Shown: one piece after another, positions 1-64,000 of the stretch
How the letters are laid out: every line of letters begins with the position of its first letter
Position numbering within the stretch: the stretch's first letter is position 1
Source: Deltaproteobacteria bacterium
Lineage (GTDB): Bacteria; Myxococcota; Myxococcia; SLRQ01
Assembly: GCA_029210625.1 (NCBI GenBank)
Contig: JARGFU010000002.1
Location: 227,290 to 291,289 of the forward strand
DNA length: 64,000 nucleotides
Reading direction: 5' to 3'
Translations under genes and position numbers: made by a program
The notes under the pieces: model-generated
Database searches by the model: none
Told to the model about the DNA's origin: nothing
The model's input: the letters and a program-made list of their open reading frames with translations, nothing else

Positions 1-2579
1 TTCTTCTTCTTGGGTTTCTTCTTCTTGGGCTTGTCGTCGGACAGCTTGCCCTCGGCGAACTGCTCGGCCAGCTCGGTGTTGGCGACCGGCAGGTAGAAGA
101 GGTCGAGGGTCTGCACCATCACCAGGGCGAAGAAGCCCAGGAAGTGCGCCGCCGCGGCGAGGCCCGCGCAGGTCGCCCAGAGCCGGGTGGCGAAGGCGTC
201 CTTCACCGCCTCGGGCGGCGCCGCCGGGCGGAAGACCCGGATCCGGTAGTGCCCGTCGTCGAGGGCGAGCTCGAGGCGATCGAGGGTGGCGAGATCGACG
301 CTGGCCGGGCCGGCGACCGCGTCACCCTGGCCGAACTCGCCGTGGAAGTGCACCGCGCTGACGCCGGCCGGCACGTTCACGCGGCAGCCGCCCTTCCTCA
401 TCTTGGCGAGCGGTTTCCTCTCGGAGGGGTGCTTGAACTTCTTGCCGGCGGTGAGGATCGCGGCGCTCTGGACCACCTCCTGCTGGAGGTGGAGCACCTC
501 GGCCACCGGGCCGCTCTGGGCGTCCACCCGCTCGTCACCGAGGGTGAGGGCGGCGACCTCGCTGCCGCCGACGATCTGCTGCACCGGGAAGTAGGAGGGC
601 TGCCCGACCTCGAGGTCGTCGTCCTCGGGATCGTCCCGGTAGATGTCGATGGCGCTGCCGTCGGGTGGCAGGCCGGAGAGGTCGAGGTCGGTGGCCGCCG
701 GCGGCCGCGGCTGCGGCAGGATCGGCCTCTTGATCTTGGGCTCGGTGCCGGTCCGGGCCTTCTCCTTCTCGATGCGGGCCGCGGCCTTCGCCTGCGCCTT
801 GCGCTCCTTCTCCTCGCGGGCCTTGCGGGCCTTCTCTTCCTTGGCCGCCTGCGCGGCGGCCTTGCGCGCGGCCTTCTCCTCCCGGGCCGCCGTGTCCTCG
901 ACCGGGGCGGAGGGGGCGCGCTCGTGGCGCGTCTCGGGCTGCTGCAGGGCGTGGCCGAGCTGGCTGGCGGGATCCGTCGCCATCTCCTCGGCCAGCGGGG
1001 GCCGGGCGGCGCCGAGGGGATCCGCGGCGAGCTCGGGCGGCCGGTCGACCACCATGGTGGCGTCCGAGCCGGTGTGGGCCGCGGCGGGGGCCTTGTTGCT
1101 CGCGGGGCGCACCCGGAAGGTGAAGCGGCCGGCGGCGACGGTGTCCTCGGGGCCGAGGACCGCGAAGTCCACCCGCTCCCCGTTCACGTCCACCGGACCG
1201 CCGGTGGTCGTCAGCATGATCGTGTCACCGTCCCGGTGGAGGACGGCGTGCTTCTCGGCCACCGTCTTGTCGCCGGCGGCGCGCAGGTGCGCGCGAGGCC
1301 CCGAGCCCACGACGGCCTCATCGGGGAGCTCGACGGTGCGCATCACCCGGTCGCCGACGAGGATCTCGACGTGGATGCCCTTGGGCGCGATCCCCGGGCC
1401 GACGCCGTCGGTGACCACCGGGGCCTTGGTGGTCATGGCCGCCAGCAGCTCCTGAGAGACCTGGACCTGGCGGGTCTCCTCTCCCTCCTCCTCGTCGTCC
1501 TCCTCCTCCGGGGCAGCGGGCGCCGGGGCCTCGGCCATCGCGGGCTCGCGCGCCTGGGAGGGGGTGCCCATGTTGAAGACGTAGGAGAGGGAGTCGACGG
1601 TCTCGGAGTCGAACTCGGCCTCCCCGCCGCTCTGGATGACCTTCAGCCAGGCCTCGAGGCGATCGGGGAAGAGGCTCTTCATGAAGCGGGCGAGGTGCAC
1701 CGGCGTGATGGGCGAGCCCTGGCCGTGGAGGAAGCGCTCCAGGGCCATGTGCATCCGGTGGCAGTCCTTGAAGCGATCGCCGGGCTTCTTCTCGAGAGCC
1801 CGCATCACGATGGCCTCGAGCTCGGCCGGGACGTTCGCCCGGATCGAGGAGGGCTTCGCCGGCGTGGTCTCGCAGATGGCCTTCACCGTCGCCAGATCGG
1901 TCTCGTGCGAGTAGAGCCGCTGGCCGGTGATCATCTCCCAGAGCACGATGCCCAGGGAGAAGATGTCCGAGCGGTGATCGAGGGGCTGCCCGGAGCACTG
2001 CTCCGGCGACATGTAGCCGTAGTGGCCCTTGACCATCCCCACCCGCGTCTCGCGGATGTGCGACGCGGCCTTGGCGATGCCGAAGTCGACGATCTTCACC
2101 TGCCCCTGGTAGGAGAGCAGGATGTTCGCCGGGGAGAGATCGCGGTGGACGAGGTCGAGGGGCTGGCCCTTGGTGTCGGCCTTGGTGTGGGCGTAGTAGA
2201 GCGCCTCACAGGCCTGGGAGATGACCTTGGCGGCGTAGGCCACCGGCATCGCGCTGTGGCCGCGCTCGCCGATCCGCTTCTGGAGGTAGCGCAGGTTCTC
2301 GCCCTGGACGAACTCCATGGCGATGAAGAGCGAGGAGTTCATCTTCCCCAGGTCGAAGATCTGCACGATGTTCGGGTGAGAGAGCTGGGCGGCCAGCCTC
2401 CCCTCGTCCACGAACATCTGGATGAACTCCTTGTTGGCGAGCAGGTGGGGCAGGATGCGCTTGAGGACGACGAGCTTCTCGAAGCCCTCGAGGCCGCGCT
2501 GGCGCGCCAGCCAGATCTCGGCCATGCCGCCAGTGGCGAGGTGCCGGAGCACCTGGTAGCGCTGGGAGGTTCCTGCCAC
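1..2579 (-). CDS. Ser/Thr protein kinase - FHA-like - transmembrane fusion protein (3' end beyond window)
   Basis: At least 859 residues; the reading frame is still open at base 1. The GTG start at 2579 lies 3 bases after the preceding stop with a GGAAGAG-type ribosome site. Residues 1 to about 280 form a eukaryotic-type kinase: glycine loop around 15-23, Lys40 in VVLKRIL, catalytic loop HRDLSPANIL starting at His145, DFG at 165-167, and GYMSPEQ. Residues about 385-500 resemble an FHA domain, with an AEKHAVL segment followed by VNGERV. A Lys/Ala/Glu-rich coiled-coil stretch lies near 560-600 and one hydrophobic helix near 801-825, followed by the Lys-rich DDKPKKKKPKKK at the window edge. In Myxococcus, GltG-type proteins have a cytoplasmic FHA domain, one membrane helix and periplasmic TonB-like domains, so the missing C-terminus may be AgmX/PglI-like (inference). 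It closes the ExbB/ExbD operon, suggesting phosphorylation-linked control of an energised envelope machine. Confidence 0.85.
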   Translation of the reverse strand, partial: MAGTSQRYQVLRHLATGGMAEIWLARQRGLEGFEKLVVLKRILPHLLANKEFIQMFVDEGRLAAQLSHPNIVQIFDLGKMNSSLFIAMEFVQGENLRYLQKRIGERGHSAMPVAYAAKVISQACEALYYAHTKADTKGQPLDLVHRDLSPANILLSYQGQVKIVDFGIAKAASHIRETRVGMVKGHYGYMSPEQCSGQPLDHRSDIFSLGIVLWEMITGQRLYSHETDLATVKAICETTPAKPSSIRANVPAELEAIVMRALEKKPGDRFKDCHRMHMALERFLHGQGSPITPVHLARFMKSLFPDRLEAWLKVIQSGGEAEFDSETVDSLSYVFNMGTPSQAREPAMAEAPAPAAPEEEDDEEEGEETRQVQVSQELLAAMTTKAPVVTDGVGPGIAPKGIHVEILVGDRVMRTVELPDEAVVGSGPRAHLRAAGDKTVAEKHAVLHRDGDTIMLTTTGGPVDVNGERVDFAVLGPEDTVAAGRFTFRVRPASNKAPAAAHTGSDATMVVDRPPELAADPLGAARPPLAEEMATDPASQLGHALQQPETRHERAPSAPVEDTAAREEKAARKAAAQAAKEEKARKAREEKERKAQAKAAARIEKEKARTGTEPKIKRPILPQPRPPAATDLDLSGLPPDGSAIDIYRDDPEDDDLEVGQPSYFPVQQIVGGSEVAALTLGDERVDAQSGPVAEVLHLQQEVVQSAAILTAGKKFKHPSERKPLAKMRKGGCRVNVPAGVSAVHFHGEFGQGDAVAGPASVDLATLDRLELALDDGHYRIRVFRPAAPPEAVKDAFATRLWATCAGLAAAAHFLGFFALVMVQTLDLFYLPVANTELAEQFAEGKLSDDKPKKKKPKKK

Positions 2580-2582
2580 GGT

Positions 2583-3056
2583 CTACTCTTCCTTGTCCTG
2601 CACGTCCTTGCCGAGCACGGGCTCGACGATCTGCTGGAGGTAGCTCTGCCGCATCGAGAGGAGGGGGGGCAGCTTCCGGGGGGCGCGCTGGAAGAGGTAG
2701 ACCGCGCCGGAGGTGGCGGTCTGTCCCTTCACCAGGCGGGCGTCGAACTCCATGCGGTTGGAGCGGCGCAAGGAGGCGCCCGGGGGAGGGGCCGCGCCGC
2801 CGCCCTCTTCGCCCTCGGAGAGGCCGGTGAGGTCGCCCTCACCCGAGTCGAGGATGTCGCTGGCCTCCGCCGGAGCCGCGGCCGGGGGCGCCGCCTCGGG
2901 GACGGGATCCGGCTTGGGCGGAGGCTTCTTCTTGCCGGGCCGGCGCGTCTTCTTGCGGCAGCCTGCTGCCACGTCATCGCCGCGGGGCGCGCCGGCCTGG
3001 GCGAGGGCCGGCAGGGAGAGCAGGAGGGCCGCGACGATGGAGAGGAGGAGCTTCAT
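2583..3056 (-). CDS. Small secreted protein with Lys/Pro-rich linker
   Basis: 157 residues with a clear Sec signal peptide (MKLLLSIVAALLL, cleavage expected after ALAQA). A Lys/Pro-rich linker (RRPGKKKPPPKPDPVP) and an Ala/Pro/Gly-rich acidic segment follow. The C-terminal third, about residues 95-157, looks folded and ends in a charged tail. I recognise no family. The start overlaps the stop of the upstream ExbD gene by 4 bases (ATGA type), so it is probably translationally coupled to it. The kinase gene begins 3 bases after its stop. Its position between the motor genes and the membrane kinase suggests a periplasmic accessory or linker subunit (inference). Confidence 0.8.
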   Translation of the reverse strand: MKLLLSIVAALLLSLPALAQAGAPRGDDVAAGCRKKTRRPGKKKPPPKPDPVPEAAPPAAAPAEASDILDSGEGDLTGLSEGEEGGGAAPPPGASLRRSNRMEFDARLVKGQTATSGAVYLFQRAPRKLPPLLSMRQSYLQQIVEPVLGKDVQDKEE

Positions 3057-3592
3057 TTCTTCATGATCGCCAGCCGGTACTTGGAGAACCCGGCGATGCG
3101 GGCCGAGCGCATCACCAGGTAGAGCGTCTGGTAGTCGAGGTTCTTGTCGCCCTGCATCAGGACGATGGTGCCCGCCTCCTCCTCCTCGGTGGCGGGATCC
3201 TCCGCCTCCGCCTCGGGGTCGGCGTCCTCTTCCTCGTCGGCGGCCTGGTCGCCGCCCGGGGGGTTCTTCTCGAGGAAGATGGCCTCGAGGACCTCCACCA
3301 CCGGGTCGATCTGACCGGCCTGGTAGTCCTCGGCCGTGGCCTTGCCCTTCTGCAGGGCGTAGACCTTCTTGTCCTCGACGATGATCGCGTCGGGGGTGAT
3401 CGACATGTTCACCGCGGGCTTGAAGACGCTCTGCGCCGAGGACTCGGGCAGGGTGAGGTCGGGGTTCAGCTTGAAGTCGTAGTCCTCGGCCTCGAAGCTC
3501 ACGATCAGGAAGATCAGGATGATCGTGAACATGTCGAGGAGGCTCGTCAGCATCAGGGCCGGCGCCTTCTTCTTCTTGACCTGCATCCTCAC
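3053..3592 (-). CDS. ExbD/TolR-family biopolymer transport protein (membrane Asp present)
   Basis: 179 residues. A short basic cytoplasmic N-terminus (MRMQVKKKK) precedes one membrane helix, LTSLLDMFTIILIFLI. It retains the Asp that carries the proton path in ExbD/TolR/AglQ-type proteins. A periplasmic domain follows, with a strongly acidic insertion (EEEDADPEAEAEDPATEEEE) near residues 120-140 that typical ExbD proteins lack. The C-terminal segment ending in YRLAIMKK matches the family's final strand. It overlaps both neighbours by 4 bases. With the second ExbD and ExbB upstream it should form a proton-driven motor complex in the inner membrane. The gene symbol is left open because TolR, ExbD and AglQ/AglS cannot be told apart here. 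Confidence 0.9.
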   Translation of the reverse strand: MRMQVKKKKAPALMLTSLLDMFTIILIFLIVSFEAEDYDFKLNPDLTLPESSAQSVFKPAVNMSITPDAIIVEDKKVYALQKGKATAEDYQAGQIDPVVEVLEAIFLEKNPPGGDQAADEEEDADPEAEAEDPATEEEEAGTIVLMQGDKNLDYQTLYLVMRSARIAGFSKYRLAIMKK

Positions 3593-4164
3593 GGCGCAGG
3601 CTCCTCGGCCGGCTCTTCCGTGCTCGCGCCCTCGGCGTCGGGGTCCGGCCGGATCAGGCGGGAGAAGACGGTGACCGGGAAGAGGGGCTCGTGGACGTCG
3701 TCCTTGCCCTCGGCCTTGATGATCCGCTCCCGGGTGACGTCCAGGATGCTCACCAGATCCTGGTAGACGACCGCCTCGGAGGGGAGGACGATCATCGTGT
3801 CGCTCTTGGGATAGTTGGTCTTGACGTTCAGCACCGCTGCCTGGATGGCCGGGAGATCGAAGCCATCCTTCCCCCTGGGGAAGGTCCCGCCGAGCGCCTC
3901 GAGCTCCTGCTCACTCAGACCACTGGCGGAGGCCGAGAGTTCCACCGAGGCCTCGTCCACCTGCAGGTTCAGGGTGACGATCTCGGTCTTCTCGGGCTCG
4001 TTGGTCCCCTCCGGGGTGTGGGTGGGCAGCGAGGTGGGGATCACGCCGATGTGGTAGAAGGCCGCCCCGAGGAGCAGGAAGGGAATGAGGGTCATCATGA
4101 GGTTCATGATGGGGATCAGGTTCAGATCCTCGGCCTCTTTCGCCTTGCGGAACTTGGAGAACAT
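3589..4164 (-). CDS. ExbD/TolR-family protein with Asn in place of the membrane Asp
   Basis: 191 residues. The N-terminal helix reads LIPIMNLMMTLIPFLLLGAA; where ExbD/TolR proteins carry the proton-binding Asp, this one has Asn. The periplasmic part contains the TNEPEKTEIVTLNLQVDE strand pattern usual in the family and an Ala/Glu/Pro-rich C-terminal tail. It lies 27 bases after ExbB and overlaps the next ExbD by 4 bases. Two TolR-like partners for one TolQ-like protein is also the arrangement of the Myxococcus AglR/AglQ/AglS motor. I infer that this subunit is structural or regulatory and that the 3053-3592 partner does the proton work. Confidence 0.9.
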   Translation of the reverse strand: MFSKFRKAKEAEDLNLIPIMNLMMTLIPFLLLGAAFYHIGVIPTSLPTHTPEGTNEPEKTEIVTLNLQVDEASVELSASASGLSEQELEALGGTFPRGKDGFDLPAIQAAVLNVKTNYPKSDTMIVLPSEAVVYQDLVSILDVTRERIIKAEGKDDVHEPLFPVTVFSRLIRPDPDAEGASTEEPAEEPAP

Positions 4165-4191
4165 TCGCTGAAGGTCTGCTCGTTCGGGTTC

Positions 4192-4875
4192 CTAGGCCAC
4201 GCCCCGGTGGCTCTCGGAGGAGCCGCTGGTGGGCGAGGGGGCCTGCATCTCGCGGACGGTGCCGGTGAGGGCGACCATCAGCTGGCTGGCGCCATCCTCC
4301 ACCTCGAGGACGATCTTCTCGGAGCGCTCCGAGAGGAAGTGGTGGAAGAAGAGGAGGGGCACCGCCACGACGATGCCGAAGGCGGTCGTGTACATGGCCT
4401 GGGAGATGCCGTCGGCCAGGGCGGTCTGCCGCTCGGCGGCGCTGGCGGCCGCGACGCTGGCGAAGGCCGCGATGAGGCCGAAGATGGTGCCGAGCAGCCC
4501 GAGGAGGGTGGCGGTGTTGGCCAGCAGACCCAGGAGGCCGACGCGCTTCTGCAGGTGGGGCAGGGCGCCGATCATCTCCTTCTCCATCGCTCGCTCGATC
4601 TCCTTCTCGCGCCGGTTGGCGCGCAGGAGGCCGGCGCGGACGACGTCCACCACGGGGTGGCGGGTGTTCACCGAGCAGGCGTCCACGGCCTGGCGGAAGC
4701 GGCGGGCCTCCACGTGGCCGACCACCGTCGCCATGAAGCGGCGGATGTCCAGCTTGCGCAGGAGGAAGAGGTTGAAGGCGCGCTCCGCGAAGACGGTGGT
4801 CCCCAGGATGGAGACGATCAGGATGACGTACATCATCCATCCGCCACGACTCAGGTACTCAAGAATGGTGCTCAT
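4192..4875 (-). CDS. MotA/TolQ/ExbB-family proton channel protein
   Basis: 227 residues from the ATG at 4875, which overlaps the upstream lipoprotein stop by 4 bases. Three membrane segments are visible: residues about 10-30 (WMMYVILIVSILGTTVF), and two in the C-terminal half (LLGLLANTATLLGLLGTIFG and MYTTAFGIVVAVPLLFFHHF), the TolQ/ExbB topology. The TATLLGLLGTIFGLI and TTAFGIVVAVPLL blocks are family hallmarks, including the conserved Thr residues lining the proton path. It forms the stator of a proton-driven motor with the two ExbD-like proteins downstream. The next gene starts 27 bases after its stop. Confidence 0.93.
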   Translation of the reverse strand: MSTILEYLSRGGWMMYVILIVSILGTTVFAERAFNLFLLRKLDIRRFMATVVGHVEARRFRQAVDACSVNTRHPVVDVVRAGLLRANRREKEIERAMEKEMIGALPHLQKRVGLLGLLANTATLLGLLGTIFGLIAAFASVAAASAAERQTALADGISQAMYTTAFGIVVAVPLLFFHHFLSERSEKIVLEVEDGASQLMVALTGTVREMQAPSPTSGSSESHRGVA

Positions 4876-5762
4876 GGAGCTCCTTCTCCGGAAATGAGGC
4901 CACTGGTGATCCCGACCTCGTTCTCTTCGCTCTGGATGGTCTCGAGGGTCAGCAGGGTACCCGACTCGGGGGCCGTGCGTCTGATCTCGTGACGTTCCAC
5001 CTTGATTGAGGCTGTATCCGTGTTCAGGGACAGCCAGTCCAACGACCCCGCCGGGATGGCCTGGCATCCATCGTCCACCACCCTGCATATCACGCGATTG
5101 CGGGTCGCGGGGTTGGTGGGGTCGGCCGGGTCGTCGGTGGTCAGCTCGATCTGCACCCAGGTCGCGCCCGAGGGGACCCACTCGACGAGCATCTCGGCGC
5201 CCAGCGCCTCCCGGGAGGTCGTCAGCCCCTCGAGGGGGGCGGCGGCGGTCACGGCCTCGTCGACCGAGGGGAAGGTGGCCGCGCCGCTGGTGTCGGCCTG
5301 CCAGCTGGCCCGCAGCTCCTCGCTGCCCAGGACGCTGGCCTGGGGCGAGGAGGCATAGGCGCCGCTGACCGTGCCCACGTCGAGGGCCCCGCCGGGCAGG
5401 CCCTCGATCCGGGCGCCCTGCACGGTGAGGGCCGCGGGGGGGGTGTCGATGACCGGCACGCCCACCACTCGCCAGCAGTTCTCCCCGTCCATGTCCACCG
5501 GGGCCGGGGAGCCCTGGTAGGGGGTGAAGTCGAAGACCAGGATCTTCACGGTGCCCGCGGCGCCGCCGCCGATGCGATCGGTGCGCTGCTCGGCGGTGAC
5601 CACGGCCTCCCTCCCGGGGGCGTCCCCGGGGCCGGCGCCCGGGGGCAGCTCCAGGATCGGCAGGGCGCGATCCAGGCACTCCTCGGGGACCTTGCCGCCG
5701 CCGGTGCCGCAGGCCAGGGAGAGGGCCGCCAGGGTCGCGGGCAAGAGGGCGATCCTTCTCAT
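4872..5762 (-). CDS. Lipoprotein of unknown function
   Basis: 296 residues from the ATG at 5762. The N-terminus MRRIALLPATLAALSLACGTGGG is a lipoprotein signal with Cys at position 18. The mature part is rich in beta-strand-like segments with alternating hydrophobic residues (TVKILVFDFTPYQG, MLVEWVPSGATWVQIEL) and has a few cysteines (NCW, VICRVV, DDGC). I recognise no family. It overlaps the upstream VWA lipoprotein stop and the downstream ExbB start by 4 bases each, so it sits firmly inside the motor operon. It may be an outer-membrane or periplasmic partner of the motor (inference). Confidence 0.85.
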   Translation of the reverse strand: MRRIALLPATLAALSLACGTGGGKVPEECLDRALPILELPPGAGPGDAPGREAVVTAEQRTDRIGGGAAGTVKILVFDFTPYQGSPAPVDMDGENCWRVVGVPVIDTPPAALTVQGARIEGLPGGALDVGTVSGAYASSPQASVLGSEELRASWQADTSGAATFPSVDEAVTAAAPLEGLTTSREALGAEMLVEWVPSGATWVQIELTTDDPADPTNPATRNRVICRVVDDGCQAIPAGSLDWLSLNTDTASIKVERHEIRRTAPESGTLLTLETIQSEENEVGITSGLISGEGAP

Positions 5763-7723
5763 GGCTGGCCTCCCAGGGGTGGCCGCACGAACTCCTCGTC
5801 CATCACCGTCACGATCGCATCGGGCGGGTTGCGGAAGTCGGGCGGGATGTACTGAACGGGCAGGTTCGCGATCCGGAAGGGGCCGGGGATGGTGGTGCGA
5901 TCCTCGGGTGCCTGGGCGAAGTAGATGAAGAGGTCGTTCCAGCCGCCCTCGACCTCGCCGCCGGTGGGCAGGGTCTCCATCAGCTTCACGTTGCGGACCG
6001 TGTAGGAGAGGCACTGGCGCTCGCGGAAGATGACCCGCACCGACTCCTGGGTGTCGACCGGTGGAAGCTGCGCCGGATCGGCGCGGATGAGGAGCTTGCG
6101 GCCGGCCTCTCCCTGCACGGGGGCGTAGGAGGAGGAGGGCACCTCGACCTCGCCCCCGTTGCCCACGGCGACCGCGGGCCCCGGCCGGGCGTCGAGGGGA
6201 TCCTGCCAGGTGAGGCTGGGGGCTGCCCCGGCGAAGAAGCGCAGGGTCCCCACGCCGCCGATGCCGTCGGCCGTGCCGTCCGAGATGCCGATGATCTCCA
6301 CGCCCGTGAGGTAGCGCAGGCGCGAGGCGCTGGGCTCGGAGGAGAAGCCCTCGTCGACGATCTGGTAGCGGTAGCCCTGGGCGAGGTGCCCGGTGGCGTC
6401 CGAGCTGCGGGGGTCAGTGTGGGCCGCGACCTCGTCGGCGTTGCTCACTCCGTCGCCGTCGATGTCCCCCACCGCGTCCGGGTTCACGTAGTCGGTGCCG
6501 CTCACCAGCTCGAGGCGGTCGGGGAGGGCGTCGCCGTCGGAGTCGACCAGGGAGGGGTCGGTGCCGATCAGGGCCTCGTCACAGTTGGAGAGGCCATCCC
6601 GGTCGAGATCCCGCTCGGGGTTCTCGAGAGGGGTGCAGGCCGAGGGGGTGTTGATCGCGAGCGGATCGAAGCCCACCAGGATCTCGACCAGATCGCCGAT
6701 CCCGTCGCCGTCGCTGTCACGCAGATCGGGAAGGGTGCCCTCGAGCTCCTCGTCGGCGTCGGGCAGGCCGTCGGCGTCCGAGTCGACCACCTGCCCATCC
6801 GCGGTGGCGATCGAGTTGGCGTTGGAGACCAGCAGGTGCTTGGCCGAGAGCACCGTGCGCAGGTTCAGCACGTCCAGCCCGGTGAGGGTGAAGGTGTTGG
6901 GCGACGCGAAGCGCTGGTAGAGCCCGGAGCCGGCGAAGGCCATCCGGCCCATGCCCCAGCCCACGGTGTCGTTGTCGGAGGAGGCCAGCTCGGCGGCGAG
7001 GTGGACCACGTGGAGGCGCAGGCCCGCGGCGCCGGCCCGCTGGACGGCCTCGGACATCTCCACCACGTCCAGCACCTCGAGCTGCGCCTGGCAATTCGGA
7101 TCCTGAACGTTGCCGCCGGTGATGCAGGCGGTGTCGGTGGGCTGACAGCACTCGGAGCGCATGGTCAGGGGCTGGTGGAGGCCGGCGTTGGCCAGGATGA
7201 TGACGTACTGGGTGAGGATCCGCTCGCCCGAGGTGACCTCGGCCATGTCCCCCTCGATGAGGGCGCGGGCGGTGCGCAGGCCCTCGCGGTAGCGGCGGCA
7301 CTGGAAGTTGCCGATGCAGGGCTGGGGCAGCGAGAGCTGGTTGATGGCGTTGAGCAGCTCGCCCGGGTTCCGGGTGAAGTTGCCCTCGAGGGGGGCGAGC
7401 TTGCGGCTGGCGCCGGCGTAGCCCACCACCGCCAGCTCGTACTCGGGGTGGGTGAGGGCCGACTGGACGAAGGCCGAGAGCACCTGGATCCGCAGGCTGC
7501 CGGGATCGAAGGAGGAGAAGAGGGGGCCGGCGGCCTGATCGACCACCAGCACCACCTTCACCGGGAAGCGGGCCGAGGCCGGATCCTCGGTGCAGACCCG
7601 CCCCTGGAGGGTCATGCGATCCGGCTCCGCCGGCGGGCGGAAGCGGTGGTAGAGGTTCGCCTCGGTGCAGGCCGCCAGCGTGGTGAAGAGGCCGAGGGTG
7701 GAGAGGAGCGCGAGCCGCCGCAT
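5759..7723 (-). CDS. VWA-like lipoprotein with TSP3-type repeats and degenerate MIDAS
   Basis: 654 residues. The lipoprotein signal MRRLALLSTLGLFTTLAAC gives Cys19. An N-terminal motif, LQGRVCTEDPASARFPVKVV, leads into a von Willebrand factor A fold. The metal-site motif reads D62-Q-A-A-G rather than DxSxS, so metal binding is doubtful. Residues about 320-445 carry D-x-D-x-D-G repeats (DSDADGLPD, DSDGDGIGD, DSDGDALPD, DIDGDGVSN), expected to bind calcium. The C-terminal about 200 residues are shared with the two VWA lipoproteins encoded at 8566-10830 and 10835-13018. It overlaps its upstream neighbour by one base (TGATG) and the downstream lipoprotein by four. A surface-exposed adhesin or scaffold is the likely role (inference). 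Confidence 0.9.
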   Translation of the reverse strand: MRRLALLSTLGLFTTLAACTEANLYHRFRPPAEPDRMTLQGRVCTEDPASARFPVKVVLVVDQAAGPLFSSFDPGSLRIQVLSAFVQSALTHPEYELAVVGYAGASRKLAPLEGNFTRNPGELLNAINQLSLPQPCIGNFQCRRYREGLRTARALIEGDMAEVTSGERILTQYVIILANAGLHQPLTMRSECCQPTDTACITGGNVQDPNCQAQLEVLDVVEMSEAVQRAGAAGLRLHVVHLAAELASSDNDTVGWGMGRMAFAGSGLYQRFASPNTFTLTGLDVLNLRTVLSAKHLLVSNANSIATADGQVVDSDADGLPDADEELEGTLPDLRDSDGDGIGDLVEILVGFDPLAINTPSACTPLENPERDLDRDGLSNCDEALIGTDPSLVDSDGDALPDRLELVSGTDYVNPDAVGDIDGDGVSNADEVAAHTDPRSSDATGHLAQGYRYQIVDEGFSSEPSASRLRYLTGVEIIGISDGTADGIGGVGTLRFFAGAAPSLTWQDPLDARPGPAVAVGNGGEVEVPSSSYAPVQGEAGRKLLIRADPAQLPPVDTQESVRVIFRERQCLSYTVRNVKLMETLPTGGEVEGGWNDLFIYFAQAPEDRTTIPGPFRIANLPVQYIPPDFRNPPDAIVTVMDEEFVRPPLGGQP

Positions 7724-8271
7724 CAGGGCCCCCCGTCCGTGCCGCAGGCGCTGCCGCCGTCGGGGAGGGTGGTGGGATCCCGGGGCTGGAGGGTCTCGCA
7801 GACGTTCGGGGTGCCGCCGAACTGGGCGATCTCGCAGAGGCCGGCCACGCAGGTCTGACCGAAGGCGCAGGAGACGCCCAGGCAGTCGGAGGTGAGCGCC
7901 ACCGTGACGTCGGTGCTGCCGCGGACCGGGAACTCGATCCGGGCCTCCACCCGGGTGACCTCGATCTGATCCCGCAGGCCCTGGACCGTGACCCACATCC
8001 TCCCCGCGCCCTCGCGCAGATCGAAGCTCTGCGGCAGGGCCTCGGGATCGAGGGGGCAGCCGCCGTCGGCGGGGAACTCGTAGAGATCGAAGACCCCGGA
8101 GTAGGACTCGACGCCGTTCTCGTCGGAGAGGGAGAGGCGCAGGGTGTCGACCTCGGTGGGCACGGCCACGTCGCCGCAGACCTCGACGGAGACCGCCGGC
8201 CCCGACAGACACCCCGCTCCCAGAACAATCAGCCCCAGGCCGATCGCGTATGGTCCCCAGAACCTCAGCAA
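7723..8271 (-). CDS. Cysteine-containing lipoprotein, first gene of the motor operon
   Basis: About 182 residues if started at the TTG at 8271, which gives an ideal lipoprotein signal, LLRFWGPYAIGLGLIVLGAGC. No ATG lies close upstream in frame. ATG and GTG codons further up would add a basic, unlikely leader and lie at or before a promoter-like sequence. The mature protein has beta-rich segments (VDTLRLSLSDENG, VEARIEFPVRGSTDVTVAL) and a Cys cluster near the C-terminus (DCLGVSCAFGQTCVAGLCE) like the short Cys motifs of other myxobacterial surface lipoproteins. No family is recognised. It is the first gene of the leftward operon and overlaps the VWA gene start by one base. The start is the least certain part. 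Confidence 0.75.
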   Translation of the reverse strand: MLRFWGPYAIGLGLIVLGAGCLSGPAVSVEVCGDVAVPTEVDTLRLSLSDENGVESYSGVFDLYEFPADGGCPLDPEALPQSFDLREGAGRMWVTVQGLRDQIEVTRVEARIEFPVRGSTDVTVALTSDCLGVSCAFGQTCVAGLCEIAQFGGTPNVCETLQPRDPTTLPDGGSACGTDGGP

Positions 8272-8565
8272 GCCAGGAATTCTACACCAGACCACCGGGG
8301 CGCGTTCAATGTAGGGCGTACCCCACACCCCCCGTCGAGAGGCCCGAATTCCCTGAACTCGTTTGATGCCGCGAACCATCGACCCGAGGACGAGGTCCGG
8401 CGCCTCCACCCCTCAGCGGTGTGGGGTCAACCACTCACCCACGGGGGCGCGAGGGGTCCGGGAGAGGGCTTCCTGGGCCCCTGGCGGCCGGAAGGTCCCG
8501 GGCACGAACCTTGCTGGTCCTTCGCGGGCCGGAGTGCGTCGAGAGGCCGTCGTTCTTAGGATAGG
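8272..8565. other. Divergent intergenic region between the two VWA operons
   Basis: A 294-base region separates the leftward motor operon from the rightward VWA operon. Apart from the leftward promoter-like sequence at 8279-8309 I see no strong hairpin, repeat or small gene. The right half is GC-rich without a convincing promoter hexamer pair for the rightward operon, although TAGGAT lies just before the first start at 8566. Any shared regulator of the two operons would be expected to bind here. Confidence 0.5.
8279..8309 (-). promoter_or_regulatory. Candidate sigma-70-type promoter of the leftward operon
   Basis: On the minus strand TTGAAC (8309-8304) is followed 17-19 bases later by TGTAGA or TAGAAT (8284-8279). 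Transcription would begin near 8272, right at the TTG start of the first lipoprotein, so that mRNA could be nearly leaderless. This rests on consensus matching by eye only. Confidence 0.4.
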
Positions 8566-10830
8566 ATGAGCGGGAACTGGGGAGGCCAGCGATCAATGCA
8601 GCAGATGGACCTTGAGCGAGGGGCTCGAGCCTGGGGAGTCGTCCTGGGAGGACTGGCCCTGCTCGGTCTCCTCGTGCCCTTCGCCGCCGGGCTGGGCTCC
8701 TGCACCGACGCGCGCCTGCAGTACGAGCCGGCCGAGGAGCAGGTGGTCTACGACAACCTGCTGAAGGTCGAGGGCTCGATCTGCACCTACCCGGCGGACA
8801 ACGTCACCTTCCCGGTGAAGATCCTCTTCCTCCTCGACGCCTCGGCCTCCCTGCAGTGCACCGATCCGATGAACATCCGCTACACCGCGCTCAACGAGGT
8901 GGTGCAGGGGATGCTGGCCGCGCCCAACGTCCACATCGGCGCGGTGGCCTTCGCCTCCTTCTCCCGGCGCCTGAACTTCACCCAGAACGCGCAGGACATC
9001 ACCTCCTTCCTCAACGCTCCGGAGAACCAGAACGGCACCGCCACCGACTACCAGGGCGCGCTGGCCACGGCGGTGCAGATGATCGAGCAGGACATGATCG
9101 CGGTGGGCGCGGCCGAGCGGGCGCGCAGCCGCTACATCGTGGTGATGGTCTCCGACGGCCTGCCCATGCCCACCTGCCTGCCGGGCTGCGAGGACGACAT
9201 CCCGAACTGCACCAACGGCGACGACGACGACGGTGACGGGCTGGCCGACGGCGCCGATCCGGACTGCGCCAACATCAACGACAACGTGCTGCACCCCGAC
9301 AACCTCTCGGGGGTCTGCAACACCGATCCGGCCTTCCGCCGCGACCGCGTCGATCCCGACCTCTTCTACGTCGACATGCAGGGCATCTGCCCGGCCTACA
9401 ACCAGCCCGAGCAGCTGATGGCCCGCGTCGAGGATCTGATGGCGCTCAAGGACGCCTACTCCTCGGGTGAGCTCTCCCTCCACAGCGTCTTCCTCTTCGC
9501 CCCCGAGGCCGTGGTCGCCAGCCGCTGCACCGCGCAGTACGCGCAGCTCCTCGGCGGCGACCGGGACACCGCTGTGGCGATGATGCAGTCCATGTCCGAC
9601 GCGGGGAACGGCATCTTCCGGGACGTGAACACGACCACCGGAGAGACCGACTTCCTCGAGTTCGACTACACCTCCCTGGAGAGCGTCTACTGGATGACCG
9701 AGATGCTGGCCGTGAACCAGCACGCGGTGCCGACGGTCGACGCCATGGTCCCGGACTCGGACATGGACGGCATCCCCGATCTGGTCGAGGACGAGCTGGG
9801 CACCAACTGGCTCGAGCCGGACTCGGACGTCGACGCGGCCGGGGTGCCCACCCAGGACGGCTACCGCGACTTCTTCGAGGATCGCTACGACAGCTCCGGC
9901 TTCGACCCGGTCGATCCGAACCTGCCCTCCGCGCCCTGCACCGACACCGCCGATCTCGACGGCGACGGGCTCAACGGCTGCGAGGAGAACTTCATGGGCA
10001 CCGGGCCCCGGCTGCCCGACACCGACGGCGATCGCATCCCCGACGGCATCGAGCTGCGGGCCGGCACCGATCCGCTGCGGGACGACAGCCAGGAGGACCC
10101 CGACTTCGACGGCCTCTCGAACCGGGACGAGATCCGCGCCCGGACGATGCCCCTGGTCCCCGACATGGACCGCTATCGGACCTCCTCGATCCGCTACGGC
10201 CTGGACGACCTCGGTCAGCACCTGATCCCCAACCTCCTCACCGGCGAGCTCGAGCTGCGGCGCTGCTACGACTTCCGGGTCAGCCGGATCGAGCTGGTGC
10301 CCACGCCGCTGCCCAGCGACCGGGGCCTCAACCGGATCCTGATCTACGCCATGCAGGAGCCGGTGCAGCTGGTGGGCGCGCGGCCGATCACCCAGGTCGC
10401 CTGCGTCGAGGCCTACTACCAGGGCGAGACCACCAAGGACCCGCCCAGCGGCGTCATCGAGCTGACCCAGGAGTACTGGGACACGGTGGCCTTCGCCTTC
10501 CAGGCCCAGTTCGACGCCATCCGGGACGAGTGCGCCACGAACGGCCGCCGCGGCGGCCTCATCAACCGCATGCGCGAGTGCATGCCGGCGAAGATCCAGG
10601 TGGGCAAGTACCTCTTCACCCGGGACGAGCTGGAGGATCTGGTCCGCAAGTACGCCGACCCCGACCTCATCATGCGCATCCCGATCACCGCCTCGGACAT
10701 CTTCGTGGATCTCGAGATCTTCGATCCCGACACCGACTGCCACCGGCCCTGGGAGATCTCCCGGCTGCAGCAGCTCCTCAACGATCTGCGCGACGAGTGC
10801 CGGACCTGCCCCGCGGTGACGGGAGGCTAG
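8566..10830 (+). CDS. VWA lipoprotein with TSP3-type calcium repeats
   Basis: 754 residues from 8566; an in-frame ATG at 8596 preceded by GGGGAGG may be the true start. The signal anchor LALLGLLVPFAAGLGSC ends in a lipobox Cys46. The motif VEGSICTYPADNVTFPVKIL precedes a VWA domain with an intact MIDAS, D91-A-S-A-S, plus IVVMVSDGLPMP. An acidic insertion, NGDDDDGDGLADG, sits inside the VWA region. D-x-D-G repeats (DSDMDGIPD, DLDGDGLNG, DTDGDRIPD, DPDFDGLSN) occupy about 400-530. The C-terminal domain carries RCYDFRVSRIELVPT and NRILIYA, shared with its two paralogues. It is the first gene of the rightward operon; the next starts 4 bases after its stop. It is probably displayed on the outer membrane and binds a ligand through divalent metal. 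Confidence 0.92.
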   Translation: MSGNWGGQRSMQQMDLERGARAWGVVLGGLALLGLLVPFAAGLGSCTDARLQYEPAEEQVVYDNLLKVEGSICTYPADNVTFPVKILFLLDASASLQCTDPMNIRYTALNEVVQGMLAAPNVHIGAVAFASFSRRLNFTQNAQDITSFLNAPENQNGTATDYQGALATAVQMIEQDMIAVGAAERARSRYIVVMVSDGLPMPTCLPGCEDDIPNCTNGDDDDGDGLADGADPDCANINDNVLHPDNLSGVCNTDPAFRRDRVDPDLFYVDMQGICPAYNQPEQLMARVEDLMALKDAYSSGELSLHSVFLFAPEAVVASRCTAQYAQLLGGDRDTAVAMMQSMSDAGNGIFRDVNTTTGETDFLEFDYTSLESVYWMTEMLAVNQHAVPTVDAMVPDSDMDGIPDLVEDELGTNWLEPDSDVDAAGVPTQDGYRDFFEDRYDSSGFDPVDPNLPSAPCTDTADLDGDGLNGCEENFMGTGPRLPDTDGDRIPDGIELRAGTDPLRDDSQEDPDFDGLSNRDEIRARTMPLVPDMDRYRTSSIRYGLDDLGQHLIPNLLTGELELRRCYDFRVSRIELVPTPLPSDRGLNRILIYAMQEPVQLVGARPITQVACVEAYYQGETTKDPPSGVIELTQEYWDTVAFAFQAQFDAIRDECATNGRRGGLINRMRECMPAKIQVGKYLFTRDELEDLVRKYADPDLIMRIPITASDIFVDLEIFDPDTDCHRPWEISRLQQLLNDLRDECRTCPAVTGG

Positions 10831-10834
10831 GGGA

Positions 10835-13018
10835 GTGATGCGCAAGCGAGCCGCCCGGCATCACGTCCTGCTCCTCCTCGGCCTGCTCGGCTTCGGCCTG
10901 GGCTTCGGCTGCGCCCGCTCCACCCTCGAGAAGTGGCCGCCCCGCGAGGACACCCACCGCGACGACAAGCTCGAGATCGACGGCAGCCTCTGCACCCGAG
11001 AGCCCGAGAGCCTGATCTTCCCGCTGCGGGTGCTCTTCATCGTCGACGGCTCGGAGTCGATGCGGATCACCGACCCGGTGGATCCGGTCACCCTCCAGAC
11101 CGGCCGCGAGATGGCGGTGGAGGCGACCTGGCAGGACCTGCTGGACCAGGGCATCGAGGGCGTGCGCATCGGGATCATGCGCTTCTCCGCCCAGGCCCAG
11201 AGCTACACGCCGGTGGACTACGACGGCGACACCGTGCCCGACTCCTACTTCACGGTGGACCCCCTGCAGCTCACCTCGGCGACCTCCCAGCTGCAGGACA
11301 CGGACCGGACCACGAACTACCTCAACGCCCTCTCCGAGGCCTACTTCGAGCTGCGCACCGAGATGCTCCAGGGCGACATCGAGTCGCTGCCCCTCTCGAA
11401 GTACGTGGTGATCTTCGTCTCGGACGGCATCCCGGACATCGACGATCAGGAGTCGCGGGAGAACTCCTCCGAGAACATCCTCGAGTCGGTGCTGCAGCTG
11501 CGGCGGCTCGCCGAGCTCTTCCACGTCGGCGACTTCTCCTTCCACACCGCCTACCTCTCGGCGGGGCAGGGGCCGGCCCTCGATCAGCCGGCCCAGCAGC
11601 TCCTGCGGCAGATGGCCGAGGTCGGCGGCGGCTCCTACCGCTCCTTCCCCAACGGCGAGGAGATCAACTTCCTCCACATCGATCTCTCGATCATCCGGCG
11701 GGTCTTCACCCTGCGGACCCTCGCGGTGATCAACGAGATGGCCCTCCTCGATCAGCACCAGAAGCCGGACATCGAGATGCCCCGCTTCGACTCCCTGGCC
11801 TACGTGGACCTCGACGGCAGCGGCGAGATGGACTGCGGCGAGCCGCTGGTCGACTCGGACGGCGACGGGCTCGCGGACCACGTCGAGCTGCGCATCGGCT
11901 CGGATCCCTTCCTCGCCGACACCGACGACGACGGCCTCTCCGATCGGGTGGAGTGGGACTTCCGGATGTCGGGGCGGGATCCCCTCGATCCCGACGACTC
12001 GAAGTGCTTCGTCCCCGAGCCCTGCCGCGACTGCGGGGCCGACGGCTCCTGCCCGGAATCGCCGGGCTACCCGGGTCCGGACGCGGGCGAGGCCCCCTGG
12101 TCCTGCGGCGCCGACGGGCTCTGCCCCGCCGACCCCGGCTACCCCGGCCCCGACGCCGGCGAGAACCCCGGCTCCTGCGGGGTGGACGGCCTCTGCCCGC
12201 CGGATCCGGGCTACCCCGGCCCCGACTCCGGCGAGGGCGACGGGATCTGCGACTGCCTGCGGGACGGCGACCGCGACGGCGTCTGCGACTGCGTGGGCGA
12301 CCCCGACCAGGTCTGCATGGACGCCGCCGGCCACGACTGCCTCGACACCGACCTCGACGGCTGGTGCGACTGCCCCGACCTCGACGTGGACGGCCGCTGC
12401 GACTGGGAGGACCGCGACGGCGATCGGCTGGGCGACTGCGAGGAGATCTTCTTCGGCTCGGCCAGCAACGGCACCGACTCCGACGCCGACGGGCTGCCCG
12501 ACACCCTCGAGGTGCGCTTCCGCACCAGCCCGGTGGAGGCGGACGAGGTCGGCGATCTGGACTTCGACCTGACGCCGAACGGGGTCGAGGTCGAGACCGC
12601 CACCGATCCCCTCTGCGACGACTCGGCCTTCCGCTCCGAGGCCGCCTACCGGTACCGGATCGAGGAGCTGGGACTGCAGGGCGCGAGCACCTGCTACGAC
12701 TTCCAGGTCAGCAACATCACCCTGGTCCCCACCCTGCAGAACCCGGCCGCCGACTTCCCCGGGAACGGATGGAACCGGGTGCTCGTCTACGCGGGCGAGG
12801 TGGCCTTCGACGATCCCGAGACCTTCGCGGCCTACCGGGTCGCCTGCGTGGAGGCGAGCTACGTCGCCGACGGCGACTACAAGAACCCGCCCTCGGGTCG
12901 CATGACGGTCGGCGGCGCCGATCCGGCAGAGGACCTCCTGACCAACCCCGAAGCCTGGAGAGGGAAATTCGTCGATGTGCGCGACTTCGATCCGGACCTG
13001 CACTGCCTCCGCCCCTAG
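10835..13018 (+). CDS. VWA lipoprotein with TSP3-type repeats and a Gly/Pro/Cys repeat insert
   Basis: 727 residues; GTG at 10835 or ATG at 10838 (GGGGAG just upstream). The lipobox GLGFGC gives Cys26. IDGSLCTREPESLIFPLRVL leads into the VWA domain with intact MIDAS D71-G-S-E-S and VVIFVSDGIPD. Calcium-type repeats (DSDGDGLAD, DTDDDGLSD, DSDADGLPD) flank three copies of a 24-residue repeat containing PGYPGPDAGE. A Cys/Asp-rich stretch (GDGICDCLRDGDRDGVCDC) follows. The C-terminus repeats the shared domain: CYDFQVSNITLVPT, NRVLVYAGE, VACVEASY. It is co-transcribed with the preceding paralogue, and its 3' end overlaps the next gene by 44 bases. Confidence 0.92.
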   Translation: MMRKRAARHHVLLLLGLLGFGLGFGCARSTLEKWPPREDTHRDDKLEIDGSLCTREPESLIFPLRVLFIVDGSESMRITDPVDPVTLQTGREMAVEATWQDLLDQGIEGVRIGIMRFSAQAQSYTPVDYDGDTVPDSYFTVDPLQLTSATSQLQDTDRTTNYLNALSEAYFELRTEMLQGDIESLPLSKYVVIFVSDGIPDIDDQESRENSSENILESVLQLRRLAELFHVGDFSFHTAYLSAGQGPALDQPAQQLLRQMAEVGGGSYRSFPNGEEINFLHIDLSIIRRVFTLRTLAVINEMALLDQHQKPDIEMPRFDSLAYVDLDGSGEMDCGEPLVDSDGDGLADHVELRIGSDPFLADTDDDGLSDRVEWDFRMSGRDPLDPDDSKCFVPEPCRDCGADGSCPESPGYPGPDAGEAPWSCGADGLCPADPGYPGPDAGENPGSCGVDGLCPPDPGYPGPDSGEGDGICDCLRDGDRDGVCDCVGDPDQVCMDAAGHDCLDTDLDGWCDCPDLDVDGRCDWEDRDGDRLGDCEEIFFGSASNGTDSDADGLPDTLEVRFRTSPVEADEVGDLDFDLTPNGVEVETATDPLCDDSAFRSEAAYRYRIEELGLQGASTCYDFQVSNITLVPTLQNPAADFPGNGWNRVLVYAGEVAFDDPETFAAYRVACVEASYVADGDYKNPPSGRMTVGGADPAEDLLTNPEAWRGKFVDVRDFDPDLHCLRP
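12032..12247 (+). repeat. Three tandem 72-bp repeats inside a VWA lipoprotein gene
   Basis: Three consecutive in-frame units of 24 codons, each beginning with Cys-Gly-[AV]-Asp-Gly and containing Pro-Gly-Tyr-Pro-Gly-Pro-Asp-[AS]-Gly-Glu. Units two and three are closest to each other; the first has diverged most. The repeat is Gly/Pro-rich with two Cys per unit, so it would make an extended, disulphide-pinned stalk. Unequal exchange could change its copy number. Confidence 0.85.
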
Positions 13019-15062
13019 GGCGCTCTTCCTGGCGCTGCCCCTCGTCCTGCTCCTCGCGGCTGGCTGCCCGCCGGGGGAGGGCGATCCGGACGGGGGCGGG
13101 AGCGACAGCGGGCCCGCGGGCTCCTGCCAGTGGGACGACTCGACCGATCCCGGCTCGGCGGCCGATCTGGCCCTCGCGACCCAGGTCGACGGCTGGCTCT
13201 GCCCCATCGAGGACGAGGACTGGTACCGCTTCACCATGGCGCCCGGCGATCACCTGGTCGGCGTGAGCCTCTGCATGGGCGACTGCCAGCCGGACTCCCT
13301 CTCTCCGGTGGAGCCCACCTACGCCATCCACACCCGGGAAGCGAGCGGGGTGCCGGGCAACGCCGTGGCGGCGCCGCCGGCCGAGGACGTCGGCGGGAGC
13401 CTGGACATCGTCCACTGCATGGCGCCAGGCGACTACTTCCTGGTGGTGCGGGATCAGAACGACGACGCCCAGGACATCCGGCGCCCCTACCACCTCACGG
13501 TGACCTCGGCCCCGGATCCCGACGGCAGCGAGCCCAACGACGACGCCGGCGCGGCCACCGCCCTGGCCGCGAACACCCCCGTCAACGGCAACGTCGCCTG
13601 CCGCGGCGACAGCGACTGGTACCGGGTCAACGTCCCGGCCGGGAACGTGCTGCGGGTGCAGCTGCAGTCCGAGGTCGCGACCTATCAGCCCACCTTCCGC
13701 CTCGAGGACGCCTCCGGCAACGTGGTGGTGACCATCAGCAACCCGGCCGGCGCGCTGCGCGCCACCGAGCTCGATCGCCTGGTGGCCGTCACCCAGCCGG
13801 GCGACTGGTACGTGGTGGTGAGCGACGACGATGGCTCCGAGGCCGACCCCGACGTGCCCTACACCCTGACGGTGGGGCTGGTGCCGGACAACGATCCCAA
13901 CGAGCCCAACAACCACGCCGGGGAGCCCACCGATCTGGCGGCCCAGACCTGCGGCGCGGGCTGGAGCCCGGACATCGTCCTCACCGGCACCTTCGGCGCG
14001 GCGGGCGACAACGACTGGTTCCGCATCCCCCTCTCGGGCTGCGCCAACGGCGTGATCGAGGCCGAGGTCGAGCTGAACACCGGCTCCCTCTCCAACGCCG
14101 AGGCCTGGGCGCTGCAGGAGGAGGTGCAGGCCGCCGTGAGCCTGATCCGGCCCCACGTCGCCTCGCCCTGCAGCGACCACGCGCAGTGCGTCTCGCTGAC
14201 CAAGACCTGCGGCGACAACTACGACTGCGCCGGGCTCTTCAACAGCTGCATGCCCGACGGCTTCTGCGCCGGCTCGGGCTCCTGCCTGCGTGACGGCCAG
14301 TGCGGGGCCACCGTGATCCAGCGGCAGTACAGCTCGAGCACCCCCGGCACCGGCGCGCCGCCGCCGAACCGCGCGATGATCTCGGCGCCCCTCTTCGGCG
14401 ACAACTACGTCTACGTGAAGGCCTCGGACTTCCAGGCCAACGGCGCGGCCCCCGACGTCACCTACACCCTGCGCATCCGGGTCCGGCGGGACCCCGACAC
14501 CCACGAGCCCTCGAACGTCTACACCCACCGGATCGAGCAGGGCGACTCCTCCAGCCTCCAGCTCTCCCGGGCCAGCGGGGTGCCGGTGCACGACTGCACG
14601 GTGGGCGACTGCTGCAACTCCGGCAACTGGGTGACCGGCGCGCTCTCCTACGAGATGGATCAGGACTGGTACACCTACCAGCACCCCTGTCCGGCCTCCG
14701 ACTGCACGCTGCGCTTCGTCTACGACGTCGATCCCGGACCGGCGGACACCTTCGTCGCGATCTACCGGGGCTCAAGCCTCTGGTTCGACCGCCTCATCCC
14801 CCTCTCCGGCGGGACCCAGGGCGCGCTGGTCGGCGCCTACGGCGGAGACCAGGCCGGCGACGAGTGCTTCTACGCCTTCCGCAACCACTCCAGCTACGGC
14901 ATCCAGATCCGCGATCTGCAGAACGACGGCGCCGACTGGAGCTCGGATCAGACCTACCGCTTCTGCATCGAGAAGGTGTCGAACGTCTGTGAAGAACCTC
15001 CCTGCAAGATCTGGACGGACCCCAATGATCCAACCATCGATCTCGGCTGTGGCCAGCCGTAG
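12975..15062 (+). CDS. Lipoprotein with several PPC-like (pre-peptidase C-terminal) domains
   Basis: 695 residues. The ATG at 12975 lies inside the end of the preceding gene and follows GAGAGG at a suitable distance. The lipobox LLLAAGC gives Cys31. At least three modules with the PPC signature appear: EDEDWYRFTMAPGDHL, GDSDWYRVNVPAGNVL and GDNDWFRIPL, separated by EPNDD/EPNNHAGEPTDL-type linkers. A Cys-rich segment (CSDHAQC to CLRDGQC) and a fourth unit around MDQDWYTYQHPCP follow. PPC domains fold as beta-sandwiches on secreted proteins. No protease or other catalytic domain is present, so it is probably a structural or binding surface protein. It overlaps both neighbours, marking it as an operon member. 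Confidence 0.88.
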   Translation: MCATSIRTCTASAPRALFLALPLVLLLAAGCPPGEGDPDGGGSDSGPAGSCQWDDSTDPGSAADLALATQVDGWLCPIEDEDWYRFTMAPGDHLVGVSLCMGDCQPDSLSPVEPTYAIHTREASGVPGNAVAAPPAEDVGGSLDIVHCMAPGDYFLVVRDQNDDAQDIRRPYHLTVTSAPDPDGSEPNDDAGAATALAANTPVNGNVACRGDSDWYRVNVPAGNVLRVQLQSEVATYQPTFRLEDASGNVVVTISNPAGALRATELDRLVAVTQPGDWYVVVSDDDGSEADPDVPYTLTVGLVPDNDPNEPNNHAGEPTDLAAQTCGAGWSPDIVLTGTFGAAGDNDWFRIPLSGCANGVIEAEVELNTGSLSNAEAWALQEEVQAAVSLIRPHVASPCSDHAQCVSLTKTCGDNYDCAGLFNSCMPDGFCAGSGSCLRDGQCGATVIQRQYSSSTPGTGAPPPNRAMISAPLFGDNYVYVKASDFQANGAAPDVTYTLRIRVRRDPDTHEPSNVYTHRIEQGDSSSLQLSRASGVPVHDCTVGDCCNSGNWVTGALSYEMDQDWYTYQHPCPASDCTLRFVYDVDPGPADTFVAIYRGSSLWFDRLIPLSGGTQGALVGAYGGDQAGDECFYAFRNHSSYGIQIRDLQNDGADWSSDQTYRFCIEKVSNVCEEPPCKIWTDPNDPTIDLGCGQP

Positions 15063-16449
15063 CCTCATCGTCGGCGCCCTGGCGCTTTCCCTCGGACTCG
15101 CCGGCTGCGACGGGGGAGGGGACCCGCCCCCCCTCGACGGTGGCGACCTCGACGCGGGGCGCCGGGACGGCAGCCTGCCGACGAACCCCTGGTCCAGCGA
15201 GACCATCGACACCGGCAACGTCGGGATGCAGATCTCGGTGGCCGTCGGGCCGGGTGACGTGGGGCGCGTCGCCTACTTCGCCACCCAGGCCTACGACGAC
15301 GGCGACTGCACCGAGATCCCGGACAACCCGCCGCGGCGCCAGCGCTGGCAGATCCGCTACGCCGAGGAGGGCGCCAGCGGCTGGACGGCCGAGGACGTCC
15401 TCGCGCCCCTCTACCTCGGGGTGCCGGTGGGCCTCCAGCTCCACACCGCCCCCGGCGGGACGGCCACCATCGCCACGATGATCGGCGATCCGGTGCCGCT
15501 CCTGCTCTTCTGCGGCGCGAACGACGTGGGCATCCTGGAGCGGGGCGGGGGAGGGGGCTGGACCCCCACCACCATCGTCACCTCCAGCGGACAGGCGGCC
15601 ACCGGGGAGCCCGCCAGCGACTTCGGAGAGGTCGTGGGCTACTGGACCTCCCTGGCCTGGGACTCCGGCGGCCGGATGGGCTTCGCCTACAAGGACGTGC
15701 ACGCCGGCTCCCTCCAGGGAGACGACTTCAAGCGCGCCGACCTCGAGCTGGCCCTCGGCAACGGCGGCGGCTTCCAGAACATCCCGGTCGACTGGGGCGA
15801 GGGCGCCGGCAACTACAACGCCATCACCTTCGACGGCCAGGACCGGCCGGTGATCGCCTACCACGTGCCCACCGAGGGCATCATCACCTCCCGCCACGGG
15901 ATCTGGGCCACCCGCACCTCCGACGGCGGCGCCACCTGGGAGCGGCTGCAGCTCCACATCGGCGGCACGGCCGAGCGCATCGCGGTGACCAACGACCCCC
16001 GCACCGGCGAGCCGATCTTCGCCTACTACTCGGGTGGCGAGGCGCTGCCCTACCTCGCCCGCCTCACCGATCCCACGCAGTTCGAGGACCTGGCCAACGG
16101 CTGGGAGAAGGAGCGCCTGGGCGATCCCCGCTTCGACGAGGGCTACTCACCATCGATCGCCTTCGACCCCGAGGGCAACCTCGGCATCGCCTACTACCGC
16201 TGCGTCCGGGTGAACCGGGGCGTGGGCAGCTGCAACCCCAACGACGACGCCGTGGTCTTCGCCTGGGACGACGCGGGCACCTGGGTGACCGAGGTGGTCG
16301 ACGAAGGTGGCGAGGGGCACTGCGGGATGTATCCTTCCCTGGCCTTCGACAGCACCGGGCGGGCCATCATCGGCTACCAGTGCGTGGAACAGGTCGGCGG
16401 CGAGTTCGAGTTCCAGACCAAGATCGCAACCCGAGAGCCACTCCTATGA
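15025..16449 (+). CDS. Lipoprotein resembling BNR/sialidase-type beta-propellers
   Basis: 474 residues from the ATG at 15025, which follows GGACGGA; a GTG at 14989 is the alternative. The signal ALALSLGLAGC gives Cys28, followed by a Gly/Asp/Pro-rich linker. The mature protein holds repeats such as SLAWDSGGRMGFAYKD, AITFDGQDRPVIAYH, RTSDGGATWERLQ, SIAFDPEGNLGIAYY and SLAFDSTGRAIIGYQ. These look like propeller blades, one with the Ser-x-Asp-x-Gly-x-x-Trp Asp-box of BNR repeats. No sialidase catalytic residues can be assigned. It overlaps the PPC gene by 38 bases and the next gene by 4 (ATGA). Confidence 0.88.
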   Translation: MIQPSISAVASRSLIVGALALSLGLAGCDGGGDPPPLDGGDLDAGRRDGSLPTNPWSSETIDTGNVGMQISVAVGPGDVGRVAYFATQAYDDGDCTEIPDNPPRRQRWQIRYAEEGASGWTAEDVLAPLYLGVPVGLQLHTAPGGTATIATMIGDPVPLLLFCGANDVGILERGGGGGWTPTTIVTSSGQAATGEPASDFGEVVGYWTSLAWDSGGRMGFAYKDVHAGSLQGDDFKRADLELALGNGGGFQNIPVDWGEGAGNYNAITFDGQDRPVIAYHVPTEGIITSRHGIWATRTSDGGATWERLQLHIGGTAERIAVTNDPRTGEPIFAYYSGGEALPYLARLTDPTQFEDLANGWEKERLGDPRFDEGYSPSIAFDPEGNLGIAYYRCVRVNRGVGSCNPNDDAVVFAWDDAGTWVTEVVDEGGEGHCGMYPSLAFDSTGRAIIGYQCVEQVGGEFEFQTKIATREPLL

Positions 16450-16895
16450 TCCGCTCCTTCTCCCTCGTCTCCGGTCTCCTCCTCCTCGCCCTCTCCGGGG
16501 TGGCTTGCGGGGGAGGGCCCGACAAGCTCTCGGGTAGTCTGGATGAGTACTACGACCTCAGCTTCGTCGAGACCCGCGCCCGCCTCTTCCCCAGTCAGCT
16601 CTCCGTCGAGTGGATCGACGAGGACCGGGAGGTCGTGGTGCGGGCGACGGTGAACGTGAACCAGGTCAGCCTCGAGGGACCGGCGACCGTCGATCTCGCG
16701 CTCTACGGTGATCTCTCTGGTCGCTCCGGTGGGACGCCCATCCCCGAGATGGAGTCCGGAACCCTCGTCCTCGATGCCTATGCCCCGGAGGCCGGGGCCG
16801 CGGTGGAGGGATCCCTCGATGCCGAGGTCATCGGGCAGCGGGGGAACGCGACCGTCTCGGGTCAGTTCAAGACGATCCTCGACGATCAGCGCTGA
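16446..16895 (+). CDS. Small lipoprotein, last gene of the rightward operon
   Basis: 149 residues from the ATG at 16446, which overlaps the preceding stop. The signal SLVSGLLLLALSGVAC gives Cys21. The mature part is about 128 residues with alternating hydrophobic strands (VVVRATVNVNQVSL, ATVDLALYGDL, GTLVLDAYAPEAGAAVEGSL) ending in a likely final strand. It looks like a small beta-sandwich or half-barrel. No family is recognised. Its stop is followed directly by the large inverted repeat at 16903-16998. Confidence 0.82.
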   Translation: MIRSFSLVSGLLLLALSGVACGGGPDKLSGSLDEYYDLSFVETRARLFPSQLSVEWIDEDREVVVRATVNVNQVSLEGPATVDLALYGDLSGRSGGTPIPEMESGTLVLDAYAPEAGAAVEGSLDAEVIGQRGNATVSGQFKTILDDQR

Positions 16896-16902
16896 GCCGC
16901 CC

Positions 16903-16998
16903 GTCCACGTACACGTACACGTACACGGGTCCTCCAGGGGACCCGGAGTCCGTGTTGGGAGAAATGGAAAGGCCGTGCACGTGGACGTGTACGTGGAC
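16903..16998. repeat. Long inverted repeat with nested hairpin and short tandem repeats
   Basis: The arms 16903-16927 and 16974-16998 are reverse complements with 23 of 25 positions matching. Inside the 46-base loop is a second stem, CGGGTCC (16926-16932) with GGACCCG (16939-16945). The left arm is a hexamer tandem repeat (ACGTAC units). The right arm contains GTGGACGTGTAC twice in tandem (16981-17004). It lies between the last lipoprotein gene and the PEGA kinase gene, with no U-tract after it. It could be an attenuator, an mRNA stabiliser or a protein-binding palindrome. Confidence 0.85.
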
Positions 16999-17044
16999 GT
17001 GTACGAGCAGGGCCGTGAGGCTTCGGGGTAGAATCAAAGGTTGA

Positions 17045-18820
17045 GTGGAAGCCTCTGCCCCAAACACCCGCCGCGTCGGCCGCTATCAGCTATTGGAGCG
17101 CATCCCCGGCGGCGGGATGACCGAGGTCTATCGGGCCCGGGTCGCCGGCGCCTCGGGGCCCGAGCGGCCCCTGGTGCTCAAGATCCTCCCGGCGAAGGCC
17201 ACCGGCAGCTCCGAGGGTGAGGCCCGCTTCGTCGAGGAGGCGAAGATCGCGCTGGCCCTGACCCACGGGAACATCGTCGCCACCTTCGAGGCCGGAAGGG
17301 ACGAGGAGGGCCAGCTCTTCCTGGTCATGGAGTACGTCCACGGCTGCTCCCTGCGGGGCCTGCTGGCGAAGCAGGGGCCGCTGCCCCTCGATCCCGTCCT
17401 CTTCGTCGCCCGTGAGACGGCCCGGGCCCTGCGCTACACCCACCACTACGTCGAGCCCGGCGGGGAGCCCACGCCCCACGCCCACCTCGACGTGAGCCCC
17501 GAGAACGTCCTGCTCTCCCACACCGGACAGGTGAAGCTCACCGACTTCGGCATCGCCCGGGCGGTGGGCGCCGGCCGGACCACGCGGGTCGCCTACGGCA
17601 AGGCCGCGTACGTGGCGCCCGAGATCCTCCGGGGCGCCGAGGGAGGCCCCCCCGCGGATCTCTACGGCCTGGGCTGCGTGATCTACGAGATGCTCACCGG
17701 CCGCCCCCCGCGCCAGGGGGAGAGCCTGGAGGCGACCCTGGAGCTGGTGCGCTCGGATCACCCCATCGAGCCGCTGGAGGCCCTGGGCTTCGACGCCAAC
17801 TTGAGCCAGGAGGTGATGACCCTCCTCGCCGCCGACCCCGAGCAGCGCGGCGCCGACGCGGGGGTGGTGGAGGTCGCGCTCACCAGCCTGCTCGCCCGCC
17901 GGGCCCACCCCTACACCGAGCCGGAGCTCGCGGCCCTGCTGCGGGAGTGCGGGGTGATCTCGCCGGTGCGCACGGACTCGGCGGCCGCGCGGCTCGCGGC
18001 GCAGCTCACCGAGGCCGGGGCGGAGCTCTCGGGGGCCGAGCGGACGGCGGAGCTGCTGGCCCTGGGGACGGTGCCGCTGGAACCCGAGCCCTCGCCCGCC
18101 GCGGCCGAGGTCGAGCCGGCCTCCGGGTCACGCGCCCCGGTCGAGGAGCCCGCGGGCACCGCGGGTTCCCGTCGCCGCCTGGTCGGCGGGCTCGCGGTGG
18201 TGGGGGCGGTGGTGTTGGGGTTGGTGGCCTGGAACGGGATCGAGGGGGAGCCGGTGGAGACCGTGGAGCCGCCGGAGACGGTGACCGGAACGGCGAGCGG
18301 GGCGGGGGAGCCGGTCGCGGATCCGGTCGAGCGCGGGGAGAAGACGGGCACGGGGACGTTGACGGAGACGGGCTCGGGAGAGGGCGCGCCGGTGAAGGAG
18401 CCGGTCGGGCCCCGAGAGAGGCCCGGAGCGAAGGGGAAGGTGAAGGAGGCCGTCGAGGCCCTGGGGAAGACGGCGACGGAGACGGGGACGGGGACGGCCG
18501 TCGAGACGGGGGCTGAGGCGGAGGCTGAGGCTGAGGCGGAGGCTGAGGCTGAAGCGGAGGCTGAGGCTGAAGCGGAGGCTGAGGCTGTGGCGCTCCCGGT
18601 GCCGGAGAAGGCGTGGGTGCCGATCAACGCGTATCCCTATGCCGAGGTCTGGACCGAGGATGGAAAGAAGCTCGGCGACACGCCCCTCCGGAAGGTCGAG
18701 CTGTCGGCGGGGAAGCAGCGGCTGCGGCTGGTGAACCGGGAGCTCTCCCTGGAGAGGTGGCTCGAGCTCGACCTCGTCCCCGGTGAGAACCCGGCCGTCG
18801 GGGTGCGCCTCGATCGCTGA
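17045..18820 (+). CDS. Ser/Thr protein kinase with transmembrane helix and PEGA-like C-terminus
   Basis: 591 residues from the GTG at 17045 after AAAGG. The kinase domain spans about 13-285: glycine loop GGGMTEVY, Lys46 in LVLKIL, Glu64/65 in the C-helix, catalytic loop H147-L-D149-VSPENV, and D167-F-G. The usual HRD Arg is Leu, so this is a non-RD kinase, but the catalytic Asp, Asn and DFG are intact. A membrane helix lies at about 378-398 (LVGGLAVVGAVVLGLVAW). A Thr/Glu/Gly/Pro-rich extracytoplasmic linker with an (Ala-Glu)n run follows. The last 65 residues (AYPYAEVWTEDGKKLGDTPL onward) resemble a PEGA domain. The likely role is an envelope sensor kinase. It is separated from the lipoprotein operon only by the inverted repeat. 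Confidence 0.9.
   Translation: MEASAPNTRRVGRYQLLERIPGGGMTEVYRARVAGASGPERPLVLKILPAKATGSSEGEARFVEEAKIALALTHGNIVATFEAGRDEEGQLFLVMEYVHGCSLRGLLAKQGPLPLDPVLFVARETARALRYTHHYVEPGGEPTPHAHLDVSPENVLLSHTGQVKLTDFGIARAVGAGRTTRVAYGKAAYVAPEILRGAEGGPPADLYGLGCVIYEMLTGRPPRQGESLEATLELVRSDHPIEPLEALGFDANLSQEVMTLLAADPEQRGADAGVVEVALTSLLARRAHPYTEPELAALLRECGVISPVRTDSAAARLAAQLTEAGAELSGAERTAELLALGTVPLEPEPSPAAAEVEPASGSRAPVEEPAGTAGSRRRLVGGLAVVGAVVLGLVAWNGIEGEPVETVEPPETVTGTASGAGEPVADPVERGEKTGTGTLTETGSGEGAPVKEPVGPRERPGAKGKVKEAVEALGKTATETGTGTAVETGAEAEAEAEAEAEAEAEAEAEAEAEAVALPVPEKAWVPINAYPYAEVWTEDGKKLGDTPLRKVELSAGKQRLRLVNRELSLERWLELDLVPGENPAVGVRLDR
18512..18586 (+). repeat. Hexanucleotide tandem repeat encoding (Ala-Glu)n
   Basis: Twelve and a half units of GCNGAG/GCNGAA (mostly gctgag/gcggag) within the periplasmic linker of the kinase gene. 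The upstream linker also uses ACGGGGACG-type short repeats. Slippage in multiples of six would keep frame and change linker length. Confidence 0.85.
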
Positions 18821-18842
18821 TCGACGGGCGGGCGCCCGGCCT

Positions 18843-19205
18843 CTAGTGGCTGCAGTCGCAGCCCTCGCCGGCGCCGCCGGCCACCGCGGCGGGTAGCTCT
18901 CCGGCCAGGTAGCGGCGCAGGGCCTCGGTGGGATCCTGCAGATCGGTGATCACCGCCCGCACGCCCGCGCGCTCGCAGCGCCGGATCAGGCCGGAGCCCA
19001 TGCCGCCGGTGATGAGCACGTCGACGCTCTCGAGCAGCCTCGTGGCGCCCTCTCCGCGCTCGTGGAGGGTGTCGTCGGCCGCCAGCTCGAGCGTCGGCAG
19101 CGCTTCCACCGCGTCGCCCTCGGCCTCGAAGAGGAGGAAGCTCCGGCAGCGGCCGGCGTGTCCGGTGACGAGGGTCCCCTGATTGCTGGTGATGGCGATG
19201 CGCAT
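18843..19205 (-). CDS. NifX/NifB-like (dinitrogenase iron-molybdenum cofactor biosynthesis family) small protein
   Basis: 120 residues from the ATG at 19205 with GGGGAGAA upstream. MRIAITSNQGTLVTGHAGRC, DVLITGGMGSGLIRRCERAG and ITDLQDPTEALRRYLAGEL match the RNase H-like fold of the NifX/NifB C-terminal/VnfY family that binds metal clusters. The protein ends with CDCSH, a possible metal ligand. No other nif genes are in the window, so a general iron- or molybdenum-cluster handling role is likelier than nitrogen fixation. It is transcribed divergently from the membrane protein at 19269, about 63 bases apart. Confidence 0.85.
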   Translation of the reverse strand: MRIAITSNQGTLVTGHAGRCRSFLLFEAEGDAVEALPTLELAADDTLHERGEGATRLLESVDVLITGGMGSGLIRRCERAGVRAVITDLQDPTEALRRYLAGELPAAVAGGAGEGCDCSH

Positions 19206-19268
19206 GTGTTCTCCCCTGTTCTCTCGGTCGTCAGAGCCAGCAGGTAGCCTATTCGATTCGCGGCAGGA

Positions 19269-22142
19269 GTGGCGAAGGTGGCGTCGGTTGACGCTCACCG
19301 CATCGGTGCAGACGTTGGTGGCTTGAATCGCCCTGGTGACAACGCACCAGCCCTCTCGATCCACGTCCTGCGGCTGATCATCTTCCTCTCCGGCGCCCTG
19401 GCGCTCGGCTACGAGGCGATTTGGTTCCGGATGCTCTCCCACACCGTGGGGTCCGCTCTGCTGGCCTCCACGGCGGTGACGGCGATGTTCATGCTCGGGA
19501 GCGCGGTCGGCAGCGTCGCCGGCGGCTATGGGTGGCTGAGCACCTACCCGAGGCCGCTGCGCCTCTACGGGGCGCTCGAGGGGCTGGTGGCCTTGCTCTG
19601 CCTCGTGCTCCCCCTCTACCTCTTCGTGGCCCAGGGGCTCGGGGTCTTCCTCCCGACCATCGCGGCGACCCTGGTCACGACCCTCTACCTGACGATCCCG
19701 TCCTTCGTGATGGGGGCGACCTTCCCGGTCTTCGTCCGCGCGGCCACCCTGGCCGGGGGCCTGAAGAACCCGGCCGGCTTCGTCTACCTCTGGAACCTGC
19801 TCGGGGCCGCGGTGGGCGTGCTGCTGGGCGGGATGCTGATCGTGCCCCTGCTGGGGATCTGGGCCGGGATGGTCCTCGTGGTGGCCGCGGGGCTCGGCGT
19901 CGCGGCCTTCGCCGCCACCCGCCGCCTCGAGGGCTCGACCGAGGAGCCGCAGACCCCGAAGAAGAGCGGGAAGAAGGGGCGGAAGCGGCGGACCGAGGTC
20001 GAGCTCCTCCTTCCCTGGGGCGAGCTGGCGGTCGCGATCTTCGTCTTCGCCACCTGCTCCCTCGCCGTCGAGATCGTCGGGATCCGGCTCGTCTTCATGA
20101 CCGGCGGGACGACCACCCCCTACTTCACGGGGCTGCTCTTCAGCTTCATCGGCCTGACCGCGCTCGGGACGGCCCTCTCGCGGAAGATCAGCGCCAGCGC
20201 CTCCGACCGCCGGATCCGCCAGATCCTCTCCCTGGGGCCGGCGCTGCTGGGGGCCGGCGTCGCGGTGATGCTCCTGCTCCACCCGGTCGTCCTCCACCTC
20301 TACGCCTCGTGGCTGCGGCCCACGGCGACCATGGCGGAGTACTTCGCCTCGTCTATCCTCTTCTCCTCGATGCTCCTCGCCGTGCCCTGCCTGGCGATGG
20401 GGCTCTACCTGCCGCTGGTGATGGGCTACCTGCGACGGGAGGAGCCCGGCGACCGCTCAGCGGGCTGGATGTACGGCGTGTACGGGCTGGGCAACGCGCT
20501 CGGCGCGGTGGTGGCGGGCGTGGTCCTGATCCCGGCGCTGGGGCTCTACGGGACGCAGCTCTTCCTCATCGTGGTCTGCATCGTGCTGACCCTGCACCTG
20601 GCGCTCCGGGTGGTGCCCCGGCAGGGCGGCCGCCTGGCCGGCCTCGGCGCGGCCGCGCTCCTGGTCGCCTTCCTCACCCTGCACACCCCCTGGCCCGAGC
20701 TGCTCCCCCACGTGGGGTCGTTCATCGCTCCCCCCAACGCGTCCAGCGCGGGCCGGCGCGACTTCCTCGAGGGCCGCTTCGAGAACCTGAAACCCCTCTA
20801 CAGCCGCGAGGGGGCCATGGCCAACGTCGCGGCCTTCGAGGAGCCGACCCCGAACGGCCCACGGCGCTACATGATGATCAACGGGAAGGTCGACGCGGGG
20901 AGCGGGACCGATCAGGCCTCCCAGGTGCTGGTCGGGCTCATCCCCATGCTCTACGTGGACGAGCCCGTCGGCCGGGCGATGGTGTTGGGGCTGGGCTCGG
21001 GCATGACGGCGGCCGCGATCCGCTCGGCCGGGGCCGCCCGGATCGAGATCGTGGAGCTGCTCCCCGAGGTCGTCGAGGCCGCCCAGGCCAGCTTCGGGGA
21101 GTACGTGGACGGCCTCTTCGAGGCGCCGGAGGTAAAGATCACGATCGAGGACGGCCTCTACCGCTTCGCCACCGAGGCCCTGCGCTCGCCGGGCGGCTAC
21201 ACGGTGGTGAACCAGCAGCCGACCAACCTCTGGGTGCGCGGGACCGGCGCCCTCTTCTCCCGGGGGCACTTCGAGAACATGCGGCACCTGCTCGAGCCGG
21301 GCGGGGTCGCTGCGGTCTGGTTGGGGACCTACAACGCCGACGAGCGCCTCTTCTGGGACGTGCTGCGGACCCTCCGCGCGGTCTTCCCGCACATCGAGGT
21401 CTACGAGACGATCCCGGGGGACGTCCTCTTCGTGGCCGGCACCTCGCCCCTCTCGGTGACCCCGGAGCGCCTCGACCGCCTCTTCGCCCCCGGGAAGGTC
21501 GAGGTGCTCCACCGCGCCGGGATCCGGTCCCGCGAGGGGCTGCTCTCCCTGCGCATCCTCTCCCAGGAGGAGGTCGACCCGCGCCTCGAGGAGAACCCCG
21601 GGGTGGTCTTCGGCGCCGCCCGACCCCTGGCCGAGTGGCGCACCCTGCGCACCTTCCTGGCCGGGCAGGGGACCGTCATCGAGGAGGGGCGCGAGGAGCG
21701 GTGGAAGCGGCCGGAGTTCGTGGAGTGGATCGCTCGCAACACCGGGCGGGAGGAGCTGGACGAGGACGCCTACCGCGCGATCCTGATGGACCAGATCTCC
21801 CACAACGGTGCCCACCCCGGGCGCACGCTGCGGCTGGCCGATCACATGATCGAGCAAGATCCCGTGCACGTGATGGATCTCGTCGCGGCCGCCGCCCAGC
21901 TGGAGGCCCGCCGCTACGATTCCCGGGCGCTGGCGTTGCTGGAGATGGCCGCGGTCCACGAGGAGCGGGTACGAAGCCCGATCATGCGCCGCTACCTGAA
22001 CTGCGAGCTGCTGCGCGTCTTGATGAAGAAGCGCGACATGCTCGGGCTGCACGGGGTGCCCGAAGTCCAGGCGCGGATCGACCTCCTGAGCCGGAAGGTC
22101 GACGTCAACGCCCGCACCTTCCGGGAGGTCGAGTGCTTCTGA
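19269..22142 (+). CDS. Multipass membrane protein fused to a spermidine-synthase-like methyltransferase fold
   Basis: 957 residues. The GTG at 19269 is the outer start; GTG at 19278 has better spacing from CAGGAG. Residues about 30-470 hold a dozen or more hydrophobic helices, as in fused MFS/spermidine-synthase proteins, with a Lys/Arg-rich loop (KKSGKKGRKRR) near 235. A Rossmann-like domain follows with motif I, MVLGLGSGMTAAAI, and the acidic residue of IEIVELLPEVVEAA. The segment YTVVNQQPTNLWVRGTGALF aligns with the active-site loop of this fused family but lacks the acidic residues of true spermidine synthases. The last about 200 residues are helical, unassigned and possibly TPR-like. I would not call it a polyamine enzyme; transport or modification of an unknown substrate is possible. 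Confidence 0.85.
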   Translation: MAKVASVDAHRIGADVGGLNRPGDNAPALSIHVLRLIIFLSGALALGYEAIWFRMLSHTVGSALLASTAVTAMFMLGSAVGSVAGGYGWLSTYPRPLRLYGALEGLVALLCLVLPLYLFVAQGLGVFLPTIAATLVTTLYLTIPSFVMGATFPVFVRAATLAGGLKNPAGFVYLWNLLGAAVGVLLGGMLIVPLLGIWAGMVLVVAAGLGVAAFAATRRLEGSTEEPQTPKKSGKKGRKRRTEVELLLPWGELAVAIFVFATCSLAVEIVGIRLVFMTGGTTTPYFTGLLFSFIGLTALGTALSRKISASASDRRIRQILSLGPALLGAGVAVMLLLHPVVLHLYASWLRPTATMAEYFASSILFSSMLLAVPCLAMGLYLPLVMGYLRREEPGDRSAGWMYGVYGLGNALGAVVAGVVLIPALGLYGTQLFLIVVCIVLTLHLALRVVPRQGGRLAGLGAAALLVAFLTLHTPWPELLPHVGSFIAPPNASSAGRRDFLEGRFENLKPLYSREGAMANVAAFEEPTPNGPRRYMMINGKVDAGSGTDQASQVLVGLIPMLYVDEPVGRAMVLGLGSGMTAAAIRSAGAARIEIVELLPEVVEAAQASFGEYVDGLFEAPEVKITIEDGLYRFATEALRSPGGYTVVNQQPTNLWVRGTGALFSRGHFENMRHLLEPGGVAAVWLGTYNADERLFWDVLRTLRAVFPHIEVYETIPGDVLFVAGTSPLSVTPERLDRLFAPGKVEVLHRAGIRSREGLLSLRILSQEEVDPRLEENPGVVFGAARPLAEWRTLRTFLAGQGTVIEEGREERWKRPEFVEWIARNTGREELDEDAYRAILMDQISHNGAHPGRTLRLADHMIEQDPVHVMDLVAAAAQLEARRYDSRALALLEMAAVHEERVRSPIMRRYLNCELLRVLMKKRDMLGLHGVPEVQARIDLLSRKVDVNARTFREVECF

Positions 22143-22161
22143 CCCGCCTCCGGGCGCCCCC

Positions 22162-23304
22162 TCAGGGTGTCGGATCGGGCGGGGTGCACTTCAGGTCGTA
22201 GATCGCGACCCCCGCGTCGCCCATGGCCAGGGCGACCTGCTCACCCGAGCGATAGATGTCGAGGACCGGGCCCTCGGGCACCTCGCGGATCCACACCACC
22301 GGGTTCTCGGGATCGAGGAGGTCCAGGATGGTGAGGCCGCCATCGCTGGCGGCGAAGAGGACCGTGTTGCGGGACATGACGTCCACGTCGACCACCGGGC
22401 CTCCCAGATCCATGGAGAGCAGGCGCGCGGGGCCGCCGGAGGCGCCGAGGTCGAAGAGCCCGGCGCCCGCACCGGACTCGGCGACTCCCAGGAGGTTGCC
22501 CCGGCGCCGCAGGGCGACGACCCGGCCCTCGGTGCGGATGAGGGGCTCGGGCCGGAGCACCGGGTTCGCGCGGTCCGTGAAGTCGACGACCGCCACGCCG
22601 GCGAGGCCGTCGGCGACCAGGATGAGATCGTTCCAGCCGATGGCGTCGAAGGCCCGGCCGCGGGTGTCCACGGTGATCTGCGGCGCCGGCGCGGTCCAGG
22701 CGGCGTAGTCCACGAAGTCGAGGCCCTTGGCGTAGGCGAAGGCGATGACCGTGGTGTCGATCATGGCCGAGCCGGTGATCGGGTCGGGTCCCAGGTAGAG
22801 GCTCTCGGCGTCGGGGTTCCCGTCCGCGAAGACCTCGAGGCCGGTCTCTCCCTCGGAGACGAGGACGTGACCGTTCAGGGCGCGCAGGGACTTCGCGGGT
22901 CCGGTGGTGGGGTAGCGCACCCGCTCGGTGACGGTGGTGGAGGTGGGGTCGATCGAGACCCGGTACTCCCCCACGCCGTCCGGCCCCTCGGCGAGGAGCA
23001 GGCGGCCCCAGTGATACTCGAGGGCCTCGATCGGCTGGGCCGGCACGTGGGTGACGATGCGCTCCATCGCCGCCGGCCGGCGGACCAGCACGCAGGCCCC
23101 CTCGATGCAGGCGGCCTCGGTGCAGGGATCCCCGTCGTCGAGCTGGCAGTCGTCCTCGACCGTCATCGGCGTGCACTCGATCCCCGCGTCGGTCCCACCG
23201 TCACCCTCACCGTCGTCCCGGGGGCAGCCGGGGATCAGGGCGAGGCTGCTGCCGAGCAGGAAGAGGGTGGCCAGGGCGGAGGTGGGCTGGGTGGCGCGCT
23301 TCAT
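22162..23304 (-). CDS. Lipoprotein with LVIVD-type beta-propeller repeats
   Basis: 380 residues from the ATG at 23304, two bases after the stop of the cyclase gene. The signal LATLFLLGSSLALIPGC gives Cys27, followed by a Cys-rich segment (CTPMTVEDDCQLDDGDPCTE). The rest is repeat-like: LAGVAVVDFTDRANPVL, GLTILDLLDPENPVVWI and DAGVAIYDL, the pattern of LVIVD repeat proteins, which form propellers on cell surfaces. No catalytic residues are seen. It is probably co-transcribed with the cyclase upstream. Its 3' end faces the membrane protein gene, with about 19 bases between the two stops. Confidence 0.85.
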   Translation of the reverse strand: MKRATQPTSALATLFLLGSSLALIPGCPRDDGEGDGGTDAGIECTPMTVEDDCQLDDGDPCTEAACIEGACVLVRRPAAMERIVTHVPAQPIEALEYHWGRLLLAEGPDGVGEYRVSIDPTSTTVTERVRYPTTGPAKSLRALNGHVLVSEGETGLEVFADGNPDAESLYLGPDPITGSAMIDTTVIAFAYAKGLDFVDYAAWTAPAPQITVDTRGRAFDAIGWNDLILVADGLAGVAVVDFTDRANPVLRPEPLIRTEGRVVALRRRGNLLGVAESGAGAGLFDLGASGGPARLLSMDLGGPVVDVDVMSRNTVLFAASDGGLTILDLLDPENPVVWIREVPEGPVLDIYRSGEQVALAMGDAGVAIYDLKCTPPDPTP

Positions 23305-23306
23305 CG

Positions 23307-25697
23307 TCAATCCGTGTCGACCCAGGGGACACCCTGGGGCAGGGGCGGATGCTCGTTCTCCAGCCGGGGCGGCTCCTCTTCCAGATCGAGGTCGACGTCG
23401 ATCTCCGCGTCGGCGGCGGCTGGCGCCTCGGCGGGAGCAGGTGCCTGGGCCCCGGGGGGGGCCGGCGGCGGGCTGGCCGGAGGCAGATCGAAGATGGTGG
23501 TCGCCCGCGGGCCCGGAGGGGCAGCGAGGGGCTCCGGAGCAGGCGCCGGGGGGAGCACGGCGGCCTGCGGCGGCGGCACCGGGGCGGCGGGCCGCGGAGG
23601 GAGGGGGACCGGCGCGCTCACCACCGTGGGAGGAGGGCTGGCCTCGTACTCGGGGACCGGCACCTCGCCCAGCGAGGGCGCCGGTAGCTCGGGCGCCGCG
23701 GTGACCGGCATGCCGAGCTGGGTGGGGGCCGCCGCCGCGTCCTCCTCGTCGGTCGGCGAGGGAGGGGTCGGCGGCGCGGGAGCGGCGGCCGGGGCGGGCG
23801 GCCTCATGGCGGGCATGGCCACCGGAGTGAAGGAGCGCGCCACTGGCAGGAAGGGATCGGTGCCGGTCTTGGCGAGGTCGGTGGTGGCCGGGGCGTCGGC
23901 GGTGGTCTGCGCCGTCGACCAGAGCACCCGGTGGATGTCGAGGGCTTCGGCCACGCCCTTGAGCGGGGTGGGGGGCAGCTGCTCGGTGGGGAGCTCCTTC
24001 CCGGCGGCCCGGAGGGTCTGGGCCGTGGTGAGGATCTGTCCGCCGTGGGCCAGGTCGCAGAGGCGGGCCGCGATGTTCACCGCCGGCCCGATGACCGTGT
24101 AGTCCATCCGGCGGCTGCCACCGATCGCGCCGGCGACCACCGTCCCGGAGGCGACGCCGATGCCCAGGCGCAGGGGGGCGTCGCCCAGCTGGAGCCGGGA
24201 GGCGCGCTGCATCATCTCCCGGGCCGCCAGCAGGGCGAGGTGGGCGTGCTCGGGCACCGGCAGGGGGGCACCCCAGACCGCCATCACGCAGTCGCCCATG
24301 AACTTGTCGACCATCCCCTGCCGCTCGAAGACCGCCTCGGTCATCTCCTCGTAGAAGCCGGTCAGCGCCCGGACGATCGCCTCGGCGCCGAGCTGGCCGG
24401 TGGCCCGGGTGAAGCCGCGGATGTCGGCGTAGAGGATGGTGGCCGTGGTGTTGCGGCTCTCCAGCTTCAGGTCGATGCCGCCGGTCACGGCCTGATCGAC
24501 CAGCTGCGGGGGCAGGAAGCGGGAGAGGTGGGTGCGGGCCTCGGCCTCGCGCTCGACCAGATCCAGCAGGGTGGAGTTCTGGATCACCGCCGAGGCCTGG
24601 GCGGCGACGCCGGCCAGCATCTTCCGGTCGTTCTCGTCGAAGGCCGCCGGAGCCGAGAGGCTCTCGAGGTAGAGGATGCCGAGGTTCCCGGTCGGAGTGG
24701 CCAGGGGCATCACCATCGCGCTCTTGATCCCCTTGAGCGAGACGCTCTCGGAGGTGGCGCGGCCGTCGAGGCCGATGCCGTTGCGCAGCAGCCCCTCGGG
24801 GCTCTGGAGGGCCTCCTCGACCAGGGAGCGGGGGATCTGGGTGTCGGGATCGTCGAAGTGCGAGCGGTGGGCCTTCGTCCCGTCGGAGAGCTCGAGCACC
24901 ACCGTGTCGCAGGTGAGGAGGTCGAAGACCAGCTCGACGATGGCCTCGAGCTGCGGCCCGAGGCCTCGCAGGACCTGCACCCGCCGGTGGAACTCCTGGG
25001 CGATCCGGAAGCGGACGTTCTCCTGGCGCAGGGCCAGGAGGTTCTCGTGCTCGTTCTGGAAGAGCACCCGCGTCTTCTCGCTCTTCTCCTCGGGCCCCGG
25101 CTCCTGGGGGGCGCGCTCGGGCGGCGGCCCGGCGCCCGAGGCGGCGAAGTCGTCGAAGGCCTGGGCGTTGGCGTAGTAGTGCTTCTGCTGGGCGGCGGCG
25201 ACGGCGCTCCAGGTGGCGAGGAAGACGTGGAGCTGCTTGCCTCCCGAGGTCTGGACCGCCTGGCGGAGGCGGGAGAGGCGCTGGCCCGTCAGCGGGACGG
25301 CCACGATGCAGGAGAGGGTCTCCTGCTTGGCGTCCCACCAGAGGGGGATGGCGCCCAGTTCCTCGGCCAGGCGGACGGGGAGGCGCTCGAGGCACTCCGG
25401 CTCGATGGTCGCCGCGGCCAGCTTCTCGGCCACGACGAAGCGGGTGCGCAGGTGGGTGGCGAAGAAGCGCAGGAGGTTGGTCTCGGTGATCAGACCCCGC
25501 TCGAGGAGGACGTCGCAGACGAAGCCACCCCCCCGCTCGTCGAAGGCGGCGGGGACGAGGTCGATGTCGCTCTCACGCAGGACCTGCCCGGTGACCAGGG
25601 CGGTCACCAGCTCGACGTCCGGCGCATCGACGCCGCTCAGCTTCGCCGGGGCCGCCGTCTGCGGCGCCAGGGTGGGGGGGCCCTCCATCGCACCCAA
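23307..25697 (-). CDS. GAF-domain class III adenylate cyclase with MshEN-like N-terminus
   Basis: 796 residues from the TTG at 25697, which has GAGG at proper spacing; an ATG at 25688 is the alternative. Residues about 25-170 resemble the type II secretion/MshE N-terminal domain (LLERGLITETNLLRFFATHL), which in MshE binds cyclic di-GMP. A GAF domain lies at about 235-395. The class III cyclase domain, about 400-590, has both metal Asp (ILYADIRGFT and DKFMGD), the adenine-selecting Lys of VDKFMGD and Asp of MDYTVIGPAVNIAARL, so the product is probably cAMP. The C-terminal about 190 residues are Pro/Ala-rich and disordered, ending WVDTD. No membrane helix is seen, so it is cytoplasmic. Confidence 0.92.
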   Translation of the reverse strand: MGAMEGPPTLAPQTAAPAKLSGVDAPDVELVTALVTGQVLRESDIDLVPAAFDERGGGFVCDVLLERGLITETNLLRFFATHLRTRFVVAEKLAAATIEPECLERLPVRLAEELGAIPLWWDAKQETLSCIVAVPLTGQRLSRLRQAVQTSGGKQLHVFLATWSAVAAAQQKHYYANAQAFDDFAASGAGPPPERAPQEPGPEEKSEKTRVLFQNEHENLLALRQENVRFRIAQEFHRRVQVLRGLGPQLEAIVELVFDLLTCDTVVLELSDGTKAHRSHFDDPDTQIPRSLVEEALQSPEGLLRNGIGLDGRATSESVSLKGIKSAMVMPLATPTGNLGILYLESLSAPAAFDENDRKMLAGVAAQASAVIQNSTLLDLVEREAEARTHLSRFLPPQLVDQAVTGGIDLKLESRNTTATILYADIRGFTRATGQLGAEAIVRALTGFYEEMTEAVFERQGMVDKFMGDCVMAVWGAPLPVPEHAHLALLAAREMMQRASRLQLGDAPLRLGIGVASGTVVAGAIGGSRRMDYTVIGPAVNIAARLCDLAHGGQILTTAQTLRAAGKELPTEQLPPTPLKGVAEALDIHRVLWSTAQTTADAPATTDLAKTGTDPFLPVARSFTPVAMPAMRPPAPAAAPAPPTPPSPTDEEDAAAAPTQLGMPVTAAPELPAPSLGEVPVPEYEASPPPTVVSAPVPLPPRPAAPVPPPQAAVLPPAPAPEPLAAPPGPRATTIFDLPPASPPPAPPGAQAPAPAEAPAAADAEIDVDLDLEEEPPRLENEHPPLPQGVPWVDTD

Positions 25698-25751
25698 CAG
25701 ACTACCTCGAAACCCCCCCGCAACGGTGTGCGCGAGCGCACGTGACCGCGT

Positions 25752-27611
25752 TCAGGGGAGCGCCGCCGCCCGGTCGTCCGGAGGCCAGTAATAGACGTTC
25801 CAGCCCGAATCCGGCGGCTCGCAGGCCTTCGAGCGCAGCAGGCGGGGCTCGAGGCGGGCCTGGCGCGGCCAGCCCCGGTCGCCCAGGGCCGCCTCCCCGG
25901 GCGCCCCGACGGGCATCCGGGTCTCCTCCTCGATCCGATCGGGGCCCAGGCAGAGGCGGAGCATCCCCACCGCCCGGGCGCCCTCGAAGACCTCGAACCA
26001 GAGCAGCCGCGAGGCGCCGGCGGGCTCGGCGCGCAGGGCGATCCCGTCGTCCCGCGACTCGATCTGGATCTCGCCCAGGTGGATGGCGTCGGGGGGCTCG
26101 AGCGCCCGGGTGAAGCGGCCCACCTGGGTGGCATAGTTCCCGGCGTTCGGGTCGCCGAGGGAGGCCTCGACGACGGCGAGCTCCACCCTCGCGGCCTCGG
26201 CCGCGTCCCCGAGGCGGTGGAGGCACTGGGCGAGGGTGTCCCGGACGTGGGGGGCGTTCCCCGAGCGCTGGACCGCGATCTGGGCACCGTCCCGGGCCGA
26301 GCGGAGCTGCCCCCGGTCCGCGCGCTCGTCGATGCAGATCATCCAGGCCAGGGCGTTCGTCGACTCGGCGTCGACGCTCTCGAGGGCGGCCACCTCGCGC
26401 AGCAGCGAGAAGTCCCCCCGCAGGCCGGCGTCGATGGCGGCGGCGGTGCCGGCCAGCCAGAGCGCGACGAGGGAGAGCGCCAGGGCGCGGATCCAGCCGG
26501 GGGTCGGGTGGCCCGGCTCGATGGAGCGCGGGCTCCAGGAGAGGAGCGCGGCGGCGAGGGCGCCCGCGAGGAAGCCACCCAGGTGCGCCGCCCAGTCGAT
26601 GATGGGCACCAGGAGCGGGGGCACGATGCTCACGATGGCCAGGAACCACCAGGAGAACTTCCTGATCCGGAAGCCGGCCGGGATGGTGCGTGGGTGCCGG
26701 AGGCTCAGGACGGCGTAGGCGCCGATGATTCCGTAGATGCAGCCGGAGGAGCCCACCGAGAAGCGCTCGGTGAAGAAGTAGGCGGAGAGCGACGCGCCCG
26801 CCAGGCCGGCCACCAGGTAGGCGACCACGAAGCGCCAGGTCCCCATCACCCGCTCGGCCATGTTGCCGAGCATGTAGAAGAAGAAGACGTTCAGGCCGTA
26901 GTGCCAGAAGGGGCCGTGGAGCAGGTTGGCGGTGATGAGCCGGTAGTACTCCCCCCCGCGGACCAGCAGCCCGTGCCCGGCGCCCATCCGCAGGAAGACG
27001 GTGGCGTGATCGACACCGTCGACGAGGAGCTGGAAGGCGTAGACCACCGTCAGCAGGATCACGAGGGACATCGTGGCCCGGGTGGGCCGGGCGATGGTCG
27101 CGCGCATCCGGTCGCTCTCGATGGCGAGGGTGGCCAGGATGGCGGGGCCGTCCGGGTGGGAGTGGAGGCGCTCGCGCAGCAGCTCCCCGAAGCGAGGAAG
27201 ATCGGTGGGCGTGGCGAAGTCCCGCAGGCGGAAGAAGAAGGTCCGGTGAGCGGACTCGATGATGAGGAAGCCCTCGGGCGGGGCGAAGCGCAGATCCACC
27301 GTCCGAAGGTCCCGGAAGGGGACCTTCATCGAGCGGCGGGAGTCGGCCTTGATGGGCAGCTCCACCTCCTCGGCGCCCAGGGCGATGAAGGGGGGGGTCC
27401 GGGGCAGGCGCAGCAGGCGCAGCGCGAGGATCGAGCCGCCGACCGTCAGGAAGGCGCCCAGGCTGATCACCGTGTGGGCGAGATCCTCCAGGAGGCTCCC
27501 GGTGGAGAAGCTGCCAGAGATCGCGCTGATGACCAGCGCCGCGGCCATCAGCGCGATGACGATGCCCCGGGTCCAGAAGGGGGGCTTCCGCAGCTGGAAG
27601 CGCTCGGTCAT
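25752..27611 (-). CDS. Rhomboid-family intramembrane serine protease with N- and C-terminal extensions
   Basis: 619 residues. Two N-terminal helices flank a soluble segment (about 75-155) resembling a PH-like membrane-protein insert. The rhomboid core spans about 175-370: LLHGPFWHYGLNVFFFYMLG supplies the His/Asn motif, GSSGCIYG near 285 the catalytic Ser, and HLGGFLAGAL near 342 the catalytic His. The C-terminal about 230 residues have a TPR-like stretch and an unassigned beta-rich domain ending in WNVYYWPPDD. The gene starts 9 bases after the last antiporter gene, so it is expressed with the Mrp operon. It may process an operon product or another lipoprotein (inference). Confidence 0.92.
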   Translation of the reverse strand: MTERFQLRKPPFWTRGIVIALMAAALVISAISGSFSTGSLLEDLAHTVISLGAFLTVGGSILALRLLRLPRTPPFIALGAEEVELPIKADSRRSMKVPFRDLRTVDLRFAPPEGFLIIESAHRTFFFRLRDFATPTDLPRFGELLRERLHSHPDGPAILATLAIESDRMRATIARPTRATMSLVILLTVVYAFQLLVDGVDHATVFLRMGAGHGLLVRGGEYYRLITANLLHGPFWHYGLNVFFFYMLGNMAERVMGTWRFVVAYLVAGLAGASLSAYFFTERFSVGSSGCIYGIIGAYAVLSLRHPRTIPAGFRIRKFSWWFLAIVSIVPPLLVPIIDWAAHLGGFLAGALAAALLSWSPRSIEPGHPTPGWIRALALSLVALWLAGTAAAIDAGLRGDFSLLREVAALESVDAESTNALAWMICIDERADRGQLRSARDGAQIAVQRSGNAPHVRDTLAQCLHRLGDAAEAARVELAVVEASLGDPNAGNYATQVGRFTRALEPPDAIHLGEIQIESRDDGIALRAEPAGASRLLWFEVFEGARAVGMLRLCLGPDRIEEETRMPVGAPGEAALGDRGWPRQARLEPRLLRSKACEPPDSGWNVYYWPPDDRAAALP

Positions 27612-27620
27612 CCGCAGATT

Positions 27621-29432
27621 CTAGGACCCGGCGAAGAGGAAGGCCGCCAGCAATCCGAAGACGGCCAGGATCACCCAGAGGGCGTTGCCCACCGGGAAGC
27701 GGTAGCGGTTCTCGGTGTAGAGGCCGTCGTCCTCCTTGACCGGTTCGGGCAGGAGGATGCCCCGGCCGAAGAGCCGCTCGGAGCCCCGCAGGGGGTTCTG
27801 GAGGAAGGTGATCCCGGCCCGGGCGAGGGAGGCCATCCACTCGCCGATCCCCCCCTGCGCCGCGAAGAGGCCGCGGGAGAGGGCCAGCACCGGCCGCGGC
27901 AGGAGCTTGCGATAGATCCAGTCGGTGTCCATCGAGACCGTCGCCTCGCCGTGGAGCTTGTCGAAGAGCAGCCAGAAGGAGAGGGCGGTGCCCACCAGCA
28001 GCTGGATCGACTGCATCAGGTGGTGGGTGGTGTAGGGGTGGTACTCGGTGCCGAAGGGGAGGATCCGGTAGAGCACCTCGTACCCGAAGGCGTGGCTGCC
28101 GAAGGAGGGCAGCCCGAAGAAGGTGCAGAGCGTGGCTCCGATCCCCATGGCCACGTACATGTTCTTCGGCAGGGGGCGGATCACCTCGTGCTTGCGGTCG
28201 GTGGGCGAGATGAAGGTGAACCAGAGCAGCTTCAGGCCGGTGTGGAGGAAGGTGCCGACGCTGGCCAGGGTGAGCCCCAGCTCGGCCCAGCCCCAGCCGC
28301 CCTGGGCCGCCGCCGTGATGACGATGGACTTCGAGATGAAGCCGTTGAAGAGCGGGACGCCGGAGATGGAGGCCGCGCCGACGGCGTAGAGGCCGAGCAC
28401 CCAGGGCATGCTCTTGTGGAGGCCGCCGAGCTCGGTGAGCTTCTCCTTGCCGGTGGCGTAGACCACCGCGCCGGCGCCCATGAAGAGCAGGGACTTGTAG
28501 AGGATGTGGCTGAAGGCGTGGGCGCTGCCGCCATCGAGGGCCATCTTCGTCCCCATCCCCGCGGCGGCGACCATGTAACCGACCTGCGAGATGATGTGGT
28601 ACGCGAGCAGGCGCCGGATGTTGTTCTCCAGCACCGCGTAGACCACGCCGTAGAGGGCCATGATCACGCCGCCGTAGAGCAGGATCTCCCAGCCCGGGAA
28701 GAGGGCGATGAGGGCGAAGACCGAGGTCTTGGTGGTGAAGGCCGAGAGGAAGACCGAGCCGGTGACCGAGCCCTCGCCGTAGGCGTCGGGGAGCCAGGCG
28801 CCCAGGGGCGGGATGGCGGCGTTGATGGCGACCCCGAAGAGGATCAGCCAGGCGGCGATCCCGCTGCCCGGCGGGAGGGCCACGATGGCCGTGCCGTGGC
28901 CCGCGGCGATCCAGCCGACGACCCCCATCAGGAGGACCGAGCCGCCGAGGCCGTGTACGGCGAGGTAGCGCAGGCCCGCGCGCCGGGCCTCCGGCGTCCC
29001 CCGGCCGAAGACCAGGAGGGAGGAGGAGAGGGCCATCATCTCCCAGAAGAGGACGAAGGCCACGAGGTCCCCGGAGAAGGTCACGCCCAGGGCGCCGCCG
29101 GCGTAGACCCAGGCCGCCGAGTTCTGGGCCGGGTCCTCCACGTGGAGGGCGTAGACGCTGCCGATGAGCGCCATGAGGGCGAAGATGGTGCCGAAGAGGA
29201 GGCGCAGCGCGTCGACGTGGAGGAGGTCCAGCGTGTAGCCCATCCACTCCAGGTCGACCGACCCGGGTGCGGCGGCGTGGAAGGAGAGGACCTGCGCGAG
29301 GATCAGCGCCGGGACGAGGAGCTGGACGACCTTCCGCGCGGTGCCGGAGAGCACCGCGAGGAGGGGGGCCGCGGCGATGAGCCACACGCCAGGAGGCAGG
29401 AGCTCCCGGAGGGCACCGAGGACCTCACTCAT
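27621..29432 (-). CDS. NuoL/MrpA-D-like proton-conducting membrane subunit lacking the mid-membrane Lys
   Basis: 603 residues with about 14-16 hydrophobic helices of the NuoL/M/N (proton_antipo_M) family. The helix-5 Glu is kept (VLFWEMMALSSSLLVF) and the helix-8 Lys is present (AFTTKTSVFALIAL). Where relatives have GIKAALFPLHAWLPDA, this protein reads AINAAIPPLGAWLPDAYGEG: the Lys is Asn and the His is Gly. The C-terminus has an additional amphipathic region and a final helix, as in NuoL and MrpA. It overlaps the preceding 100-residue gene by 8 bases. It may stand in for the antiporter part of a split MrpA. Reduced or altered ion conduction through this subunit is inferred. Confidence 0.9.
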   Translation of the reverse strand: MSEVLGALRELLPPGVWLIAAAPLLAVLSGTARKVVQLLVPALILAQVLSFHAAAPGSVDLEWMGYTLDLLHVDALRLLFGTIFALMALIGSVYALHVEDPAQNSAAWVYAGGALGVTFSGDLVAFVLFWEMMALSSSLLVFGRGTPEARRAGLRYLAVHGLGGSVLLMGVVGWIAAGHGTAIVALPPGSGIAAWLILFGVAINAAIPPLGAWLPDAYGEGSVTGSVFLSAFTTKTSVFALIALFPGWEILLYGGVIMALYGVVYAVLENNIRRLLAYHIISQVGYMVAAAGMGTKMALDGGSAHAFSHILYKSLLFMGAGAVVYATGKEKLTELGGLHKSMPWVLGLYAVGAASISGVPLFNGFISKSIVITAAAQGGWGWAELGLTLASVGTFLHTGLKLLWFTFISPTDRKHEVIRPLPKNMYVAMGIGATLCTFFGLPSFGSHAFGYEVLYRILPFGTEYHPYTTHHLMQSIQLLVGTALSFWLLFDKLHGEATVSMDTDWIYRKLLPRPVLALSRGLFAAQGGIGEWMASLARAGITFLQNPLRGSERLFGRGILLPEPVKEDDGLYTENRYRFPVGNALWVILAVFGLLAAFLFAGS

Positions 29433-29727
29433 GGGGCTCCCCCTCTCCTGCGTCTTCCTCGTCCGGTGGGTCCTCGCCGTAGTAGCCCTCGGGCCTCTGC
29501 AGCCAGGCGTGGCCCAGCCACTTGCTGCCGTAGACGATCACCGCGCAGCCGCCGAAGCCCATCAGGAGGAACCAGACGTCCTTGAGCACCGGGGTCGTGT
29601 TCCACCAGTGGGTCACCCACTCCGGATCGTCGAGGTGGTGATCGTGCACCCCGGCGTGCAGGCCGATGGCCACCGCGAGCACCAGGGCGGCGCCGAGGAG
29701 GAGCCCCTTCTTGAGGCCCGGGCTCAT
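29425..29727 (-). CDS. Small membrane protein of the antiporter operon (unknown)
   Basis: 100 residues from the ATG at 29727, overlapping the upstream antiporter subunit by 4 bases and the downstream one by 8. There are two hydrophobic helices (LLLGAALVLAVAIGLHAG and VWFLLMGFGGCAVIVYGSKW) around a His/Asp-rich loop (HDHHLDDPEW). The tail is acidic (DPPDEEDAGEGEP). It is not one of the standard MrpA-G subunits as far as I can tell. Tight coupling on both sides argues that it is a stoichiometric part of the complex, perhaps bridging the two NuoL/M-like proteins. The His-rich loop could bind metal. Confidence 0.8.
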   Translation of the reverse strand: MSPGLKKGLLLGAALVLAVAIGLHAGVHDHHLDDPEWVTHWWNTTPVLKDVWFLLMGFGGCAVIVYGSKWLGHAWLQRPEGYYGEDPPDEEDAGEGEPHE

Positions 29728-31220
29728 CCGCCACCTCCCAGGAGGAGGAAGTTCGCCATCACCTGCCGGGCGAAGCTCCAGAAGTGGGGGCCCAGATCCG
29801 GGGCGATCCCCAGCAGCAGGCAGGCCGCCGCGGTGAAGGCCGGGGGTCCCACCAGGAGCAGGGGCGCCTCGTCGTACTTCGGGTAGCGCTCGCTCGTGCG
29901 GAAGAACGCGTCGAAGATGATCGGGAAGAAGTAGAGGATGTTCAGCAGGGCGCTGGTGACCAGCACCGCGAGGAAGATCCACTGATCCGCCTCGATGGCC
30001 CCGCCGGCCAGCCACCACTTCGAGACGAAGCCGGGGAGGGGCGGGATGCCGGCCAGGCCCACCGCGCCCACGGCGAAGGCCCCCATCGTCAGGGGCATGG
30101 CCTTGCCGATGCCCCTCAGGTCGCGGATCTCGGTGACGTGGCAGTGGGCGTAGATGGCGCCGGCGCAGAAGAAGAGGGTGATCTTCATGAAGGCGTGGCC
30201 GGCGATGTGCATCGTCGCCCCGAACATGCTGGTGGGCGTGAGGAGGGCCGCGCCGAGGACGATGTAGGAGAGCTGGGAGATCGTGGAGTAGGCCAGCCGC
30301 CGCTTGAGGTTCTGCTGGGTCAGGGCGATCACCGAGGCGGTCACGATCGTGAAGCCGGCGAGGGTGGCCAGGGGGAGGGCGACGCCCAGCTCCTTCAGGG
30401 TCTCGGGGCCGAAGACGTAGCCGACCACCCGGAGGGTGCCGAAGACCCCGGCCTTCACCACCGCCACCGCGTGCAGCAGGGCGCTGACCGGGGTGGGGGC
30501 GATCATCGCCGCCGGCAGCCAGGCGTGCAGCGGCATGATGCCCGCCTTCACCCCGACCCCGAGCATGAAGAGGACGAAGAGGATGGTCAGGGTGGTGGGG
30601 CTCGCGACCTTCGTGGAGAGGAAGCCCCCGGCCACGAAGGGCTCACCGCCGACCAGGCTCTGGGACCAGCCCACGGCCAGGAGGAGGCAGAGGCCCGCCG
30701 AGAGGGTGTAGGCGAGGTACTTGCGGCCGACCTTCAGGGCCTCCTCGGTGCGCTTGTGCACCACCAGGGGGTAGGTCGAGATCGTCAGGACCTCGTAGAA
30801 GATGAAGAAGGTCAGCGGGTTGCCGGCGAAGGCCAGGCCGGTGGCCGCGCCGACGCACATGGCGAAGGCCGCGAAGTAGCCGGTCTGGTGGGGCGCCTCC
30901 ACGGCGCGCATGTAGCCGATGGAGTAGAAGCTGGTGACCACCCAGAGGATGGAGGAGACGCAGGCGAAGACCATCCCCAGCGGGTCGGTCCGCAGCACCA
31001 GGTCGAAGCCCGAGGCCAGGGGCAGCAGGACGACCTCGAAGGTCCCGCCCTCGAGCACCTCCGGGACCATGGAGAGGACCAGGGACGCCTGGAGGAAGGC
31101 CGCCCCGAGGGTCCAGCCCTCGCGCAGGTTGGGGCGGCGGCCCGAGAGCAGGATCAGCACCGCCGCGAGGGGGGTGATGGCCAGGATCAGGGCCGGGCGG
31201 AGTTGCCAGAGGGTGTCCAT
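29724..31220 (-). CDS. NuoM/MrpD-like proton-conducting membrane subunit
   Basis: 498 residues with the NuoL/M/N fold. Key residues are present: Glu in FFIFYEVLTISTYPLVV (helix 5), Lys and His in GVKAGIMPLHAWLPAAM (helix 7), Lys in AVAVVKAGVFGTLRV (helix 8), and Lys in GFVSKWWLAGGA (helix 12). It overlaps the 100-residue gene by 4 bases and lies 3 bases after MrpD. It is one of three antiporter-like subunits in the operon. Canonical Mrp systems have two (MrpA and MrpD), so this is either the extra one or the functional counterpart of MrpA. Confidence 0.92.
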   Translation of the reverse strand: MDTLWQLRPALILAITPLAAVLILLSGRRPNLREGWTLGAAFLQASLVLSMVPEVLEGGTFEVVLLPLASGFDLVLRTDPLGMVFACVSSILWVVTSFYSIGYMRAVEAPHQTGYFAAFAMCVGAATGLAFAGNPLTFFIFYEVLTISTYPLVVHKRTEEALKVGRKYLAYTLSAGLCLLLAVGWSQSLVGGEPFVAGGFLSTKVASPTTLTILFVLFMLGVGVKAGIMPLHAWLPAAMIAPTPVSALLHAVAVVKAGVFGTLRVVGYVFGPETLKELGVALPLATLAGFTIVTASVIALTQQNLKRRLAYSTISQLSYIVLGAALLTPTSMFGATMHIAGHAFMKITLFFCAGAIYAHCHVTEIRDLRGIGKAMPLTMGAFAVGAVGLAGIPPLPGFVSKWWLAGGAIEADQWIFLAVLVTSALLNILYFFPIIFDAFFRTSERYPKYDEAPLLLVGPPAFTAAACLLLGIAPDLGPHFWSFARQVMANFLLLGGGG

Positions 31221-31223
31221 GGA

Positions 31224-32753
31224 TCAGGGAAGGATCAGCCCCAGGGCCGGGCGGACGATGGGGCCGATGACGTGCTCGACGATGGGGAAGGAGCCGAGGC
31301 CGAGGATCAGGATGGCGAGGGTGGCGACGCCCACCGGCAAGAGCATCGTGCCGGGCAGGGGCTTGATCTTGCTGACCCAGGCCTCGGTGGGCGTGGGGTC
31401 CACGCGCTCCTTGAAGAAGGCTCGCTCGAGGATCCGGAAGAAGTAGATCGCGTTGAGCAGGGAGCTGGCGAGGATGATGATCACGAAGGGCCAGCGCCCC
31501 CCCTCGACCGCGCCGAGGACCAGGTACCACTTCGAGAAGAAGCCGGCGGTCGGCGGGATACCCACCATCGAGAGGGAGGCCACGCCGAAGGCGGCCATGG
31601 TGAAGGGCAGGTGGCGGCCGAGGCCGTCGAAGCGGCGGATGTCCCGGTGGCCCAGGCGGGTGACGATGGCGCCGGTGACCATGAAGAGCGCGCACTTCAT
31701 GACCGCGTGGTTGATCATGTGGAGCACGCCGCCGGTCAGGCCGTCGTCGTTGGCCAGGGAGAAGCCCAGGAGCACGTAGCCGATCTGGGAGACGCTGGAG
31801 TAGGCCAGCATCCGCTTCAGATCCGTCTGGGCGATGGCCAGCAGGGAGCCGATGATGATCGCCAGCGCGGAGAGCCAGCCCATCAGGTCGAGGACCGCGG
31901 AGTAGTCGCCGGCCGGGCCCACCCGGTAGAGGGTGTAGAGCACCCGGAAGATGCCGTAGGCGCCCATCTTGATGCCCACCGCGCCCATCAGGGCGGTGGT
32001 CACGTTGGGCGAGTAGGCGTAGGCGTCGGGGAGCCAGGCGTGGAGCGGGAAGAGGGCGGCCTTGATGCCGAAGCCGGTCACCAGGAAGGCCAGGGCCACG
32101 AGCAGGGCGCGCTGGGCCTCCGGGCCCTCGAGGAGGGCCACCTGCCGGGCGACGTCGACGAAGTTCAGGGAGCCGGTGAGGCCGTAGAGGTAGGCGAGGC
32201 CGAGCAGGTAGAAGGCCGCGCCCAGGGTCCCGATGATGACGTAGCGGAAGGCCGCGAAGGGGGCCTCGGGGTCGCCCACCGCCACCAGGGCGTAGCCGGT
32301 GAGGGCGATGACCTCCAGGAAGACGTAGAGGTTGAAGAGGTCCCCGGTCATCACGAAGCCGCTCATCCCCATCGTGAAGAGGAGGTAGAGCGAATAGAAG
32401 AAGTGGGCGCGGGACTTGAGCCGCTCCGGCAGGCCGCGGTGCGAGAAGAGCAGCACCAGCCAGGAGAGGAGGTTCACCAGCAGGACCATCACCGCCGAGA
32501 GGTTGTCGACCCGCAGCTCGATGCCCCAGGGGGGAGGCCAGCCCCCGAGGTGATGGGAGAGGGCGCCCTCGCCCGCCTCGGTGAGGGCGAAGACCAGATG
32601 CGCCGTGCGCAGGGAGGCGGCCACCGCGAGGGTGGAGAAGAGCAGGGCGGTCGGGAGCACCGCCCGCGCCGAGAGGCGGCGGACCAGGGGGAGCGCCAGC
32701 GCGCCGACGAAGAGCGCGACGATGATCCACAGGGGTGCGGCCGGCTGGATCAC
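31224..32753 (-). CDS. mnhD: Na+/H+ antiporter subunit D (MrpD/MnhD)
   Basis: 509 residues from a GTG at 32753 that overlaps the MrpC stop (GTGA). The NuoL/M/N family hallmarks are complete: YVFLEVIALTGYALVAV, GIKAALFPLHAWLPDAY, GAVGIKMGAYGIFRVLY, LKRMLAYSSVSQIGYVLLG and GFFSKWYLVLGA. It follows MrpC directly, the canonical Mrp order, which is why I assign D to this copy and not to its two paralogues. It is the integral inner-membrane channel half of the antiporter. Confidence 0.93.
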   Translation of the reverse strand: MIQPAAPLWIIVALFVGALALPLVRRLSARAVLPTALLFSTLAVAASLRTAHLVFALTEAGEGALSHHLGGWPPPWGIELRVDNLSAVMVLLVNLLSWLVLLFSHRGLPERLKSRAHFFYSLYLLFTMGMSGFVMTGDLFNLYVFLEVIALTGYALVAVGDPEAPFAAFRYVIIGTLGAAFYLLGLAYLYGLTGSLNFVDVARQVALLEGPEAQRALLVALAFLVTGFGIKAALFPLHAWLPDAYAYSPNVTTALMGAVGIKMGAYGIFRVLYTLYRVGPAGDYSAVLDLMGWLSALAIIIGSLLAIAQTDLKRMLAYSSVSQIGYVLLGFSLANDDGLTGGVLHMINHAVMKCALFMVTGAIVTRLGHRDIRRFDGLGRHLPFTMAAFGVASLSMVGIPPTAGFFSKWYLVLGAVEGGRWPFVIIILASSLLNAIYFFRILERAFFKERVDPTPTEAWVSKIKPLPGTMLLPVGVATLAILILGLGSFPIVEHVIGPIVRPALGLILP

Positions 32754-33118
32754 CGCAGCTTCTCCAGGATCTCGTCTTCCTCGAGGGTGCCGTGGCGGCG
32801 GTGGATCCGGATGAGGAGGGCCAGGGCCACTCCGGTGGTCGCCACGCCCACCACGATGGCGGTGAGCATCAGGGCCTGCGGCAGGGGGTTGGCGTAGGCG
32901 TCGAGCTCCGGGCCGATCGACTCCTCGAGCACCGGCAGGATGCCGCCCTTCTTGGGGGAGAAGGTCAGGTAGAAGAGGATCACCCCCACCTGGAGGATGT
33001 TCATCCCCATGAGCTTCTTCAGGAGGTTGCGCTTGGCCATCATCCCGTAGACGCCCACCAACATCAGGACCGAGATGATCCAGTAGTTGTAGCTGGCGAA
33101 GATGCGCTCGAAGTCCAT
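32750..33118 (-). CDS. mnhC: Na+/H+ antiporter subunit C (MrpC/MnhC, NuoK-like)
   Basis: 122 residues with three hydrophobic helices: YWIISVLMLVGVYGMM, MNILQVGVILFYLTF and ALMLTAIVVGVATTGVALAL. This is the NuoK/MrpC pattern. MGMNILQVGVILFY matches the conserved helix-2 segment. The length is usual for MrpC. The gene overlaps mnhD by 4 bases and lies 6 bases after mnhB. Confidence 0.92.
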   Translation of the reverse strand: MDFERIFASYNYWIISVLMLVGVYGMMAKRNLLKKLMGMNILQVGVILFYLTFSPKKGGILPVLEESIGPELDAYANPLPQALMLTAIVVGVATTGVALALLIRIHRRHGTLEEDEILEKLR

Positions 33119-33124
33119 GGCTCT

Positions 33125-33589
33125 CTAGAGGCCGCCCCGGCTGCGGGCGACGAGATCGTCGAAGAGGATGACCATCACGCCCATCACCGCGAGGGTGACG
33201 CCGACCTCGATCCCGATGGTGCCGAGGGCGCGGGCGGCGGCGACGTGCTCACCGTGGGGCATGCCCGGGATGCCCGAGACCGCGGCGTAGTCGAGGAAGG
33301 CCGTGCCCGGGGGCAGGAGGAGGCCGAGGATGCCGATGGCCAGGTAGAGGGAGACCCCCAGGATGGCGAGGTGGGTGGCCCGGCGGGTGGTCAGGCCCTT
33401 GAGGCCGTCCGGGTAGCCCTCGGTGATGCGGAAGATCAGGAAGCTGCCGGCGAGGGTGGCGCCGGCCTGGAAGCCGCCGCCCGGGCTGTAGTGGCCGTGG
33501 AAGAGCACGTAGAGGGCGTAGAGCTGCAGCAGCGGCGCCTGCACCCGGCCCGCCAGGCTCACGACCACCGAGTCGTAGCGGCCCATCAT
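33125..33589 (-). CDS. mnhB: Na+/H+ antiporter subunit B (MrpB/MnhB)
   Basis: 154 residues. YALYVLFHGHYSPGGGFQAG is the MnhB signature (HGHxxPGGGFQxG). Four hydrophobic helices end in GVTLAVMGVMVILFDDL. Length and order (before C) are canonical. It overlaps the upstream 94-residue gene by 4 bases. Confidence 0.95.
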   Translation of the reverse strand: MMGRYDSVVVSLAGRVQAPLLQLYALYVLFHGHYSPGGGFQAGATLAGSFLIFRITEGYPDGLKGLTTRRATHLAILGVSLYLAIGILGLLLPPGTAFLDYAAVSGIPGMPHGEHVAAARALGTIGIEVGVTLAVMGVMVILFDDLVARSRGGL

Positions 33590-33870
33590 GGGTCACGCTC
33601 CCGGTGCTCGGGCCAGAGGATCAGCGCCACCGCCAGGCCGGCGATGAGGATCACCGAGGTCTCGAAGAGGGTGTCGAAGCCCCGGTAGTCGGCGAGCACG
33701 GCGGTCACCATGTTCTTGGCGTGGGTCTCGTCGTAGGCCTTCTCGATGTAGCGGGGCGAGACCCGCTGCATGGTGACGGCCTCCGGATCGCCGAAGTCGG
33801 GCAGCGCCGGCGCGCTGTAGGCGAGGAGGCCGCCGGCGAAGGCCAGGGCGAGGAAGGCGCTCCACTTCAT
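33586..33870 (-). CDS. MbhE/MrpA C-terminal-like membrane subunit
   Basis: 94 residues with a helix at each end. The central segment AKNMVTAVLADYRGFDTLFE is the signature of the MbhE family and of the extreme C-terminus of long MrpA proteins. So the module fused to MrpA in many bacteria is a separate gene here, as in archaeal Mbh/Mbs-type clusters. It overlaps the genes on both sides by 4 bases. Confidence 0.88.
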   Translation of the reverse strand: MKWSAFLALAFAGGLLAYSAPALPDFGDPEAVTMQRVSPRYIEKAYDETHAKNMVTAVLADYRGFDTLFETSVILIAGLAVALILWPEHRERDP

Positions 33871-34112
33871 TCTCGGCTCTCCCTTCCGGTGCGGAAGAGG
33901 GCTGCGAAGAAGACCACCGCCGAGACCGCCGCGCCGATCATCGCCTCGGTGAAGGCCACGTCCACCGCGGCCATGGCCGCGTAGACGATGCAGGAGAAGA
34001 AGGAGAAGCCCGCGAAGACGATGGTCGCCGCCGCGAGATCCTTCAGGGAGAGGGCCGTGACCGCGAGGATCACCAGGATCGGCAGGAGCAGGGCGTCGAG
34101 GAGCAGGCTCAT
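33867..34112 (-). CDS. MbhD/DUF4040-like antiporter subunit
   Basis: 81 residues from the ATG at 34112, overlapping mnhG by 4 bases. There are three closely packed helices; VDVAFTEAMIGAAVSAVVFF is the conserved AFTEAxxGA segment of MbhD/DUF4040, the domain that in canonical MrpA precedes the MbhE-like tail. It provides the second piece of a split MrpA. A longer start in the same frame is possible but would add a charged, non-membrane leader. Confidence 0.88.
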   Translation of the reverse strand: MSLLLDALLLPILVILAVTALSLKDLAAATIVFAGFSFFSCIVYAAMAAVDVAFTEAMIGAAVSAVVFFAALFRTGRESRE

Positions 34113-34501
34113 GCCTCGCCCTCCTCTTCCTCGCGATCCTCCTGCCGCAGCCGGCGCCTCCTCGCCCGGCGCTCCTCGGCCTGCTTCAGGGTCATGGTGC
34201 CCTTGCGGGTCCACATGGGGAGCCCGGCCTTGCAGGCGGCCCGCGCCAGGGCGTGGGTGGCGGTCGGGTTGGCCAGCAGGATGAAGCCCTCGACCAGGAG
34301 GATCTTCAGGGCCAGGAGGGTGGGGCCGGCCAGGACGGCGAGGCCGGTGAGGATCAGGGCGGCCCCCAGGGTGTCCGCCTTCCCCGCGGGGTGGAGGCGC
34401 ATGTAGAAGTCGGGCAGGCGCACCAGCCCGAAGCCTCCCACGAAGAGGAAGAAGAGGCCGAGGCCCAGGAAGAGCGTGGCGATCATCTCCCAGACGCTCA
34501 A
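34109..34501 (-). CDS. mnhG: Na+/H+ antiporter subunit G (MrpG/MnhG)
   Basis: 130 residues. The helix LFLGLGLFFLFVGGFGLVRL and FYMRLHPAGKADTLGAALIL carry the MnhG signature (RLPDFYxRLHxxxKADTLG). Three helices are followed by a basic tail (RRARRRRLRQEDREEEE), longer than in many MrpG proteins. It overlaps mnhF and the MbhD-like gene by 4 bases each. Confidence 0.95.
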   Translation of the reverse strand: MSVWEMIATLFLGLGLFFLFVGGFGLVRLPDFYMRLHPAGKADTLGAALILTGLAVLAGPTLLALKILLVEGFILLANPTATHALARAACKAGLPMWTRKGTMTLKQAEERRARRRRLRQEDREEEEGEA

Positions 34502-34794
34502 GGCTCGCGCTCCGGGTTGTGGCCCCCCTGCCAGACCGAGGACTCGAGGTACTTGGCCGTCACCAGGGTGCCGATGATCAGCGCCAGGCCGTAGCCCAGC
34601 GAGATGTCGATGTACATGTCCGCCTGATCGGAGAGGAAGCCCATCAGGACCAGCAGGACGATGGTCTTGGTGCCCAGGGTGCCGGCGCCGAGCGCCCGGT
34701 CGAAGGCGGTGGGGCCCCGCACCACCCGGTAGAGGGGCAGGAAGAGGAGGGCCGCCAGGATCAGGGCGGCGCCGTGGAGGACGGTGTCCATCAC
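34498..34794 (-). CDS. mnhF: Na+/H+ antiporter subunit F (MrpF/MnhF)
   Basis: 98 residues and three helices. LYRVVRGPTAFDRALGAGTL is the MnhF signature (RxxxGPTxxDRxxA), followed by the LMGFLSDQADMYIDISLGY region. Length and gene order (E-F-G) are canonical. It overlaps mnhE and mnhG by 4 bases. Confidence 0.95.
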   Translation of the reverse strand: MMDTVLHGAALILAALLFLPLYRVVRGPTAFDRALGAGTLGTKTIVLLVLMGFLSDQADMYIDISLGYGLALIIGTLVTAKYLESSVWQGGHNPEREP

Positions 34795-35372
34795 CGGTCC
34801 TCCTTCCGGCGCCGGGGCGGCGCCTCGGCCTCGAGCCGGGCGATGGCCGCGGCGGCCTCCTTGCCGATCTCCCGCCCGAAGGCGGCCTTCACCCGCCGGC
34901 CCATCGTGCCGCTCTCGATGTCGAGGGCCACCGGGACGTCGATGCTGTGCACGATGAAGCGCTCGTCGACCACGTCGATGGTCACGGTTCCAGGGGTGAG
35001 GGTGATCGAGTTGGCGAGGACCACCTGGGCCAGCTCGGACTTCAGATCCGGGCCGACGTTGGTGATCTGGGGATCCCAGCCCGCGCGCGGCCCGAGGACC
35101 AGCTTGAGCACGTAGAGGTTCGCCTTGATGATCTCCACGAAGAGCCAGGGAAGATAGAGGGCCACGTGGTGCCAGCGGATGAAGGTCAGGTAGAAGCCCG
35201 GCCCCCCGATGCCGTCGGCCGAGCGCAGGTGCCTGGCCGAGAGCAGGGTCACGCCGGCAGCGCAGATGGCCCCCATGATGAGGTGGGTGGCGTCGAGCAT
35301 CCCGGAGAGGATCACCCAGAAGGTGAACAGTCCCCCGAAGATGATCAGGTGGTGACGTAGGCGTCGTTTCAT
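34791..35372 (-). CDS. mnhE: Na+/H+ antiporter subunit E (MrpE/MnhE), first gene of the antiporter operon
   Basis: 193 residues from the ATG at 35372, chosen because residues 1-5 (MKRRL) give a normal basic end before the first helix; an in-frame start at 35417 adds 15 unlikely residues. FGGLFTFWVILSGMLDATHL and LPWLFVEIIKANLYVLKLVL match MnhE. The C-terminal half contains SITLTPGTVTIDV and the conserved FIVHSIDVP segment. An Arg-rich tail follows. It heads the leftward operon E-F-G-MbhD-MbhE-B-C-D plus two extra NuoL/M-like subunits. Confidence 0.94.
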   Translation of the reverse strand: MKRRLRHHLIIFGGLFTFWVILSGMLDATHLIMGAICAAGVTLLSARHLRSADGIGGPGFYLTFIRWHHVALYLPWLFVEIIKANLYVLKLVLGPRAGWDPQITNVGPDLKSELAQVVLANSITLTPGTVTIDVVDERFIVHSIDVPVALDIESGTMGRRVKAAFGREIGKEAAAAIARLEAEAPPRRRKEDR

Positions 35373-35526
35373 CGAGCTCGAGCTCCCTCGCCCTGCGCGA
35401 CCGCCGGGCGAGGCCAATCAGCTATAGCACGAGGTCCAAGGTCGAGGTTCGAGCTCGTTTGGACGCAGTGCGGCAAGCATGACGCCAGGCGTCAGAGGGA
35501 CCAGATTGGGGGTGTCGGTCCTTCGC

Positions 35527-35555
35527 TTGACACGAAGGCACACCATCGATACGCC
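35527..35555 (+). promoter_or_regulatory. Candidate promoter upstream of nfeD
   Basis: A perfect TTGACA (35527-35532) is followed 17 bases later by TACGCC (35550-35555), a weak -10 match. Transcription would begin around 35562, leaving about 17 bases before the proposed ATC start of NfeD, a stretch that includes AGGGGG at 35567-35572. Assigned by eye only. Confidence 0.35.
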
Positions 35556-35578
35556 GCCACCTGAACAGGGGGTTCGTC

Positions 35579-36070
35579 ATCTCTCCGGAAACCATCACGT
35601 GGATCTGGCTCATCGCGGGTGGGGTGCTCGCAGTCTCCGAGATCTGGGTGCCGGGAGGGGTGGTCATCTTCCTGGGCAGCGCGGGCATGGCCGTCGCGGG
35701 GCTCCGCGCCCTCGGGCTGATCGAGAGCCTGCCGGTCTCGATCGGCGCGTGGCTGGCGCTCTCGGTGGCCTCGGTGGTGGGGCTGCGCGGCCTGGTGAAG
35801 CGCTTCTTCCCGGCGGAGAGCTACTTCCAGTCCACCGACGAGGACGTGGAGGCCTACGGCACGGTCGTGGAGACGATCGCCGAGGTGAGCGAGAGCAGCG
35901 ACGAGGGACGCATCCGCTTCGGCGGCACCACCTGGGCGGCCCGCTCCGTCCGGGGGGTCCTCCCCGCGGGGACGCCCTGCCGGATCGTGCACCGGGACAA
36001 CCTGGTCTGGGTGGTGGAGCCCATCAGCGAGCCCCTGCTCGCGGGCTCCTCCACTGACGAAGAGAAGTAA
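35579..36070 (+). CDS. NfeD-like membrane protein with no standard start codon
   Basis: About 163 residues if started at the ATC at 35579, which follows AGGGGG by 6 bases. SPETITWIWLIAGGVLAVSE is the family's first helix. It would be cut in half if the first standard start (GTG at 35624) were used. The in-frame TGA at 35528 leaves no ATG, GTG or TTG between it and 35624; the only other near-cognate option is CTG at 35561. A second hydrophobic region, GGVVIFLGSAGMAVAGL, and a C-terminal OB-fold domain (TVVETIAEVSESSDEGRIRF to NLVWVVEPI) follow. NfeD proteins act with SPFH proteins, encoded just downstream. Confidence 0.78.
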   Translation: MSPETITWIWLIAGGVLAVSEIWVPGGVVIFLGSAGMAVAGLRALGLIESLPVSIGAWLALSVASVVGLRGLVKRFFPAESYFQSTDEDVEAYGTVVETIAEVSESSDEGRIRFGGTTWAARSVRGVLPAGTPCRIVHRDNLVWVVEPISEPLLAGSSTDEEK

Positions 36071-36096
36071 CCACGGCACCACTTCTGGTGCCGCGG
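36071..36096 (+). other. Perfect stem-loop between nfeD and the first SPFH gene
   Basis: CGGCACCA (36074-36081) pairs with TGGTGCCG (36086-36093) around a CTTC loop. Two more pairs (CC with GG) lie beyond one mismatch. It starts directly after the NfeD stop and ends 29 bases before the SPFH start. No U-tract follows, so an attenuator or mRNA-processing stem is likelier than a terminator. Confidence 0.7.
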
Positions 36097-36125
36097 CCTC
36101 GAATCGAGAAAGGGGTCTCCCTCCC

Positions 36126-37058
36126 ATGTGGACAACCTTGACGATCACCCTGGTCATCCTCGGGTTCATCGGATTCAAGACGCTCAAGGTCGTTCCGATG
36201 CGCGAGGCCTTCGTGAAGGAGCGCTTCGGGAAGTTCACCGGTGTCCTGCGGCCGGGGCTGCACATCCTCGTCCCCTTCATGGACAAGGTCGCCTACCGCC
36301 ACGAGATGCGGGAGCAGGTCCTCGACATCCCGGCGCAGAGCTGCATCACGCGGGACAACATCCAGGTCGAGGTGGACGGCCTCGTCTACCTGAAGGTGAT
36401 GGACCCGGCCAAGGCGAGCTACGGCATCGAGAACTACCGCCGCGCCAGCGTGAACCTGGCCCAGACGACGATGCGCGCCGAGATCGGCAAGCTCACCCTC
36501 GACAACACCTTCTCCGAGCGCGAGGCGGTGAACGAGCGGATCGTGCAGGAGATCGACAAGGCCTCGGACCCCTGGGGCGTGAAGGTGCTGCGCTACGAGA
36601 TCCGTAACATCACGCCCAGCTACCACGTCATCGAGACCCTCGAGAAGCAGATGGAGGCCGAGCGGCACAAGCGGGCGAAGATCACCTCCGCCACCGCCGA
36701 GAAGGAGTCCCTCACCGCCATCTCCGAGGGCACCCGCCAGGAGGCGATCAACCTCTCCGAGGGTGACCGGCAGCGGCGGATCAACGAGGCGAAGGGGCGG
36801 GCCGAGGAGATCAAGCTCCTGGCGCACGCCACCGCGGAGGGCATCCGCCGGGTGGCCGAGGCCATCCAGAAGCCCGGCGGCGACGTCGCCCTGAAGATGC
36901 GGCTGGTCGAGCGCTTCATCGAGGAGCTCGGCGCGGTGATGAAGGAGAGCGACGTCACGGTGGTCCCCGCCGAGCTCGCCAACATCAAGGGCTTCTTCGA
37001 GGGGCTCACCCGGGTCAGCACCCAGATCGGAGACGGAGGGTCCTCCGCCGGCCGCTAG
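36126..37058 (+). CDS. SPFH/stomatin-type membrane protein (QmcA-like)
   Basis: 310 residues. An N-terminal membrane helix (LTITLVILGFIGFKTL) is followed by the SPFH domain: PMREAFVKERFGKFTGVLRP, GLHILVPFMDKVAYRH and DIPAQSCITRDNIQVEVDG. A coiled-coil region with EGDRQRRINEAKGRAEEIKL precedes the C-terminal segment. These are hallmarks of bacterial stomatin/paraslipin proteins, which form ring-like membrane microdomain assemblies with NfeD. It lies between nfeD and a second SPFH paralogue. Confidence 0.93.
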   Translation: MWTTLTITLVILGFIGFKTLKVVPMREAFVKERFGKFTGVLRPGLHILVPFMDKVAYRHEMREQVLDIPAQSCITRDNIQVEVDGLVYLKVMDPAKASYGIENYRRASVNLAQTTMRAEIGKLTLDNTFSEREAVNERIVQEIDKASDPWGVKVLRYEIRNITPSYHVIETLEKQMEAERHKRAKITSATAEKESLTAISEGTRQEAINLSEGDRQRRINEAKGRAEEIKLLAHATAEGIRRVAEAIQKPGGDVALKMRLVERFIEELGAVMKESDVTVVPAELANIKGFFEGLTRVSTQIGDGGSSAGR

Positions 37059-37110
37059 AGGCCGGTCCGCGGACACCTCCCTCCTCTCTCATCGAATACG
37101 GAGTCTTCTC

Positions 37111-38034
37111 ATGGACATCGCCATCAACCTCACGATCTGGGGCCTCTTCTCCCTCTACCTGGTCTACAAGCTCATCCGCTCCATCCGCTTCGTTCCCAAC
37201 CGCTACGAGTACATCGTCGAGCGCCTCGGCAAGTACCGGAAGACCCTCGGCGCGGGCCCCCACCTGCTGCTGCCCTTCTTCGACAAGGTCTCCTTCATCC
37301 GGGACCTCAAGGAGCAGACCATCGCGGTCCCGCCGCAGGAGTGCTTCACCGAGGACAACGTGAAGGTCCACGTCGACGGTGTGATGTACATCTCGGTGAA
37401 CGACTCGGTGAAGGCCAGCTACGGCGTCACCGACTACATCTTCGCCGCCTCGCAGCTGGCGCAGACCACCACCCGCTCGATCATCGGCACCCTCACCCTC
37501 GACCAGACCTTCGAGGAGCGGGATCTGATCTCGGTGGGCGTGGTGAAGGCCCTCACCGAGGCGGGCCACTCGTGGGGCATCACCGTGCACCGCTACGAGG
37601 TGAAGAACATCGTGACCCCCGAGACGGTGCGCAACGCCATGGAGCAGCAGGTCACCGCCGAGCGCGAGCGCCGGGCCACCGTCGCCCGGGCCGAGGGCGA
37701 GAAGCAGACCCGCATCAACCGCTCCGAGGGCGAGAAGGCCCAGGCGGTCAACAAGTCCGAGGGCGAGATGCAGCGGCGGATCAACGAGGCCCAGGGCCGG
37801 GCCGAGGCCATCCTCTCCATCGCCTCCGCCACCGCCGAGTCCATCGAGAAGATCGCCGCGGTGGTCTCCCTGCCCGGTGGCGTCAAGGCGGTCCGCCTGC
37901 AGATGCTCGAGAAGTACGTCGACCAGCTCTCCAACCTGGCCCGTCCCGACACCCGCGTGCTCCTGCCCGCGGATCTGACCAAACCCGACGCCCTCTACGC
38001 AGCCCTCGGGCTCAGCGAGGACGACCTGAAGTAG
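37111..38034 (+). CDS. SPFH/stomatin-type membrane protein, second paralogue
   Basis: 307 residues. It is similar in plan to the preceding gene: a helix at the N-terminus (LTIWGLFSLYLVYKL), then VPNRYEYIVERLGKYRKTLG, GPHLLLPFFDKVSFIRDLKE and VPPQECFTEDNVKVHVDGVM. The coiled coil includes EGEKAQAVNKSEGEMQRRIN. The two paralogues probably form a hetero-oligomer, like HflK/HflC, though neither carries HflC-specific features I can identify. It lies 52 bases after the first SPFH gene. Confidence 0.93.
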   Translation: MDIAINLTIWGLFSLYLVYKLIRSIRFVPNRYEYIVERLGKYRKTLGAGPHLLLPFFDKVSFIRDLKEQTIAVPPQECFTEDNVKVHVDGVMYISVNDSVKASYGVTDYIFAASQLAQTTTRSIIGTLTLDQTFEERDLISVGVVKALTEAGHSWGITVHRYEVKNIVTPETVRNAMEQQVTAERERRATVARAEGEKQTRINRSEGEKAQAVNKSEGEMQRRINEAQGRAEAILSIASATAESIEKIAAVVSLPGGVKAVRLQMLEKYVDQLSNLARPDTRVLLPADLTKPDALYAALGLSEDDLK

Positions 38035-38074
38035 GTGCACGCTGCCCGCGTCGCACCCCGCAGCAAAGGACACC

Positions 38075-40198
38075 ATGAGCAAGACCATCGAAGGGGTGGT
38101 GCGCCGGCATCGCGCCGGTTTCGGCTTCCTCCTCGTCGACACCGGAGACCGGGACGACGTCTACCTCCCCCCGGAGGAACTCGAGGGGATCCTCGACGGC
38201 GATCGCGTGCGCATCACCGTGGAGCGCCGCGGCGGCCGGGAGCGGGGCCGCGTCGAGGAGGTCGTCGCGCGCGGGCGCGAGCGCGTCGTGGGAACCTATC
38301 ACGAGGAGCGGGGCGCGACCTGGGTCGACGCCGAGGATCCGGCCCTGGGCATGCTCCAGGTGCGCCCCAAGGACGGGCCCCCGGTGAAGCCGGGAGAGAT
38401 CGTCACCGCCCGGATCGTCTCCTTCCCGAAGGAGGGGCGGGGGGCCTGGGGGGTGATCGAGCGGGTGCTGGGCGTCGCCGGTGACCCGGCCCAGAAGGTC
38501 CTGGGCATCGCCTACGCAGCCGGCTTCTCCGACGCCTTCCCCGCCGAGGTGGAGGCCGAAGCGGCGCGGCTGCCGGACTCGGTCCGCCTCGAGGATCTCG
38601 CCGGCCGGCGGGACCTGCGAGAGCTGCCCCTGGTGACGATCGACGGGATCGACGCCCGGGACTTCGACGACGCCGTCTACGTCGAGCGGCTGCCCGGCGG
38701 GGGCTTCCGCCTGGTGGTGGCCATCGCCGACGTCGCCCACTACGTCATCAAGGGCAGCGCCCTGGACCAGGAGGCCCGGCACCGCGGCACCAGCGTCTAC
38801 TTCCCGACGACGGTGCTGCCGATGCTGCCCGAGCACCTCTCCAACGGCCTCTGCTCCCTCAACCCGGGGGTGGACCGGCTGGCGATGGTGGCCGACCTGA
38901 TCTTCGACCGCGACGCCCGCACGGTGAACACCGAGCTCTACGAGGCGGTCATCCGCAGCCACCATCGCCTCACCTATGCCGAGGTCGGCGCCTGGATCGC
39001 CGGCGAGGAGGAGGCCACCGGCCACGAGGCCCAGGCCTGGCGGGAGCACCACCTGCCCCCGGCCCTGGAGCTGGCCCGGGCCCTCTCGGGGCGGCGCAAG
39101 GTCCGCGGCGCGCTGGATCTCGATCTCCCCGAGCCGGAGATCGTGCTGGGGCGGGGCAACCGGCCCCGGCAGATTGTCCGTCGCACCCGCACCTGGGCGC
39201 ACCGGCTGGTCGAGGAGTTCATGCTCGCGGCCAACGAGGCCGTCGCCTGGTTCTTCGCTTCCCGGGGCCTGCCGACGATCTACCGGGTGCACGACGATCC
39301 GGACGAGGCGAAGCTCAGCGCCTTCGCCGAGGTGGCCCGGGCCCACGGGCTGAAGATCGATCCGAAGACCCAGGACGACGCGGCGTCGCTGATCGTCGCC
39401 CTCGAGCGCCTGGAAGATCGCCGGGCCCGCCGCGCCCTCGACTTCCTCTTCCTCCGCGCGCTCCAGCGGGCGGTCTATACGCCCCAGAACATCGGCCACT
39501 ACGGGCTGGGGGCGACCCACTACCTCCACTTCACCTCGCCCATCCGGCGCTACCCCGACCTCGCGGTCCACCGGCGCCTGAAGAACCACTGGCGCGACGC
39601 CGGCAAGGTCCACGACGAGAAAGCCCTGGCCCGCCTCGGCGACGCCCTGGCCCGCATCGCCCACCAGTCCAGCGAGCGGGAGCGCGCGGCCCTGGAGGCC
39701 GAGCGGGAGTCGGACGCCTACTTCGCGGCGCTCTACATGGAGCCCCGGATCGGGCAGACCTTCGCCGGCACCGTCACCGCGGTCACCGAGTTCGGCGCCT
39801 TCGTCCGCCTCGACGACCACCATGTCGAGGGCCTGGTGCGAGCGGAGACCATCGCGCCGAGGTGGTCCTTCGACGAGCTGCGCCACAAGCTCTCCTTCGG
39901 CAAGGGCCGCGAGCCCCTCGGGCTGGCCTCGGAGGTCGAGGTCGTCTGCGTCGGGGTGCGGGTCGACGAGCGGAAGATCGATCTGCAGCTCGCCGACACC
40001 GTCGGTGCGGCGCCCGTCGGTCGCCGAGGCCGGCAGGCCGCCTTCGACGACAGCCTGCGGGAGGCGAAGGCTCGGAGGGGAGGGCGCTCCAAGAAGAAGA
40101 CCGGCGGGAGCCCGGCGCCCTCCGGCCGCAAGAAGAAGGCGCGGCCCGGAAAGAAGGAGCGCGCCGCCAAGCAGAAGCCCTCGAAGAAGCGTCGCTGA
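38075..40198 (+). CDS. rnr: Ribonuclease R (RNB-family 3'-5' exoribonuclease)
   Basis: 707 residues. N-terminal cold-shock/OB domains (GVVRRHRAGFGFLLVDTGDR and a second near 80-150) precede the RNB domain. VTIDGIDARDFDDAVYVERL near residue 190 carries the four catalytic Asp. FTSPIRRYPDLAVHRRLKNH is a second conserved RNB block. The S1 domain is near 560-640 (GTVTAVTEFGAFVRLDDHHV), followed by a Lys/Arg-rich tail ending KPSKKRR, as in RNase R. It is shorter than the about 810-residue Escherichia coli enzyme because the N-terminal helix-turn-helix is missing. It degrades structured RNA in the cytoplasm. Confidence 0.95.
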   Translation: MSKTIEGVVRRHRAGFGFLLVDTGDRDDVYLPPEELEGILDGDRVRITVERRGGRERGRVEEVVARGRERVVGTYHEERGATWVDAEDPALGMLQVRPKDGPPVKPGEIVTARIVSFPKEGRGAWGVIERVLGVAGDPAQKVLGIAYAAGFSDAFPAEVEAEAARLPDSVRLEDLAGRRDLRELPLVTIDGIDARDFDDAVYVERLPGGGFRLVVAIADVAHYVIKGSALDQEARHRGTSVYFPTTVLPMLPEHLSNGLCSLNPGVDRLAMVADLIFDRDARTVNTELYEAVIRSHHRLTYAEVGAWIAGEEEATGHEAQAWREHHLPPALELARALSGRRKVRGALDLDLPEPEIVLGRGNRPRQIVRRTRTWAHRLVEEFMLAANEAVAWFFASRGLPTIYRVHDDPDEAKLSAFAEVARAHGLKIDPKTQDDAASLIVALERLEDRRARRALDFLFLRALQRAVYTPQNIGHYGLGATHYLHFTSPIRRYPDLAVHRRLKNHWRDAGKVHDEKALARLGDALARIAHQSSERERAALEAERESDAYFAALYMEPRIGQTFAGTVTAVTEFGAFVRLDDHHVEGLVRAETIAPRWSFDELRHKLSFGKGREPLGLASEVEVVCVGVRVDERKIDLQLADTVGAAPVGRRGRQAAFDDSLREAKARRGGRSKKKTGGSPAPSGRKKKARPGKKERAAKQKPSKKRR

Positions 40199-40276
40199 CC
40201 GAACGGTTCTGGGTTTCTGGTGAGCGTGGACTTCGCGTAGACTCTCCCTCGTGATCCTCACGGGATCGGGTCGCGC

Positions 40277-42532
40277 ATGAGGGTCAGGGAGGCAAGCCGC
40301 TGGGGGGTGGCGCTACTCGCGTCTACCCTCGCCTGCGTCCTGGCGCCGGACCCCTCGTGGGCCGAGGCGGCCCCGCCGGAAGCGGAGGAGGCCGAGGCCG
40401 AGGCGCCGCTTCCGGAGGAGGAGCTGATCGACGAGGCTGCCCTGGAGGGGGCCTTCGACTTCGAGTCCCTCGAGGATGTCGGCCTGATGGACGAGTTCGC
40501 CCTCCTGGTCCAGGAGGACGTGGTCGTCTCGGCCTCGCGGCGGGCCCAGCGCATCGACGACTCGCCCTCGGCGATCACCGTGCTCACCCGGGAGGAGCTC
40601 CTCGCCTCGCCCTTCGACACCATCGCCGACGTCCTGCGGATGGTGCCCGGGATGGACGTCTTCCTCCTGACGGTGGGCTTCCCGGCGCCCGGTACCCGCT
40701 CGGGCTCGAGCCGCTCCGCGGCGAACGTGCTGGTGCTGGTCGACGGCCGGGACATCATCGATCCCCTCTTCCACTTCCCGCTGCTCCTCGGCCTGCCCAT
40801 CGACCTCGAGAGCATCGAGCGGGTCGAGATCATCCGCGGACCGGCCTCGACCCTCTACGGGGCGGGCGCGCTCCAGGGGGTGATCAACTTCGTCACCCGC
40901 CGGGCCAGCGAGGAGCCCCTCCGGGTCGAGGCGGACGTCTCGGGCAACGGCCCCAACACGGTGGCCGCCGGGCTGCGCCTCTCGGGGACCTCCGGCCGCT
41001 TCAGCTGGTGGGCCTCCGTGGGGATGGACCGCGCCGCGCCCTACCACGACGCGAGCGAGCTGGGCCTCTCCAAGGTCGCCGGGCGGACCTGGGCGCGCTA
41101 CGAGGGGGTGGCCTTCGAGGGCACCCTGGAGCTGGGCGGCGCGCTGCAGGAGGGGTCGATGGTCACCTTCGCCGGCAACGGCGCCGGTGAGTTCGACGAG
41201 GTCTACCTGCGGGCCGAGGCCATCGTGAAGGAGACCCGGCTGCACTTCCTGGCCGAGCACATCTCGGCGGATCTCCACCTCGACCTGCAGCTGCTCTTCC
41301 CCGGGGACGACTCGATGGTCCTCGGCCGCCTCCCCGATCCGATGAGCTCCTCCACCTGGCTCTACGAGCTGGCCGCCGAGCGCTCCTGGCGCTTCGGGGA
41401 GAACCTCCGCCTGATGAGCGGCCTCCAGGGGAAGATCATCCGCCACCAGCCGCGCGTCCTGGTGACCTGCCCCGAGAGCGCGCCGACGGCCTTCGACCCG
41501 GAGGCCTGCGAGCTGGACGAGGTCGTCGAGGTCCGGCCCGAGGCCTTCGCCCAGCTCGAGTGGCGGGTGCGGCCCGACCTGGATCTCAACCTCGGCGTGC
41601 GGGGGGGCTTCAACACGGTGGTGGTGGAGCCCGGCTTCGCGCCGAGGCTGACGGCCGTCTACCGGCCGGCCCAGAACCACACCCTGCGGGCCTCGGTCGC
41701 CCGGGCCTACCGCAAGCCCTCCTACTTCGAGCTGCGGGCGCACGTGCTCCTCGAGCCCGGGACGCTGCAGGACGAGGATCTCTTCCGCCGGGTGCAGCAC
41801 ATCTTCGCCACCGGCGTCGGCAACGAGGACCTGCGCAACACCAAGGTCGACAACCTCGAGCTCGGCTGGCGGGCTCGCTTCCTCGAGGAGGCCCTGCGCC
41901 TGGAGGTCGAGCTCTACGCCTCGCGCTACCTCGACGACGTGCGGGTGGACTCCAGCCGGCTGGCCGACATCGAGTACTTCGCGGGCCTGCCGATCATCGG
42001 GGACTCGGTCGGCCTCCAGTACATCAACCTCGAGGAGCAGATCTGGTCGGCCGGCGCCGAGGTGGCGGCGACCTGGAAGACGCCGGCCGAGGGGCTGGAG
42101 CTCTCCCTGGCCTATGTCTTCGACCACGTCCTGGTGCGCTCGCAGGCTGCGGACGGGACGGTCACCTTCGAGAAGGCCATGCGAGAGCCCGAGCACCGGA
42201 TCATCGCCGGGGCGCAGTACATCCACCGGAGCCTGCGGCTGAGCGCGTCGGCCATCTGGGCCAGCGCCTACCGGGACAACCATGCCGCTCCCGAGTCGAT
42301 CATCGCGCCGCCGGTCTCCATCTCGCTGGGCGCCAACACCCTGTTGGCCGGCCGGGCCGGCTGGGTCTTCGGCCTGGGGGGCAGCGAGTGGGAGGCCGGC
42401 CTGACCGGCCTGATGCCGGTACTGGGGCTGGAGCTGCGGGAGACGGCCGGCGGCTACCAGGACGACGGCAGCAACTACGGCGGCGAGCCCATCCGGCCCC
42501 GGCTCCAGGGCTACCTGCGCGCCGCCTTCTAG
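40277..42532 (+). CDS. TonB-dependent outer-membrane receptor
   Basis: 751 residues. A Sec signal (ASRWGVALLASTLACVLAPD) is followed by an unusual Ala/Glu-rich segment (about 33-70). The TonB-box-like EDVVVSASRRAQRIDDSPSA and a plug domain (LTREELLASPFDTIADVLRM, MVPGMDVF, IERVEIIRGPASTLYGAGAL) come next. The barrel ends in GYLRAAF with the terminal Phe needed for outer-membrane insertion. The plug's RVEIIRGPxSxLYGxGAxxGVINxxT motif is complete. The substrate is unknown; siderophore, vitamin B12 and sugar receptors all fit. TonB itself is not beside it, but ExbB/ExbD genes lie in the first 5 kb of the window. Confidence 0.93.
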   Translation: MRVREASRWGVALLASTLACVLAPDPSWAEAAPPEAEEAEAEAPLPEEELIDEAALEGAFDFESLEDVGLMDEFALLVQEDVVVSASRRAQRIDDSPSAITVLTREELLASPFDTIADVLRMVPGMDVFLLTVGFPAPGTRSGSSRSAANVLVLVDGRDIIDPLFHFPLLLGLPIDLESIERVEIIRGPASTLYGAGALQGVINFVTRRASEEPLRVEADVSGNGPNTVAAGLRLSGTSGRFSWWASVGMDRAAPYHDASELGLSKVAGRTWARYEGVAFEGTLELGGALQEGSMVTFAGNGAGEFDEVYLRAEAIVKETRLHFLAEHISADLHLDLQLLFPGDDSMVLGRLPDPMSSSTWLYELAAERSWRFGENLRLMSGLQGKIIRHQPRVLVTCPESAPTAFDPEACELDEVVEVRPEAFAQLEWRVRPDLDLNLGVRGGFNTVVVEPGFAPRLTAVYRPAQNHTLRASVARAYRKPSYFELRAHVLLEPGTLQDEDLFRRVQHIFATGVGNEDLRNTKVDNLELGWRARFLEEALRLEVELYASRYLDDVRVDSSRLADIEYFAGLPIIGDSVGLQYINLEEQIWSAGAEVAATWKTPAEGLELSLAYVFDHVLVRSQAADGTVTFEKAMREPEHRIIAGAQYIHRSLRLSASAIWASAYRDNHAAPESIIAPPVSISLGANTLLAGRAGWVFGLGGSEWEAGLTGLMPVLGLELRETAGGYQDDGSNYGGEPIRPRLQGYLRAAF

Positions 42533-42580
42533 GGAGTTCCCCGCCGCCCTCCGCGCCCCGGCCGATATGACGTAGATAGG

Positions 42581-43732
42581 GTGATCATGACCCGTCGCGT
42601 TCTCGTCGTCTGTGGCACCCGTCCCGAGGCCATCAAGGTCGCGCCGGTGGTCCTGGCCCTCCAGGAGCACCCCGACTTCGAGGCCCGCCTCTGCGCCACC
42701 GCGCAGCACCGGCAGATGCTCGATCAGGTCCTGGAGATCTTCGAGCTGGTGCCCGACCACGACCTCGACGTGATGACCCCCGGGCAGGACCTCTTCGGGG
42801 TGACCGCCGCGGTCCTCCAGGGGATGAAGGGGGTCCTGGAGGCGGAGCGCCCGGACGTGGTGCTGGTGCAGGGCGACACCACCACCGCCTTCGCCGCTGG
42901 CCTGGCGGCCTTCTACCTGAAGATCCCGCTGGGCCACATCGAGGCCGGGCTGCGCACCCACCAGAAGTACAGCCCCTTCCCAGAGGAGAAGAGCCGGCAC
43001 ATGCTCGGCACCCTGGCGGACTTCCACTTCCCGCCGACCGAGGCCTCGCGGGCGAACCTCCTGCGGGAGAACGTCCCGGCCGAGCGGATCTGGGTGACGG
43101 GCAACACGGTCATCGACGCCCTGAAGCGGGTCTCGGCGCGCCTGGAGGGGGAGGGGGAGGACGCCCGCTGGCGGGCGCATCTCCGGGAGCGCTTCGGGCT
43201 CGCGCTGCCGCCGGAGGGCGAGCGGATCCTCCTGGTCACCGGCCACCGCCGGGAGAACTTCGGCGAGGGCATCGCGAGGATCTGCGCGGCCCTGAAGTCC
43301 CTCGCCGCGGCGCACGCCGACCTCCAGATCGTCTATCCGGTGCACCCGAACCCCCGGGTGATCGAGCCGGTGCGAGCGCTGCTGGCGGGGCAGCCCAACA
43401 TCCACCTCATCGAGCCCCTCGACTACACCCCCTTCCTCTTCCTGATGAAGAACGCCCACCTGGTGCTCACCGACTCCGGCGGCATCCAGGAGGAGGCCCC
43501 CTCCCTGGGGAAGCCGGTGCTCGTGATGCGCGACACCACCGAGCGGCCGGAGGGGGTCGAGGCCGGGACCGTGAAGCTGGTCGGGACCAGCACCGAGGCC
43601 ATCGTGGAGGGCACCGAGGCGCTGCTTCGCGACCCCGCGGCCTACGAGGCCATGGCGCGCACGGAGAACCCCTACGGCGACGGGAAGGCCTCCGCCCGGA
43701 TCCTGGAGGCGCTGCTCACGGCGTTCGGCTGA
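42581..43732 (+). CDS. wecB: UDP-N-acetylglucosamine 2-epimerase (non-hydrolysing)
   Basis: 383 residues from the GTG at 42581; ATG at 42587 is the alternative. VVCGTRPEAIKVAPVVLAL at the N-terminus, GHIEAGLRTHQKYSPFPEEK, VTGHRRENFGEGI, LTDSGGIQEEAPSLGKPVLV and MRDTTERPEGVEAGT are the family's substrate-binding and catalytic motifs. It interconverts UDP-GlcNAc and UDP-ManNAc in the cytoplasm, for surface polysaccharide synthesis. No other polysaccharide genes are adjacent. It converges on mutS2, with the two stops 5 bases apart. Confidence 0.96.
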   Translation: MIMTRRVLVVCGTRPEAIKVAPVVLALQEHPDFEARLCATAQHRQMLDQVLEIFELVPDHDLDVMTPGQDLFGVTAAVLQGMKGVLEAERPDVVLVQGDTTTAFAAGLAAFYLKIPLGHIEAGLRTHQKYSPFPEEKSRHMLGTLADFHFPPTEASRANLLRENVPAERIWVTGNTVIDALKRVSARLEGEGEDARWRAHLRERFGLALPPEGERILLVTGHRRENFGEGIARICAALKSLAAAHADLQIVYPVHPNPRVIEPVRALLAGQPNIHLIEPLDYTPFLFLMKNAHLVLTDSGGIQEEAPSLGKPVLVMRDTTERPEGVEAGTVKLVGTSTEAIVEGTEALLRDPAAYEAMARTENPYGDGKASARILEALLTAFG

Positions 43733-43737
43733 GGAGA

Positions 43738-46137
43738 TCAGAGCTTGGCGACGGTGAAGCCGTCTCCCGCGCGCGAGGAGTCCCCGGTGTGGACCTCCTG
43801 CACGTAGGGGGAGCGCTTCAGGAAGTCGCGCACGGCCTGCTTCAGGGCGCCGGTGCCGTGGCCGTGGATGATCTCCAGGCGGCTCGCGCCGACGGCCATC
43901 AGCTCATCGAGGCGCTTCTCCAGCATCGAGAGGGCCTCCTCCACCCGGGCGCCGCGTAGATCGAGGCGCTCGGAGGGGCCCAGCTCGTCGCCGCCGGTGG
44001 CGCGGGGGCTCTCCTTGCGCGCCTTGCGGGAGACCACGACCAGCGCCTCGAGAGGCTGGCGCACCTTGAGGGCCCCCATCTGCACCAGGGCTTCGTCCCC
44101 CTCCACGGAGAGCACCTCGCCCTGGCGGTCGCCGAGGGAGGGCGCCCTCACCGTGTCTCCCGCCGACGGGAGATCGGCGCGCACCTCACCGCCGCTGCCG
44201 GCGCCCCGGGCTCGCGCGGCCGCGGCGCGCTGCTTCGCCTCCAGGGCCTCGAGGTGCTTGGCGGCGGCGTCGGCCTGGCGGAGGCTGCGCTCGGACTGCA
44301 GCGCAGCGATGGTCGACTTCACCTCCTGCCGGGCCGCCTCGATCTCGGCGATGAGCTCCTCCCGGGCCTCTTCCTTCACTCGCGCGCGCTCCTCCTCGAG
44401 GCGGGCGCGCTCGGCGTCGGCCGCCGCCTGCGCGGCCTCCGCCTCGGCGCGGGCGGCCTGCGCCTCGCGCTGCGCCACCTCGGTCTCCCGGGTGGCCTCC
44501 TCCAGGCGATCCAGGGCGTCCTGGAGCGGCCCCGCGTCGCCCTCGAGCAGCGCGCTCGCGCGCCGGAGGATCCTCTCGGGCAGGCCGGCCTCCTCGGCCG
44601 CTGCCAGCGCGCCCGAGCCGGCGGAGGCGCCGGGGATGAGCCGGTAGGTCGGCCGGCGGGTGGCGGGATCGAAGCCCATGGCGGCGCCGGCGAAGCGCTC
44701 GTCCGAGCCGGCCAGGGCCCGCAGCGCCGCGAGGTGGGTGGTCACCAGCACCGTGGCCCCGCGGGCGAGCAGCTCCTCCAGGAAGGCCAGCGCGATCGCC
44801 GCGCCCTCGCGCGGATCGGTGCCCGAGGCGATCTCGTCGATCACCACCAGGGTGTCGCCGTCGGCCTCCTCGACGACCTCCCGCAGCGCCCGGAGGTGCG
44901 CGCCGAAGGAGGAGAGGTCCTGGTGGAGGTCCTGCTCGTCGCCCACCACGGCCTGCACCCTGCCGAAGAGGGGCAGGTGGCTGTCGGGGTGGACCGGCGG
45001 CGGGATGCCGTGGCGCAGGAGCAGGACGCAGAGGGCGGCGCCGGTCACCGAGACGGTCTTGCCGCCGGCGTTCGGACCCGAGACGACCAGGCACTGGCCT
45101 CGGTGCACGACCAGGTGGTTCTCGACGATCTGCTTCTTCTCCTGGGCCGCCTTGAGGTGCAGGAGGGGGTGGCGCAGGCCCCGCAGATCCAGGTCGGCGC
45201 CCTCCCGCGCCTCGAGCTCGGGCAGGCTCCCCCGGAGCTTCACCGCCAGCCCGGCGCAGGCGTCGAGGAGATCCAGGGTGCCGAGGGTCGAGAGGTGCTC
45301 CGCGAGCTCCGGGGCGATGCGGTGCACCTCCCGGCCCAGCTCGACGAGCACCTCGCGGGCCGCGGCCTCGGCCTCGGCGGCCGCGACCGCCAGCTCGTTG
45401 CCCGCGGCGGCCAGCTCGGCCGGCTCGATGAAGACGGTCTGCCCGGTGTTCGAGACGTTGTGGACGATGCCGTCGACCCGGTTGCGGTGGGAGGCGAGCA
45501 CCGGCAGGACGTAGCGTTCGCCCCGGACGCTGACGTAGCCCTCCTGCAGGAGGGGCTTCCACTCGGGAGATTCGACCAGGGCCTCGGCCCGGCGGCGGGT
45601 TCGCTCGTGCAGGCCGCGCAGGCGGGTACGAGCGGCCCGGACGGCCTCGCTGGCCTCGTCGGTGACCTCGCCGGAGGGATCGATGCTGCGCTGGATTCGA
45701 CGCCCGAGGGCCTCGAAGCCGCCGAGGCCGGGGCAGTGGGCGCGCACGCCGGGCAGGCGATCCTCGAAGCGATCGAGGAACGCGGCGGCGTCGGAGGAGA
45801 TGCGCAGGGCCGCGGCGACCTCCCGGAGGGCCTCGCCTTCCAGGACCCCGCTCTTCTCCAGGAGGGAGAGGTGAGGGCGGATCTCGGGGAAGGCCCCGAG
45901 GGGAGCGCGCTCGCCCTGCTCACGCAGGGCCTGCAGCTCGCCCACCTCCCCCAGGCGGGCGCGCAGCTCGGGGAGGTTCCCGGGGGCGCGCAGGCCGTCG
46001 ACCTCCTGCCGCCCCATGGGGGTGGCGCAGAGGGAGGCGAGGAGCGCGTGCAGCTCGGGCCAGCCCAGCCGGGCGGCGGCCTTGCCGCGAGGATCGAAGT
46101 CGAGGGGAGGGAAGGCAGTCATTTCGCGAATGCGCAT
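43738..46137 (-). CDS. mutS2: Endonuclease MutS2
   Basis: 799 residues from the ATG at 46137; the ATG at 46122 is an alternative. The MutS core and clamp region is followed by an ABC-type ATPase: Walker A GPNAGGKTVSVTG near 350, Walker B DTLVVIDEIASGTDPREGAA, and a signature region. A long Glu/Ala/Arg coiled coil lies at about 510-640. A KOW-like segment and a C-terminal Smr endonuclease domain follow (LDLRGARVEEALSMLEKRLD and LEIIHGHGTGALKQAVRDFL with the HGxGTG motif). MutS2 suppresses recombination and acts on collided ribosomes in other bacteria. Its start is only 3 bases from the divergent TPR gene. Confidence 0.95.
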   Translation of the reverse strand: MRIREMTAFPPLDFDPRGKAAARLGWPELHALLASLCATPMGRQEVDGLRAPGNLPELRARLGEVGELQALREQGERAPLGAFPEIRPHLSLLEKSGVLEGEALREVAAALRISSDAAAFLDRFEDRLPGVRAHCPGLGGFEALGRRIQRSIDPSGEVTDEASEAVRAARTRLRGLHERTRRRAEALVESPEWKPLLQEGYVSVRGERYVLPVLASHRNRVDGIVHNVSNTGQTVFIEPAELAAAGNELAVAAAEAEAAAREVLVELGREVHRIAPELAEHLSTLGTLDLLDACAGLAVKLRGSLPELEAREGADLDLRGLRHPLLHLKAAQEKKQIVENHLVVHRGQCLVVSGPNAGGKTVSVTGAALCVLLLRHGIPPPVHPDSHLPLFGRVQAVVGDEQDLHQDLSSFGAHLRALREVVEEADGDTLVVIDEIASGTDPREGAAIALAFLEELLARGATVLVTTHLAALRALAGSDERFAGAAMGFDPATRRPTYRLIPGASAGSGALAAAEEAGLPERILRRASALLEGDAGPLQDALDRLEEATRETEVAQREAQAARAEAEAAQAAADAERARLEEERARVKEEAREELIAEIEAARQEVKSTIAALQSERSLRQADAAAKHLEALEAKQRAAAARARGAGSGGEVRADLPSAGDTVRAPSLGDRQGEVLSVEGDEALVQMGALKVRQPLEALVVVSRKARKESPRATGGDELGPSERLDLRGARVEEALSMLEKRLDELMAVGASRLEIIHGHGTGALKQAVRDFLKRSPYVQEVHTGDSSRAGDGFTVAKL

Positions 46138-46140
46138 GGT

Positions 46141-46887
46141 ATGTCACTTCGCGCGATGCGAAACCGTCTCCGGTCCATTCTCCCGGTCCTGCTCGGAGCG
46201 CTGGCTCTCTTCGGCACCGGCGCGGGCGTCGATCCACGGGTAGCCCTGAAGGCGGGCGTGCAGGCCCGGGAGGCGGCGCGCTACGCCGAGGCCCGCGAGC
46301 ACCTCGAGAAGGCCGTGGAGGCGGCGCCCACCTGGGTGCTCGCCCGCCTCGAGCTGGCCGACGCGCTCCTCCACCTGGGGGCGAAGCCGGGAGAGGTGGG
46401 GCAGCACCTCGAGGCCGCCCGGCTGGTGGACGAGGGCAACCCGCGCCTCCATCTCCTGATGGGCCTCAACCACGAGGCCGCCGGGCAGGGCCCGCTGGCC
46501 GCCGCCTCCTTCGAGACGGCCCTCGAGCTGCGGCCCTCGCTCACCGAGGTGCGGCTGCGCCTCGGGCGCCTGCTCCTCGCGGAGGAGAAGGCGAAGGAGG
46601 CCGCCGAGCACCTGGCGATCTACGTCGAGGCGCACCCCGAGGCCATCGCCGGCCAGACCCTCCTCGCTCAGGCGCTGGAGGCCGCGGGCGATCTCGGCGG
46701 GGCGGAGCGCGCGCTGCGGCTCGCGGCCGAGCGCTTCCCGGACAACGCCTACAACTGGCAGCGGCTGGCCGACTTCCACGAGCGCCACGGGCAGAGCAAG
46801 AAGGCGGCGGCGGCGCGGGCGCAGGCGGAGAAGGTCTCCCCGCGGCAGAAGCGGGACCTGCGGCCGCTCCCGAAGTCCCGGCGCTGA
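46141..46887 (+). CDS. TPR-repeat protein with N-terminal signal
   Basis: 248 residues from the ATG at 46141; the ATG at 46156 would give a more typical signal peptide (MRNRLRSILPVLLGALALFG). The mature part consists of four to five TPR-like helix pairs, such as AREAARYAEAREHLEKAVEA, GPLAAASFETALELRPSLTE and GDLGGAERALRLAAERFPDN. The tail is basic (SPRQKRDLRPLPKSRR). It is probably periplasmic and mediates protein contacts; no partner is encoded beside it. No Shine-Dalgarno sequence is visible at either start. Confidence 0.82.
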   Translation: MSLRAMRNRLRSILPVLLGALALFGTGAGVDPRVALKAGVQAREAARYAEAREHLEKAVEAAPTWVLARLELADALLHLGAKPGEVGQHLEAARLVDEGNPRLHLLMGLNHEAAGQGPLAAASFETALELRPSLTEVRLRLGRLLLAEEKAKEAAEHLAIYVEAHPEAIAGQTLLAQALEAAGDLGGAERALRLAAERFPDNAYNWQRLADFHERHGQSKKAAAARAQAEKVSPRQKRDLRPLPKSRR

Positions 46888-47021
46888 AGCGCGGGTTCCC
46901 GGCCGCCTGCCTGACGCGCTGCGTTGGCCCCGGGGGGGCATCGGGTGTTGCCGATTGCGAAGCCTGCCCCGGCCCCGCTAGGGTTGGGAGGTCAGGGACG
47001 CGGAGGAACGACCAGCAAAGG
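46888..47021 (+). other. Short intergenic region before the TSP3-VWA gene
   Basis: 134 GC-rich bases with a G-run (CCCCGGGGGGGCATCGGG) but no convincing promoter hexamers, repeat or terminator. A purine-rich ribosome site (GGAGG and AAAGG) lies just before the next gene. Confidence 0.4.
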
Positions 47022-49439
47022 ATGACCAGCATGGGGAATTCGGGCTCGACGGTGGTTCGGCGCCGGCCTCGAAGCGGGATGCTGCTCTTCTCCCTCCTCG
47101 CTGTGGCAGCCCTGATCGGGCCGGCCTGCAGCTGCTCGGGGGGGAAGACCTGTGTGACCGCCGAGGACTGCGGCAGCGAGAGGATCTGCATCAACGGGGC
47201 CTGCGGCGAGAAGGGGGAGACCGGAGCCTGCGAGGGTGGCGCCTGGGTGGGCACGACCACCGGCAGGGACCTGGACGGTGACGGCCTCGACAACGACGCC
47301 GAGTGCCTGCGGGGCCTGGACCCCACCCAGGCCGACACCGACGGCGACGGCCTCGACGACGGTGAGGAGGACGGCCTGGGCACCGACCCGCTTCGCGCGG
47401 ACACCGACGGTGATGGGCTGGTGGACGGCCGCGAGCTCGAGCTGGGCACCGATCCCCTCAACCGCGACACGGATCGCGACGGGCTGGACGACGGCATCGA
47501 GATCGCCGCGCGCCTCGATCCCCTGAACCCCGACACCGACGGCGACCGCCTCGAGGACGGGGAGGAGGGGCAGTACGGCACCGATCCGACGGTGGCCGAC
47601 ACCGACGGCGACGGACTGGTCGACGGCGACGAGGTGGACCTCGGCTACGACCCCCTCGACCCCTCCGATCCGGACAACTCGGTGAAGTGCGACGTCCTGG
47701 CCACCTGCGCCCAGGACGCGCTGAAGCCCATGGCCTGGGAGGAGCAGGGCAGCGGCGACACCCGCATCGCCCTGGAGACCACCTTCGCCCACTCGCGCCT
47801 GGTCTTCTCCAACCTCTCCCAGGGAGAGCGGGCCAACGGCGCGGCCTTCGACGACGCCGCGGCCGGCGTGGCGGGGTTGCTCCTCTCCATCGACGAGCCG
47901 ATCTCCGGCGGAGATCCCAACGCCCAGCTCACGGCCCTCGCCGGCCGCCTGGGCAGCGGCAGCTGGCCCTGGACCTTCGTCGAGCGGATCACCGGCCGGA
48001 CCGTGACCAGCTGGGACGGCTACCCGGCGATGGTCTCGGCCCGCTTCAACTTCACGGCCGCCGGCTCGAACGCCGGGGCGATCCGCGACGCCCTCGCCGC
48101 GTCCCTCTCGGATCATGCGCCCGCCGACATCAGCGGCCTGCCCGCGGTGACGAGCTTCGCGCCGGGCGGCGAGTTCGTCTTCGGCTTCGAGATCCTCGTG
48201 CGTCGCAACGGCAACGGAGACGCGGGACGCATCGTGATCCTCGGGGCGGTGACCGACAAGGCCTCCTACGACGACAAGGCCCTGCAGGCTCGCATCCGGG
48301 TGGCCGATCTGGGCAACGGCACGGCGCTGGGCCAGCACGGCGACCGGGACAACACCCGCTGCGACTCCTTCGTGGTGGAGAGTGACCCCCGGGCCGACTT
48401 CATCTGGATGAGCGACATCTCCGGCTCGACCAACGACGAGCGGATGCCGATCAAGAGCAGCGCCACGATGGTCTTCGACGCCCTGGCCAACCTCGGCGTC
48501 GACGCGCGGATGGCGGTGATGCCCCACGAGAACAACTCGATCAACTCCGCCAACCCCGGGCAGTTCTATGCCCCGGGCTTCACCCGCGACGCCGGCACCT
48601 TCGGGGCCTGGTGGGACATCGCCGGGGGCGACGGCCAGGAGTACGGGCTGCTGGCGGTGAACGACGCCATCCGCCCCGGCGGCCGGGCGATGCCCCGCAG
48701 CGCCACCGAGGTCGCGGACAAGGTGCGCGAGGGGGTGAAGCTGGTGGTGGTCTACGTCTCGGATGAGCACGACCAGTCCGTGGAGGCGGCCTGCGCCGGC
48801 GTGCAGGACCGCAACAAGACCTACGTCCCGGACGCCGCCGGGCAGCAGTGCATCGACTCCACGGTGCAGCCCTTCGTCGACGTCCTGCTCGCGGAGTCGG
48901 CCATCGCCTTCGGGGTCATCGCCGAGAGCCCGGGGGGCTGCGCGAACCCGACCAACGGCACGAGCAGCCAGGAGGCCGGCTGGGGCTACAAGGAGGTCAT
49001 CGAGGCCACCGGCGGATCCTACGGCTCGGTCTGCGCCTCGGACCCCGGCCAGACCCTCGACGACATCGTCAACGCGGTGGCCGGAGCGGCGTCGGCCTTC
49101 CAGCTCACCGGGGCGCCCATCTCCGCCACCCTGAAGGTGGTCGTCACCCCGGCGGGCCTGGCCTGCGATCCGCAGAACCCCACCGCCGGCCGCCGAGAGG
49201 TGCCCCGCAGCGCCCTGGACGGCTTCGACTACGATCCGGTGAGCAACAGCATCTTCTTCCTGGGCACCTCCCGCCCCCAGATCGGGGACGGGGTCACGGT
49301 GAGCTACCGGGAGTGGGAGGACCGGACGAGCAACCCGAACCCCGATCCGGGCGGCTGCGACGGGACCTGCAACCCCACCTGCGAGGCGGGCTTCACCTGC
49401 CAGGCCGACTCCTGCACCTGCGTGCCGGACTTCGGCTAG
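47022..49439 (+). CDS. Secreted or lipid-anchored protein with TSP3-type repeats followed by a VWA domain
   Basis: 805 residues from 47022; the ATG at 47031 is better placed after AAAGG. The signal MLLFSLLAVAALIGPACSCS has a weak lipobox. A Cys-rich segment (CVTAEDCGSERICINGACGE) precedes at least seven calcium-type repeats at about 85-225 (DLDGDGLDN, DTDGDGLDD, DTDGDGLVD, DTDRDGLDD, DTDGDRLED). The VWA domain starts near residue 455 with an intact MIDAS, D-I-S-G-S, and contains KLVVVYVSDEHDQSVE. The C-terminus is Cys-rich (CDGTCNPTCEAGFTCQADSC). The domain order is the reverse of the three VWA lipoproteins at 5.8-13 kb, and it lacks their shared C-terminal domain. It is probably an independent surface protein. 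Confidence 0.9.
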   Translation: MTSMGNSGSTVVRRRPRSGMLLFSLLAVAALIGPACSCSGGKTCVTAEDCGSERICINGACGEKGETGACEGGAWVGTTTGRDLDGDGLDNDAECLRGLDPTQADTDGDGLDDGEEDGLGTDPLRADTDGDGLVDGRELELGTDPLNRDTDRDGLDDGIEIAARLDPLNPDTDGDRLEDGEEGQYGTDPTVADTDGDGLVDGDEVDLGYDPLDPSDPDNSVKCDVLATCAQDALKPMAWEEQGSGDTRIALETTFAHSRLVFSNLSQGERANGAAFDDAAAGVAGLLLSIDEPISGGDPNAQLTALAGRLGSGSWPWTFVERITGRTVTSWDGYPAMVSARFNFTAAGSNAGAIRDALAASLSDHAPADISGLPAVTSFAPGGEFVFGFEILVRRNGNGDAGRIVILGAVTDKASYDDKALQARIRVADLGNGTALGQHGDRDNTRCDSFVVESDPRADFIWMSDISGSTNDERMPIKSSATMVFDALANLGVDARMAVMPHENNSINSANPGQFYAPGFTRDAGTFGAWWDIAGGDGQEYGLLAVNDAIRPGGRAMPRSATEVADKVREGVKLVVVYVSDEHDQSVEAACAGVQDRNKTYVPDAAGQQCIDSTVQPFVDVLLAESAIAFGVIAESPGGCANPTNGTSSQEAGWGYKEVIEATGGSYGSVCASDPGQTLDDIVNAVAGAASAFQLTGAPISATLKVVVTPAGLACDPQNPTAGRREVPRSALDGFDYDPVSNSIFFLGTSRPQIGDGVTVSYREWEDRTSNPNPDPGGCDGTCNPTCEAGFTCQADSCTCVPDFG

Positions 49440-49445
49440 GTCGCG

Positions 49446-50150
49446 CTAGCTCTTGCGCTCGTCGGCGGCGACCTGGCCGTCGACGAGGCGCACCAGGCGG
49501 TGCGCGCGGTCCATCACCCGGGGATCGTGGGTGGAGAAGATGAAGGTGACGCCGTGGAGGCGGTTCATCTCCTCCATGATCGCCAGGAGCTTCTCGGCGG
49601 TCTCCGAGTCGACGTTCGCCGTGGGCTCGTCGGCCAGCACCACCGCCGGGTTGGAGGCGATGGCCCGGGCGATGGCCACGCGCTGCTGCTGCCCGCCGGA
49701 GAGCTCGTTGGGGCGGCGATCCTCCAGCCCCTCGAGGCCGACCTCCTTCAGGAGCCTCATCACCGTCTCCCGGCGCTCCTCCTTCGAGACCCCCTGGACG
49801 GCCAGGACGATCTCGGCGTTCTCGTAGGCGGTGAGCACCGGCATGAGGTTGTAGGCCTGGAAGACGAAGCCGATCCGGTCGCGCCGGATCCGGGAGAGGG
49901 CCTTGCGGCTCTGGGTGGCCAGGTCGATCCCCTCCAGCCTGATGCTGCCGGTGGTGGGGCGGTCCAGGGCGCCGATCAGGTTCAGGGCGGTGGTCTTGCC
50001 CGAGCCCGAGGGTCCGCAGATGGCCGTGAACTCGCCGGCGGCGACCGTGAGGTCGAGGCCGCGCAGCGCCTTCACCTCGAGCTTGCCCTGCTCGTAGGTC
50101 TTGGTGACCCCCGCGATCTCGACGATGGGCTTTCCGTTCTCGATGGTCAT
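49446..50150 (-). CDS. ABC transporter ATP-binding protein (LolD/MacB type)
   Basis: 234 residues. Walker A GPSGSGKTT is at 46-54, the Q-loop FVFQAYNLMPVLTAYEN near 96-111, the signature LSGGQQQRVAIARAIA at 150-165, and Walker B VVLADEPTANVD. This is the LolD/MacB/FtsE subfamily that energises FtsX-type permeases. It is the last gene of an operon with two such permeases and a LolA-like periplasmic protein. Mechanotransmission or lipoprotein extraction is the expected activity. Confidence 0.95.
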   Translation of the reverse strand: MTIENGKPIVEIAGVTKTYEQGKLEVKALRGLDLTVAAGEFTAICGPSGSGKTTALNLIGALDRPTTGSIRLEGIDLATQSRKALSRIRRDRIGFVFQAYNLMPVLTAYENAEIVLAVQGVSKEERRETVMRLLKEVGLEGLEDRRPNELSGGQQQRVAIARAIASNPAVVLADEPTANVDSETAEKLLAIMEEMNRLHGVTFIFSTHDPRVMDRAHRLVRLVDGQVAADERKS

Positions 50151-50167
50151 GACTCGACTCCTTGGGA

Positions 50168-51421
50168 TCAGACGAGGGTGATGGTCTCGACGGGCTCCAC
50201 CTTCACGGCCTTCCAGGCCGGGTAGAGCCCCGAGAGGAGGGTGGCGGCCATGGCGATGACGATGATGGCGAGCATGCTCTCCGGGTAGAGCCCGATCTTG
50301 AGGATCGGGCTGAAGCCCACCCCCGCGATGTCCATCTGCTGTCCGCTGCTGGCGTAGACCTCGGTCAGATCGACGCCGGTGGTGGCCAGGTAGTAGTAGG
50401 GCCAGGCGGTGATGGCGAAGCCCAGGGCGACGCCGACGAAGCCCAGCCAGAGGCTCTCCAGCATCACCAGGGAGAAGAGCTTGCTGGGCTGGAAGCCCAC
50501 CGCGACCAGGATGCCGAACTCGCGCATCCGCTCCATCACGCTCACGAAGAGGGTGTTGAAGATGCCCGCGGCGCAGAGCAGCAGGATCAGCATCGAGAAG
50601 AAGGTCCCGCCCCCCTTCTTCATCGCGATGAAGGAGTCGAGGTCGGGCTGGCTCTGGCGCCAGGTGAGCGCGACGCTGCCGTCGTCGAGGGTGGCGGCCA
50701 CCTCCTCCACGAGCCGCCCGCTCTCGCGCTGGCTCTCGAGGAAGACCGCGATCTGCACCGCCTCGTCCGCGTCGTAGCCGAGCGTGCCGCGCACCGCGTC
50801 CAGGGGCAGGAAGCAGAGGCCGAGGTCGACGGCCGGGGAGCCGGTCCGCACCAGGCCCGAGACCCGGGCCAGCCCCGAGACGATCTCCCCGTTCTTCGCG
50901 GTGAGGGTGTAGACCACCTTGTCACCCATCTCGGCGCCGAGGTTGTTGGCCAGGCGCTCACCGAGGATGATCCCCTTGTCCTTCGAGCTCTGGAAGAGCT
51001 CACCCTCGCGGAGGGCCTCGAGGATCGAGAGGGTCTCGGTGCTCTCCACCGCCGGGTCGTAGGCGATGAAGCCCGCCCCGTAGCTCTCGGTGGTGGTCGA
51101 GAGCATGGTCTGCCCGACGATGCGGGGGAGGGCCCGCTTGACGCCGTCGATCTCGGTGATGGCCTTCACCTTGGCGGCGGTCGCCGGCACGGTCCGGTTC
51201 AGGGCCGGCTTGTCGTGGTAGTCGGGGTGCTGCACCGTGATGTGGCCGCCGCCGATCCGGGCGGCCGTGTTGATCACGTCCTCCCAGCTCTTGTCGTTCA
51301 TGCCGATCATGATCGCTGCGAGGAAGCAGGCGAAGGCGATGGCGAAGGCGGTGATGATGGTCCGGCGCCGGTGACGCCAGAGGTTCTTCCAGGCCATGGA
51401 GGCCAGCTTGAAGATGCCCAT
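50168..51421 (-). CDS. FtsX-type ABC transporter permease (LolC/E-like)
   Basis: 417 residues. There is one helix at the N-terminus (RTIITAFAIAFACFLAAIMI), a large periplasmic domain (about 45-270), and three C-terminal helices including FFSMLILLLCAAGIFNTLFV, LWLGFVGVALGFAITAW and MLAIIVIAMAATLLSGLYPA. This is the four-helix FtsX/MacB/LolCE topology. The N-terminal MAWKNLWRHRRRTIIT is the family's elbow motif. It is paired with a second permease gene 9 bases upstream, implying a heterodimer like LolC/LolE. Confidence 0.94.
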   Translation of the reverse strand: MGIFKLASMAWKNLWRHRRRTIITAFAIAFACFLAAIMIGMNDKSWEDVINTAARIGGGHITVQHPDYHDKPALNRTVPATAAKVKAITEIDGVKRALPRIVGQTMLSTTTESYGAGFIAYDPAVESTETLSILEALREGELFQSSKDKGIILGERLANNLGAEMGDKVVYTLTAKNGEIVSGLARVSGLVRTGSPAVDLGLCFLPLDAVRGTLGYDADEAVQIAVFLESQRESGRLVEEVAATLDDGSVALTWRQSQPDLDSFIAMKKGGGTFFSMLILLLCAAGIFNTLFVSVMERMREFGILVAVGFQPSKLFSLVMLESLWLGFVGVALGFAITAWPYYYLATTGVDLTEVYASSGQQMDIAGVGFSPILKIGLYPESMLAIIVIAMAATLLSGLYPAWKAVKVEPVETITLV

Positions 51422-51430
51422 GGTGCCCTC

Positions 51431-52645
51431 CTACTGGTGCCGCATCGCTGCGACGGGTTGGATCACCGCGGCCTTGAGGGCGGGGTAGAAGACCGCCATC
51501 GAGACCACGAAGAGGGTCATGAAGATCGGGCCCTTGAAGATCTCGGGCGTGACGTCCGCGTACCAGGTCTCCATCATGGCCAGGCCCATCATGTCGGTGC
51601 CGGCCAGGGCGCCCATGTCGATGCCCGTGTTCGCCAGGTAGTAGAGCACCGGCGCTATCAAGAGCAGCCCGACGCAGACCGAGATGGTCACCTGGATGAA
51701 GGACTCGACGTAGATGAGCTTCATCACCCCGCTGGGCGCGATGCCGAGGGCCTTGAGCACGCCGAACTCCTTGATGCGCTCGAAGACCGACATCAGCATC
51801 GCGTTCAGGATGACGATGCCGATGGCCACGTTCACGATGAAGAACATGATGTTGATCATCCCGGTGACCGACTCGAGCATCGAGGCCAGGGTGGGGTTGA
51901 GCTCCTTCCAGCTCTGCACGTCCTGACCCGGAGCGGCCTCGACCGCGGCGGCCTTCACCGCGTCGGTGTCCAGGACGTGCGGGCGCTTGATGATGATCTG
52001 GTGGGCGCCACCTTCGTAGACGAGGAGCTCCCGGAAGAGGTCCTCGCTCATGAAGACGCCCGCCCGGTCGATCTCGGCCCCGACCCCCTTGAGGATGCCC
52101 TGCACGGTGAGCAGGTCGTTGGCCATGCTGCCGTCGGTGGCCTGGGAGAGGACGATCATCTCGTCCCCCACGCCGACGCCGAGGGTGTGGGCCAGCTTGC
52201 GGCCGATGACCACGCCCTTGGGCACGTCGGCGGCCAGCCAGCTCCCGTGGTGGACCTGGGAGGCGAGGGCGAGGACCTTCGGATCCCGGACGAGATCGAC
52301 CCCCTTGAAGAGGGCGCCCGAGGAGGCCTCACCGGCGGCCACCAGGCCCGCGCCGTTGAGGCGGGGTGCGGCGGCCAGCTCCTTCGCGTCCAGGCGCTCC
52401 AGGATGCCCGCGGTGTCCTCGATGTCCGTGTAGATGGAGGGGCGGTCCTGGTAGCCCTCGGCGAAGATCTGGGCGGCCCCCAGCTCGAAATCCAGGGAGT
52501 CGGACTCCAGCTGGATCAGCATCCCGGCGACCATCCCGGAGTAGCCGATGGTGATGAAGACCGCGATGGTCATCGCCGCCACCGTCACCAGCGTGCGTCG
52601 CTTGTTTCGCCAGATGTTGCGCCAGGCCATCTTGAAGGTGCTCAT
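51431..52645 (-). CDS. FtsX-type ABC transporter permease, second subunit
   Basis: 404 residues. It has the same four-helix plan: elbow MAWRNIWRNKRRTLVTVAAM, periplasmic domain to about 280, then MINIMFFIVNVAIGIVILNA, FIQVTISVCVGLLLIAPVLY and FMTLFVVSMAVFYPALKAA. It is paralogous to the neighbouring permease but clearly diverged. The 19-base spacing from the LolA-like gene suggests coordinate expression. Confidence 0.94.
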   Translation of the reverse strand: MSTFKMAWRNIWRNKRRTLVTVAAMTIAVFITIGYSGMVAGMLIQLESDSLDFELGAAQIFAEGYQDRPSIYTDIEDTAGILERLDAKELAAAPRLNGAGLVAAGEASSGALFKGVDLVRDPKVLALASQVHHGSWLAADVPKGVVIGRKLAHTLGVGVGDEMIVLSQATDGSMANDLLTVQGILKGVGAEIDRAGVFMSEDLFRELLVYEGGAHQIIIKRPHVLDTDAVKAAAVEAAPGQDVQSWKELNPTLASMLESVTGMINIMFFIVNVAIGIVILNAMLMSVFERIKEFGVLKALGIAPSGVMKLIYVESFIQVTISVCVGLLLIAPVLYYLANTGIDMGALAGTDMMGLAMMETWYADVTPEIFKGPIFMTLFVVSMAVFYPALKAAVIQPVAAMRHQ

Positions 52646-52664
52646 GGCGTCTCCTTTCGGCGGG

Positions 52665-53459
52665 TCAGCGCTTCAGGGCCTGCAGGGAGAAGGTGCGGTC
52701 GGGGATGTCCACGTCGAAGACGATCTCCTTGAAGATCACCTCGGTGTACTCCTCGGGCTTGTCGGCGACCTTCAGGGTCATCACGGTGGGCAGCTTGCGG
52801 CCGCCCATCTCCTTGACCTCGGAGTAGGTCATCGTGCGCACCAGCTCACCCTTCTCGTCGAAGAACTCGGCCTTGGTGATGAGCTCGCTGGGCTGATCGA
52901 CGAAGATCCGCACCTTGCCCCAGACCACCGCCGCGTTCTCGTTGGGCTTGCAGTCGATGACGTACTCCGCCACCCCGTGGCCCTCGGCGACCTTCTCCGG
53001 GTGGGAGACGTAGGCGCAGGCGAAGTCGTCGGTGTAGCGGGACTCCTTCACCAGGTCGTCGTTGGTGAAGTGGCTGCCCATCCAAGAGCCGGACATCATC
53101 GAGGCGGGCACCTTGATGGTGCGGTCGACCTTCGGGAGGTAGTTCCAGATGTTGTCCTCGACCTTCAGGGTCGTGGTGCCCTTCTCCTTGGCGGGGGAGA
53201 GGATCTTCATCAGGGTCTTCTCGGTCCCCTTGGAGGCCACCTCCATCTCGAGGTTGCGCTCCCAGTGCTTGGTCTTGATGTGCATGACCATCACGCCCTG
53301 GCTCGACTCGCCCCGGCTGACGTCGTCCGCCTTCTTCAGCAGCGTGTCGATGTCCGGGACCTCGGCCCGGGCCGGGGCGGCGAGGAGCACGAGGGCGCCG
53401 AGCGCGACGGCGAGGCCGAGGCGGCGGCCCGGAGCCGGGTGGGGGAATGTCCTCTTCAT
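52665..53459 (-). CDS. LolA-like periplasmic outer-membrane lipoprotein-sorting protein
   Basis: 264 residues from the ATG at 53459 with GAAGGAG at ideal spacing. The Sec signal (GLAVALGALVLLAAPARA) is not a lipobox. The mature segments VSRGESSQGVMVMHIKTKHW, MKILSPAKEKGTTTLKVEDN, IWNYLPKVDRTIKVPASMM and YVIDCKPNENAAVVWGKVRI match the large LolA-like family that is usually encoded next to MacB/FtsX permeases. It should receive lipid or lipoprotein from the ABC complex in the periplasm. Its gene follows the TetR gene by 67 bases. Confidence 0.92.
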   Translation of the reverse strand: MKRTFPHPAPGRRLGLAVALGALVLLAAPARAEVPDIDTLLKKADDVSRGESSQGVMVMHIKTKHWERNLEMEVASKGTEKTLMKILSPAKEKGTTTLKVEDNIWNYLPKVDRTIKVPASMMSGSWMGSHFTNDDLVKESRYTDDFACAYVSHPEKVAEGHGVAEYVIDCKPNENAAVVWGKVRIFVDQPSELITKAEFFDEKGELVRTMTYSEVKEMGGRKLPTVMTLKVADKPEEYTEVIFKEIVFDVDIPDRTFSLQALKR

Positions 53460-53526
53460 GTTGTTCTCCTTCGGGATGATCTCAGGTCGGGCCGGACGCC
53501 CTCGGTCTGATGTTTCGGATGCTCTT

Positions 53527-54201
53527 TCAGTCCGCTCCACTGGATCGATGAGCGATGCCATCGACCAGGATGTCGGCGAGCAGGTGAGCGAAGCGACGGT
53601 GCTCGATGCCGCCGCGCACCCGCTCGTCCATGATGAAGTTGGCGGAGTAGGCGATGGCCATGAGCGCCTGGCCTCGCTCTCCGAGCTCGGCGCCGGTGAA
53701 GCGCGCGTCGCCCGCGGCCTCGGCGATCATCTGATCGATGAAGGCGTGCTGCTGCTGGACGAAGAAGTCGCCCAGGGAGGGATCGATCTCCTCGAGGGCG
53801 ATGAGCACCTCTCGGTCGCCGCGCATCAGCGAGGAGGTCAGGGGCATCTGATCGACGATCTCGAAGACCATCCCCAGCCAGGTGCGCAGGCGCTGCTCTC
53901 CCGGTTGCTCCTGATCGAGGAGCGGGGCCAGCCGCTCCACGAAGCCCTGCTTCTCCGAGGCGATGGCGTGGACGAGCAGCTCCGCCTTGTTCTTGAAGTA
54001 GGTGTAGACCGTGCCCTTGGCCACGTGCGACTCGCGGGCGATCTCGTCCACGCTCGTCCGGCGGTAGCCGTGGCGCAGGAAGAGGCCGGTCGAGGCCTCG
54101 ATGATCCGCTGCCGCTTGCGCAGCTGGCCCTCCGAGAGCCCCGCCGGAGAGAGCATCTCCTGGAGGATCCGGAGGGCGTCCTGGAACTCGGGGCGTTGCA
54201 T
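53527..54201 (-). CDS. TetR/AcrR-family transcriptional regulator
   Basis: 224 residues from the ATG at 54201. RQRIIEASTGLFLRHGYRRT, SVDEIARESHVAKGTVYTYF and KNKAELLVHAIASE form the TetR helix-turn-helix, preceded by an unusually long N-terminal extension (about 25 residues). The ligand domain is of ordinary length. It is upstream of and in the same direction as the LolA-like/ABC genes. A palindrome lies directly before its start, so self-repression and control of the ABC operon are likely. Confidence 0.94.
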   Translation of the reverse strand: MQRPEFQDALRILQEMLSPAGLSEGQLRKRQRIIEASTGLFLRHGYRRTSVDEIARESHVAKGTVYTYFKNKAELLVHAIASEKQGFVERLAPLLDQEQPGEQRLRTWLGMVFEIVDQMPLTSSLMRGDREVLIALEEIDPSLGDFFVQQQHAFIDQMIAEAAGDARFTGAELGERGQALMAIAYSANFIMDERVRGGIEHRRFAHLLADILVDGIAHRSSGAD

Positions 54202-54229
54202 AATGACCAATTTAGCTCAAACGGTCATT
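54202..54229. promoter_or_regulatory. Palindromic operator candidate for the TetR regulator
   Basis: AATGACC (54202-54208) and GGTCATT (54223-54229) form a perfect 7-base inverted repeat with a 14-base AT-rich spacer. The left arm abuts the TetR start codon. It lies between the TetR gene and the divergent gene at 54349, so it could control both. Confidence 0.65.
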
Positions 54230-54348
54230 TTGTCATCCGGTTCGAGACGAAATTTGAAAAGCATCTGAAAAGACAGGCTTTTTCTGTGGGGTGCCTTGAC
54301 CGGAGACGCATCGTCCTTACCCATGGGGGACCAAAGGAGGCTCTACAC

Positions 54349-54756
54349 ATGAGCGAGATCAAGGCGGGTTGGAGCAAGGTCGGTGAGCAGTTCAAGGAGC
54401 TCGGGAACAAGCTCCGGGAGCACTACGACGGGCCCTCCGCCAGTGAGGGCGTCGAGGCCGCGACCGAGGGGGCGAAGGAGGCCGCCAAGAGCGCCGAGGC
54501 GAAGGCGAAGGAGGTCGTGGACAAGCTGGCCGCCGCCGTCGATCGGATCGCCGACACGGTGCGCGAGGCCGCGAAGGACCCCGAGCTGAAGGCCGAGGGC
54601 AAGGCCGCGGCCAGCTCCGTGGTCGACGCGCTGGCGGTCACCTTCGAGGAGCTCGGCGAGGAGTTCAAGGGCCTGGTCGAGCAGCTCAAGGCCAAGAGCG
54701 CGGGCCCGGCCAGCGAGGCCGAGGTCGAGGCCGAGGTCGTCGACGAGGAGGAGTAG
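54349..54756 (+). CDS. Small helical Ala/Lys/Glu-rich protein
   Basis: 135 residues from the ATG at 54349 with a strong AAAGGAGG site. It has no signal or membrane helix. Nearly the whole protein is predicted amphipathic helix (KVGEQFKELGNKLREHY, AKSAEAKAKEVVDKLAAAVD, ALAVTFEELGEEFKGLVEQL) with an acidic tail (EAEVEAEVVDEEE). It is similar in character to phasin-like or LEA-like proteins, but I would not assign a family. It is divergent from the TetR gene, with the palindrome between them and an AT-rich, promoter-like stretch upstream (54211-54300). Confidence 0.8.
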   Translation: MSEIKAGWSKVGEQFKELGNKLREHYDGPSASEGVEAATEGAKEAAKSAEAKAKEVVDKLAAAVDRIADTVREAAKDPELKAEGKAAASSVVDALAVTFEELGEEFKGLVEQLKAKSAGPASEAEVEAEVVDEEE

Positions 54757-54824
54757 GCTCCCCCCGCTGGAGGCCTGGCCGCCCGCATGAGGTAGACTCC
54801 TCCTCGATGATCGAGGGAGGAGCC

Positions 54825-55520
54825 ATGCGACACCTCGCATTCGCGGTGATCGTTACCTGCACCCTGCTCGTCGCCGGCTGCGGCGGCGGGGGAGGGGGAG
54901 GAGACGAGGACGGGGGAGACTGCGTCCCCACCGCCATCTGCCGGACGGGCGAGGTGAAGGTGGAGGGCGCCTGCGCCGACTGCCGCACGGCCGACGACGG
55001 CTGCGGGGGCGTGCTGCAGTGCGGACCGGATCCCACCTGCGTGACGCCCTGCCCCGAGGGGGAGTACCAGGTCTTCGGTGCCTGTACCGACGCCGAGACC
55101 TGCCTCGAGCGGACGGCCTGTGGCCAGAGCGTGATCTGCCGGAGCGTGGAGGTCTGCCTGGGAGAGGAGAGCTGCCCCGACGGCGGCTTCCTCCTCGACG
55201 CCTGCAACGGCCTGCCCAACTGTCTGCCCTACAACGTCTGTGGGGTCGTGCGGTACTGCCCCACCCTCAGCGGCTGCGAGCAGCAGGCCTGCAGCGAGGG
55301 TGAGTCGCCGACGGTGCTGGCCTGCTCCGATCCCTCGATCGAGCTGCCCTGCCGGGAGGTGAGCGCCTGCGCCACCACGGTCTCCTGCGTCTGCGCCGCG
55401 GCCGCGAATCAGTGCCGCCTCGACGAGTACTTCGACACCAGCCCCTGCACGCCGGGGGAGGAGTGCCGCGAGCTCGTCGTCTGCGGCCAGACCATCTACT
55501 GCAAGGGCCAGTCGGTCTGA
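54825..55520 (+). CDS. Lipoprotein built of cysteine-rich repeats
   Basis: 231 residues from the ATG at 54825, directly after GGGAGGAG. The lipobox LLVAGC is followed by a Gly run. The mature protein holds 30 further Cys arranged as about five repeats of 38-42 residues, each with a Cys-x-x-Gly-Glu or similar opening, an Ala/Pro-Cys pair, and a closing Cys-Gly-x4-Cys (ACGQSVICRS, VCGVVRYCPT, VCGQTIYCKG). An even number of Cys suggests full disulphide pairing. I do not recognise the family. It is probably a rigid, surface-exposed lipoprotein. It stands alone between the helical protein and the phosphatase-like gene. Confidence 0.85.
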   Translation: MRHLAFAVIVTCTLLVAGCGGGGGGGDEDGGDCVPTAICRTGEVKVEGACADCRTADDGCGGVLQCGPDPTCVTPCPEGEYQVFGACTDAETCLERTACGQSVICRSVEVCLGEESCPDGGFLLDACNGLPNCLPYNVCGVVRYCPTLSGCEQQACSEGESPTVLACSDPSIELPCREVSACATTVSCVCAAAANQCRLDEYFDTSPCTPGEECRELVVCGQTIYCKGQSV

Positions 55521-55591
55521 GCGAGCGTGGCCGCTCTCTCGATGGGTGTGCGCGCTGGCGGCGGTGCGAGGATCGGTCCTACGATGCTCTG

Positions 55592-56965
55592 GTGAAGAAA
55601 AAGCCCGTCCTCCTGCTCCTCGCCCTCTTCCTCGCTGGCCTCGTGCCGGGCACCGGCGCCGCGCTGGAGGAGGACCGGAAGCTCGACCCGCCGAAGGTCA
55701 TCCTCATCGGCCTCGACGCCGTCTCGCTGAACATCGTGGAGCCCCTGGCGGCGGCCGGCGCGCTGCCGACCCTCGATCGCCTGATGAAGGAGGGCGCCAC
55801 CGGTGACCACCGCTCGATCTGGCCGCTGCGCACGCCGCAGGTCTGGACCACCCTGGTCACCGGGAAGTACCCGGGCCAGCACGGGATCTGGGACCACTAC
55901 TCGGACACCAAGTACAGCCCCCCGGAGTTCCGGAAGAAGAAGCGCACCCGCCTGACCACGGAGAACCGGCGCTCCAAGGCGCTCTGGAACATCCTCGACG
56001 ACGCGGGGATCCAGGTGATGTCGGTCGGCTGGATCGCCTCCTGGCCGGCCGAGAAGCTCGAGCACGGCGTGATGCTGGCCCCGCCGGTGCGCATCGATCC
56101 GGCCAAGCAGGTGAGCATCAAGGGGTCGTTCTGGCGCGACGTGGGGCAGCAGGTGCAGCCCAAGAGCCTCTGGCCGAGGGTGAAGGAGACCATCGTCGAG
56201 GGGTCGGATCTCTCGGACGAGGACCTGAAGGCCTTCGCCGACGTCCCGCCCGCGGGCAGCCCGATCCTCTCGCTCCCCTACATCAAGAACTACGTGCGGG
56301 CGCTGCGGTGGAGCGTGGCGCGCGCCCGGAGCGTCGAGGCGCTGACCCTGGGCTTCCAGGCGGAGGTCCGGCCGGAGCTCCTCCTCTTCTACTTCCAGTG
56401 CTCCGACTCCCTCCTGCACCGCTTCTGGATCTTCCAGAAGCCGGAGGCCGAGATCGTCGAGCGCCTCGACACCCACGGGATCCCCACGAAGCACGCGGCC
56501 GAGCTGAAGGCGCGCTTCGGCCGGGTCGTGCAGGCCTGCTACGAGGACATGGACGCCCGGATCGGCCGCATCCTCGAGGCCACCCGGGGCGAGGAGACCC
56601 TGGTCCTCGTCGTCTCCGACCACGGCTTCGGCGAGGCCCCCTTCCCCCACCCCCGCAAGACCGAGCCCTACGGGGGCAACCACCGGGACGACGGCCTGCT
56701 GATCGCGGCGGCGCCCTGGATCGAGAAGGGGAGCCGCCTCCCCCAGACCCACGTCCTGGACCTGGCGCCGACCCTGCTGCACCTCTTCGGGCAGCCCCTG
56801 GCGAAGGACATGCCCGGGAAGGTCCTCGGGGAGCTCCTCTCCCCCGAGGCGAAGGCCAGGGAGCCCCGCACGATCCCCAGCTACGAGAAGAAGCCGCAGA
56901 CCAAGATCCCCTACCGCGACGGCTGGCCGGCCCGCCGCTTCCGGCCCCTCGCCGAGGATCGCTAG
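55592..56965 (+). CDS. Alkaline-phosphatase-superfamily protein (type I phosphodiesterase/nucleotide pyrophosphatase-like)
   Basis: 457 residues from the GTG at 55592, which begins a good signal peptide (KKKPVLLLLALFLAGLVPGT). VILIGLDAVSLNIVEPLAAA carries the first metal Asp. RTPQVWTTLVTGKYPGQHGI supplies the nucleophile region, with a Thr in TPQVWTTLVTG. LVLVVSDHGFGEAPFPHPRK supplies the Asp-His metal pair, with a later His in YGGNHRDDGL. These fit the phosphodiesterase/phosphopentomutase-like branch, often labelled type I phosphodiesterase (Pfam 01663). The protein should be secreted or periplasmic. The substrate is unknown. Confidence 0.88.
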   Translation: MKKKPVLLLLALFLAGLVPGTGAALEEDRKLDPPKVILIGLDAVSLNIVEPLAAAGALPTLDRLMKEGATGDHRSIWPLRTPQVWTTLVTGKYPGQHGIWDHYSDTKYSPPEFRKKKRTRLTTENRRSKALWNILDDAGIQVMSVGWIASWPAEKLEHGVMLAPPVRIDPAKQVSIKGSFWRDVGQQVQPKSLWPRVKETIVEGSDLSDEDLKAFADVPPAGSPILSLPYIKNYVRALRWSVARARSVEALTLGFQAEVRPELLLFYFQCSDSLLHRFWIFQKPEAEIVERLDTHGIPTKHAAELKARFGRVVQACYEDMDARIGRILEATRGEETLVLVVSDHGFGEAPFPHPRKTEPYGGNHRDDGLLIAAAPWIEKGSRLPQTHVLDLAPTLLHLFGQPLAKDMPGKVLGELLSPEAKAREPRTIPSYEKKPQTKIPYRDGWPARRFRPLAEDR

Positions 56966-57060
56966 GCGGGGCCCGTCCCCGGCCGGCGGGGAGGCCGCGG
57001 CGATTGTTGTGATCGTCTCGAGGGAGGGGAGCGTAACTCTCCACTGAGAGGTCCAATTCG

Positions 57061-58047
57061 ATGCTGCAGCTCCTCTTCGACGACAAGTACGCCCTCTGGA
57101 GCGACCTGATCCACCGGGGGTCCGATCGGCTCTTCCTCGCGACGGAGGACACGCCGGAGATCGGCTCCCGGGTCCCGCTGGAGATCCGGGCGAAGGCCGG
57201 CGGGCTGCCGATCCGGTTGAACGTCGAGGTCGTGGCGCGCCGTCCCCGCAGCCGGCGCTTCCAGGCGGGCTGCTACATCCGCCTCGACGGAGAGAGCCTG
57301 GACAAGTGCCGGCGCTTCCTGGGGCTCGAGCCGCCCGGCGCCGCCTACCAGCGCGCCCGGCGCTCGGCGCGGGTCCACACCGAGGTGCGGGTCCGGGTCG
57401 AGACCCCCGCGGGCGAGAAGAGGGGGACCACCCGCAACCTCTCCAGCACCGGGGCCTTCCTCGTCGTGCCGGCGTCCCTGAACCCCGGGGAGCGGTTGCA
57501 GCTCGTGCTCGAGCTCCCCGACGGAGAGGTCGAGGTGGAGGCGGACGTGCAGTGGGGCTCCAAGAACGGCCACAACGCCATCGGCGTGAGGTTCGTCGCG
57601 CTCTCGGTCGCCGACCGCACGCGGATCGAGGCCCACGTCCTGCGGACCCTCACCCTCCTGCGGCAGGGGGCCGTGAAGGGGCCCGCCCCGGTGGTCGTCG
57701 CCGACGACGATCCGGCCATCATCGATCTGCTCGTCACGGCGCTCTCCCGGCACGACTTCGAGGTCTACGAGGCCCGCACCGGACCGGACGCCCTCTCCCT
57801 GATCCGGCAGCTGCACCCCCGGGTGGTGCTCCTCGACATCCTCATGCCCGGCCTCGACGGGGTGGACATCTGCAAGACCCTGCGCAGCGACGGCGAGCTC
57901 TTCGCGGTGCCGGTCATCTTCATCTCCGCCCTGGAGGAGGAGGCCCTGGAGCGGGTCGCCGACGAGGCCGGGGCCTCGGACTTCCTCTCCAAGCCCCTGG
58001 TGCTCGCCGACCTCCTCAACATGGTGGGCGAGTACCTGCGGGGCTGA
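57061..58047 (+). CDS. PilZ-domain protein with C-terminal response-regulator receiver
   Basis: 328 residues; GAGAGG lies 9 bases upstream. Residues about 1-90 look like a degenerate PilZ-type barrel. A second PilZ domain at about 98-205 reads RRSARVHTEVRVRVE, RNLSSTGAFLVVPASLNPGE and ADVQWGSKNGHNAIGVRFVA, with the D/N-x-S-x-x-G c-di-GMP motif as N-L-S-S-T-G. Residues about 210-328 are a receiver domain: VVVADDDPAIIDLLVTALSR, phosphoacceptor Asp259 in VVLLDILMPGLDGVDI, and FLSKPLVLADLL. No output domain follows. It could couple phosphorylation to cyclic di-GMP in motility or polarity control. Confidence 0.92.
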   Translation: MLQLLFDDKYALWSDLIHRGSDRLFLATEDTPEIGSRVPLEIRAKAGGLPIRLNVEVVARRPRSRRFQAGCYIRLDGESLDKCRRFLGLEPPGAAYQRARRSARVHTEVRVRVETPAGEKRGTTRNLSSTGAFLVVPASLNPGERLQLVLELPDGEVEVEADVQWGSKNGHNAIGVRFVALSVADRTRIEAHVLRTLTLLRQGAVKGPAPVVVADDDPAIIDLLVTALSRHDFEVYEARTGPDALSLIRQLHPRVVLLDILMPGLDGVDICKTLRSDGELFAVPVIFISALEEEALERVADEAGASDFLSKPLVLADLLNMVGEYLRG

Positions 58048-58057
58048 GGGGGCGCGC

Positions 58058-59440
58058 CTAGAGCAGGCTCTCGTCGATCGGCGCGTCGGGGTCGAGGCGC
58101 AGCAGGGCGATGGTCTCGACGTGCCAGGTCTGGGGGAAGAGGTCGACGGGCTGCAGGCTCTCGAGGCGGTATCCGAGCCCGAAGAGCCACTTCAGATCGG
58201 GCGCCAGGGTGGTGGGGTTGCAGGAGACGTAGAGGATCGTCGGCGCGCGGCTGCGGCCCAGGCGCCGCATCACCTTCCCGCCGGCCCCGGAGCGGGGCGG
58301 ATCGAGGAGGACCAGATCCGGCTGGCCCATCTCCTCGAGGACCAGCGGCAGGGTGCGGCGGGCGTCGCCGGCGTGGAAGGAGGTGTTGGTGAGGCCGGCG
58401 CGCTCGGCGTTCTTCTTAGCCGCCTCGATGGCCTCCGGCACGATCTCCACGCCCCAGACCTGCTTCGCCTGGCGAGCGAGAGGCAGGGAGAAGGCGCCGA
58501 CCCCGCAGAAGACGTCGAGGACGGTCTCGCTGCCCTCGAGGGCGGCCAGCTCGACGGTCCTGCCCACCAGCACCTCGGCGGCGCCCGAGTTGGTCTGGAA
58601 GAAGGTGGGCAGGTAGAGGGCGTAGCGGTGCCCGGCCAGGGTCTCGAAGATGTGGTCGCGGCCGTGGAGCACGTGGATGGCGCTGGCGGCGACGACGTCC
58701 GACTGGCTGTCGTTCTCGACGTGCAGCACGCTCTGGAGGCCGGGCACCTCCTCGAGGAGGGCCGCGACCAGGGCCTCGGCCTCGGGCAGCGTGCCGGGCT
58801 CCGTGACGAGGGCGACCAGGCGCTCCCCCGTCCCCTGGCCCTCTCGCACGACCAGGTGCCGCAGGTAGCCCTCGTGGCGCTTCTTGTCGTAGCCCGGCAG
58901 GGCCAGGCGCTTCACGTACGCGCGCACCACGGCCAGCACGTCGGCGACGAAGCTGCCGGCCAGCAGGCAGTCCTCGATCTCGATCACCTCGTGGAAGAAG
59001 CCCCGGGGATGGAGGCCGAGGGTCCCGTCCCGGTCGAAGGCGAACTCCATCTTGTTGCGGTAGTGGAGCGCCTCGGGCGAGCCGAGGATCGGCGCCACCG
59101 GCGGGTCGGGGATGCCGGCCTGGTGCACGAAGGCGTCGCGCACGATGGCCTCCTTGGCCTCGAGCTGGGCGCCGTAGGCGAGGTGCTGCCAGGCGCAGCC
59201 GCCGCAGCGGCCGAAGACGGGGCAGGGGGCCTCCTGCCGCCCGGGCCCCGGGACGAGCACCTCCTCGATCTCGGCCTCGAGGTGTCGCCGCTTCTTCTTC
59301 TTCACCTTCACCTTCAGGCGGTCACCCACCGCGGCGTTGGGGACGAAGACGACGATGCCCTCGTGACGGCCGACGCCGCGGCCGCCATGGGAGAGGCGCT
59401 CGATGGTGAGCTCGAAGGAGGGAGGTGCGGGAGTGGACAT
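58058..59440 (-). CDS. RlmD/TrmA-family 23S rRNA or tRNA (uracil-5-)-methyltransferase
   Basis: 460 residues from the ATG at 59440. An N-terminal TRAM domain (LTIERLSHGGRGVGRHEGIV to about 65) is followed by a [4Fe-4S] cluster motif, C73-x5-C79-x2-C82, with a fourth Cys in IEIEDCLLAG. The SAM-binding domain contains VLDVFCGVGAFSLPLA and LVLLDPPRSGAGGKVM, and the catalytic Cys is in YVSCNPTTLAPDL. These are full RlmD/RlmCD/RumA features. It methylates uracil in 23S rRNA or tRNA; which one cannot be told from sequence. It converges on the PilZ-REC gene. Confidence 0.94.
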   Translation of the reverse strand: MSTPAPPSFELTIERLSHGGRGVGRHEGIVVFVPNAAVGDRLKVKVKKKKRRHLEAEIEEVLVPGPGRQEAPCPVFGRCGGCAWQHLAYGAQLEAKEAIVRDAFVHQAGIPDPPVAPILGSPEALHYRNKMEFAFDRDGTLGLHPRGFFHEVIEIEDCLLAGSFVADVLAVVRAYVKRLALPGYDKKRHEGYLRHLVVREGQGTGERLVALVTEPGTLPEAEALVAALLEEVPGLQSVLHVENDSQSDVVAASAIHVLHGRDHIFETLAGHRYALYLPTFFQTNSGAAEVLVGRTVELAALEGSETVLDVFCGVGAFSLPLARQAKQVWGVEIVPEAIEAAKKNAERAGLTNTSFHAGDARRTLPLVLEEMGQPDLVLLDPPRSGAGGKVMRRLGRSRAPTILYVSCNPTTLAPDLKWLFGLGYRLESLQPVDLFPQTWHVETIALLRLDPDAPIDESLL

Positions 59441-59697
59441 GCGTTGCCCGGGTATCACGATCCGGGGCAGGTCTGACACGATCGCCTCGGTTCTTTCTTC
59501 TCGGCCCCTCACCCGCCGGGAGCGGGGGCCTCGAGGCGAAAGAGGGGCAAGCCTCTGGAAACACGGAGGAATAGGAGCGGTGCTCCCGGTTGTTCCCCCG
59601 GCGAGGCACGTGATCCCTGTCACTTGGATCGCTCCTCGCAAAGCAAGAGGGCGTGGGCCGACGGCAGGTCCCCGATATCCCGAAGAAGGAGAAGACC
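59441..59697. other. Intergenic region with a GC-rich inverted repeat
   Basis: 257 bases between the methyltransferase start and the zinc-ribbon gene. Between about 59500 and 59550 are GCCCCTC and GAGGGGC arms and an internal GCCTCGAGGC palindrome, giving a possible stem. A good ribosome site (AGGAG) precedes the zinc-ribbon start. No gene with coding character is evident. Confidence 0.4.
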
Positions 59698-59850
59698 ATG
59701 CGAATGCTCGTCGAATGTGACCGCTGCTCTCACCGCTTCATCATGCGTTGCCCCACCGGCGTGGGAGGTCTGATGCGCGTCGCCTGCCCGCAGTGCCGCG
59801 AGACCATGGTCCTGCTCGTTCACGAAGAACAGCGCGAGACCGCCGCCTGA
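59698..59850 (+). CDS. 50-residue zinc-ribbon protein
   Basis: 50 residues from the ATG at 59698; AGGAG lies 7 bases before. The protein contains CDRCSHRFIMRC and CPQCRETM, i.e. two Cys-x2-Cys knuckles (plus one extra Cys) about 17 residues apart. This is the pattern of small zinc ribbons resembling the MJ0042/MXAN family. It has no signal peptide and is too small for a catalytic domain. It precedes a structured leader by 10 bases. A nucleic-acid or protein adaptor role is possible. Confidence 0.82.
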   Translation: MRMLVECDRCSHRFIMRCPTGVGGLMRVACPQCRETMVLLVHEEQRETAA

Positions 59851-60004
59851 TCGAAAGGCCGACGGCCGTCGTAAGGGTCCAGGTGGGAGCCTGGAAACGG
59901 GGTGGCGCCAGGGGCGCCACCTCGGATAACCATGCGACGCTGACGTCGGCCGATGCCGGGCCGACCCGTTCCGAGACATCACCCGCTGGCGGGGAGGCCC
60001 GAAG
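59851..60004 (+). ncRNA. Structured leader region with four hairpins upstream of the outer-membrane protein gene
   Basis: The elements in order are: a 12-base palindrome CGACGGCCGTCG (59860-59871); CCAGG/CCTGG (59879-59894); a perfect 9-bp stem GGTGGCGCC/GGCGCCACC with 3-base loop (59901-59921); and GTCGGCC/GGCCGAC (59945-59965). Short single-stranded A-rich joins (GGAAACGG, GGATAACC) lie between them. The region ends 40 bases before the start at 60005. No U-tract makes it a terminator, and I could not match it to a known riboswitch consensus by eye. Confidence 0.5.
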
Positions 60005-60667
60005 ATGAAGCGACGATTGCTCACGACCCTGGTGACCGTGCTGACCCTCGGCGGGGCCGCGCCGGTGCTGGCCGCCGACGCGCCCCCTCCGGTGAGGGGA
60101 GGCAGCCCCGGCTCCGTCTCGGCGACCAAGCCCGCGGACGCCAGCGGGAAGGACCAGCGCGCCGACCTGAAGAAGAAGTTCCGGGCCCCGGTGGCGAGCG
60201 GCAAGATGGGCATCCGGCCCATGCTCGGCGCCTGGGGCGAGCTGGACGTGAACAACGAGCGTGGCTGCTGCGGGGTCGAGGGCAACAAGTTCGTCTTCGG
60301 CGCCGACCTGCACCTCGGGGAGCCCACCGGCCTCGGCTACGGGGTGGGCCTGCACCTGGGGGCCGGGCAGGGCGACTTCGTGGTGCAGCCGAACATCGAG
60401 GCGACCTACCGCTTCGACCTGGCGATGGGGCTGCCCCTGGTGCCCTGGGCGGGCGGCGGCCTGAGCCTGAAGATGGCCCTGACCGACCGCTTCGAGTTCG
60501 CCCTCACCTTCCGCGGCGTCTTCGGCTTCGAGTACTACCTGACCGACAAGGTCGCGGTGGCCATGCAGCTCACCCTGCCGGACCTCGGTCCGCTCTTCCT
60601 GCCCACCTACGACAGCACGGTGGTGGGCACGGTGGAGGGGACCCTGGGTGTCCACATCCGTCTCTAG
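60005..60667 (+). CDS. Putative outer-membrane beta-barrel protein
   Basis: 220 residues. A Sec signal peptide (LLTTLVTVLTLGGAAPVLAA) and a polar linker precede repeated amphipathic strands: KFVFGADLHLGEPTGLGYGV, GLHLGAGQGDFVVQPNIEAT, YRFDLAMGL, FEFALTFRGVFGFEYYLTDK and VAVAMQLTL. The terminal strand VVGTVEGTLGVHIRL ends in Leu rather than Phe. It is consistent with an 8-stranded barrel of the OprF/Opa-like kind. A CC pair (RGCCGVEG) in an extracellular loop is unusual. It overlaps the downstream lipoprotein gene by 20 bases and lies after a structured leader. Confidence 0.82.
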   Translation: MKRRLLTTLVTVLTLGGAAPVLAADAPPPVRGGSPGSVSATKPADASGKDQRADLKKKFRAPVASGKMGIRPMLGAWGELDVNNERGCCGVEGNKFVFGADLHLGEPTGLGYGVGLHLGAGQGDFVVQPNIEATYRFDLAMGLPLVPWAGGGLSLKMALTDRFEFALTFRGVFGFEYYLTDKVAVAMQLTLPDLGPLFLPTYDSTVVGTVEGTLGVHIRL

Positions 60668-61298
60668 GGCCGTCCTCCTCCTGCTGCTGCTGACCAGCGC
60701 CTGTCCCCGGGAGCCCGAGCGGACGGCGCTGCCGCCCCGCAGCGTGGAGCCCGCCGACGACCTCGAGGAGGCCCGAGCGGCGCTGGACCAGGGAGAGATC
60801 TCGCGGGCGGTCCACCTGCTGGGGGAGCACTACAGCCGCTCCCCGGAGCAGGAGGTGCCGCGCTACCTCCTCGACGCGGAGATCGCCACGGCGCAGGGCC
60901 ACCCCGACCGGGCGGCGCTCCTCCTGCGGCAGGCGGCCGAGAAGGATCCGGTGCGGGTGGCCTCCGACGCCCGGGCGATCGCCGGGCTGCTCGAGACGCT
61001 GGCGTCGGGCGAGTGCCGGGCGCGCCTGGACGCGGCCCGGGCCCTCACTCTGGCGAAGGTGGAGGCGGCGCGTCCGCTGCTGGAGCGGGCGGCGAAGGAG
61101 CCGCTGCCTCCGGCGGTGGAGGAGCGCTGTCCCCTGCCGGCGCTGGCGAGGCAGGCGCTCCGGGTGCTGGCGGGGGAGGGGGAGCTACCGCCCCTCGGGG
61201 AAGCACCACGGGCTCCCATCGCCGCGCCATCTTCGAAAGGCGCGCCCCTACCGCCACCTTTCCCGCGAGCTCGGTCCGGAGCTCCTCGCTCAGAGTGA
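60648..61298 (+). CDS. TPR/HEAT-like lipoprotein overlapping its convergent neighbour
   Basis: 216 residues from a GTG at 60648 inside the end of the preceding gene. The signal VLLLLLLTSAC is followed by helical repeats: ARAALDQGEISRAVHLLGEH, RAALLLRQAAEKDPVRVASD and ARLDAARALTLAKVEAARPL, TPR- and HEAT-like. The last about 85 codons (61045-61298) overlap the opposite-strand gene, and the tail after residue 165 is Pro/Ala-rich low complexity. The true C-terminus may therefore be shorter in function, though the frame stays open to 61298. Confidence 0.75.
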   Translation: MSTSVSRAVLLLLLLTSACPREPERTALPPRSVEPADDLEEARAALDQGEISRAVHLLGEHYSRSPEQEVPRYLLDAEIATAQGHPDRAALLLRQAAEKDPVRVASDARAIAGLLETLASGECRARLDAARALTLAKVEAARPLLERAAKEPLPPAVEERCPLPALARQALRVLAGEGELPPLGEAPRAPIAAPSSKGAPLPPPFPRARSGAPRSE

Positions 61299-61938
61299 GG
61301 CTCTTGGTGCCGCCCCCGTCGAGCTGCAGCTCGAGGGTGGTGCGCTCGCCCACCTCGCCCATCCCGTTGCCGGTGGTGGGGAGCTGCTGGTTGCGGATGG
61401 CGTAGACGGTGCCCGTCCACTCCTCGAGGTAGAGCGCCATGCGCGAGGGCAGGAAGGTCCGCGGCTGCAGGCCGGCCTCCTCCACGTCGGTGCGCTCCTC
61501 GAGCTCGCTGGCCTCGATCAGCCGCGGGTTCCACTCGGCCTCCACCTTCCGGAGGTACTGCCCCACCGAGAGGCTCTGGCGGTAGCCGTCGCTCACCCGC
61601 CGCTCGATGATCATCCCCGTGTGATCGAGGATCACCGCCGGGCCGTCCGGGGGGAGGTCGACGACCACGCCCTGGAAGGCCTCCAGGAAGCGGTTGAGCA
61701 CCGGCGAGGCGAGCATCAGGCCGCCGCAGAGGGCGATGAGGTAGAGGTAGGTGTGCCCCTGGCCTCGCTTGAAGGCGCGGGCCGCCGCGGCCAGCTCGGC
61801 GTCGTCCTCCAGGCCGCCATCGGGGCTCGTCTCGAGCTGCTCCGGATCGCTCACCGGGGCACTGTACGACAGATCCTCCCGGGTCGCCGCCCGGATCGCC
61901 GCCTGAGTCATCTGCAGGTCCTCTCGCGTCGGTGTCAT
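61045..61938 (-). CDS. Membrane-anchored protein with Pro/Ala-rich C-terminal tail
   Basis: 297 residues from the ATG at 61938. A charged N-terminal segment (about 65 residues) precedes a single helix, TYLYLIALCGGLMLASPVLN. An extracytoplasmic domain follows with VVVDLPPDGPAVILDHTGMI and a beta-rich part ending TTLELQLDGGGTKSL. The last about 70 residues are Pro/Ala-rich (PPPPPAPGAPASPAPAGD) and overlap the convergent lipoprotein gene by 254 bases. No family is recognised. The topology, with a cytoplasmic charged N-terminus and periplasmic Pro-rich tail, resembles envelope-spanning linkers. It is divergent from the TPR lipoprotein at 61970, 31 bases apart. Confidence 0.78.
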   Translation of the reverse strand: MTPTREDLQMTQAAIRAATREDLSYSAPVSDPEQLETSPDGGLEDDAELAAAARAFKRGQGHTYLYLIALCGGLMLASPVLNRFLEAFQGVVVDLPPDGPAVILDHTGMIIERRVSDGYRQSLSVGQYLRKVEAEWNPRLIEASELEERTDVEEAGLQPRTFLPSRMALYLEEWTGTVYAIRNQQLPTTGNGMGEVGERTTLELQLDGGGTKSLTLSEELRTELAGKVAVGARLSKMARRWEPVVLPRGAVAPPPPPAPGAPASPAPAGDSAPPPPEAAAPSPPAPAADAPPPPSPE

Positions 61939-61969
61939 CGGCCCCGGCTTTCTGGAATAGTGGGGCGCC

Positions 61970-63460
61970 ATGAACCTCCGACACCACACTCCGGGCTTCG
62001 TTCCCCTCCTCCTCACGCTGCTGCTGACGGCCTGTCCAGCGGCCCAGCCGAAGGACGAGGCGCCGGTGGCCGCGGTCGACCCGCTGCGCACCGCGGAGAT
62101 GATCCAGCTGCGCGACCAGATGGAGGTCGCCCGGCTGCGCACCCGGATCGCCCAGCTCCAGGCCGAGCTCGAGGGGCAGGCCGGGGGCGGGGAGGCCTGG
62201 GCGGTGATCTCGGTCTCCCTCCTCCAGCTGCGCTCCGACGCCGACGCGGCCTGGAACCGGATGAAGGAGGTCGTCTCGGTGCTGGGAAACACGGGGGGCG
62301 CCAGCTACTGGGCGCACCTGGGCATGGCCGAGGTCTACCTGATCTGGGAGCTGCCGGATCAGGCCCGGGGTGAGGTCGAGGCGGCCCTCGCCCTCTACCC
62401 GGCGACCGCGCCCGCCCTCGAGCGGCAGGGCCGGATCGCCCTGGCCCGAAAGAAGGACGAGGAGGCCCGCGCCGCCTTCACGGCCGCCTGGAGCGCCGGG
62501 GGGGCGAAGGGCGCGCCCTTCGCGGGGCTGGAGCTCGCCCGGCTGGAGCGCGAGGCGGACGGCCCCGCCGCGCTGGCGCGGGTACAGGAGGTCCTCGCCG
62601 CGCACCCCGAGCTGATCGAGGTCCTCGTGCTGGCCGCCGAGCTCTCCGAGGACGGCCCGGAGAAGACGGCCCTGCTCCAGCGGGCGGTGGAGCGGGCCCC
62701 CGAGAGCGGAGAGCTGGCGGGTGCGCTGGCCGGCGCGCTCGAGGGGGAGGGAAAGGACACCGAGGCCCTGGCCGCCTGGCATGCCTCGGCGAAGACCCAC
62801 CCGGCGGACCTCGAGGCGTGGCGCGCGGTCGCCCGGCTGGCCCGCCAGGCCGAGGACGAGGCCATCGAGCGCGAGAGCCTCGAGAAGATCGCCGAGCTCG
62901 ATCCCAACGAGACCGCGGCCCTGGTCCGGCTCGCCGAGCTGAAGGGGGCGATCGGGGACCTCGAGGGCGCCGAGGCGGCCTGGACCGAGATCCTCACCCG
63001 CAAGGCCGACGACGGCGGCGGGCACCTCGCCCGGGGCAAGGTGCGAGAGGCTCGCGAGGACTACCGGACGGCCATGGCGGACTACCGCGAGGCCCGGACC
63101 CTGGGGCACGCCGAGGCCGAGGCCTCGGTGCAGAGCCTCGCCGGGCGGATCGGCCTGCCCGCGAAGGCCCTCCAGGGGAAGAGCCCGGATCAGGTCTACG
63201 GGCGCGTCGCCCGGGTGCTCGGCAAGGCCTACGGGGCGCGCCTGAAGGAGACGCCGGAGCTGGGCGGCACCCTCTCGATCCAGGTCTGGGTGGAGAAGGG
63301 CGCCGTCGCCGAGGCCAACGTGGTCGAGAACAGCCTGCACGATCCGCTGATGGAGGCCCTGGCCTACTGGCTGGTCTTCGACGCGGCCTTCCCCACCGAG
63401 AAGGGGCGCAAGGAGTACACGCTGCCCTTCACCTTCGACCCCGCCGACTACAAGCCATGA
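61970..63460 (+). CDS. TPR lipoprotein with TonB-like (AgmX/PglI) C-terminal domain
   Basis: 496 residues. The lipobox LLLTLLLTAC is followed by a coiled coil (LRDQMEVARLRTRIAQLQAE) and nine or so TPR-like repeats (about 85-400: ARGEVEAALALYPATAPALE, ALARVQEVLAAHPELIEVLV, AIERESLEKIAELDPNETAA). The C-terminal LSIQVWVEKGAVAEANVVEN and FPTEKGRKEYTLPFTFDP match the TonB/AgmX C-terminal pattern: a strand, an x-G-x-V strand, a helix, then a final strand. In AgmX/GltJ-type proteins this domain sits in the periplasm on an inner-membrane protein; here it is on a lipoprotein. The next gene starts at the overlapping ATGA. Confidence 0.88.
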   Translation: MNLRHHTPGFVPLLLTLLLTACPAAQPKDEAPVAAVDPLRTAEMIQLRDQMEVARLRTRIAQLQAELEGQAGGGEAWAVISVSLLQLRSDADAAWNRMKEVVSVLGNTGGASYWAHLGMAEVYLIWELPDQARGEVEAALALYPATAPALERQGRIALARKKDEEARAAFTAAWSAGGAKGAPFAGLELARLEREADGPAALARVQEVLAAHPELIEVLVLAAELSEDGPEKTALLQRAVERAPESGELAGALAGALEGEGKDTEALAAWHASAKTHPADLEAWRAVARLARQAEDEAIERESLEKIAELDPNETAALVRLAELKGAIGDLEGAEAAWTEILTRKADDGGGHLARGKVREAREDYRTAMADYREARTLGHAEAEASVQSLAGRIGLPAKALQGKSPDQVYGRVARVLGKAYGARLKETPELGGTLSIQVWVEKGAVAEANVVENSLHDPLMEALAYWLVFDAAFPTEKGRKEYTLPFTFDPADYKP

Positions 63461-64000
63461 GCCGGGTCCTCACCGGCGCCGATCGACTCGCGGCCGAGGG
63501 GGCCGCTCGCCTGCGGGGCCAGCGCGTGGGGCTGGTCTGCAACCAGAGCACGGTGATCCACCCCTCGCTCGAGCACCTCGCCGACCTGCTCCACGCCGCG
63601 CAGGGGGTCGAGCTCGCCGCCCTCTTCGCGCCCGAGCACGGGCTGCGGGGCGAGGCCCAGGACATGGAGTCGGTCGGCTCGACCCGCGATCCGGTCACCG
63701 GCCTGCCGGTGCACTCCCTCTACGGCAGCGACGAGGACTCCCTCGCGCCGCGGGCCGAGGACCTCGAGGGCCTCGACCGGCTGGTCTTCGACGTGCAGGA
63801 CATCGGCACCCGCTACTACACCTTCGCCGCCACCCTCCTGCTCTGCATGCGCCGGGCGGCGCCCCTGGGGCTGCCGGTGCTCGTCCTCGACCGCCCCAAC
63901 CCCCTCGGGGGTGGGCAGGTGCGGGGAGGAACCGTCGCGCCGGGCTTCGAGAGCTTCGTCGGGCTCTATCCGGTCCCCGTGCGGCACGGCCTCTCGGTGG
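63457..64000 (+). CDS. NamZ/DUF1343-family exo-beta-N-acetylmuramidase (5' part)
   Basis: The first 181 residues are visible; the gene runs off the right edge. ARLRGQRVGLVCNQSTVIHP, LFAPEHGLRGEAQDMESVGS, LVFDVQDIGTRYYTFAATLL and PVLVLDRPNPLGGGQVRGGT are the conserved blocks of DUF1343/NamZ enzymes, which release N-acetylmuramic acid from peptidoglycan. No signal peptide is seen in the first 30 residues, so it is presumably cytoplasmic or its start is upstream. It overlaps the preceding stop as ATGA and is probably co-transcribed with the TPR lipoprotein. Confidence 0.92.
   Translation, partial: MSRVLTGADRLAAEGAARLRGQRVGLVCNQSTVIHPSLEHLADLLHAAQGVELAALFAPEHGLRGEAQDMESVGSTRDPVTGLPVHSLYGSDEDSLAPRAEDLEGLDRLVFDVQDIGTRYYTFAATLLLCMRRAAPLGLPVLVLDRPNPLGGGQVRGGTVAPGFESFVGLYPVPVRHGLSV

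Follow-up and report, generated by a model that had tools for sequence, protein, structure and literature searches.

The 64,000-nucleotide stretch analysed here (the window; G000:C2:227290-291289) begins with a minus-strand open reading frame (3-2579) that starts at GTG and runs for 859 amino acids up to the window edge. Its third-position GC is 0.97, and 200 base shuffles of the stretch yield no ORF longer than 496 aa, as against 859 codons for this frame; it is a genuine gene. Directly to the left of the window lie exactly 100 N, a scaffold placeholder situated inside a PKKKK repeat, with identical 29-base repeats coding for PKKKK on both of its flanks. When the contig is extended leftward, as the preliminary description had recommended, the same frame goes on past the gap to G000:C2:226437 (L009:9148), where it closes with an AgmX/PglI (TonB-like) C-terminus ending in LSREEVLQVINSKMGVIQGCYEKAL...PFMFRSVSS. 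The whole gene has 1143 codons if counted over the 100-N placeholder, which is no true gap length; because the placeholder interrupts the linker, the reading frame across it rests on the relatives described below.

The predicted protein joins in one chain a Ser/Thr kinase, a degenerate FHA domain, a juxtamembrane domain, one membrane helix, a Lys/Pro-rich linker and an AgmX/PglI tail. The kinase domain (residues 8-271; 1767..2558, minus strand, as are all parts of this gene) is recovered by the Pfam Pkinase model with E 2e-38. Its motifs (ATGGMAE, VVLK, the α-C Glu, HRDLSPAN, DFG, SPE and the final DR) supply the catalytic Lys, α-C Glu, HRD, Asn, DFG, APE-like and final Arg elements of Hanks-type Ser/Thr kinases, and the earlier reading of an intact kinase was correct. 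An FHA-like region (residues 415-494; 1098..1337) is followed by the juxtamembrane domain (residues 689-790; 210..515), which is common to the fused relatives in G001 and L071. The latter domain has no detectable likeness to FHA in hhalign comparisons (probability under 2%), and the matching stretch of a further relative, G165, gives 20%, a weak hint only. The single hydrophobic helix occupies residues 803-822 (114..173), in line with the earlier placement near 801-825, and is followed by DDKPKKKKPKKK; the start of the putative periplasmic Lys/Pro-rich linker (3..38) stands at the window edge and is cut by the scaffold gap.

The TonB-like tail (G000:C2:226437-227100, outside the window) was assigned by profile matches. 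It matches the AgmX/PglI model NF033768 with E 2e-31 and 108 bits (cut-off 40), and a GltG profile with E 1.3e-35 over positions 414-647 of the 650-position model, i.e. its C-terminal half. The preliminary description had named AgmX/PglI or TonB hits in the missing C-terminus as the test of its proposal, and these matches therefore support it on this point. The tail half scores 123 bits against a cut-off of 650 for the full-length GltG equivalog, and the protein is therefore termed GltG-type rather than GltG. No solved structures matching the tail by sequence were found. The arrangement resembles TolA or TonB working with TolQR or ExbBD in having a proton channel and a single-helix transducer with a TonB C-terminal-like domain, but the generic TonB model TIGR01352 matches the tail only weakly (E 0.006), and to our knowledge TolA and TonB lack a cytoplasmic enzyme.

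The FHA-like region is sub-threshold in Pfam (Yop-YscD_cpl E 3e-5, FHA E 0.24). Nevertheless, a profile of 53 orthologous FHA regions, built with the G000 protein left out, finds it with a domain i-Evalue of 1.4e-10 (Z=1000), and it is homologous to Pfam-confirmed FHA domains that occupy the same operon slot in orthologs. A single-sequence AlphaFold model of the region is uninformative (all β, pLDDT 44). The homology thus upholds the FHA fold proposed earlier, and the accompanying idea that this domain binds the kinase's own phosphothreonines fares poorly. The residues characteristic of phosphothreonine-binding FHA domains are absent from the pocket, with the conserved Arg replaced by Ser, the Ser by Ala (G-S, A-E-K-H) and the Asn of NGT missing, and such binding is therefore unlikely. 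The Arg position is likewise Ser in 41 of the 53 orthologous regions. Furthermore, an FHA domain is undetectable in the fused relatives L071 and G165, and the G001 protein has no Pfam FHA or YscD match.

The gene lies in the middle of an operon, and not at its end as first described. In order of transcription the operon encodes a TSP3/VWA-type lipoprotein, a small lipoprotein, ExbB, two ExbD proteins, a 157-aa protein (p157), the kinase-transducer, an OMP_myx_plus barrel of 200 aa, TPR proteins of 481 and 1086 aa, a lipoprotein of 197 aa and finally an FHA-sigma54 activator (L009:1910-3397, minus strand). Within the window, all on the minus strand, the first gene codes for a TSP3-repeat, MtsD/CglD-like lipoprotein (5759..7771), which is found upstream in all four fused loci. 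It is followed by a lipoprotein-like protein with no family match in domain searches (4872..5762), which has no counterpart between the VWA gene and exbB in L071, and by an ExbB/TolQ/AglR-like motor protein (4192..4875; MotA_ExbB E 6e-27). Next come ExbD-like protein 1 (3589..4164), whose proton-binding Asp is replaced by Asn (PIMNLMM), and ExbD-like protein 2 (3053..3592), in which the membrane Asp is kept (TSLLDMF). The motif of the former reads PIMN against the PFID of ExbD and AglQ, and the same Asn recurs in the G001, L071, L118 and L111 orthologs; in M. xanthus an artificial D28N change in aglQ has an effect on the AglRQS channel (PMC3858216). The p157 gene (2583..3056) encodes an N-terminal signal-like segment and a conserved NRMEFDARLIKGQ...GAVFLFDRAPRPLP-like stretch; in most operons of the family it stands directly before the TonB-like gene, and the protein has no Pfam or NCBIfam name. 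Besides the first gene of the operon, two further TSP3-repeat lipoprotein-like proteins lie on the plus strand beside it (8566-10830 and 10835-13018). All three are related to the MtsD/CglD models of cell-cell cohesion and gliding, and both plus-strand proteins have VWA domains.

Homology searches recovered the ExbB-ExbD-ExbD-p157-transducer-OMP-TPR-TPR order in G001, in L071, where the barrel-TPR-lipoprotein block is inverted, and in the unfused operons L118 and L111; the large TPR gene of G165 lies on a separate contig. Operon context in three genomes supports the ExbB/ExbD motor link proposed in the preliminary description. The linkage of ExbB, two ExbD, TPR and outer-membrane genes is that of the Agl/Glt core complex, and the operon has this "core complex" layout. 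Its gene order matches that of AglRQS/GltDEGC together with GltH; the gliding genes of M. xanthus encode TPR proteins of 1191 aa (GltD) and 471 aa (GltE), the 209-aa barrel GltH and the 640-aa GltG with FHA and TonB domains (PMC3169522). GltG and NfsG of M. xanthus bind the ExbB/TolQ-like AglR (PMC3169522, PMC3858216), and a standalone core complex of aglRQS and gltDEGC, of unknown function, is present in non-gliders (PMC3169522). The fusion protein shares with GltG the single membrane helix, the Pro/Lys-rich periplasmic arm, the AgmX/PglI TonB-like tail, a cytoplasmic-side FHA and an operon with TPR proteins and an outer-membrane barrel. It differs in that a Ser/Thr kinase stands ahead of the FHA, the FHA pocket is more degenerate, and the operon itself contains ExbB/ExbD genes. 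We conclude that the kinase-transducer belongs to a variant of the Agl/Glt type of machine.

Over the whole G000 genome the AgmX/PglI tail model has matches at 18 places, 15 of them above the cut-off; they include a 1068-aa ORF with two tail domains (contig C4) and two near-complete GltG-like proteins without a kinase (contigs C9 and C55). As these two kinase-less proteins are also available to the organism, the fusion complex need not drive gliding.

Most orthologous operons elsewhere in the Myxococcota encode an N-terminal FHA and no kinase. Those of L105, L109, L112, L115 and L118 have the transducer in the same slot along with p157, the OMP and two TPR genes, ExbB/D genes are also present in L111 and L118, and the FHA and tail of these proteins are homologous to those of the fusion protein. 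A survey that covered 195 genomes of the phylum, and the best-scoring candidates of each, gave matches to the tail profile at E 1e-35 in 67 genomes. The full ORF was read for nearly all of these matches and for the further AgmX/PglI proteins of G000, giving 66 tail ORFs. A kinase is present in three of the 66, in addition to the split gene of G001, and in 0/62 of the non-fused tail ORFs examined; a homologous FHA region takes its place in 53 of the remainder. A scan of genome contigs with exact short peptides of the tail matched only L071, and provides no measure of abundance. We found no description of a kinase-TonB fusion in the literature searched, a weak negative given that subscription journals lay outside the search. 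A tree built from the tails alone gathers the four fused members in one clade (100/100, 100% of bootstrap trees) that sits within the FHA-type members, which places the fused tails at a single origin on that tree. A single clade of fused kinases is not rejected in the kinase tree (p-AU 0.60), which leaves a single origin of the kinases unresolved because the pseudokinases are long branches. Probably the kinase joined an FHA-type transducer once, and the FHA afterwards became undetectable in the other three members.

Catalytic competence is unevenly retained among the fused proteins. HRD and DFG are kept in G000 and G001, which belong to one family. The L071 kinase has HGG and NFD and has lost the catalytic Asp, and that of G165 has HGA, again without the catalytic Asp, and a degenerate glycine loop; both pseudokinases still match Pkinase far above threshold. 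The kinase fold, judged by its sequence, thus outlasts catalysis in the fused family, and, as two of the four members have dead kinases, catalysis appears dispensable for the machine in the L071 and G165 lineages.

The 100-N placeholder lying exactly between the two halves, with identical 29-base repeats on either side, raises the question of whether scaffolding joined a kinase half and a TonB-like half of different genes. This is very improbable. A deltaproteobacterial MAG (L071; PFUG01000635.1) encodes the kinase fold, juxtamembrane domain, helix, KPKK linker and tail in a single ungapped ORF of 1012 aa, the tail being 57% identical to that of G000 over the best segment. The genome G165, from another family of the phylum, likewise has one ungapped 906-aa ORF with kinase, membrane helix, linker and TonB-like tail. 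The G000 tail groups with those of the ungapped fusions (100/100), and both operon parts flanking the gap are collinear with the corresponding genes in G001 and in unfused operons. In G001, the only other sampled genome of the same family, the kinase half lies at the end of one contig and the tail, together with the barrel and TPR genes, at the start of another, so that this assembly broke at the same place. The kinase-transducer fusion is real and rare, its function being proposed from sequence. That the protein is a PEGA- or PASTA-like receptor kinase of the usual kind, with an odd low-complexity C-terminus and no relation to the motor, is barely conceivable. The closest kinases outside the fused family are indeed PEGA-type kinases of the Myxococcota, the nearest being 55-59% identical to the fused kinase domain. 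However, these show no TonB-like tail match at the sampled C-termini (20 loci), whereas domain searches found no PASTA or PEGA repeats in the fusion chain, its C-terminus is AgmX/PglI/GltG-like and its operon supplies ExbB and two ExbD. The earlier remark that the protein is unlike the usual PASTA and PEGA kinases was well founded.

A different alternative concerns the direction of signalling. Membrane-bound kinases of the Hanks type are usually sensors that have extracytoplasmic domains, and the fusion protein might similarly be a sensor kinase with a borrowed TonB-like sensor arm. Periplasmic or outer-membrane engagement of this arm, through cell contact, load or envelope damage, would then alter kinase dimerisation, and the kinase would report it, e.g. 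to the FHA-sigma54 activator. We regard this as possible, at somewhat less than even odds. The activator at the operon end is consistent with such a receiver, as its FHA retains most of the pocket (Ser, His and STNGT) and has Lys at the Arg position. An ortholog occurs in the operon of both genomes with intact kinases (that of G001 is 65% identical), and no comparable one was found beside the fused gene or within the genomes of L071 and G165. This co-occurrence is a lead, because it compares two genomes with two and the intact pair comes from one family. On the other hand, the two relatives without the catalytic Asp keep the tail and helix, which argues that phosphorylation output is not the conserved part, and FHA-type orthologs occupy the same operon slot without any kinase.

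Taken together, we favour, with a probability of about 0.8, the reading of the gene as a force transducer of the GltG type (TolA/TonB-like) that serves an Agl/Glt-like proton-motor complex, and to which a kinase derived from PEGA kinases was added at the cytoplasmic N-terminus. By analogy with TolA/TonB and GltG (PMC5349195), ExbB/ExbD, powered by the proton gradient, would act on the transducer's membrane helix, and the Lys/Pro arm and TonB-like tail would extend to the barrel and the VWA/TSP3 adhesin-like lipoproteins at the outer membrane. The kinase might set when or where engagement occurs by phosphorylating the transducer itself or its partners; alternatively, it might signal engagement to the cytoplasm, with the FHA-sigma54 activator as the likely receiver. 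Where the catalytic Asp is lost, as in L071 and G165, the only role of the kinase fold would be that of a regulator that binds a ligand or partner. That the kinase senses or gates the motor is a plausible inference; the parts and their linkage are given by the sequence, and the direction of control is inferred. Tentatively, and with rather more doubt, the force transducer might itself act as the signalling kinase, coupling phosphorylation to the mechanical engagement of the envelope-spanning machine in a single chain. It would thereby convert outer-membrane force or cell contact into a phosphorylation signal or the reverse, and in lineages with an active kinase the FHA-sigma54 activator would be its dedicated receiver.

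In this relative of the gliding myxobacteria the fusion might place a proton-driven envelope machine under direct chemical control. It also draws attention to core complexes, of unknown function, whose partners are VWA/TSP3 adhesin-like lipoproteins, and bears on what commands Agl/Glt-type machines beyond Myxococcus xanthus and on the role of the GltG FHA. A natural clade whose transducers would have a kinase as their regulatory part in the cytoplasm, active in certain lineages but dead in the rest, offers a direct handle on this question, through which phosphosubstrates and the effects of kinase-dead alleles and of motor removal could be measured.

Follow-up and report, generated by a model that had tools for sequence, protein, structure and literature searches.

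The window analysed here, i.e. the whole stretch of 64,000 nucleotides, carries on its minus strand (27621-35372) a real operon of eleven frames in the order MrpE-F-G-MbhD-MbhE-B-C-D1-D2-X-D3. We propose, with a probability of roughly three in four, that it encodes a cation/proton antiporter of the Mrp type whose MrpA is supplied by separate genes, with D2-X-D3 acting as a portable module and the parts having the roles set out below. Gene content, orthology, co-occurrence, selection and the residue pattern are the elements of this reading that the data support directly.

An operon with a divided MrpA

The operon and its downstream neighbour comprise the following features:

34791..35372, minus strand: MrpE/MnhE (PF01899, E=2.7e-30; ATG start)
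34498..34794, minus strand: MrpF (PF04066, E=3.1e-10; best PDB match 6cfw_B)
34109..34501, minus strand: MrpG (PF03334, E=3.5e-25; best PDB match 6u8y_C)
33867..34112, minus strand: MbhD, free counterpart of the first part of the MrpA C-terminal region (PF13244, E=1.2e-13)
33586..33870, minus strand: MbhE, free counterpart of the end of MrpA (PF20501, E=9.4e-10)
33125..33589, minus strand: MrpB/MnhB (PF04039, E=5.2e-22)
32750..33118, minus strand: MrpC, NuoK-like (PF00420, E=1.3e-25; aligned to 6z16_C)
31224..32753, minus strand: D1, MrpD-like antiporter-like subunit (PF00361, E=2.9e-66)
29724..31220, minus strand: D2, antiporter-like subunit of the cassette (PF00361, E=9.4e-56)
29425..29727, minus strand: X, 100 aa, companion of D3 (two predicted helices, 3-32 and 46-76)
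27621..29432, minus strand: D3, distal-type antiporter-like subunit (NF009310, PRK12668.1, 624.8 bits, curated cut-off 564)
25752..27611, minus strand: rhomboid-family membrane protein, downstream neighbour (PF01694, E=1.5e-27)

For MrpE, an alternative TTG start at 35417 is possible. The gene order is that of the original prediction (E-F-G-MbhD-MbhE-B-C-D-M-like-(100 aa)-L-like), and its split MrpA and three NuoL/M/N-like subunits were recovered as free-standing MbhD and MbhE and as three PF00361 proteins, with X between the second and the third. Its description of the frames as all overlapping applies to eight of the ten junctions (overlaps of 4 to 8 bases), B/C being 6 bases and D1/D2 3 bases apart. 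Of the interval first delimited, 25752-35372, the Mrp part occupies 27621-35372, the remainder (25752-27611) being the separate rhomboid-family gene, none of which was seen in related operons; we judged its product not to be part of the complex. SPFH/NfeD genes adjoin the operon in both the window and R. lentis; a link between them and the operon was dropped, as none were seen in the other wide loci.

According to Pfam, Mrp subunits B, C, D, E, F and G are encoded together with both halves of MrpA, the MrpA_C half being present as MbhD and MbhE (the Glu of DVAFTEA in MbhD is retained) and the MrpA_N half only as D2-X-D3. In the proposed complex, MbhD and MbhE would thus supply the C-terminal part of MrpA and D2-X-D3 its NuoL-like N-terminal part, D1 would be an ordinary MrpD, and the operon proteins are predicted to assemble into one complex exchanging a cation for protons.

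X, a conserved companion of D3

X is a conserved protein without a family that accompanies D3 nearly one-to-one in antiporters and complex I across four phyla, Sinorhizobium meliloti included. Its frame overlaps D2 by 4 bases and D3 by 8 bases, is preceded by a Shine-Dalgarno-like sequence and has a coding-like third-codon-position G+C of 0.92 (0.98 in its neighbours). The protein matches the two-helix, HDHHLDD-bearing product initially described, the motif occupying residues 28-34. A chance frame is ruled out by homologues in the same place in four phyla, by profile matches and by purifying selection (pN < pS in 12/12 pairs).

Co-occurrence was assessed in three samples of loci. An X homologue lies between D2 and D3 in all 20 loci of the first and adjoins D3 in 43/47 further loci and in 57/57 additional ones; it also lies between D2 and D3 in the three rhizobial loci (3/3). 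The four D3-like loci without X (L061-L064) carry lower-scoring paralogues that stand alone or in other arrangements. Among 247 genomes of one phylum, D3 was found in 112, X in 111 and both in 110, the mismatches being contig ends or a fragment, and the X:D3 copy number is about 1:1 even in genomes with two cassettes. X is thus present at every cassette-type D3 of the three samples, in agreement with its designation as a candidate new subunit, and its absence from syntenic operons was not borne out.

The sequence of X diverges fast, which accounts for the unproductive search with the window X as lone query: among 97 related genomes, three (including that of the window) gave matches at E up to 0.01, with nothing credible outside the window. 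The later profile search succeeded. A profile built from 12 Bacillota X recovered all 12 X on which it had not been trained, the window X at E=3.3e-9, the first non-X ORF among 3283 appearing at E=0.033; the reverse profile reached the window X at just E=0.22. At most 2 of 21 members matched any one Pfam family and at most 6 of 21 any one NCBIfam family, the latter matches being weak (best E=0.00063) and to a family of membrane proteins that we consider unrelated. For X, neither Foldseek nor the PDB profile search produced anything usable, and confidence in the structure model is moderate (pLDDT 76.8, pTM 0.42). Neither X nor the shared cassette was found in the literature text open to search.

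Conservation in X is highest at the lysine ending helix 2, along a helix segment reading GF.GC and in the C-terminal motif E-D-Y-Y. A metal or haem site at HDHHLDD was rejected as a general feature, the motif region holding one frequent loop-histidine column (H in 40/56 non-redundant X). We regard X as a small two-helix subunit that would bind the D2/D3 pair, both its ends probably being cytoplasmic. Its most likely location, which we infer, is the contact between D2 and D3, where it would be needed for assembly or coupling. It is improbable, by our estimate, that X is instead an assembly factor or regulator outside the finished complex. Small size, variable length and the lack of a conserved catalytic residue would suit such a role, and the helix-2 lysine, GF.GC and E-D-Y-Y could form a transient binding surface; however, the fixed gene place before D3 and the copy number near 1:1 are those of stoichiometric subunits.

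The cassette in Mrp-type and complex I operons

In the window operon D2-X-D3 takes the place of MrpA's NuoL-like half, and an orthologous D2-X-D3 is found instead of NuoL in the complex I operons of Desulfovibrionales and in the rhizobial 'green' complex I. The window-type Mrp layout recurs in 11 Bacillota loci, two of which have a fused MbhD/E or MbhD/E/B, and the phylum of the window contributes two more genomes with it. The order NuoABCDHIJK-D2-X-D3-M-N was found in three loci (L026, L027, L031) and partially in two (L028, L029), and R. lentis has nuoJ-K-D2-84 aa-D3-M-N-A-B-C-D-E-F-G, I and H lying close by. A phylogenetic tree was inferred from 77 of 88 rows, 11 being dropped as near-copies, two partial L028 rows and one odd frame; L028 contributes to the residue counts but neither to the tree nor to the brace-length table, and two sampled loci (L057, L049) probably come from the same genomes as two others (L030, L025). 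The D2 group (20 rows) and the D3 group (21 rows) both received an SH-aLRT of 100, each joining Mrp and complex I members, and the D1 group (12 rows) received 98. NuoM and NuoN of the cassette-bearing complex I operons grouped with the NuoM and NuoN of the window genome itself, and D2 and D3 were placed with MrpA/NuoL rather than MrpD at a weak support of 82. Since D2-X-D3 also lies inside complex I operons, X belongs to D2/D3 and not to Mrp as such; the same cassette replacing NuoL there, we consider D2-X-D3 a portable distal membrane-arm module.

We considered whether the window complex works together with a redox arm, as the complex I relatives carrying the same cassette do; its small subunits are, moreover, at least as similar to Mbh/Mbs as to Mrp. 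This appears very unlikely. No redox gene was found in the operon or in the scanned flanking genes, which upholds the earlier view that this is not a respiratory Mbh/Mbs complex within the window, and no NuoB/C/D/H-type gene was recognised in the Mrp-type operons of related loci. NuoB-type genes number just two in the window genome; both are on another contig (C38), where one belongs to a nuo operon that has an L, M and N of its own. Three of eight related draft genomes tested have no NuoB-type gene. The expectation that relatives would lack adjacent redox subunits thus holds for the Mrp-type operons and fails for Desulfovibrionales and rhizobia, in which D2-X-D3 lies within the complex I operon.

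D1 and D2 keep all key antiporter-like residues. D3 retains TM5 Glu, TM8 Lys, TM11 His/Lys and TM12 Lys; at the position of the TM7 lysine, described as essential and without exception conserved among antiporter-like subunits (PMC7419157, in the part available), 120 of 124 cassette D3s have Asn (Asn204 in the window) and three keep Lys. D3 ends in an MrpA/NuoL-like C-terminal brace comprising an amphipathic segment and a final helix, and the structure model of D3 is nearest to MrpA of solved Mrp (6z16_A). D2 would accordingly be a complete proton-translocating subunit, and D3 a terminal subunit with a NuoL/MrpA-like brace and mostly Asn for the TM7 lysine. We tentatively suggest, with the odds somewhat against us, that the jobs of NuoL/MrpA are split in the portable D2-X-D3, D2 pumping and D3, without the TM7 lysine, forming with X the brace and terminus; the number of lysine-complete pumps would then be the same as in canonical complexes.

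That D3 is an additional full pump, the cassette raising ion stoichiometry as the literature proposes for green complex I and for Complex_I_3, is in our opinion doubtful. The published view counts D3 as a pump (PMC9040806, as far as its accessible text goes) and the residues kept in TM5, TM8, TM11 and TM12 agree with it, but the lysine called essential is Asn in nearly all cassette D3s. D3 may still conduct protons, because TM5 Glu, TM8 Lys and TM12 Lys are kept and 3/124 keep TM7 Lys. It is extremely unlikely that X supplies the missing lysine in trans. In the first sample, wherever an Asn/Ser D3 could be paired with an aligned X, that X carried a lysine at or beside position 69, and two of three Lys-bearing cassette D3s were paired with an X without it; in the second, however, Lys69 was missing from 9/57 X (E2, R2, G, N, L, A, S) while all 57 D3s had Asn, and the X lysine appears from the sequences to lie toward the cytoplasmic end of the helix. 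The 57 further loci thus largely refute this replacement.

If the split between D2 and D3 with X is correct, the 'four-pump' green complex I has the ordinary count of complete pumps (N, M, D2), as does the 'three-pump' Mrp (D1, D2), contrary to the additional ion translocation proposed in the literature, and a subunit has gone unnoticed in the complex I of nodulating rhizobia and many sulphate reducers. This bears on whether complexes with extra antiporter-like subunits truly move more ions. The cassette being naturally swapped between antiporter and respiratory enzyme, both settings are open to tests of what the arm's distal end does.

Comparison with known systems

Irregular Mrp operons, three-large-subunit Mrp and green complex I are already in print, as the available portions of the sources indicate. 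Canonical Mrp (CPA3, groups 1 and 2; solved as 6z16, 7qru and 7d3u) likewise has E, F, G, B, C, D and both MrpA halves, whereas in the window MrpA is split into MbhD, MbhE and D2-X-D3, and one extra large subunit and X are added. Groups 1 and 2 have a single MrpA and exactly two antiporter-like subunits; the window operon has three PF00361 proteins and free MbhD/MbhE, and we therefore call it a Mrp-type variant rather than a member of either group. Its MrpC also lacks both histidines proposed for cation binding at the coupling site of solved Mrp (present in 0/14 rows), a site at which Mbh and Mbs differ as well, so that cation and coupling may differ from those of canonical Mrp.

Operons of Group 3 and of anaerobes in which mrpD or mrpB is duplicated (Ito et al. 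2017, PMC5703873) resemble the window in their irregular content and duplicated D or B-like genes; the accessible text of that study describes neither X nor a NuoL-replacing cassette. 'Ca. Nitrospira alkalitolerans' has a three-large-subunit Mrp locus with two NuoM/NuoL-like genes right after mrpD (PMC7784846), as in the window; in this comparison by description only, the available part of the source mentions no small gene. Pyrococcus Mbh and Mbs (6cfw, 6u8y) have free MbhD and MbhE, as in the window, and D2, D3, C, F, G and MbhD all find their best sequence match in the PDB among them, whereas the window has no hydrogenase-like subunits, more large subunits and X. Green complex I, reported to have two MrpD-like subunits in the place of NuoL, and described without mention of X in the accessible passages (PMC9040806, PMC7415380), has a redox arm and NuoM/NuoN, unlike the window operon, and shares with it an orthologous D2-X-D3 (tandem D2-D3 groups, SH-aLRT 100).

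Operon content and redox surroundings

All eleven frames of the Mrp-type operon were found on the minus strand in the order of the original prediction, and ten were assigned to a Pfam family (MNHE, MrpF, PhaG/MnhG, MbhD, MbhE, MnhB, Oxidored_q2 for MrpC and three times Proton_antipo_M), the exception being the 100-aa frame, named X. The large antiporter-like subunits are referred to as D1 (ordinary MrpD), D2 and D3, and the trio D2-X-D3 as the cassette.

31224-32753, minus strand: D1, Proton_antipo_M
29724-31220, minus strand: D2, Proton_antipo_M
29425-29727, minus strand: X, 100 aa
27621-29432, minus strand: D3, Proton_antipo_M
25752-27611, same direction as D3, directly downstream: rhomboid-domain membrane protein

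The last gene, possibly co-transcribed with D3, was seen in none of the related operons compared. The interval start first proposed (25752) takes in this gene and does not hold for the Mrp part. Adjacent to the operon and divergent from it are one NfeD-like gene and two of the SPFH/band-7 family (window 35624-38034). A slipin and an NfeD gene, likewise divergent, adjoin the cassette-bearing nuo operon of R. lentis (L033, 9057-11245); such neighbours were seen in none of the remaining wide loci.

As had been claimed for the window, no redox gene was detected in the operon or in the flanking genes scanned (protein kinase, FeMo-cofactor-domain protein, rhomboid, cyclase, NfeD, two SPFH proteins, RNB-domain nuclease, TonB receptor, epimerase, MutS2 and others without family). 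Elsewhere in the genome (6.1 Mb, 64 contigs), two NuoB-type genes were found, both on contig C38, and such a gene was absent from 3 of the 8 related genomes tested, which are drafts. Taken together, these absences and the confinement of NuoB to C38 indicate that the Mrp-type operon most likely functions with no redox arm. Ten Proton_antipo_M matches were retrieved genome-wide: three in the window and the rest on contigs C15 and C38, where they look like members of ordinary nuo clusters having a NuoL. A second nuo cluster (L040, C15 of the window's genome G000, 38000-57900) contains NuoE, F, J, K, L, M and N, with no NuoB match.

X as a conserved companion of D3

A D3-based scan yielded 17 loci, to which three from additional genomes in the window's phylum were added. 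The 100-residue frame had been put forward as a candidate subunit, and homologues were indeed present at the syntenic place: in all 20 loci, D2 and D3 flank a small frame of 80-110 residues. These sequences could be aligned across two helices and share a well conserved C-terminal E-D-Y-Y-type motif. A profile built from 12 Bacillota X recovered all 12 distinct X outside its training set at E ≤ 1.9e-6, namely the window X (E = 3.3e-9) and those from rhizobia, Desulfovibrionales and the window's phylum, the best non-X match among 3283 ORFs reaching E = 0.033. The reverse profile (seven complex I-type X) recovered the others, but the window X at E = 0.22 only, which is therefore considered a divergent family member. 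Between close X pairs, pN was lower than pS in 12/12, and dN/dS ranged from 0.04 to 0.28 in the nine where it was computable. The X model (pLDDT 76.8) consists of two helices (3-32 and 46-76), helix 2 ending in a lysine in 53/56 of one X set and 48/57 of a second; judging from the charges, both ends would lie inside.

X adjoins D3 in 43 of the 47 loci of a second sample, retrieved by the D3 family model (NF009310); the other four, from three genomes, are solitary or in different arrangements, and their D3 scores of 304-349 bits fall short of the cut-off, 564. It was found in all 57 further loci of a third sample, mostly lower-scoring ones among the listed D3 places. When D3 and X were searched separately in 247 genomes of the phylum of locus L031 (Thermodesulfobacteriota, judged from the tree), 112 contained D3, 111 X and 110 both (Fisher p = 2.6e-67, kinship ignored). 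The three mismatches are an X located 127 bases from a contig end, a D3 starting at base 5 of its contig and a fragmentary D3. D3 is rarer in the phylum of locus L030 (16/299 genomes at E 1e-90, 12 above the cut-off) and in the window's phylum (4/195).

Several genomes possess two D3-X pairs, e.g. G739 (L105 and L153), and in G659 two pairs (L149, L150) stand side by side on contig C13. D3-like antiporter-type genes keeping the TM7 lysine, with X absent, occur at L095 (G226, C41) and L096 (G259, C43), either paired or within a run of four antiporter-like genes; no further Mrp/Nuo gene was recognised there.

Subunit residues and proposed working

D1 and D2 retain Glu in TM5 and Lys in each of TM7, TM8 and TM12. 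D3 has all key residues except the TM7 lysine, which the available text of PMC7419157 describes as essential to antiporter-like subunits and invariant among them; the window D3 has Asn204 there. This position is Asn or Ser in 64/67 cassette D3s of a first residue sample and Lys in the remaining three, found in as many genomes of the window's phylum; a later sample has Asn in 57/57. The D3 model (pLDDT 76.7) is closest to MrpA of solved Mrp complexes, then to NuoL, and its helix 469-493, poorly defined amphipathic stretch 504-555 and final helix 579-602 resemble the NuoL/MrpA brace. By a rough measure, 75-78 residues separate the YR motif from the last helix in 33/35 complex I-type D3s, and 55-86 in 27/28 Mrp-type ones. 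Unlike the MrpG His and MbhD Glu, which are conserved, both MrpC histidines proposed as cation ligands (PMC7419157, same portion) are absent in 14/14 rows. Where canonical Mrp has them, MrpC of this operon type (window 32750-33118 and relatives) shows a conserved Gln, then non-polar or small residues, and the cation site may therefore differ.

By homology with Mrp, the products would form an active complex in which cations exit via the E-F-G-B-C-MbhD-MbhE side and protons enter along D1-D2-D3, charge changes at subunit contacts coupling both flows. D2 would take over the pumping of the MrpA N-terminal half, and D3 with X would close and brace the end of the arm; lysine-complete subunits would stay two in the Mrp version and three in the complex I version.

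One cassette in two settings

D2-X-D3 ends a window-like Mrp operon in 11 Bacillota loci (the sequence of a twelfth stops before the Mrp part) and in two genomes of the window's phylum, MbhD, MbhE and B being fused in some of them. Desulfonauticus and Desulfovibrio loci read NuoA-B-C-D-H-I-J-K-D2-X-D3-M-N. In the annotation of Rhizobium lentis, nuoJ and nuoK precede 'antiporter subunit D family protein', an 84-aa hypothetical protein and 'Na(+)/H(+) antiporter subunit D'; NADH-quinone oxidoreductase M and N come next and A to G after them, I and H being nearby. Phyllobacterium zundukense and S. meliloti 1021 pSymA agree. The lack of recognised redox genes applies to the Mrp-type operons, but not to these relatives (Desulfonauticus/Desulfovibrio, rhizobia), in which redox subunits stand beside the cassette. 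In the D3-family-model sample, NuoM lies directly 3' of D3 in 28/30 loci of L031's phylum and 0/13 of L030's.

In a tree of 77 antiporter-like proteins, inferred by a quick method without bootstrap and containing several long branches, D2 (20 rows) and D3 (21 rows) each formed a single group (SH-aLRT 100) with both Mrp and complex I members, while NuoM/NuoN from cassette complex I operons branched with the window genome's own. The simplest account is that D2-X-D3 was transferred as one unit, replacing NuoL in complex I and the NuoL-like half of MrpA in Mrp.

No mention of X, or of a cassette common to Mrp and complex I, was found in the portions of the open-access literature searched. An Mrp locus with three large subunits (PMC7784846) and duplicated mrpD or mrpB genes (PMC5703873) are already in print, according to the parts of these articles available. 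The rhizobial cassette-bearing nuo operon matches that of the already published green complex I, in which, as the accessible text of PMC9040806 and PMC7415380 has it, NuoL is replaced by two MrpD-like proteins.
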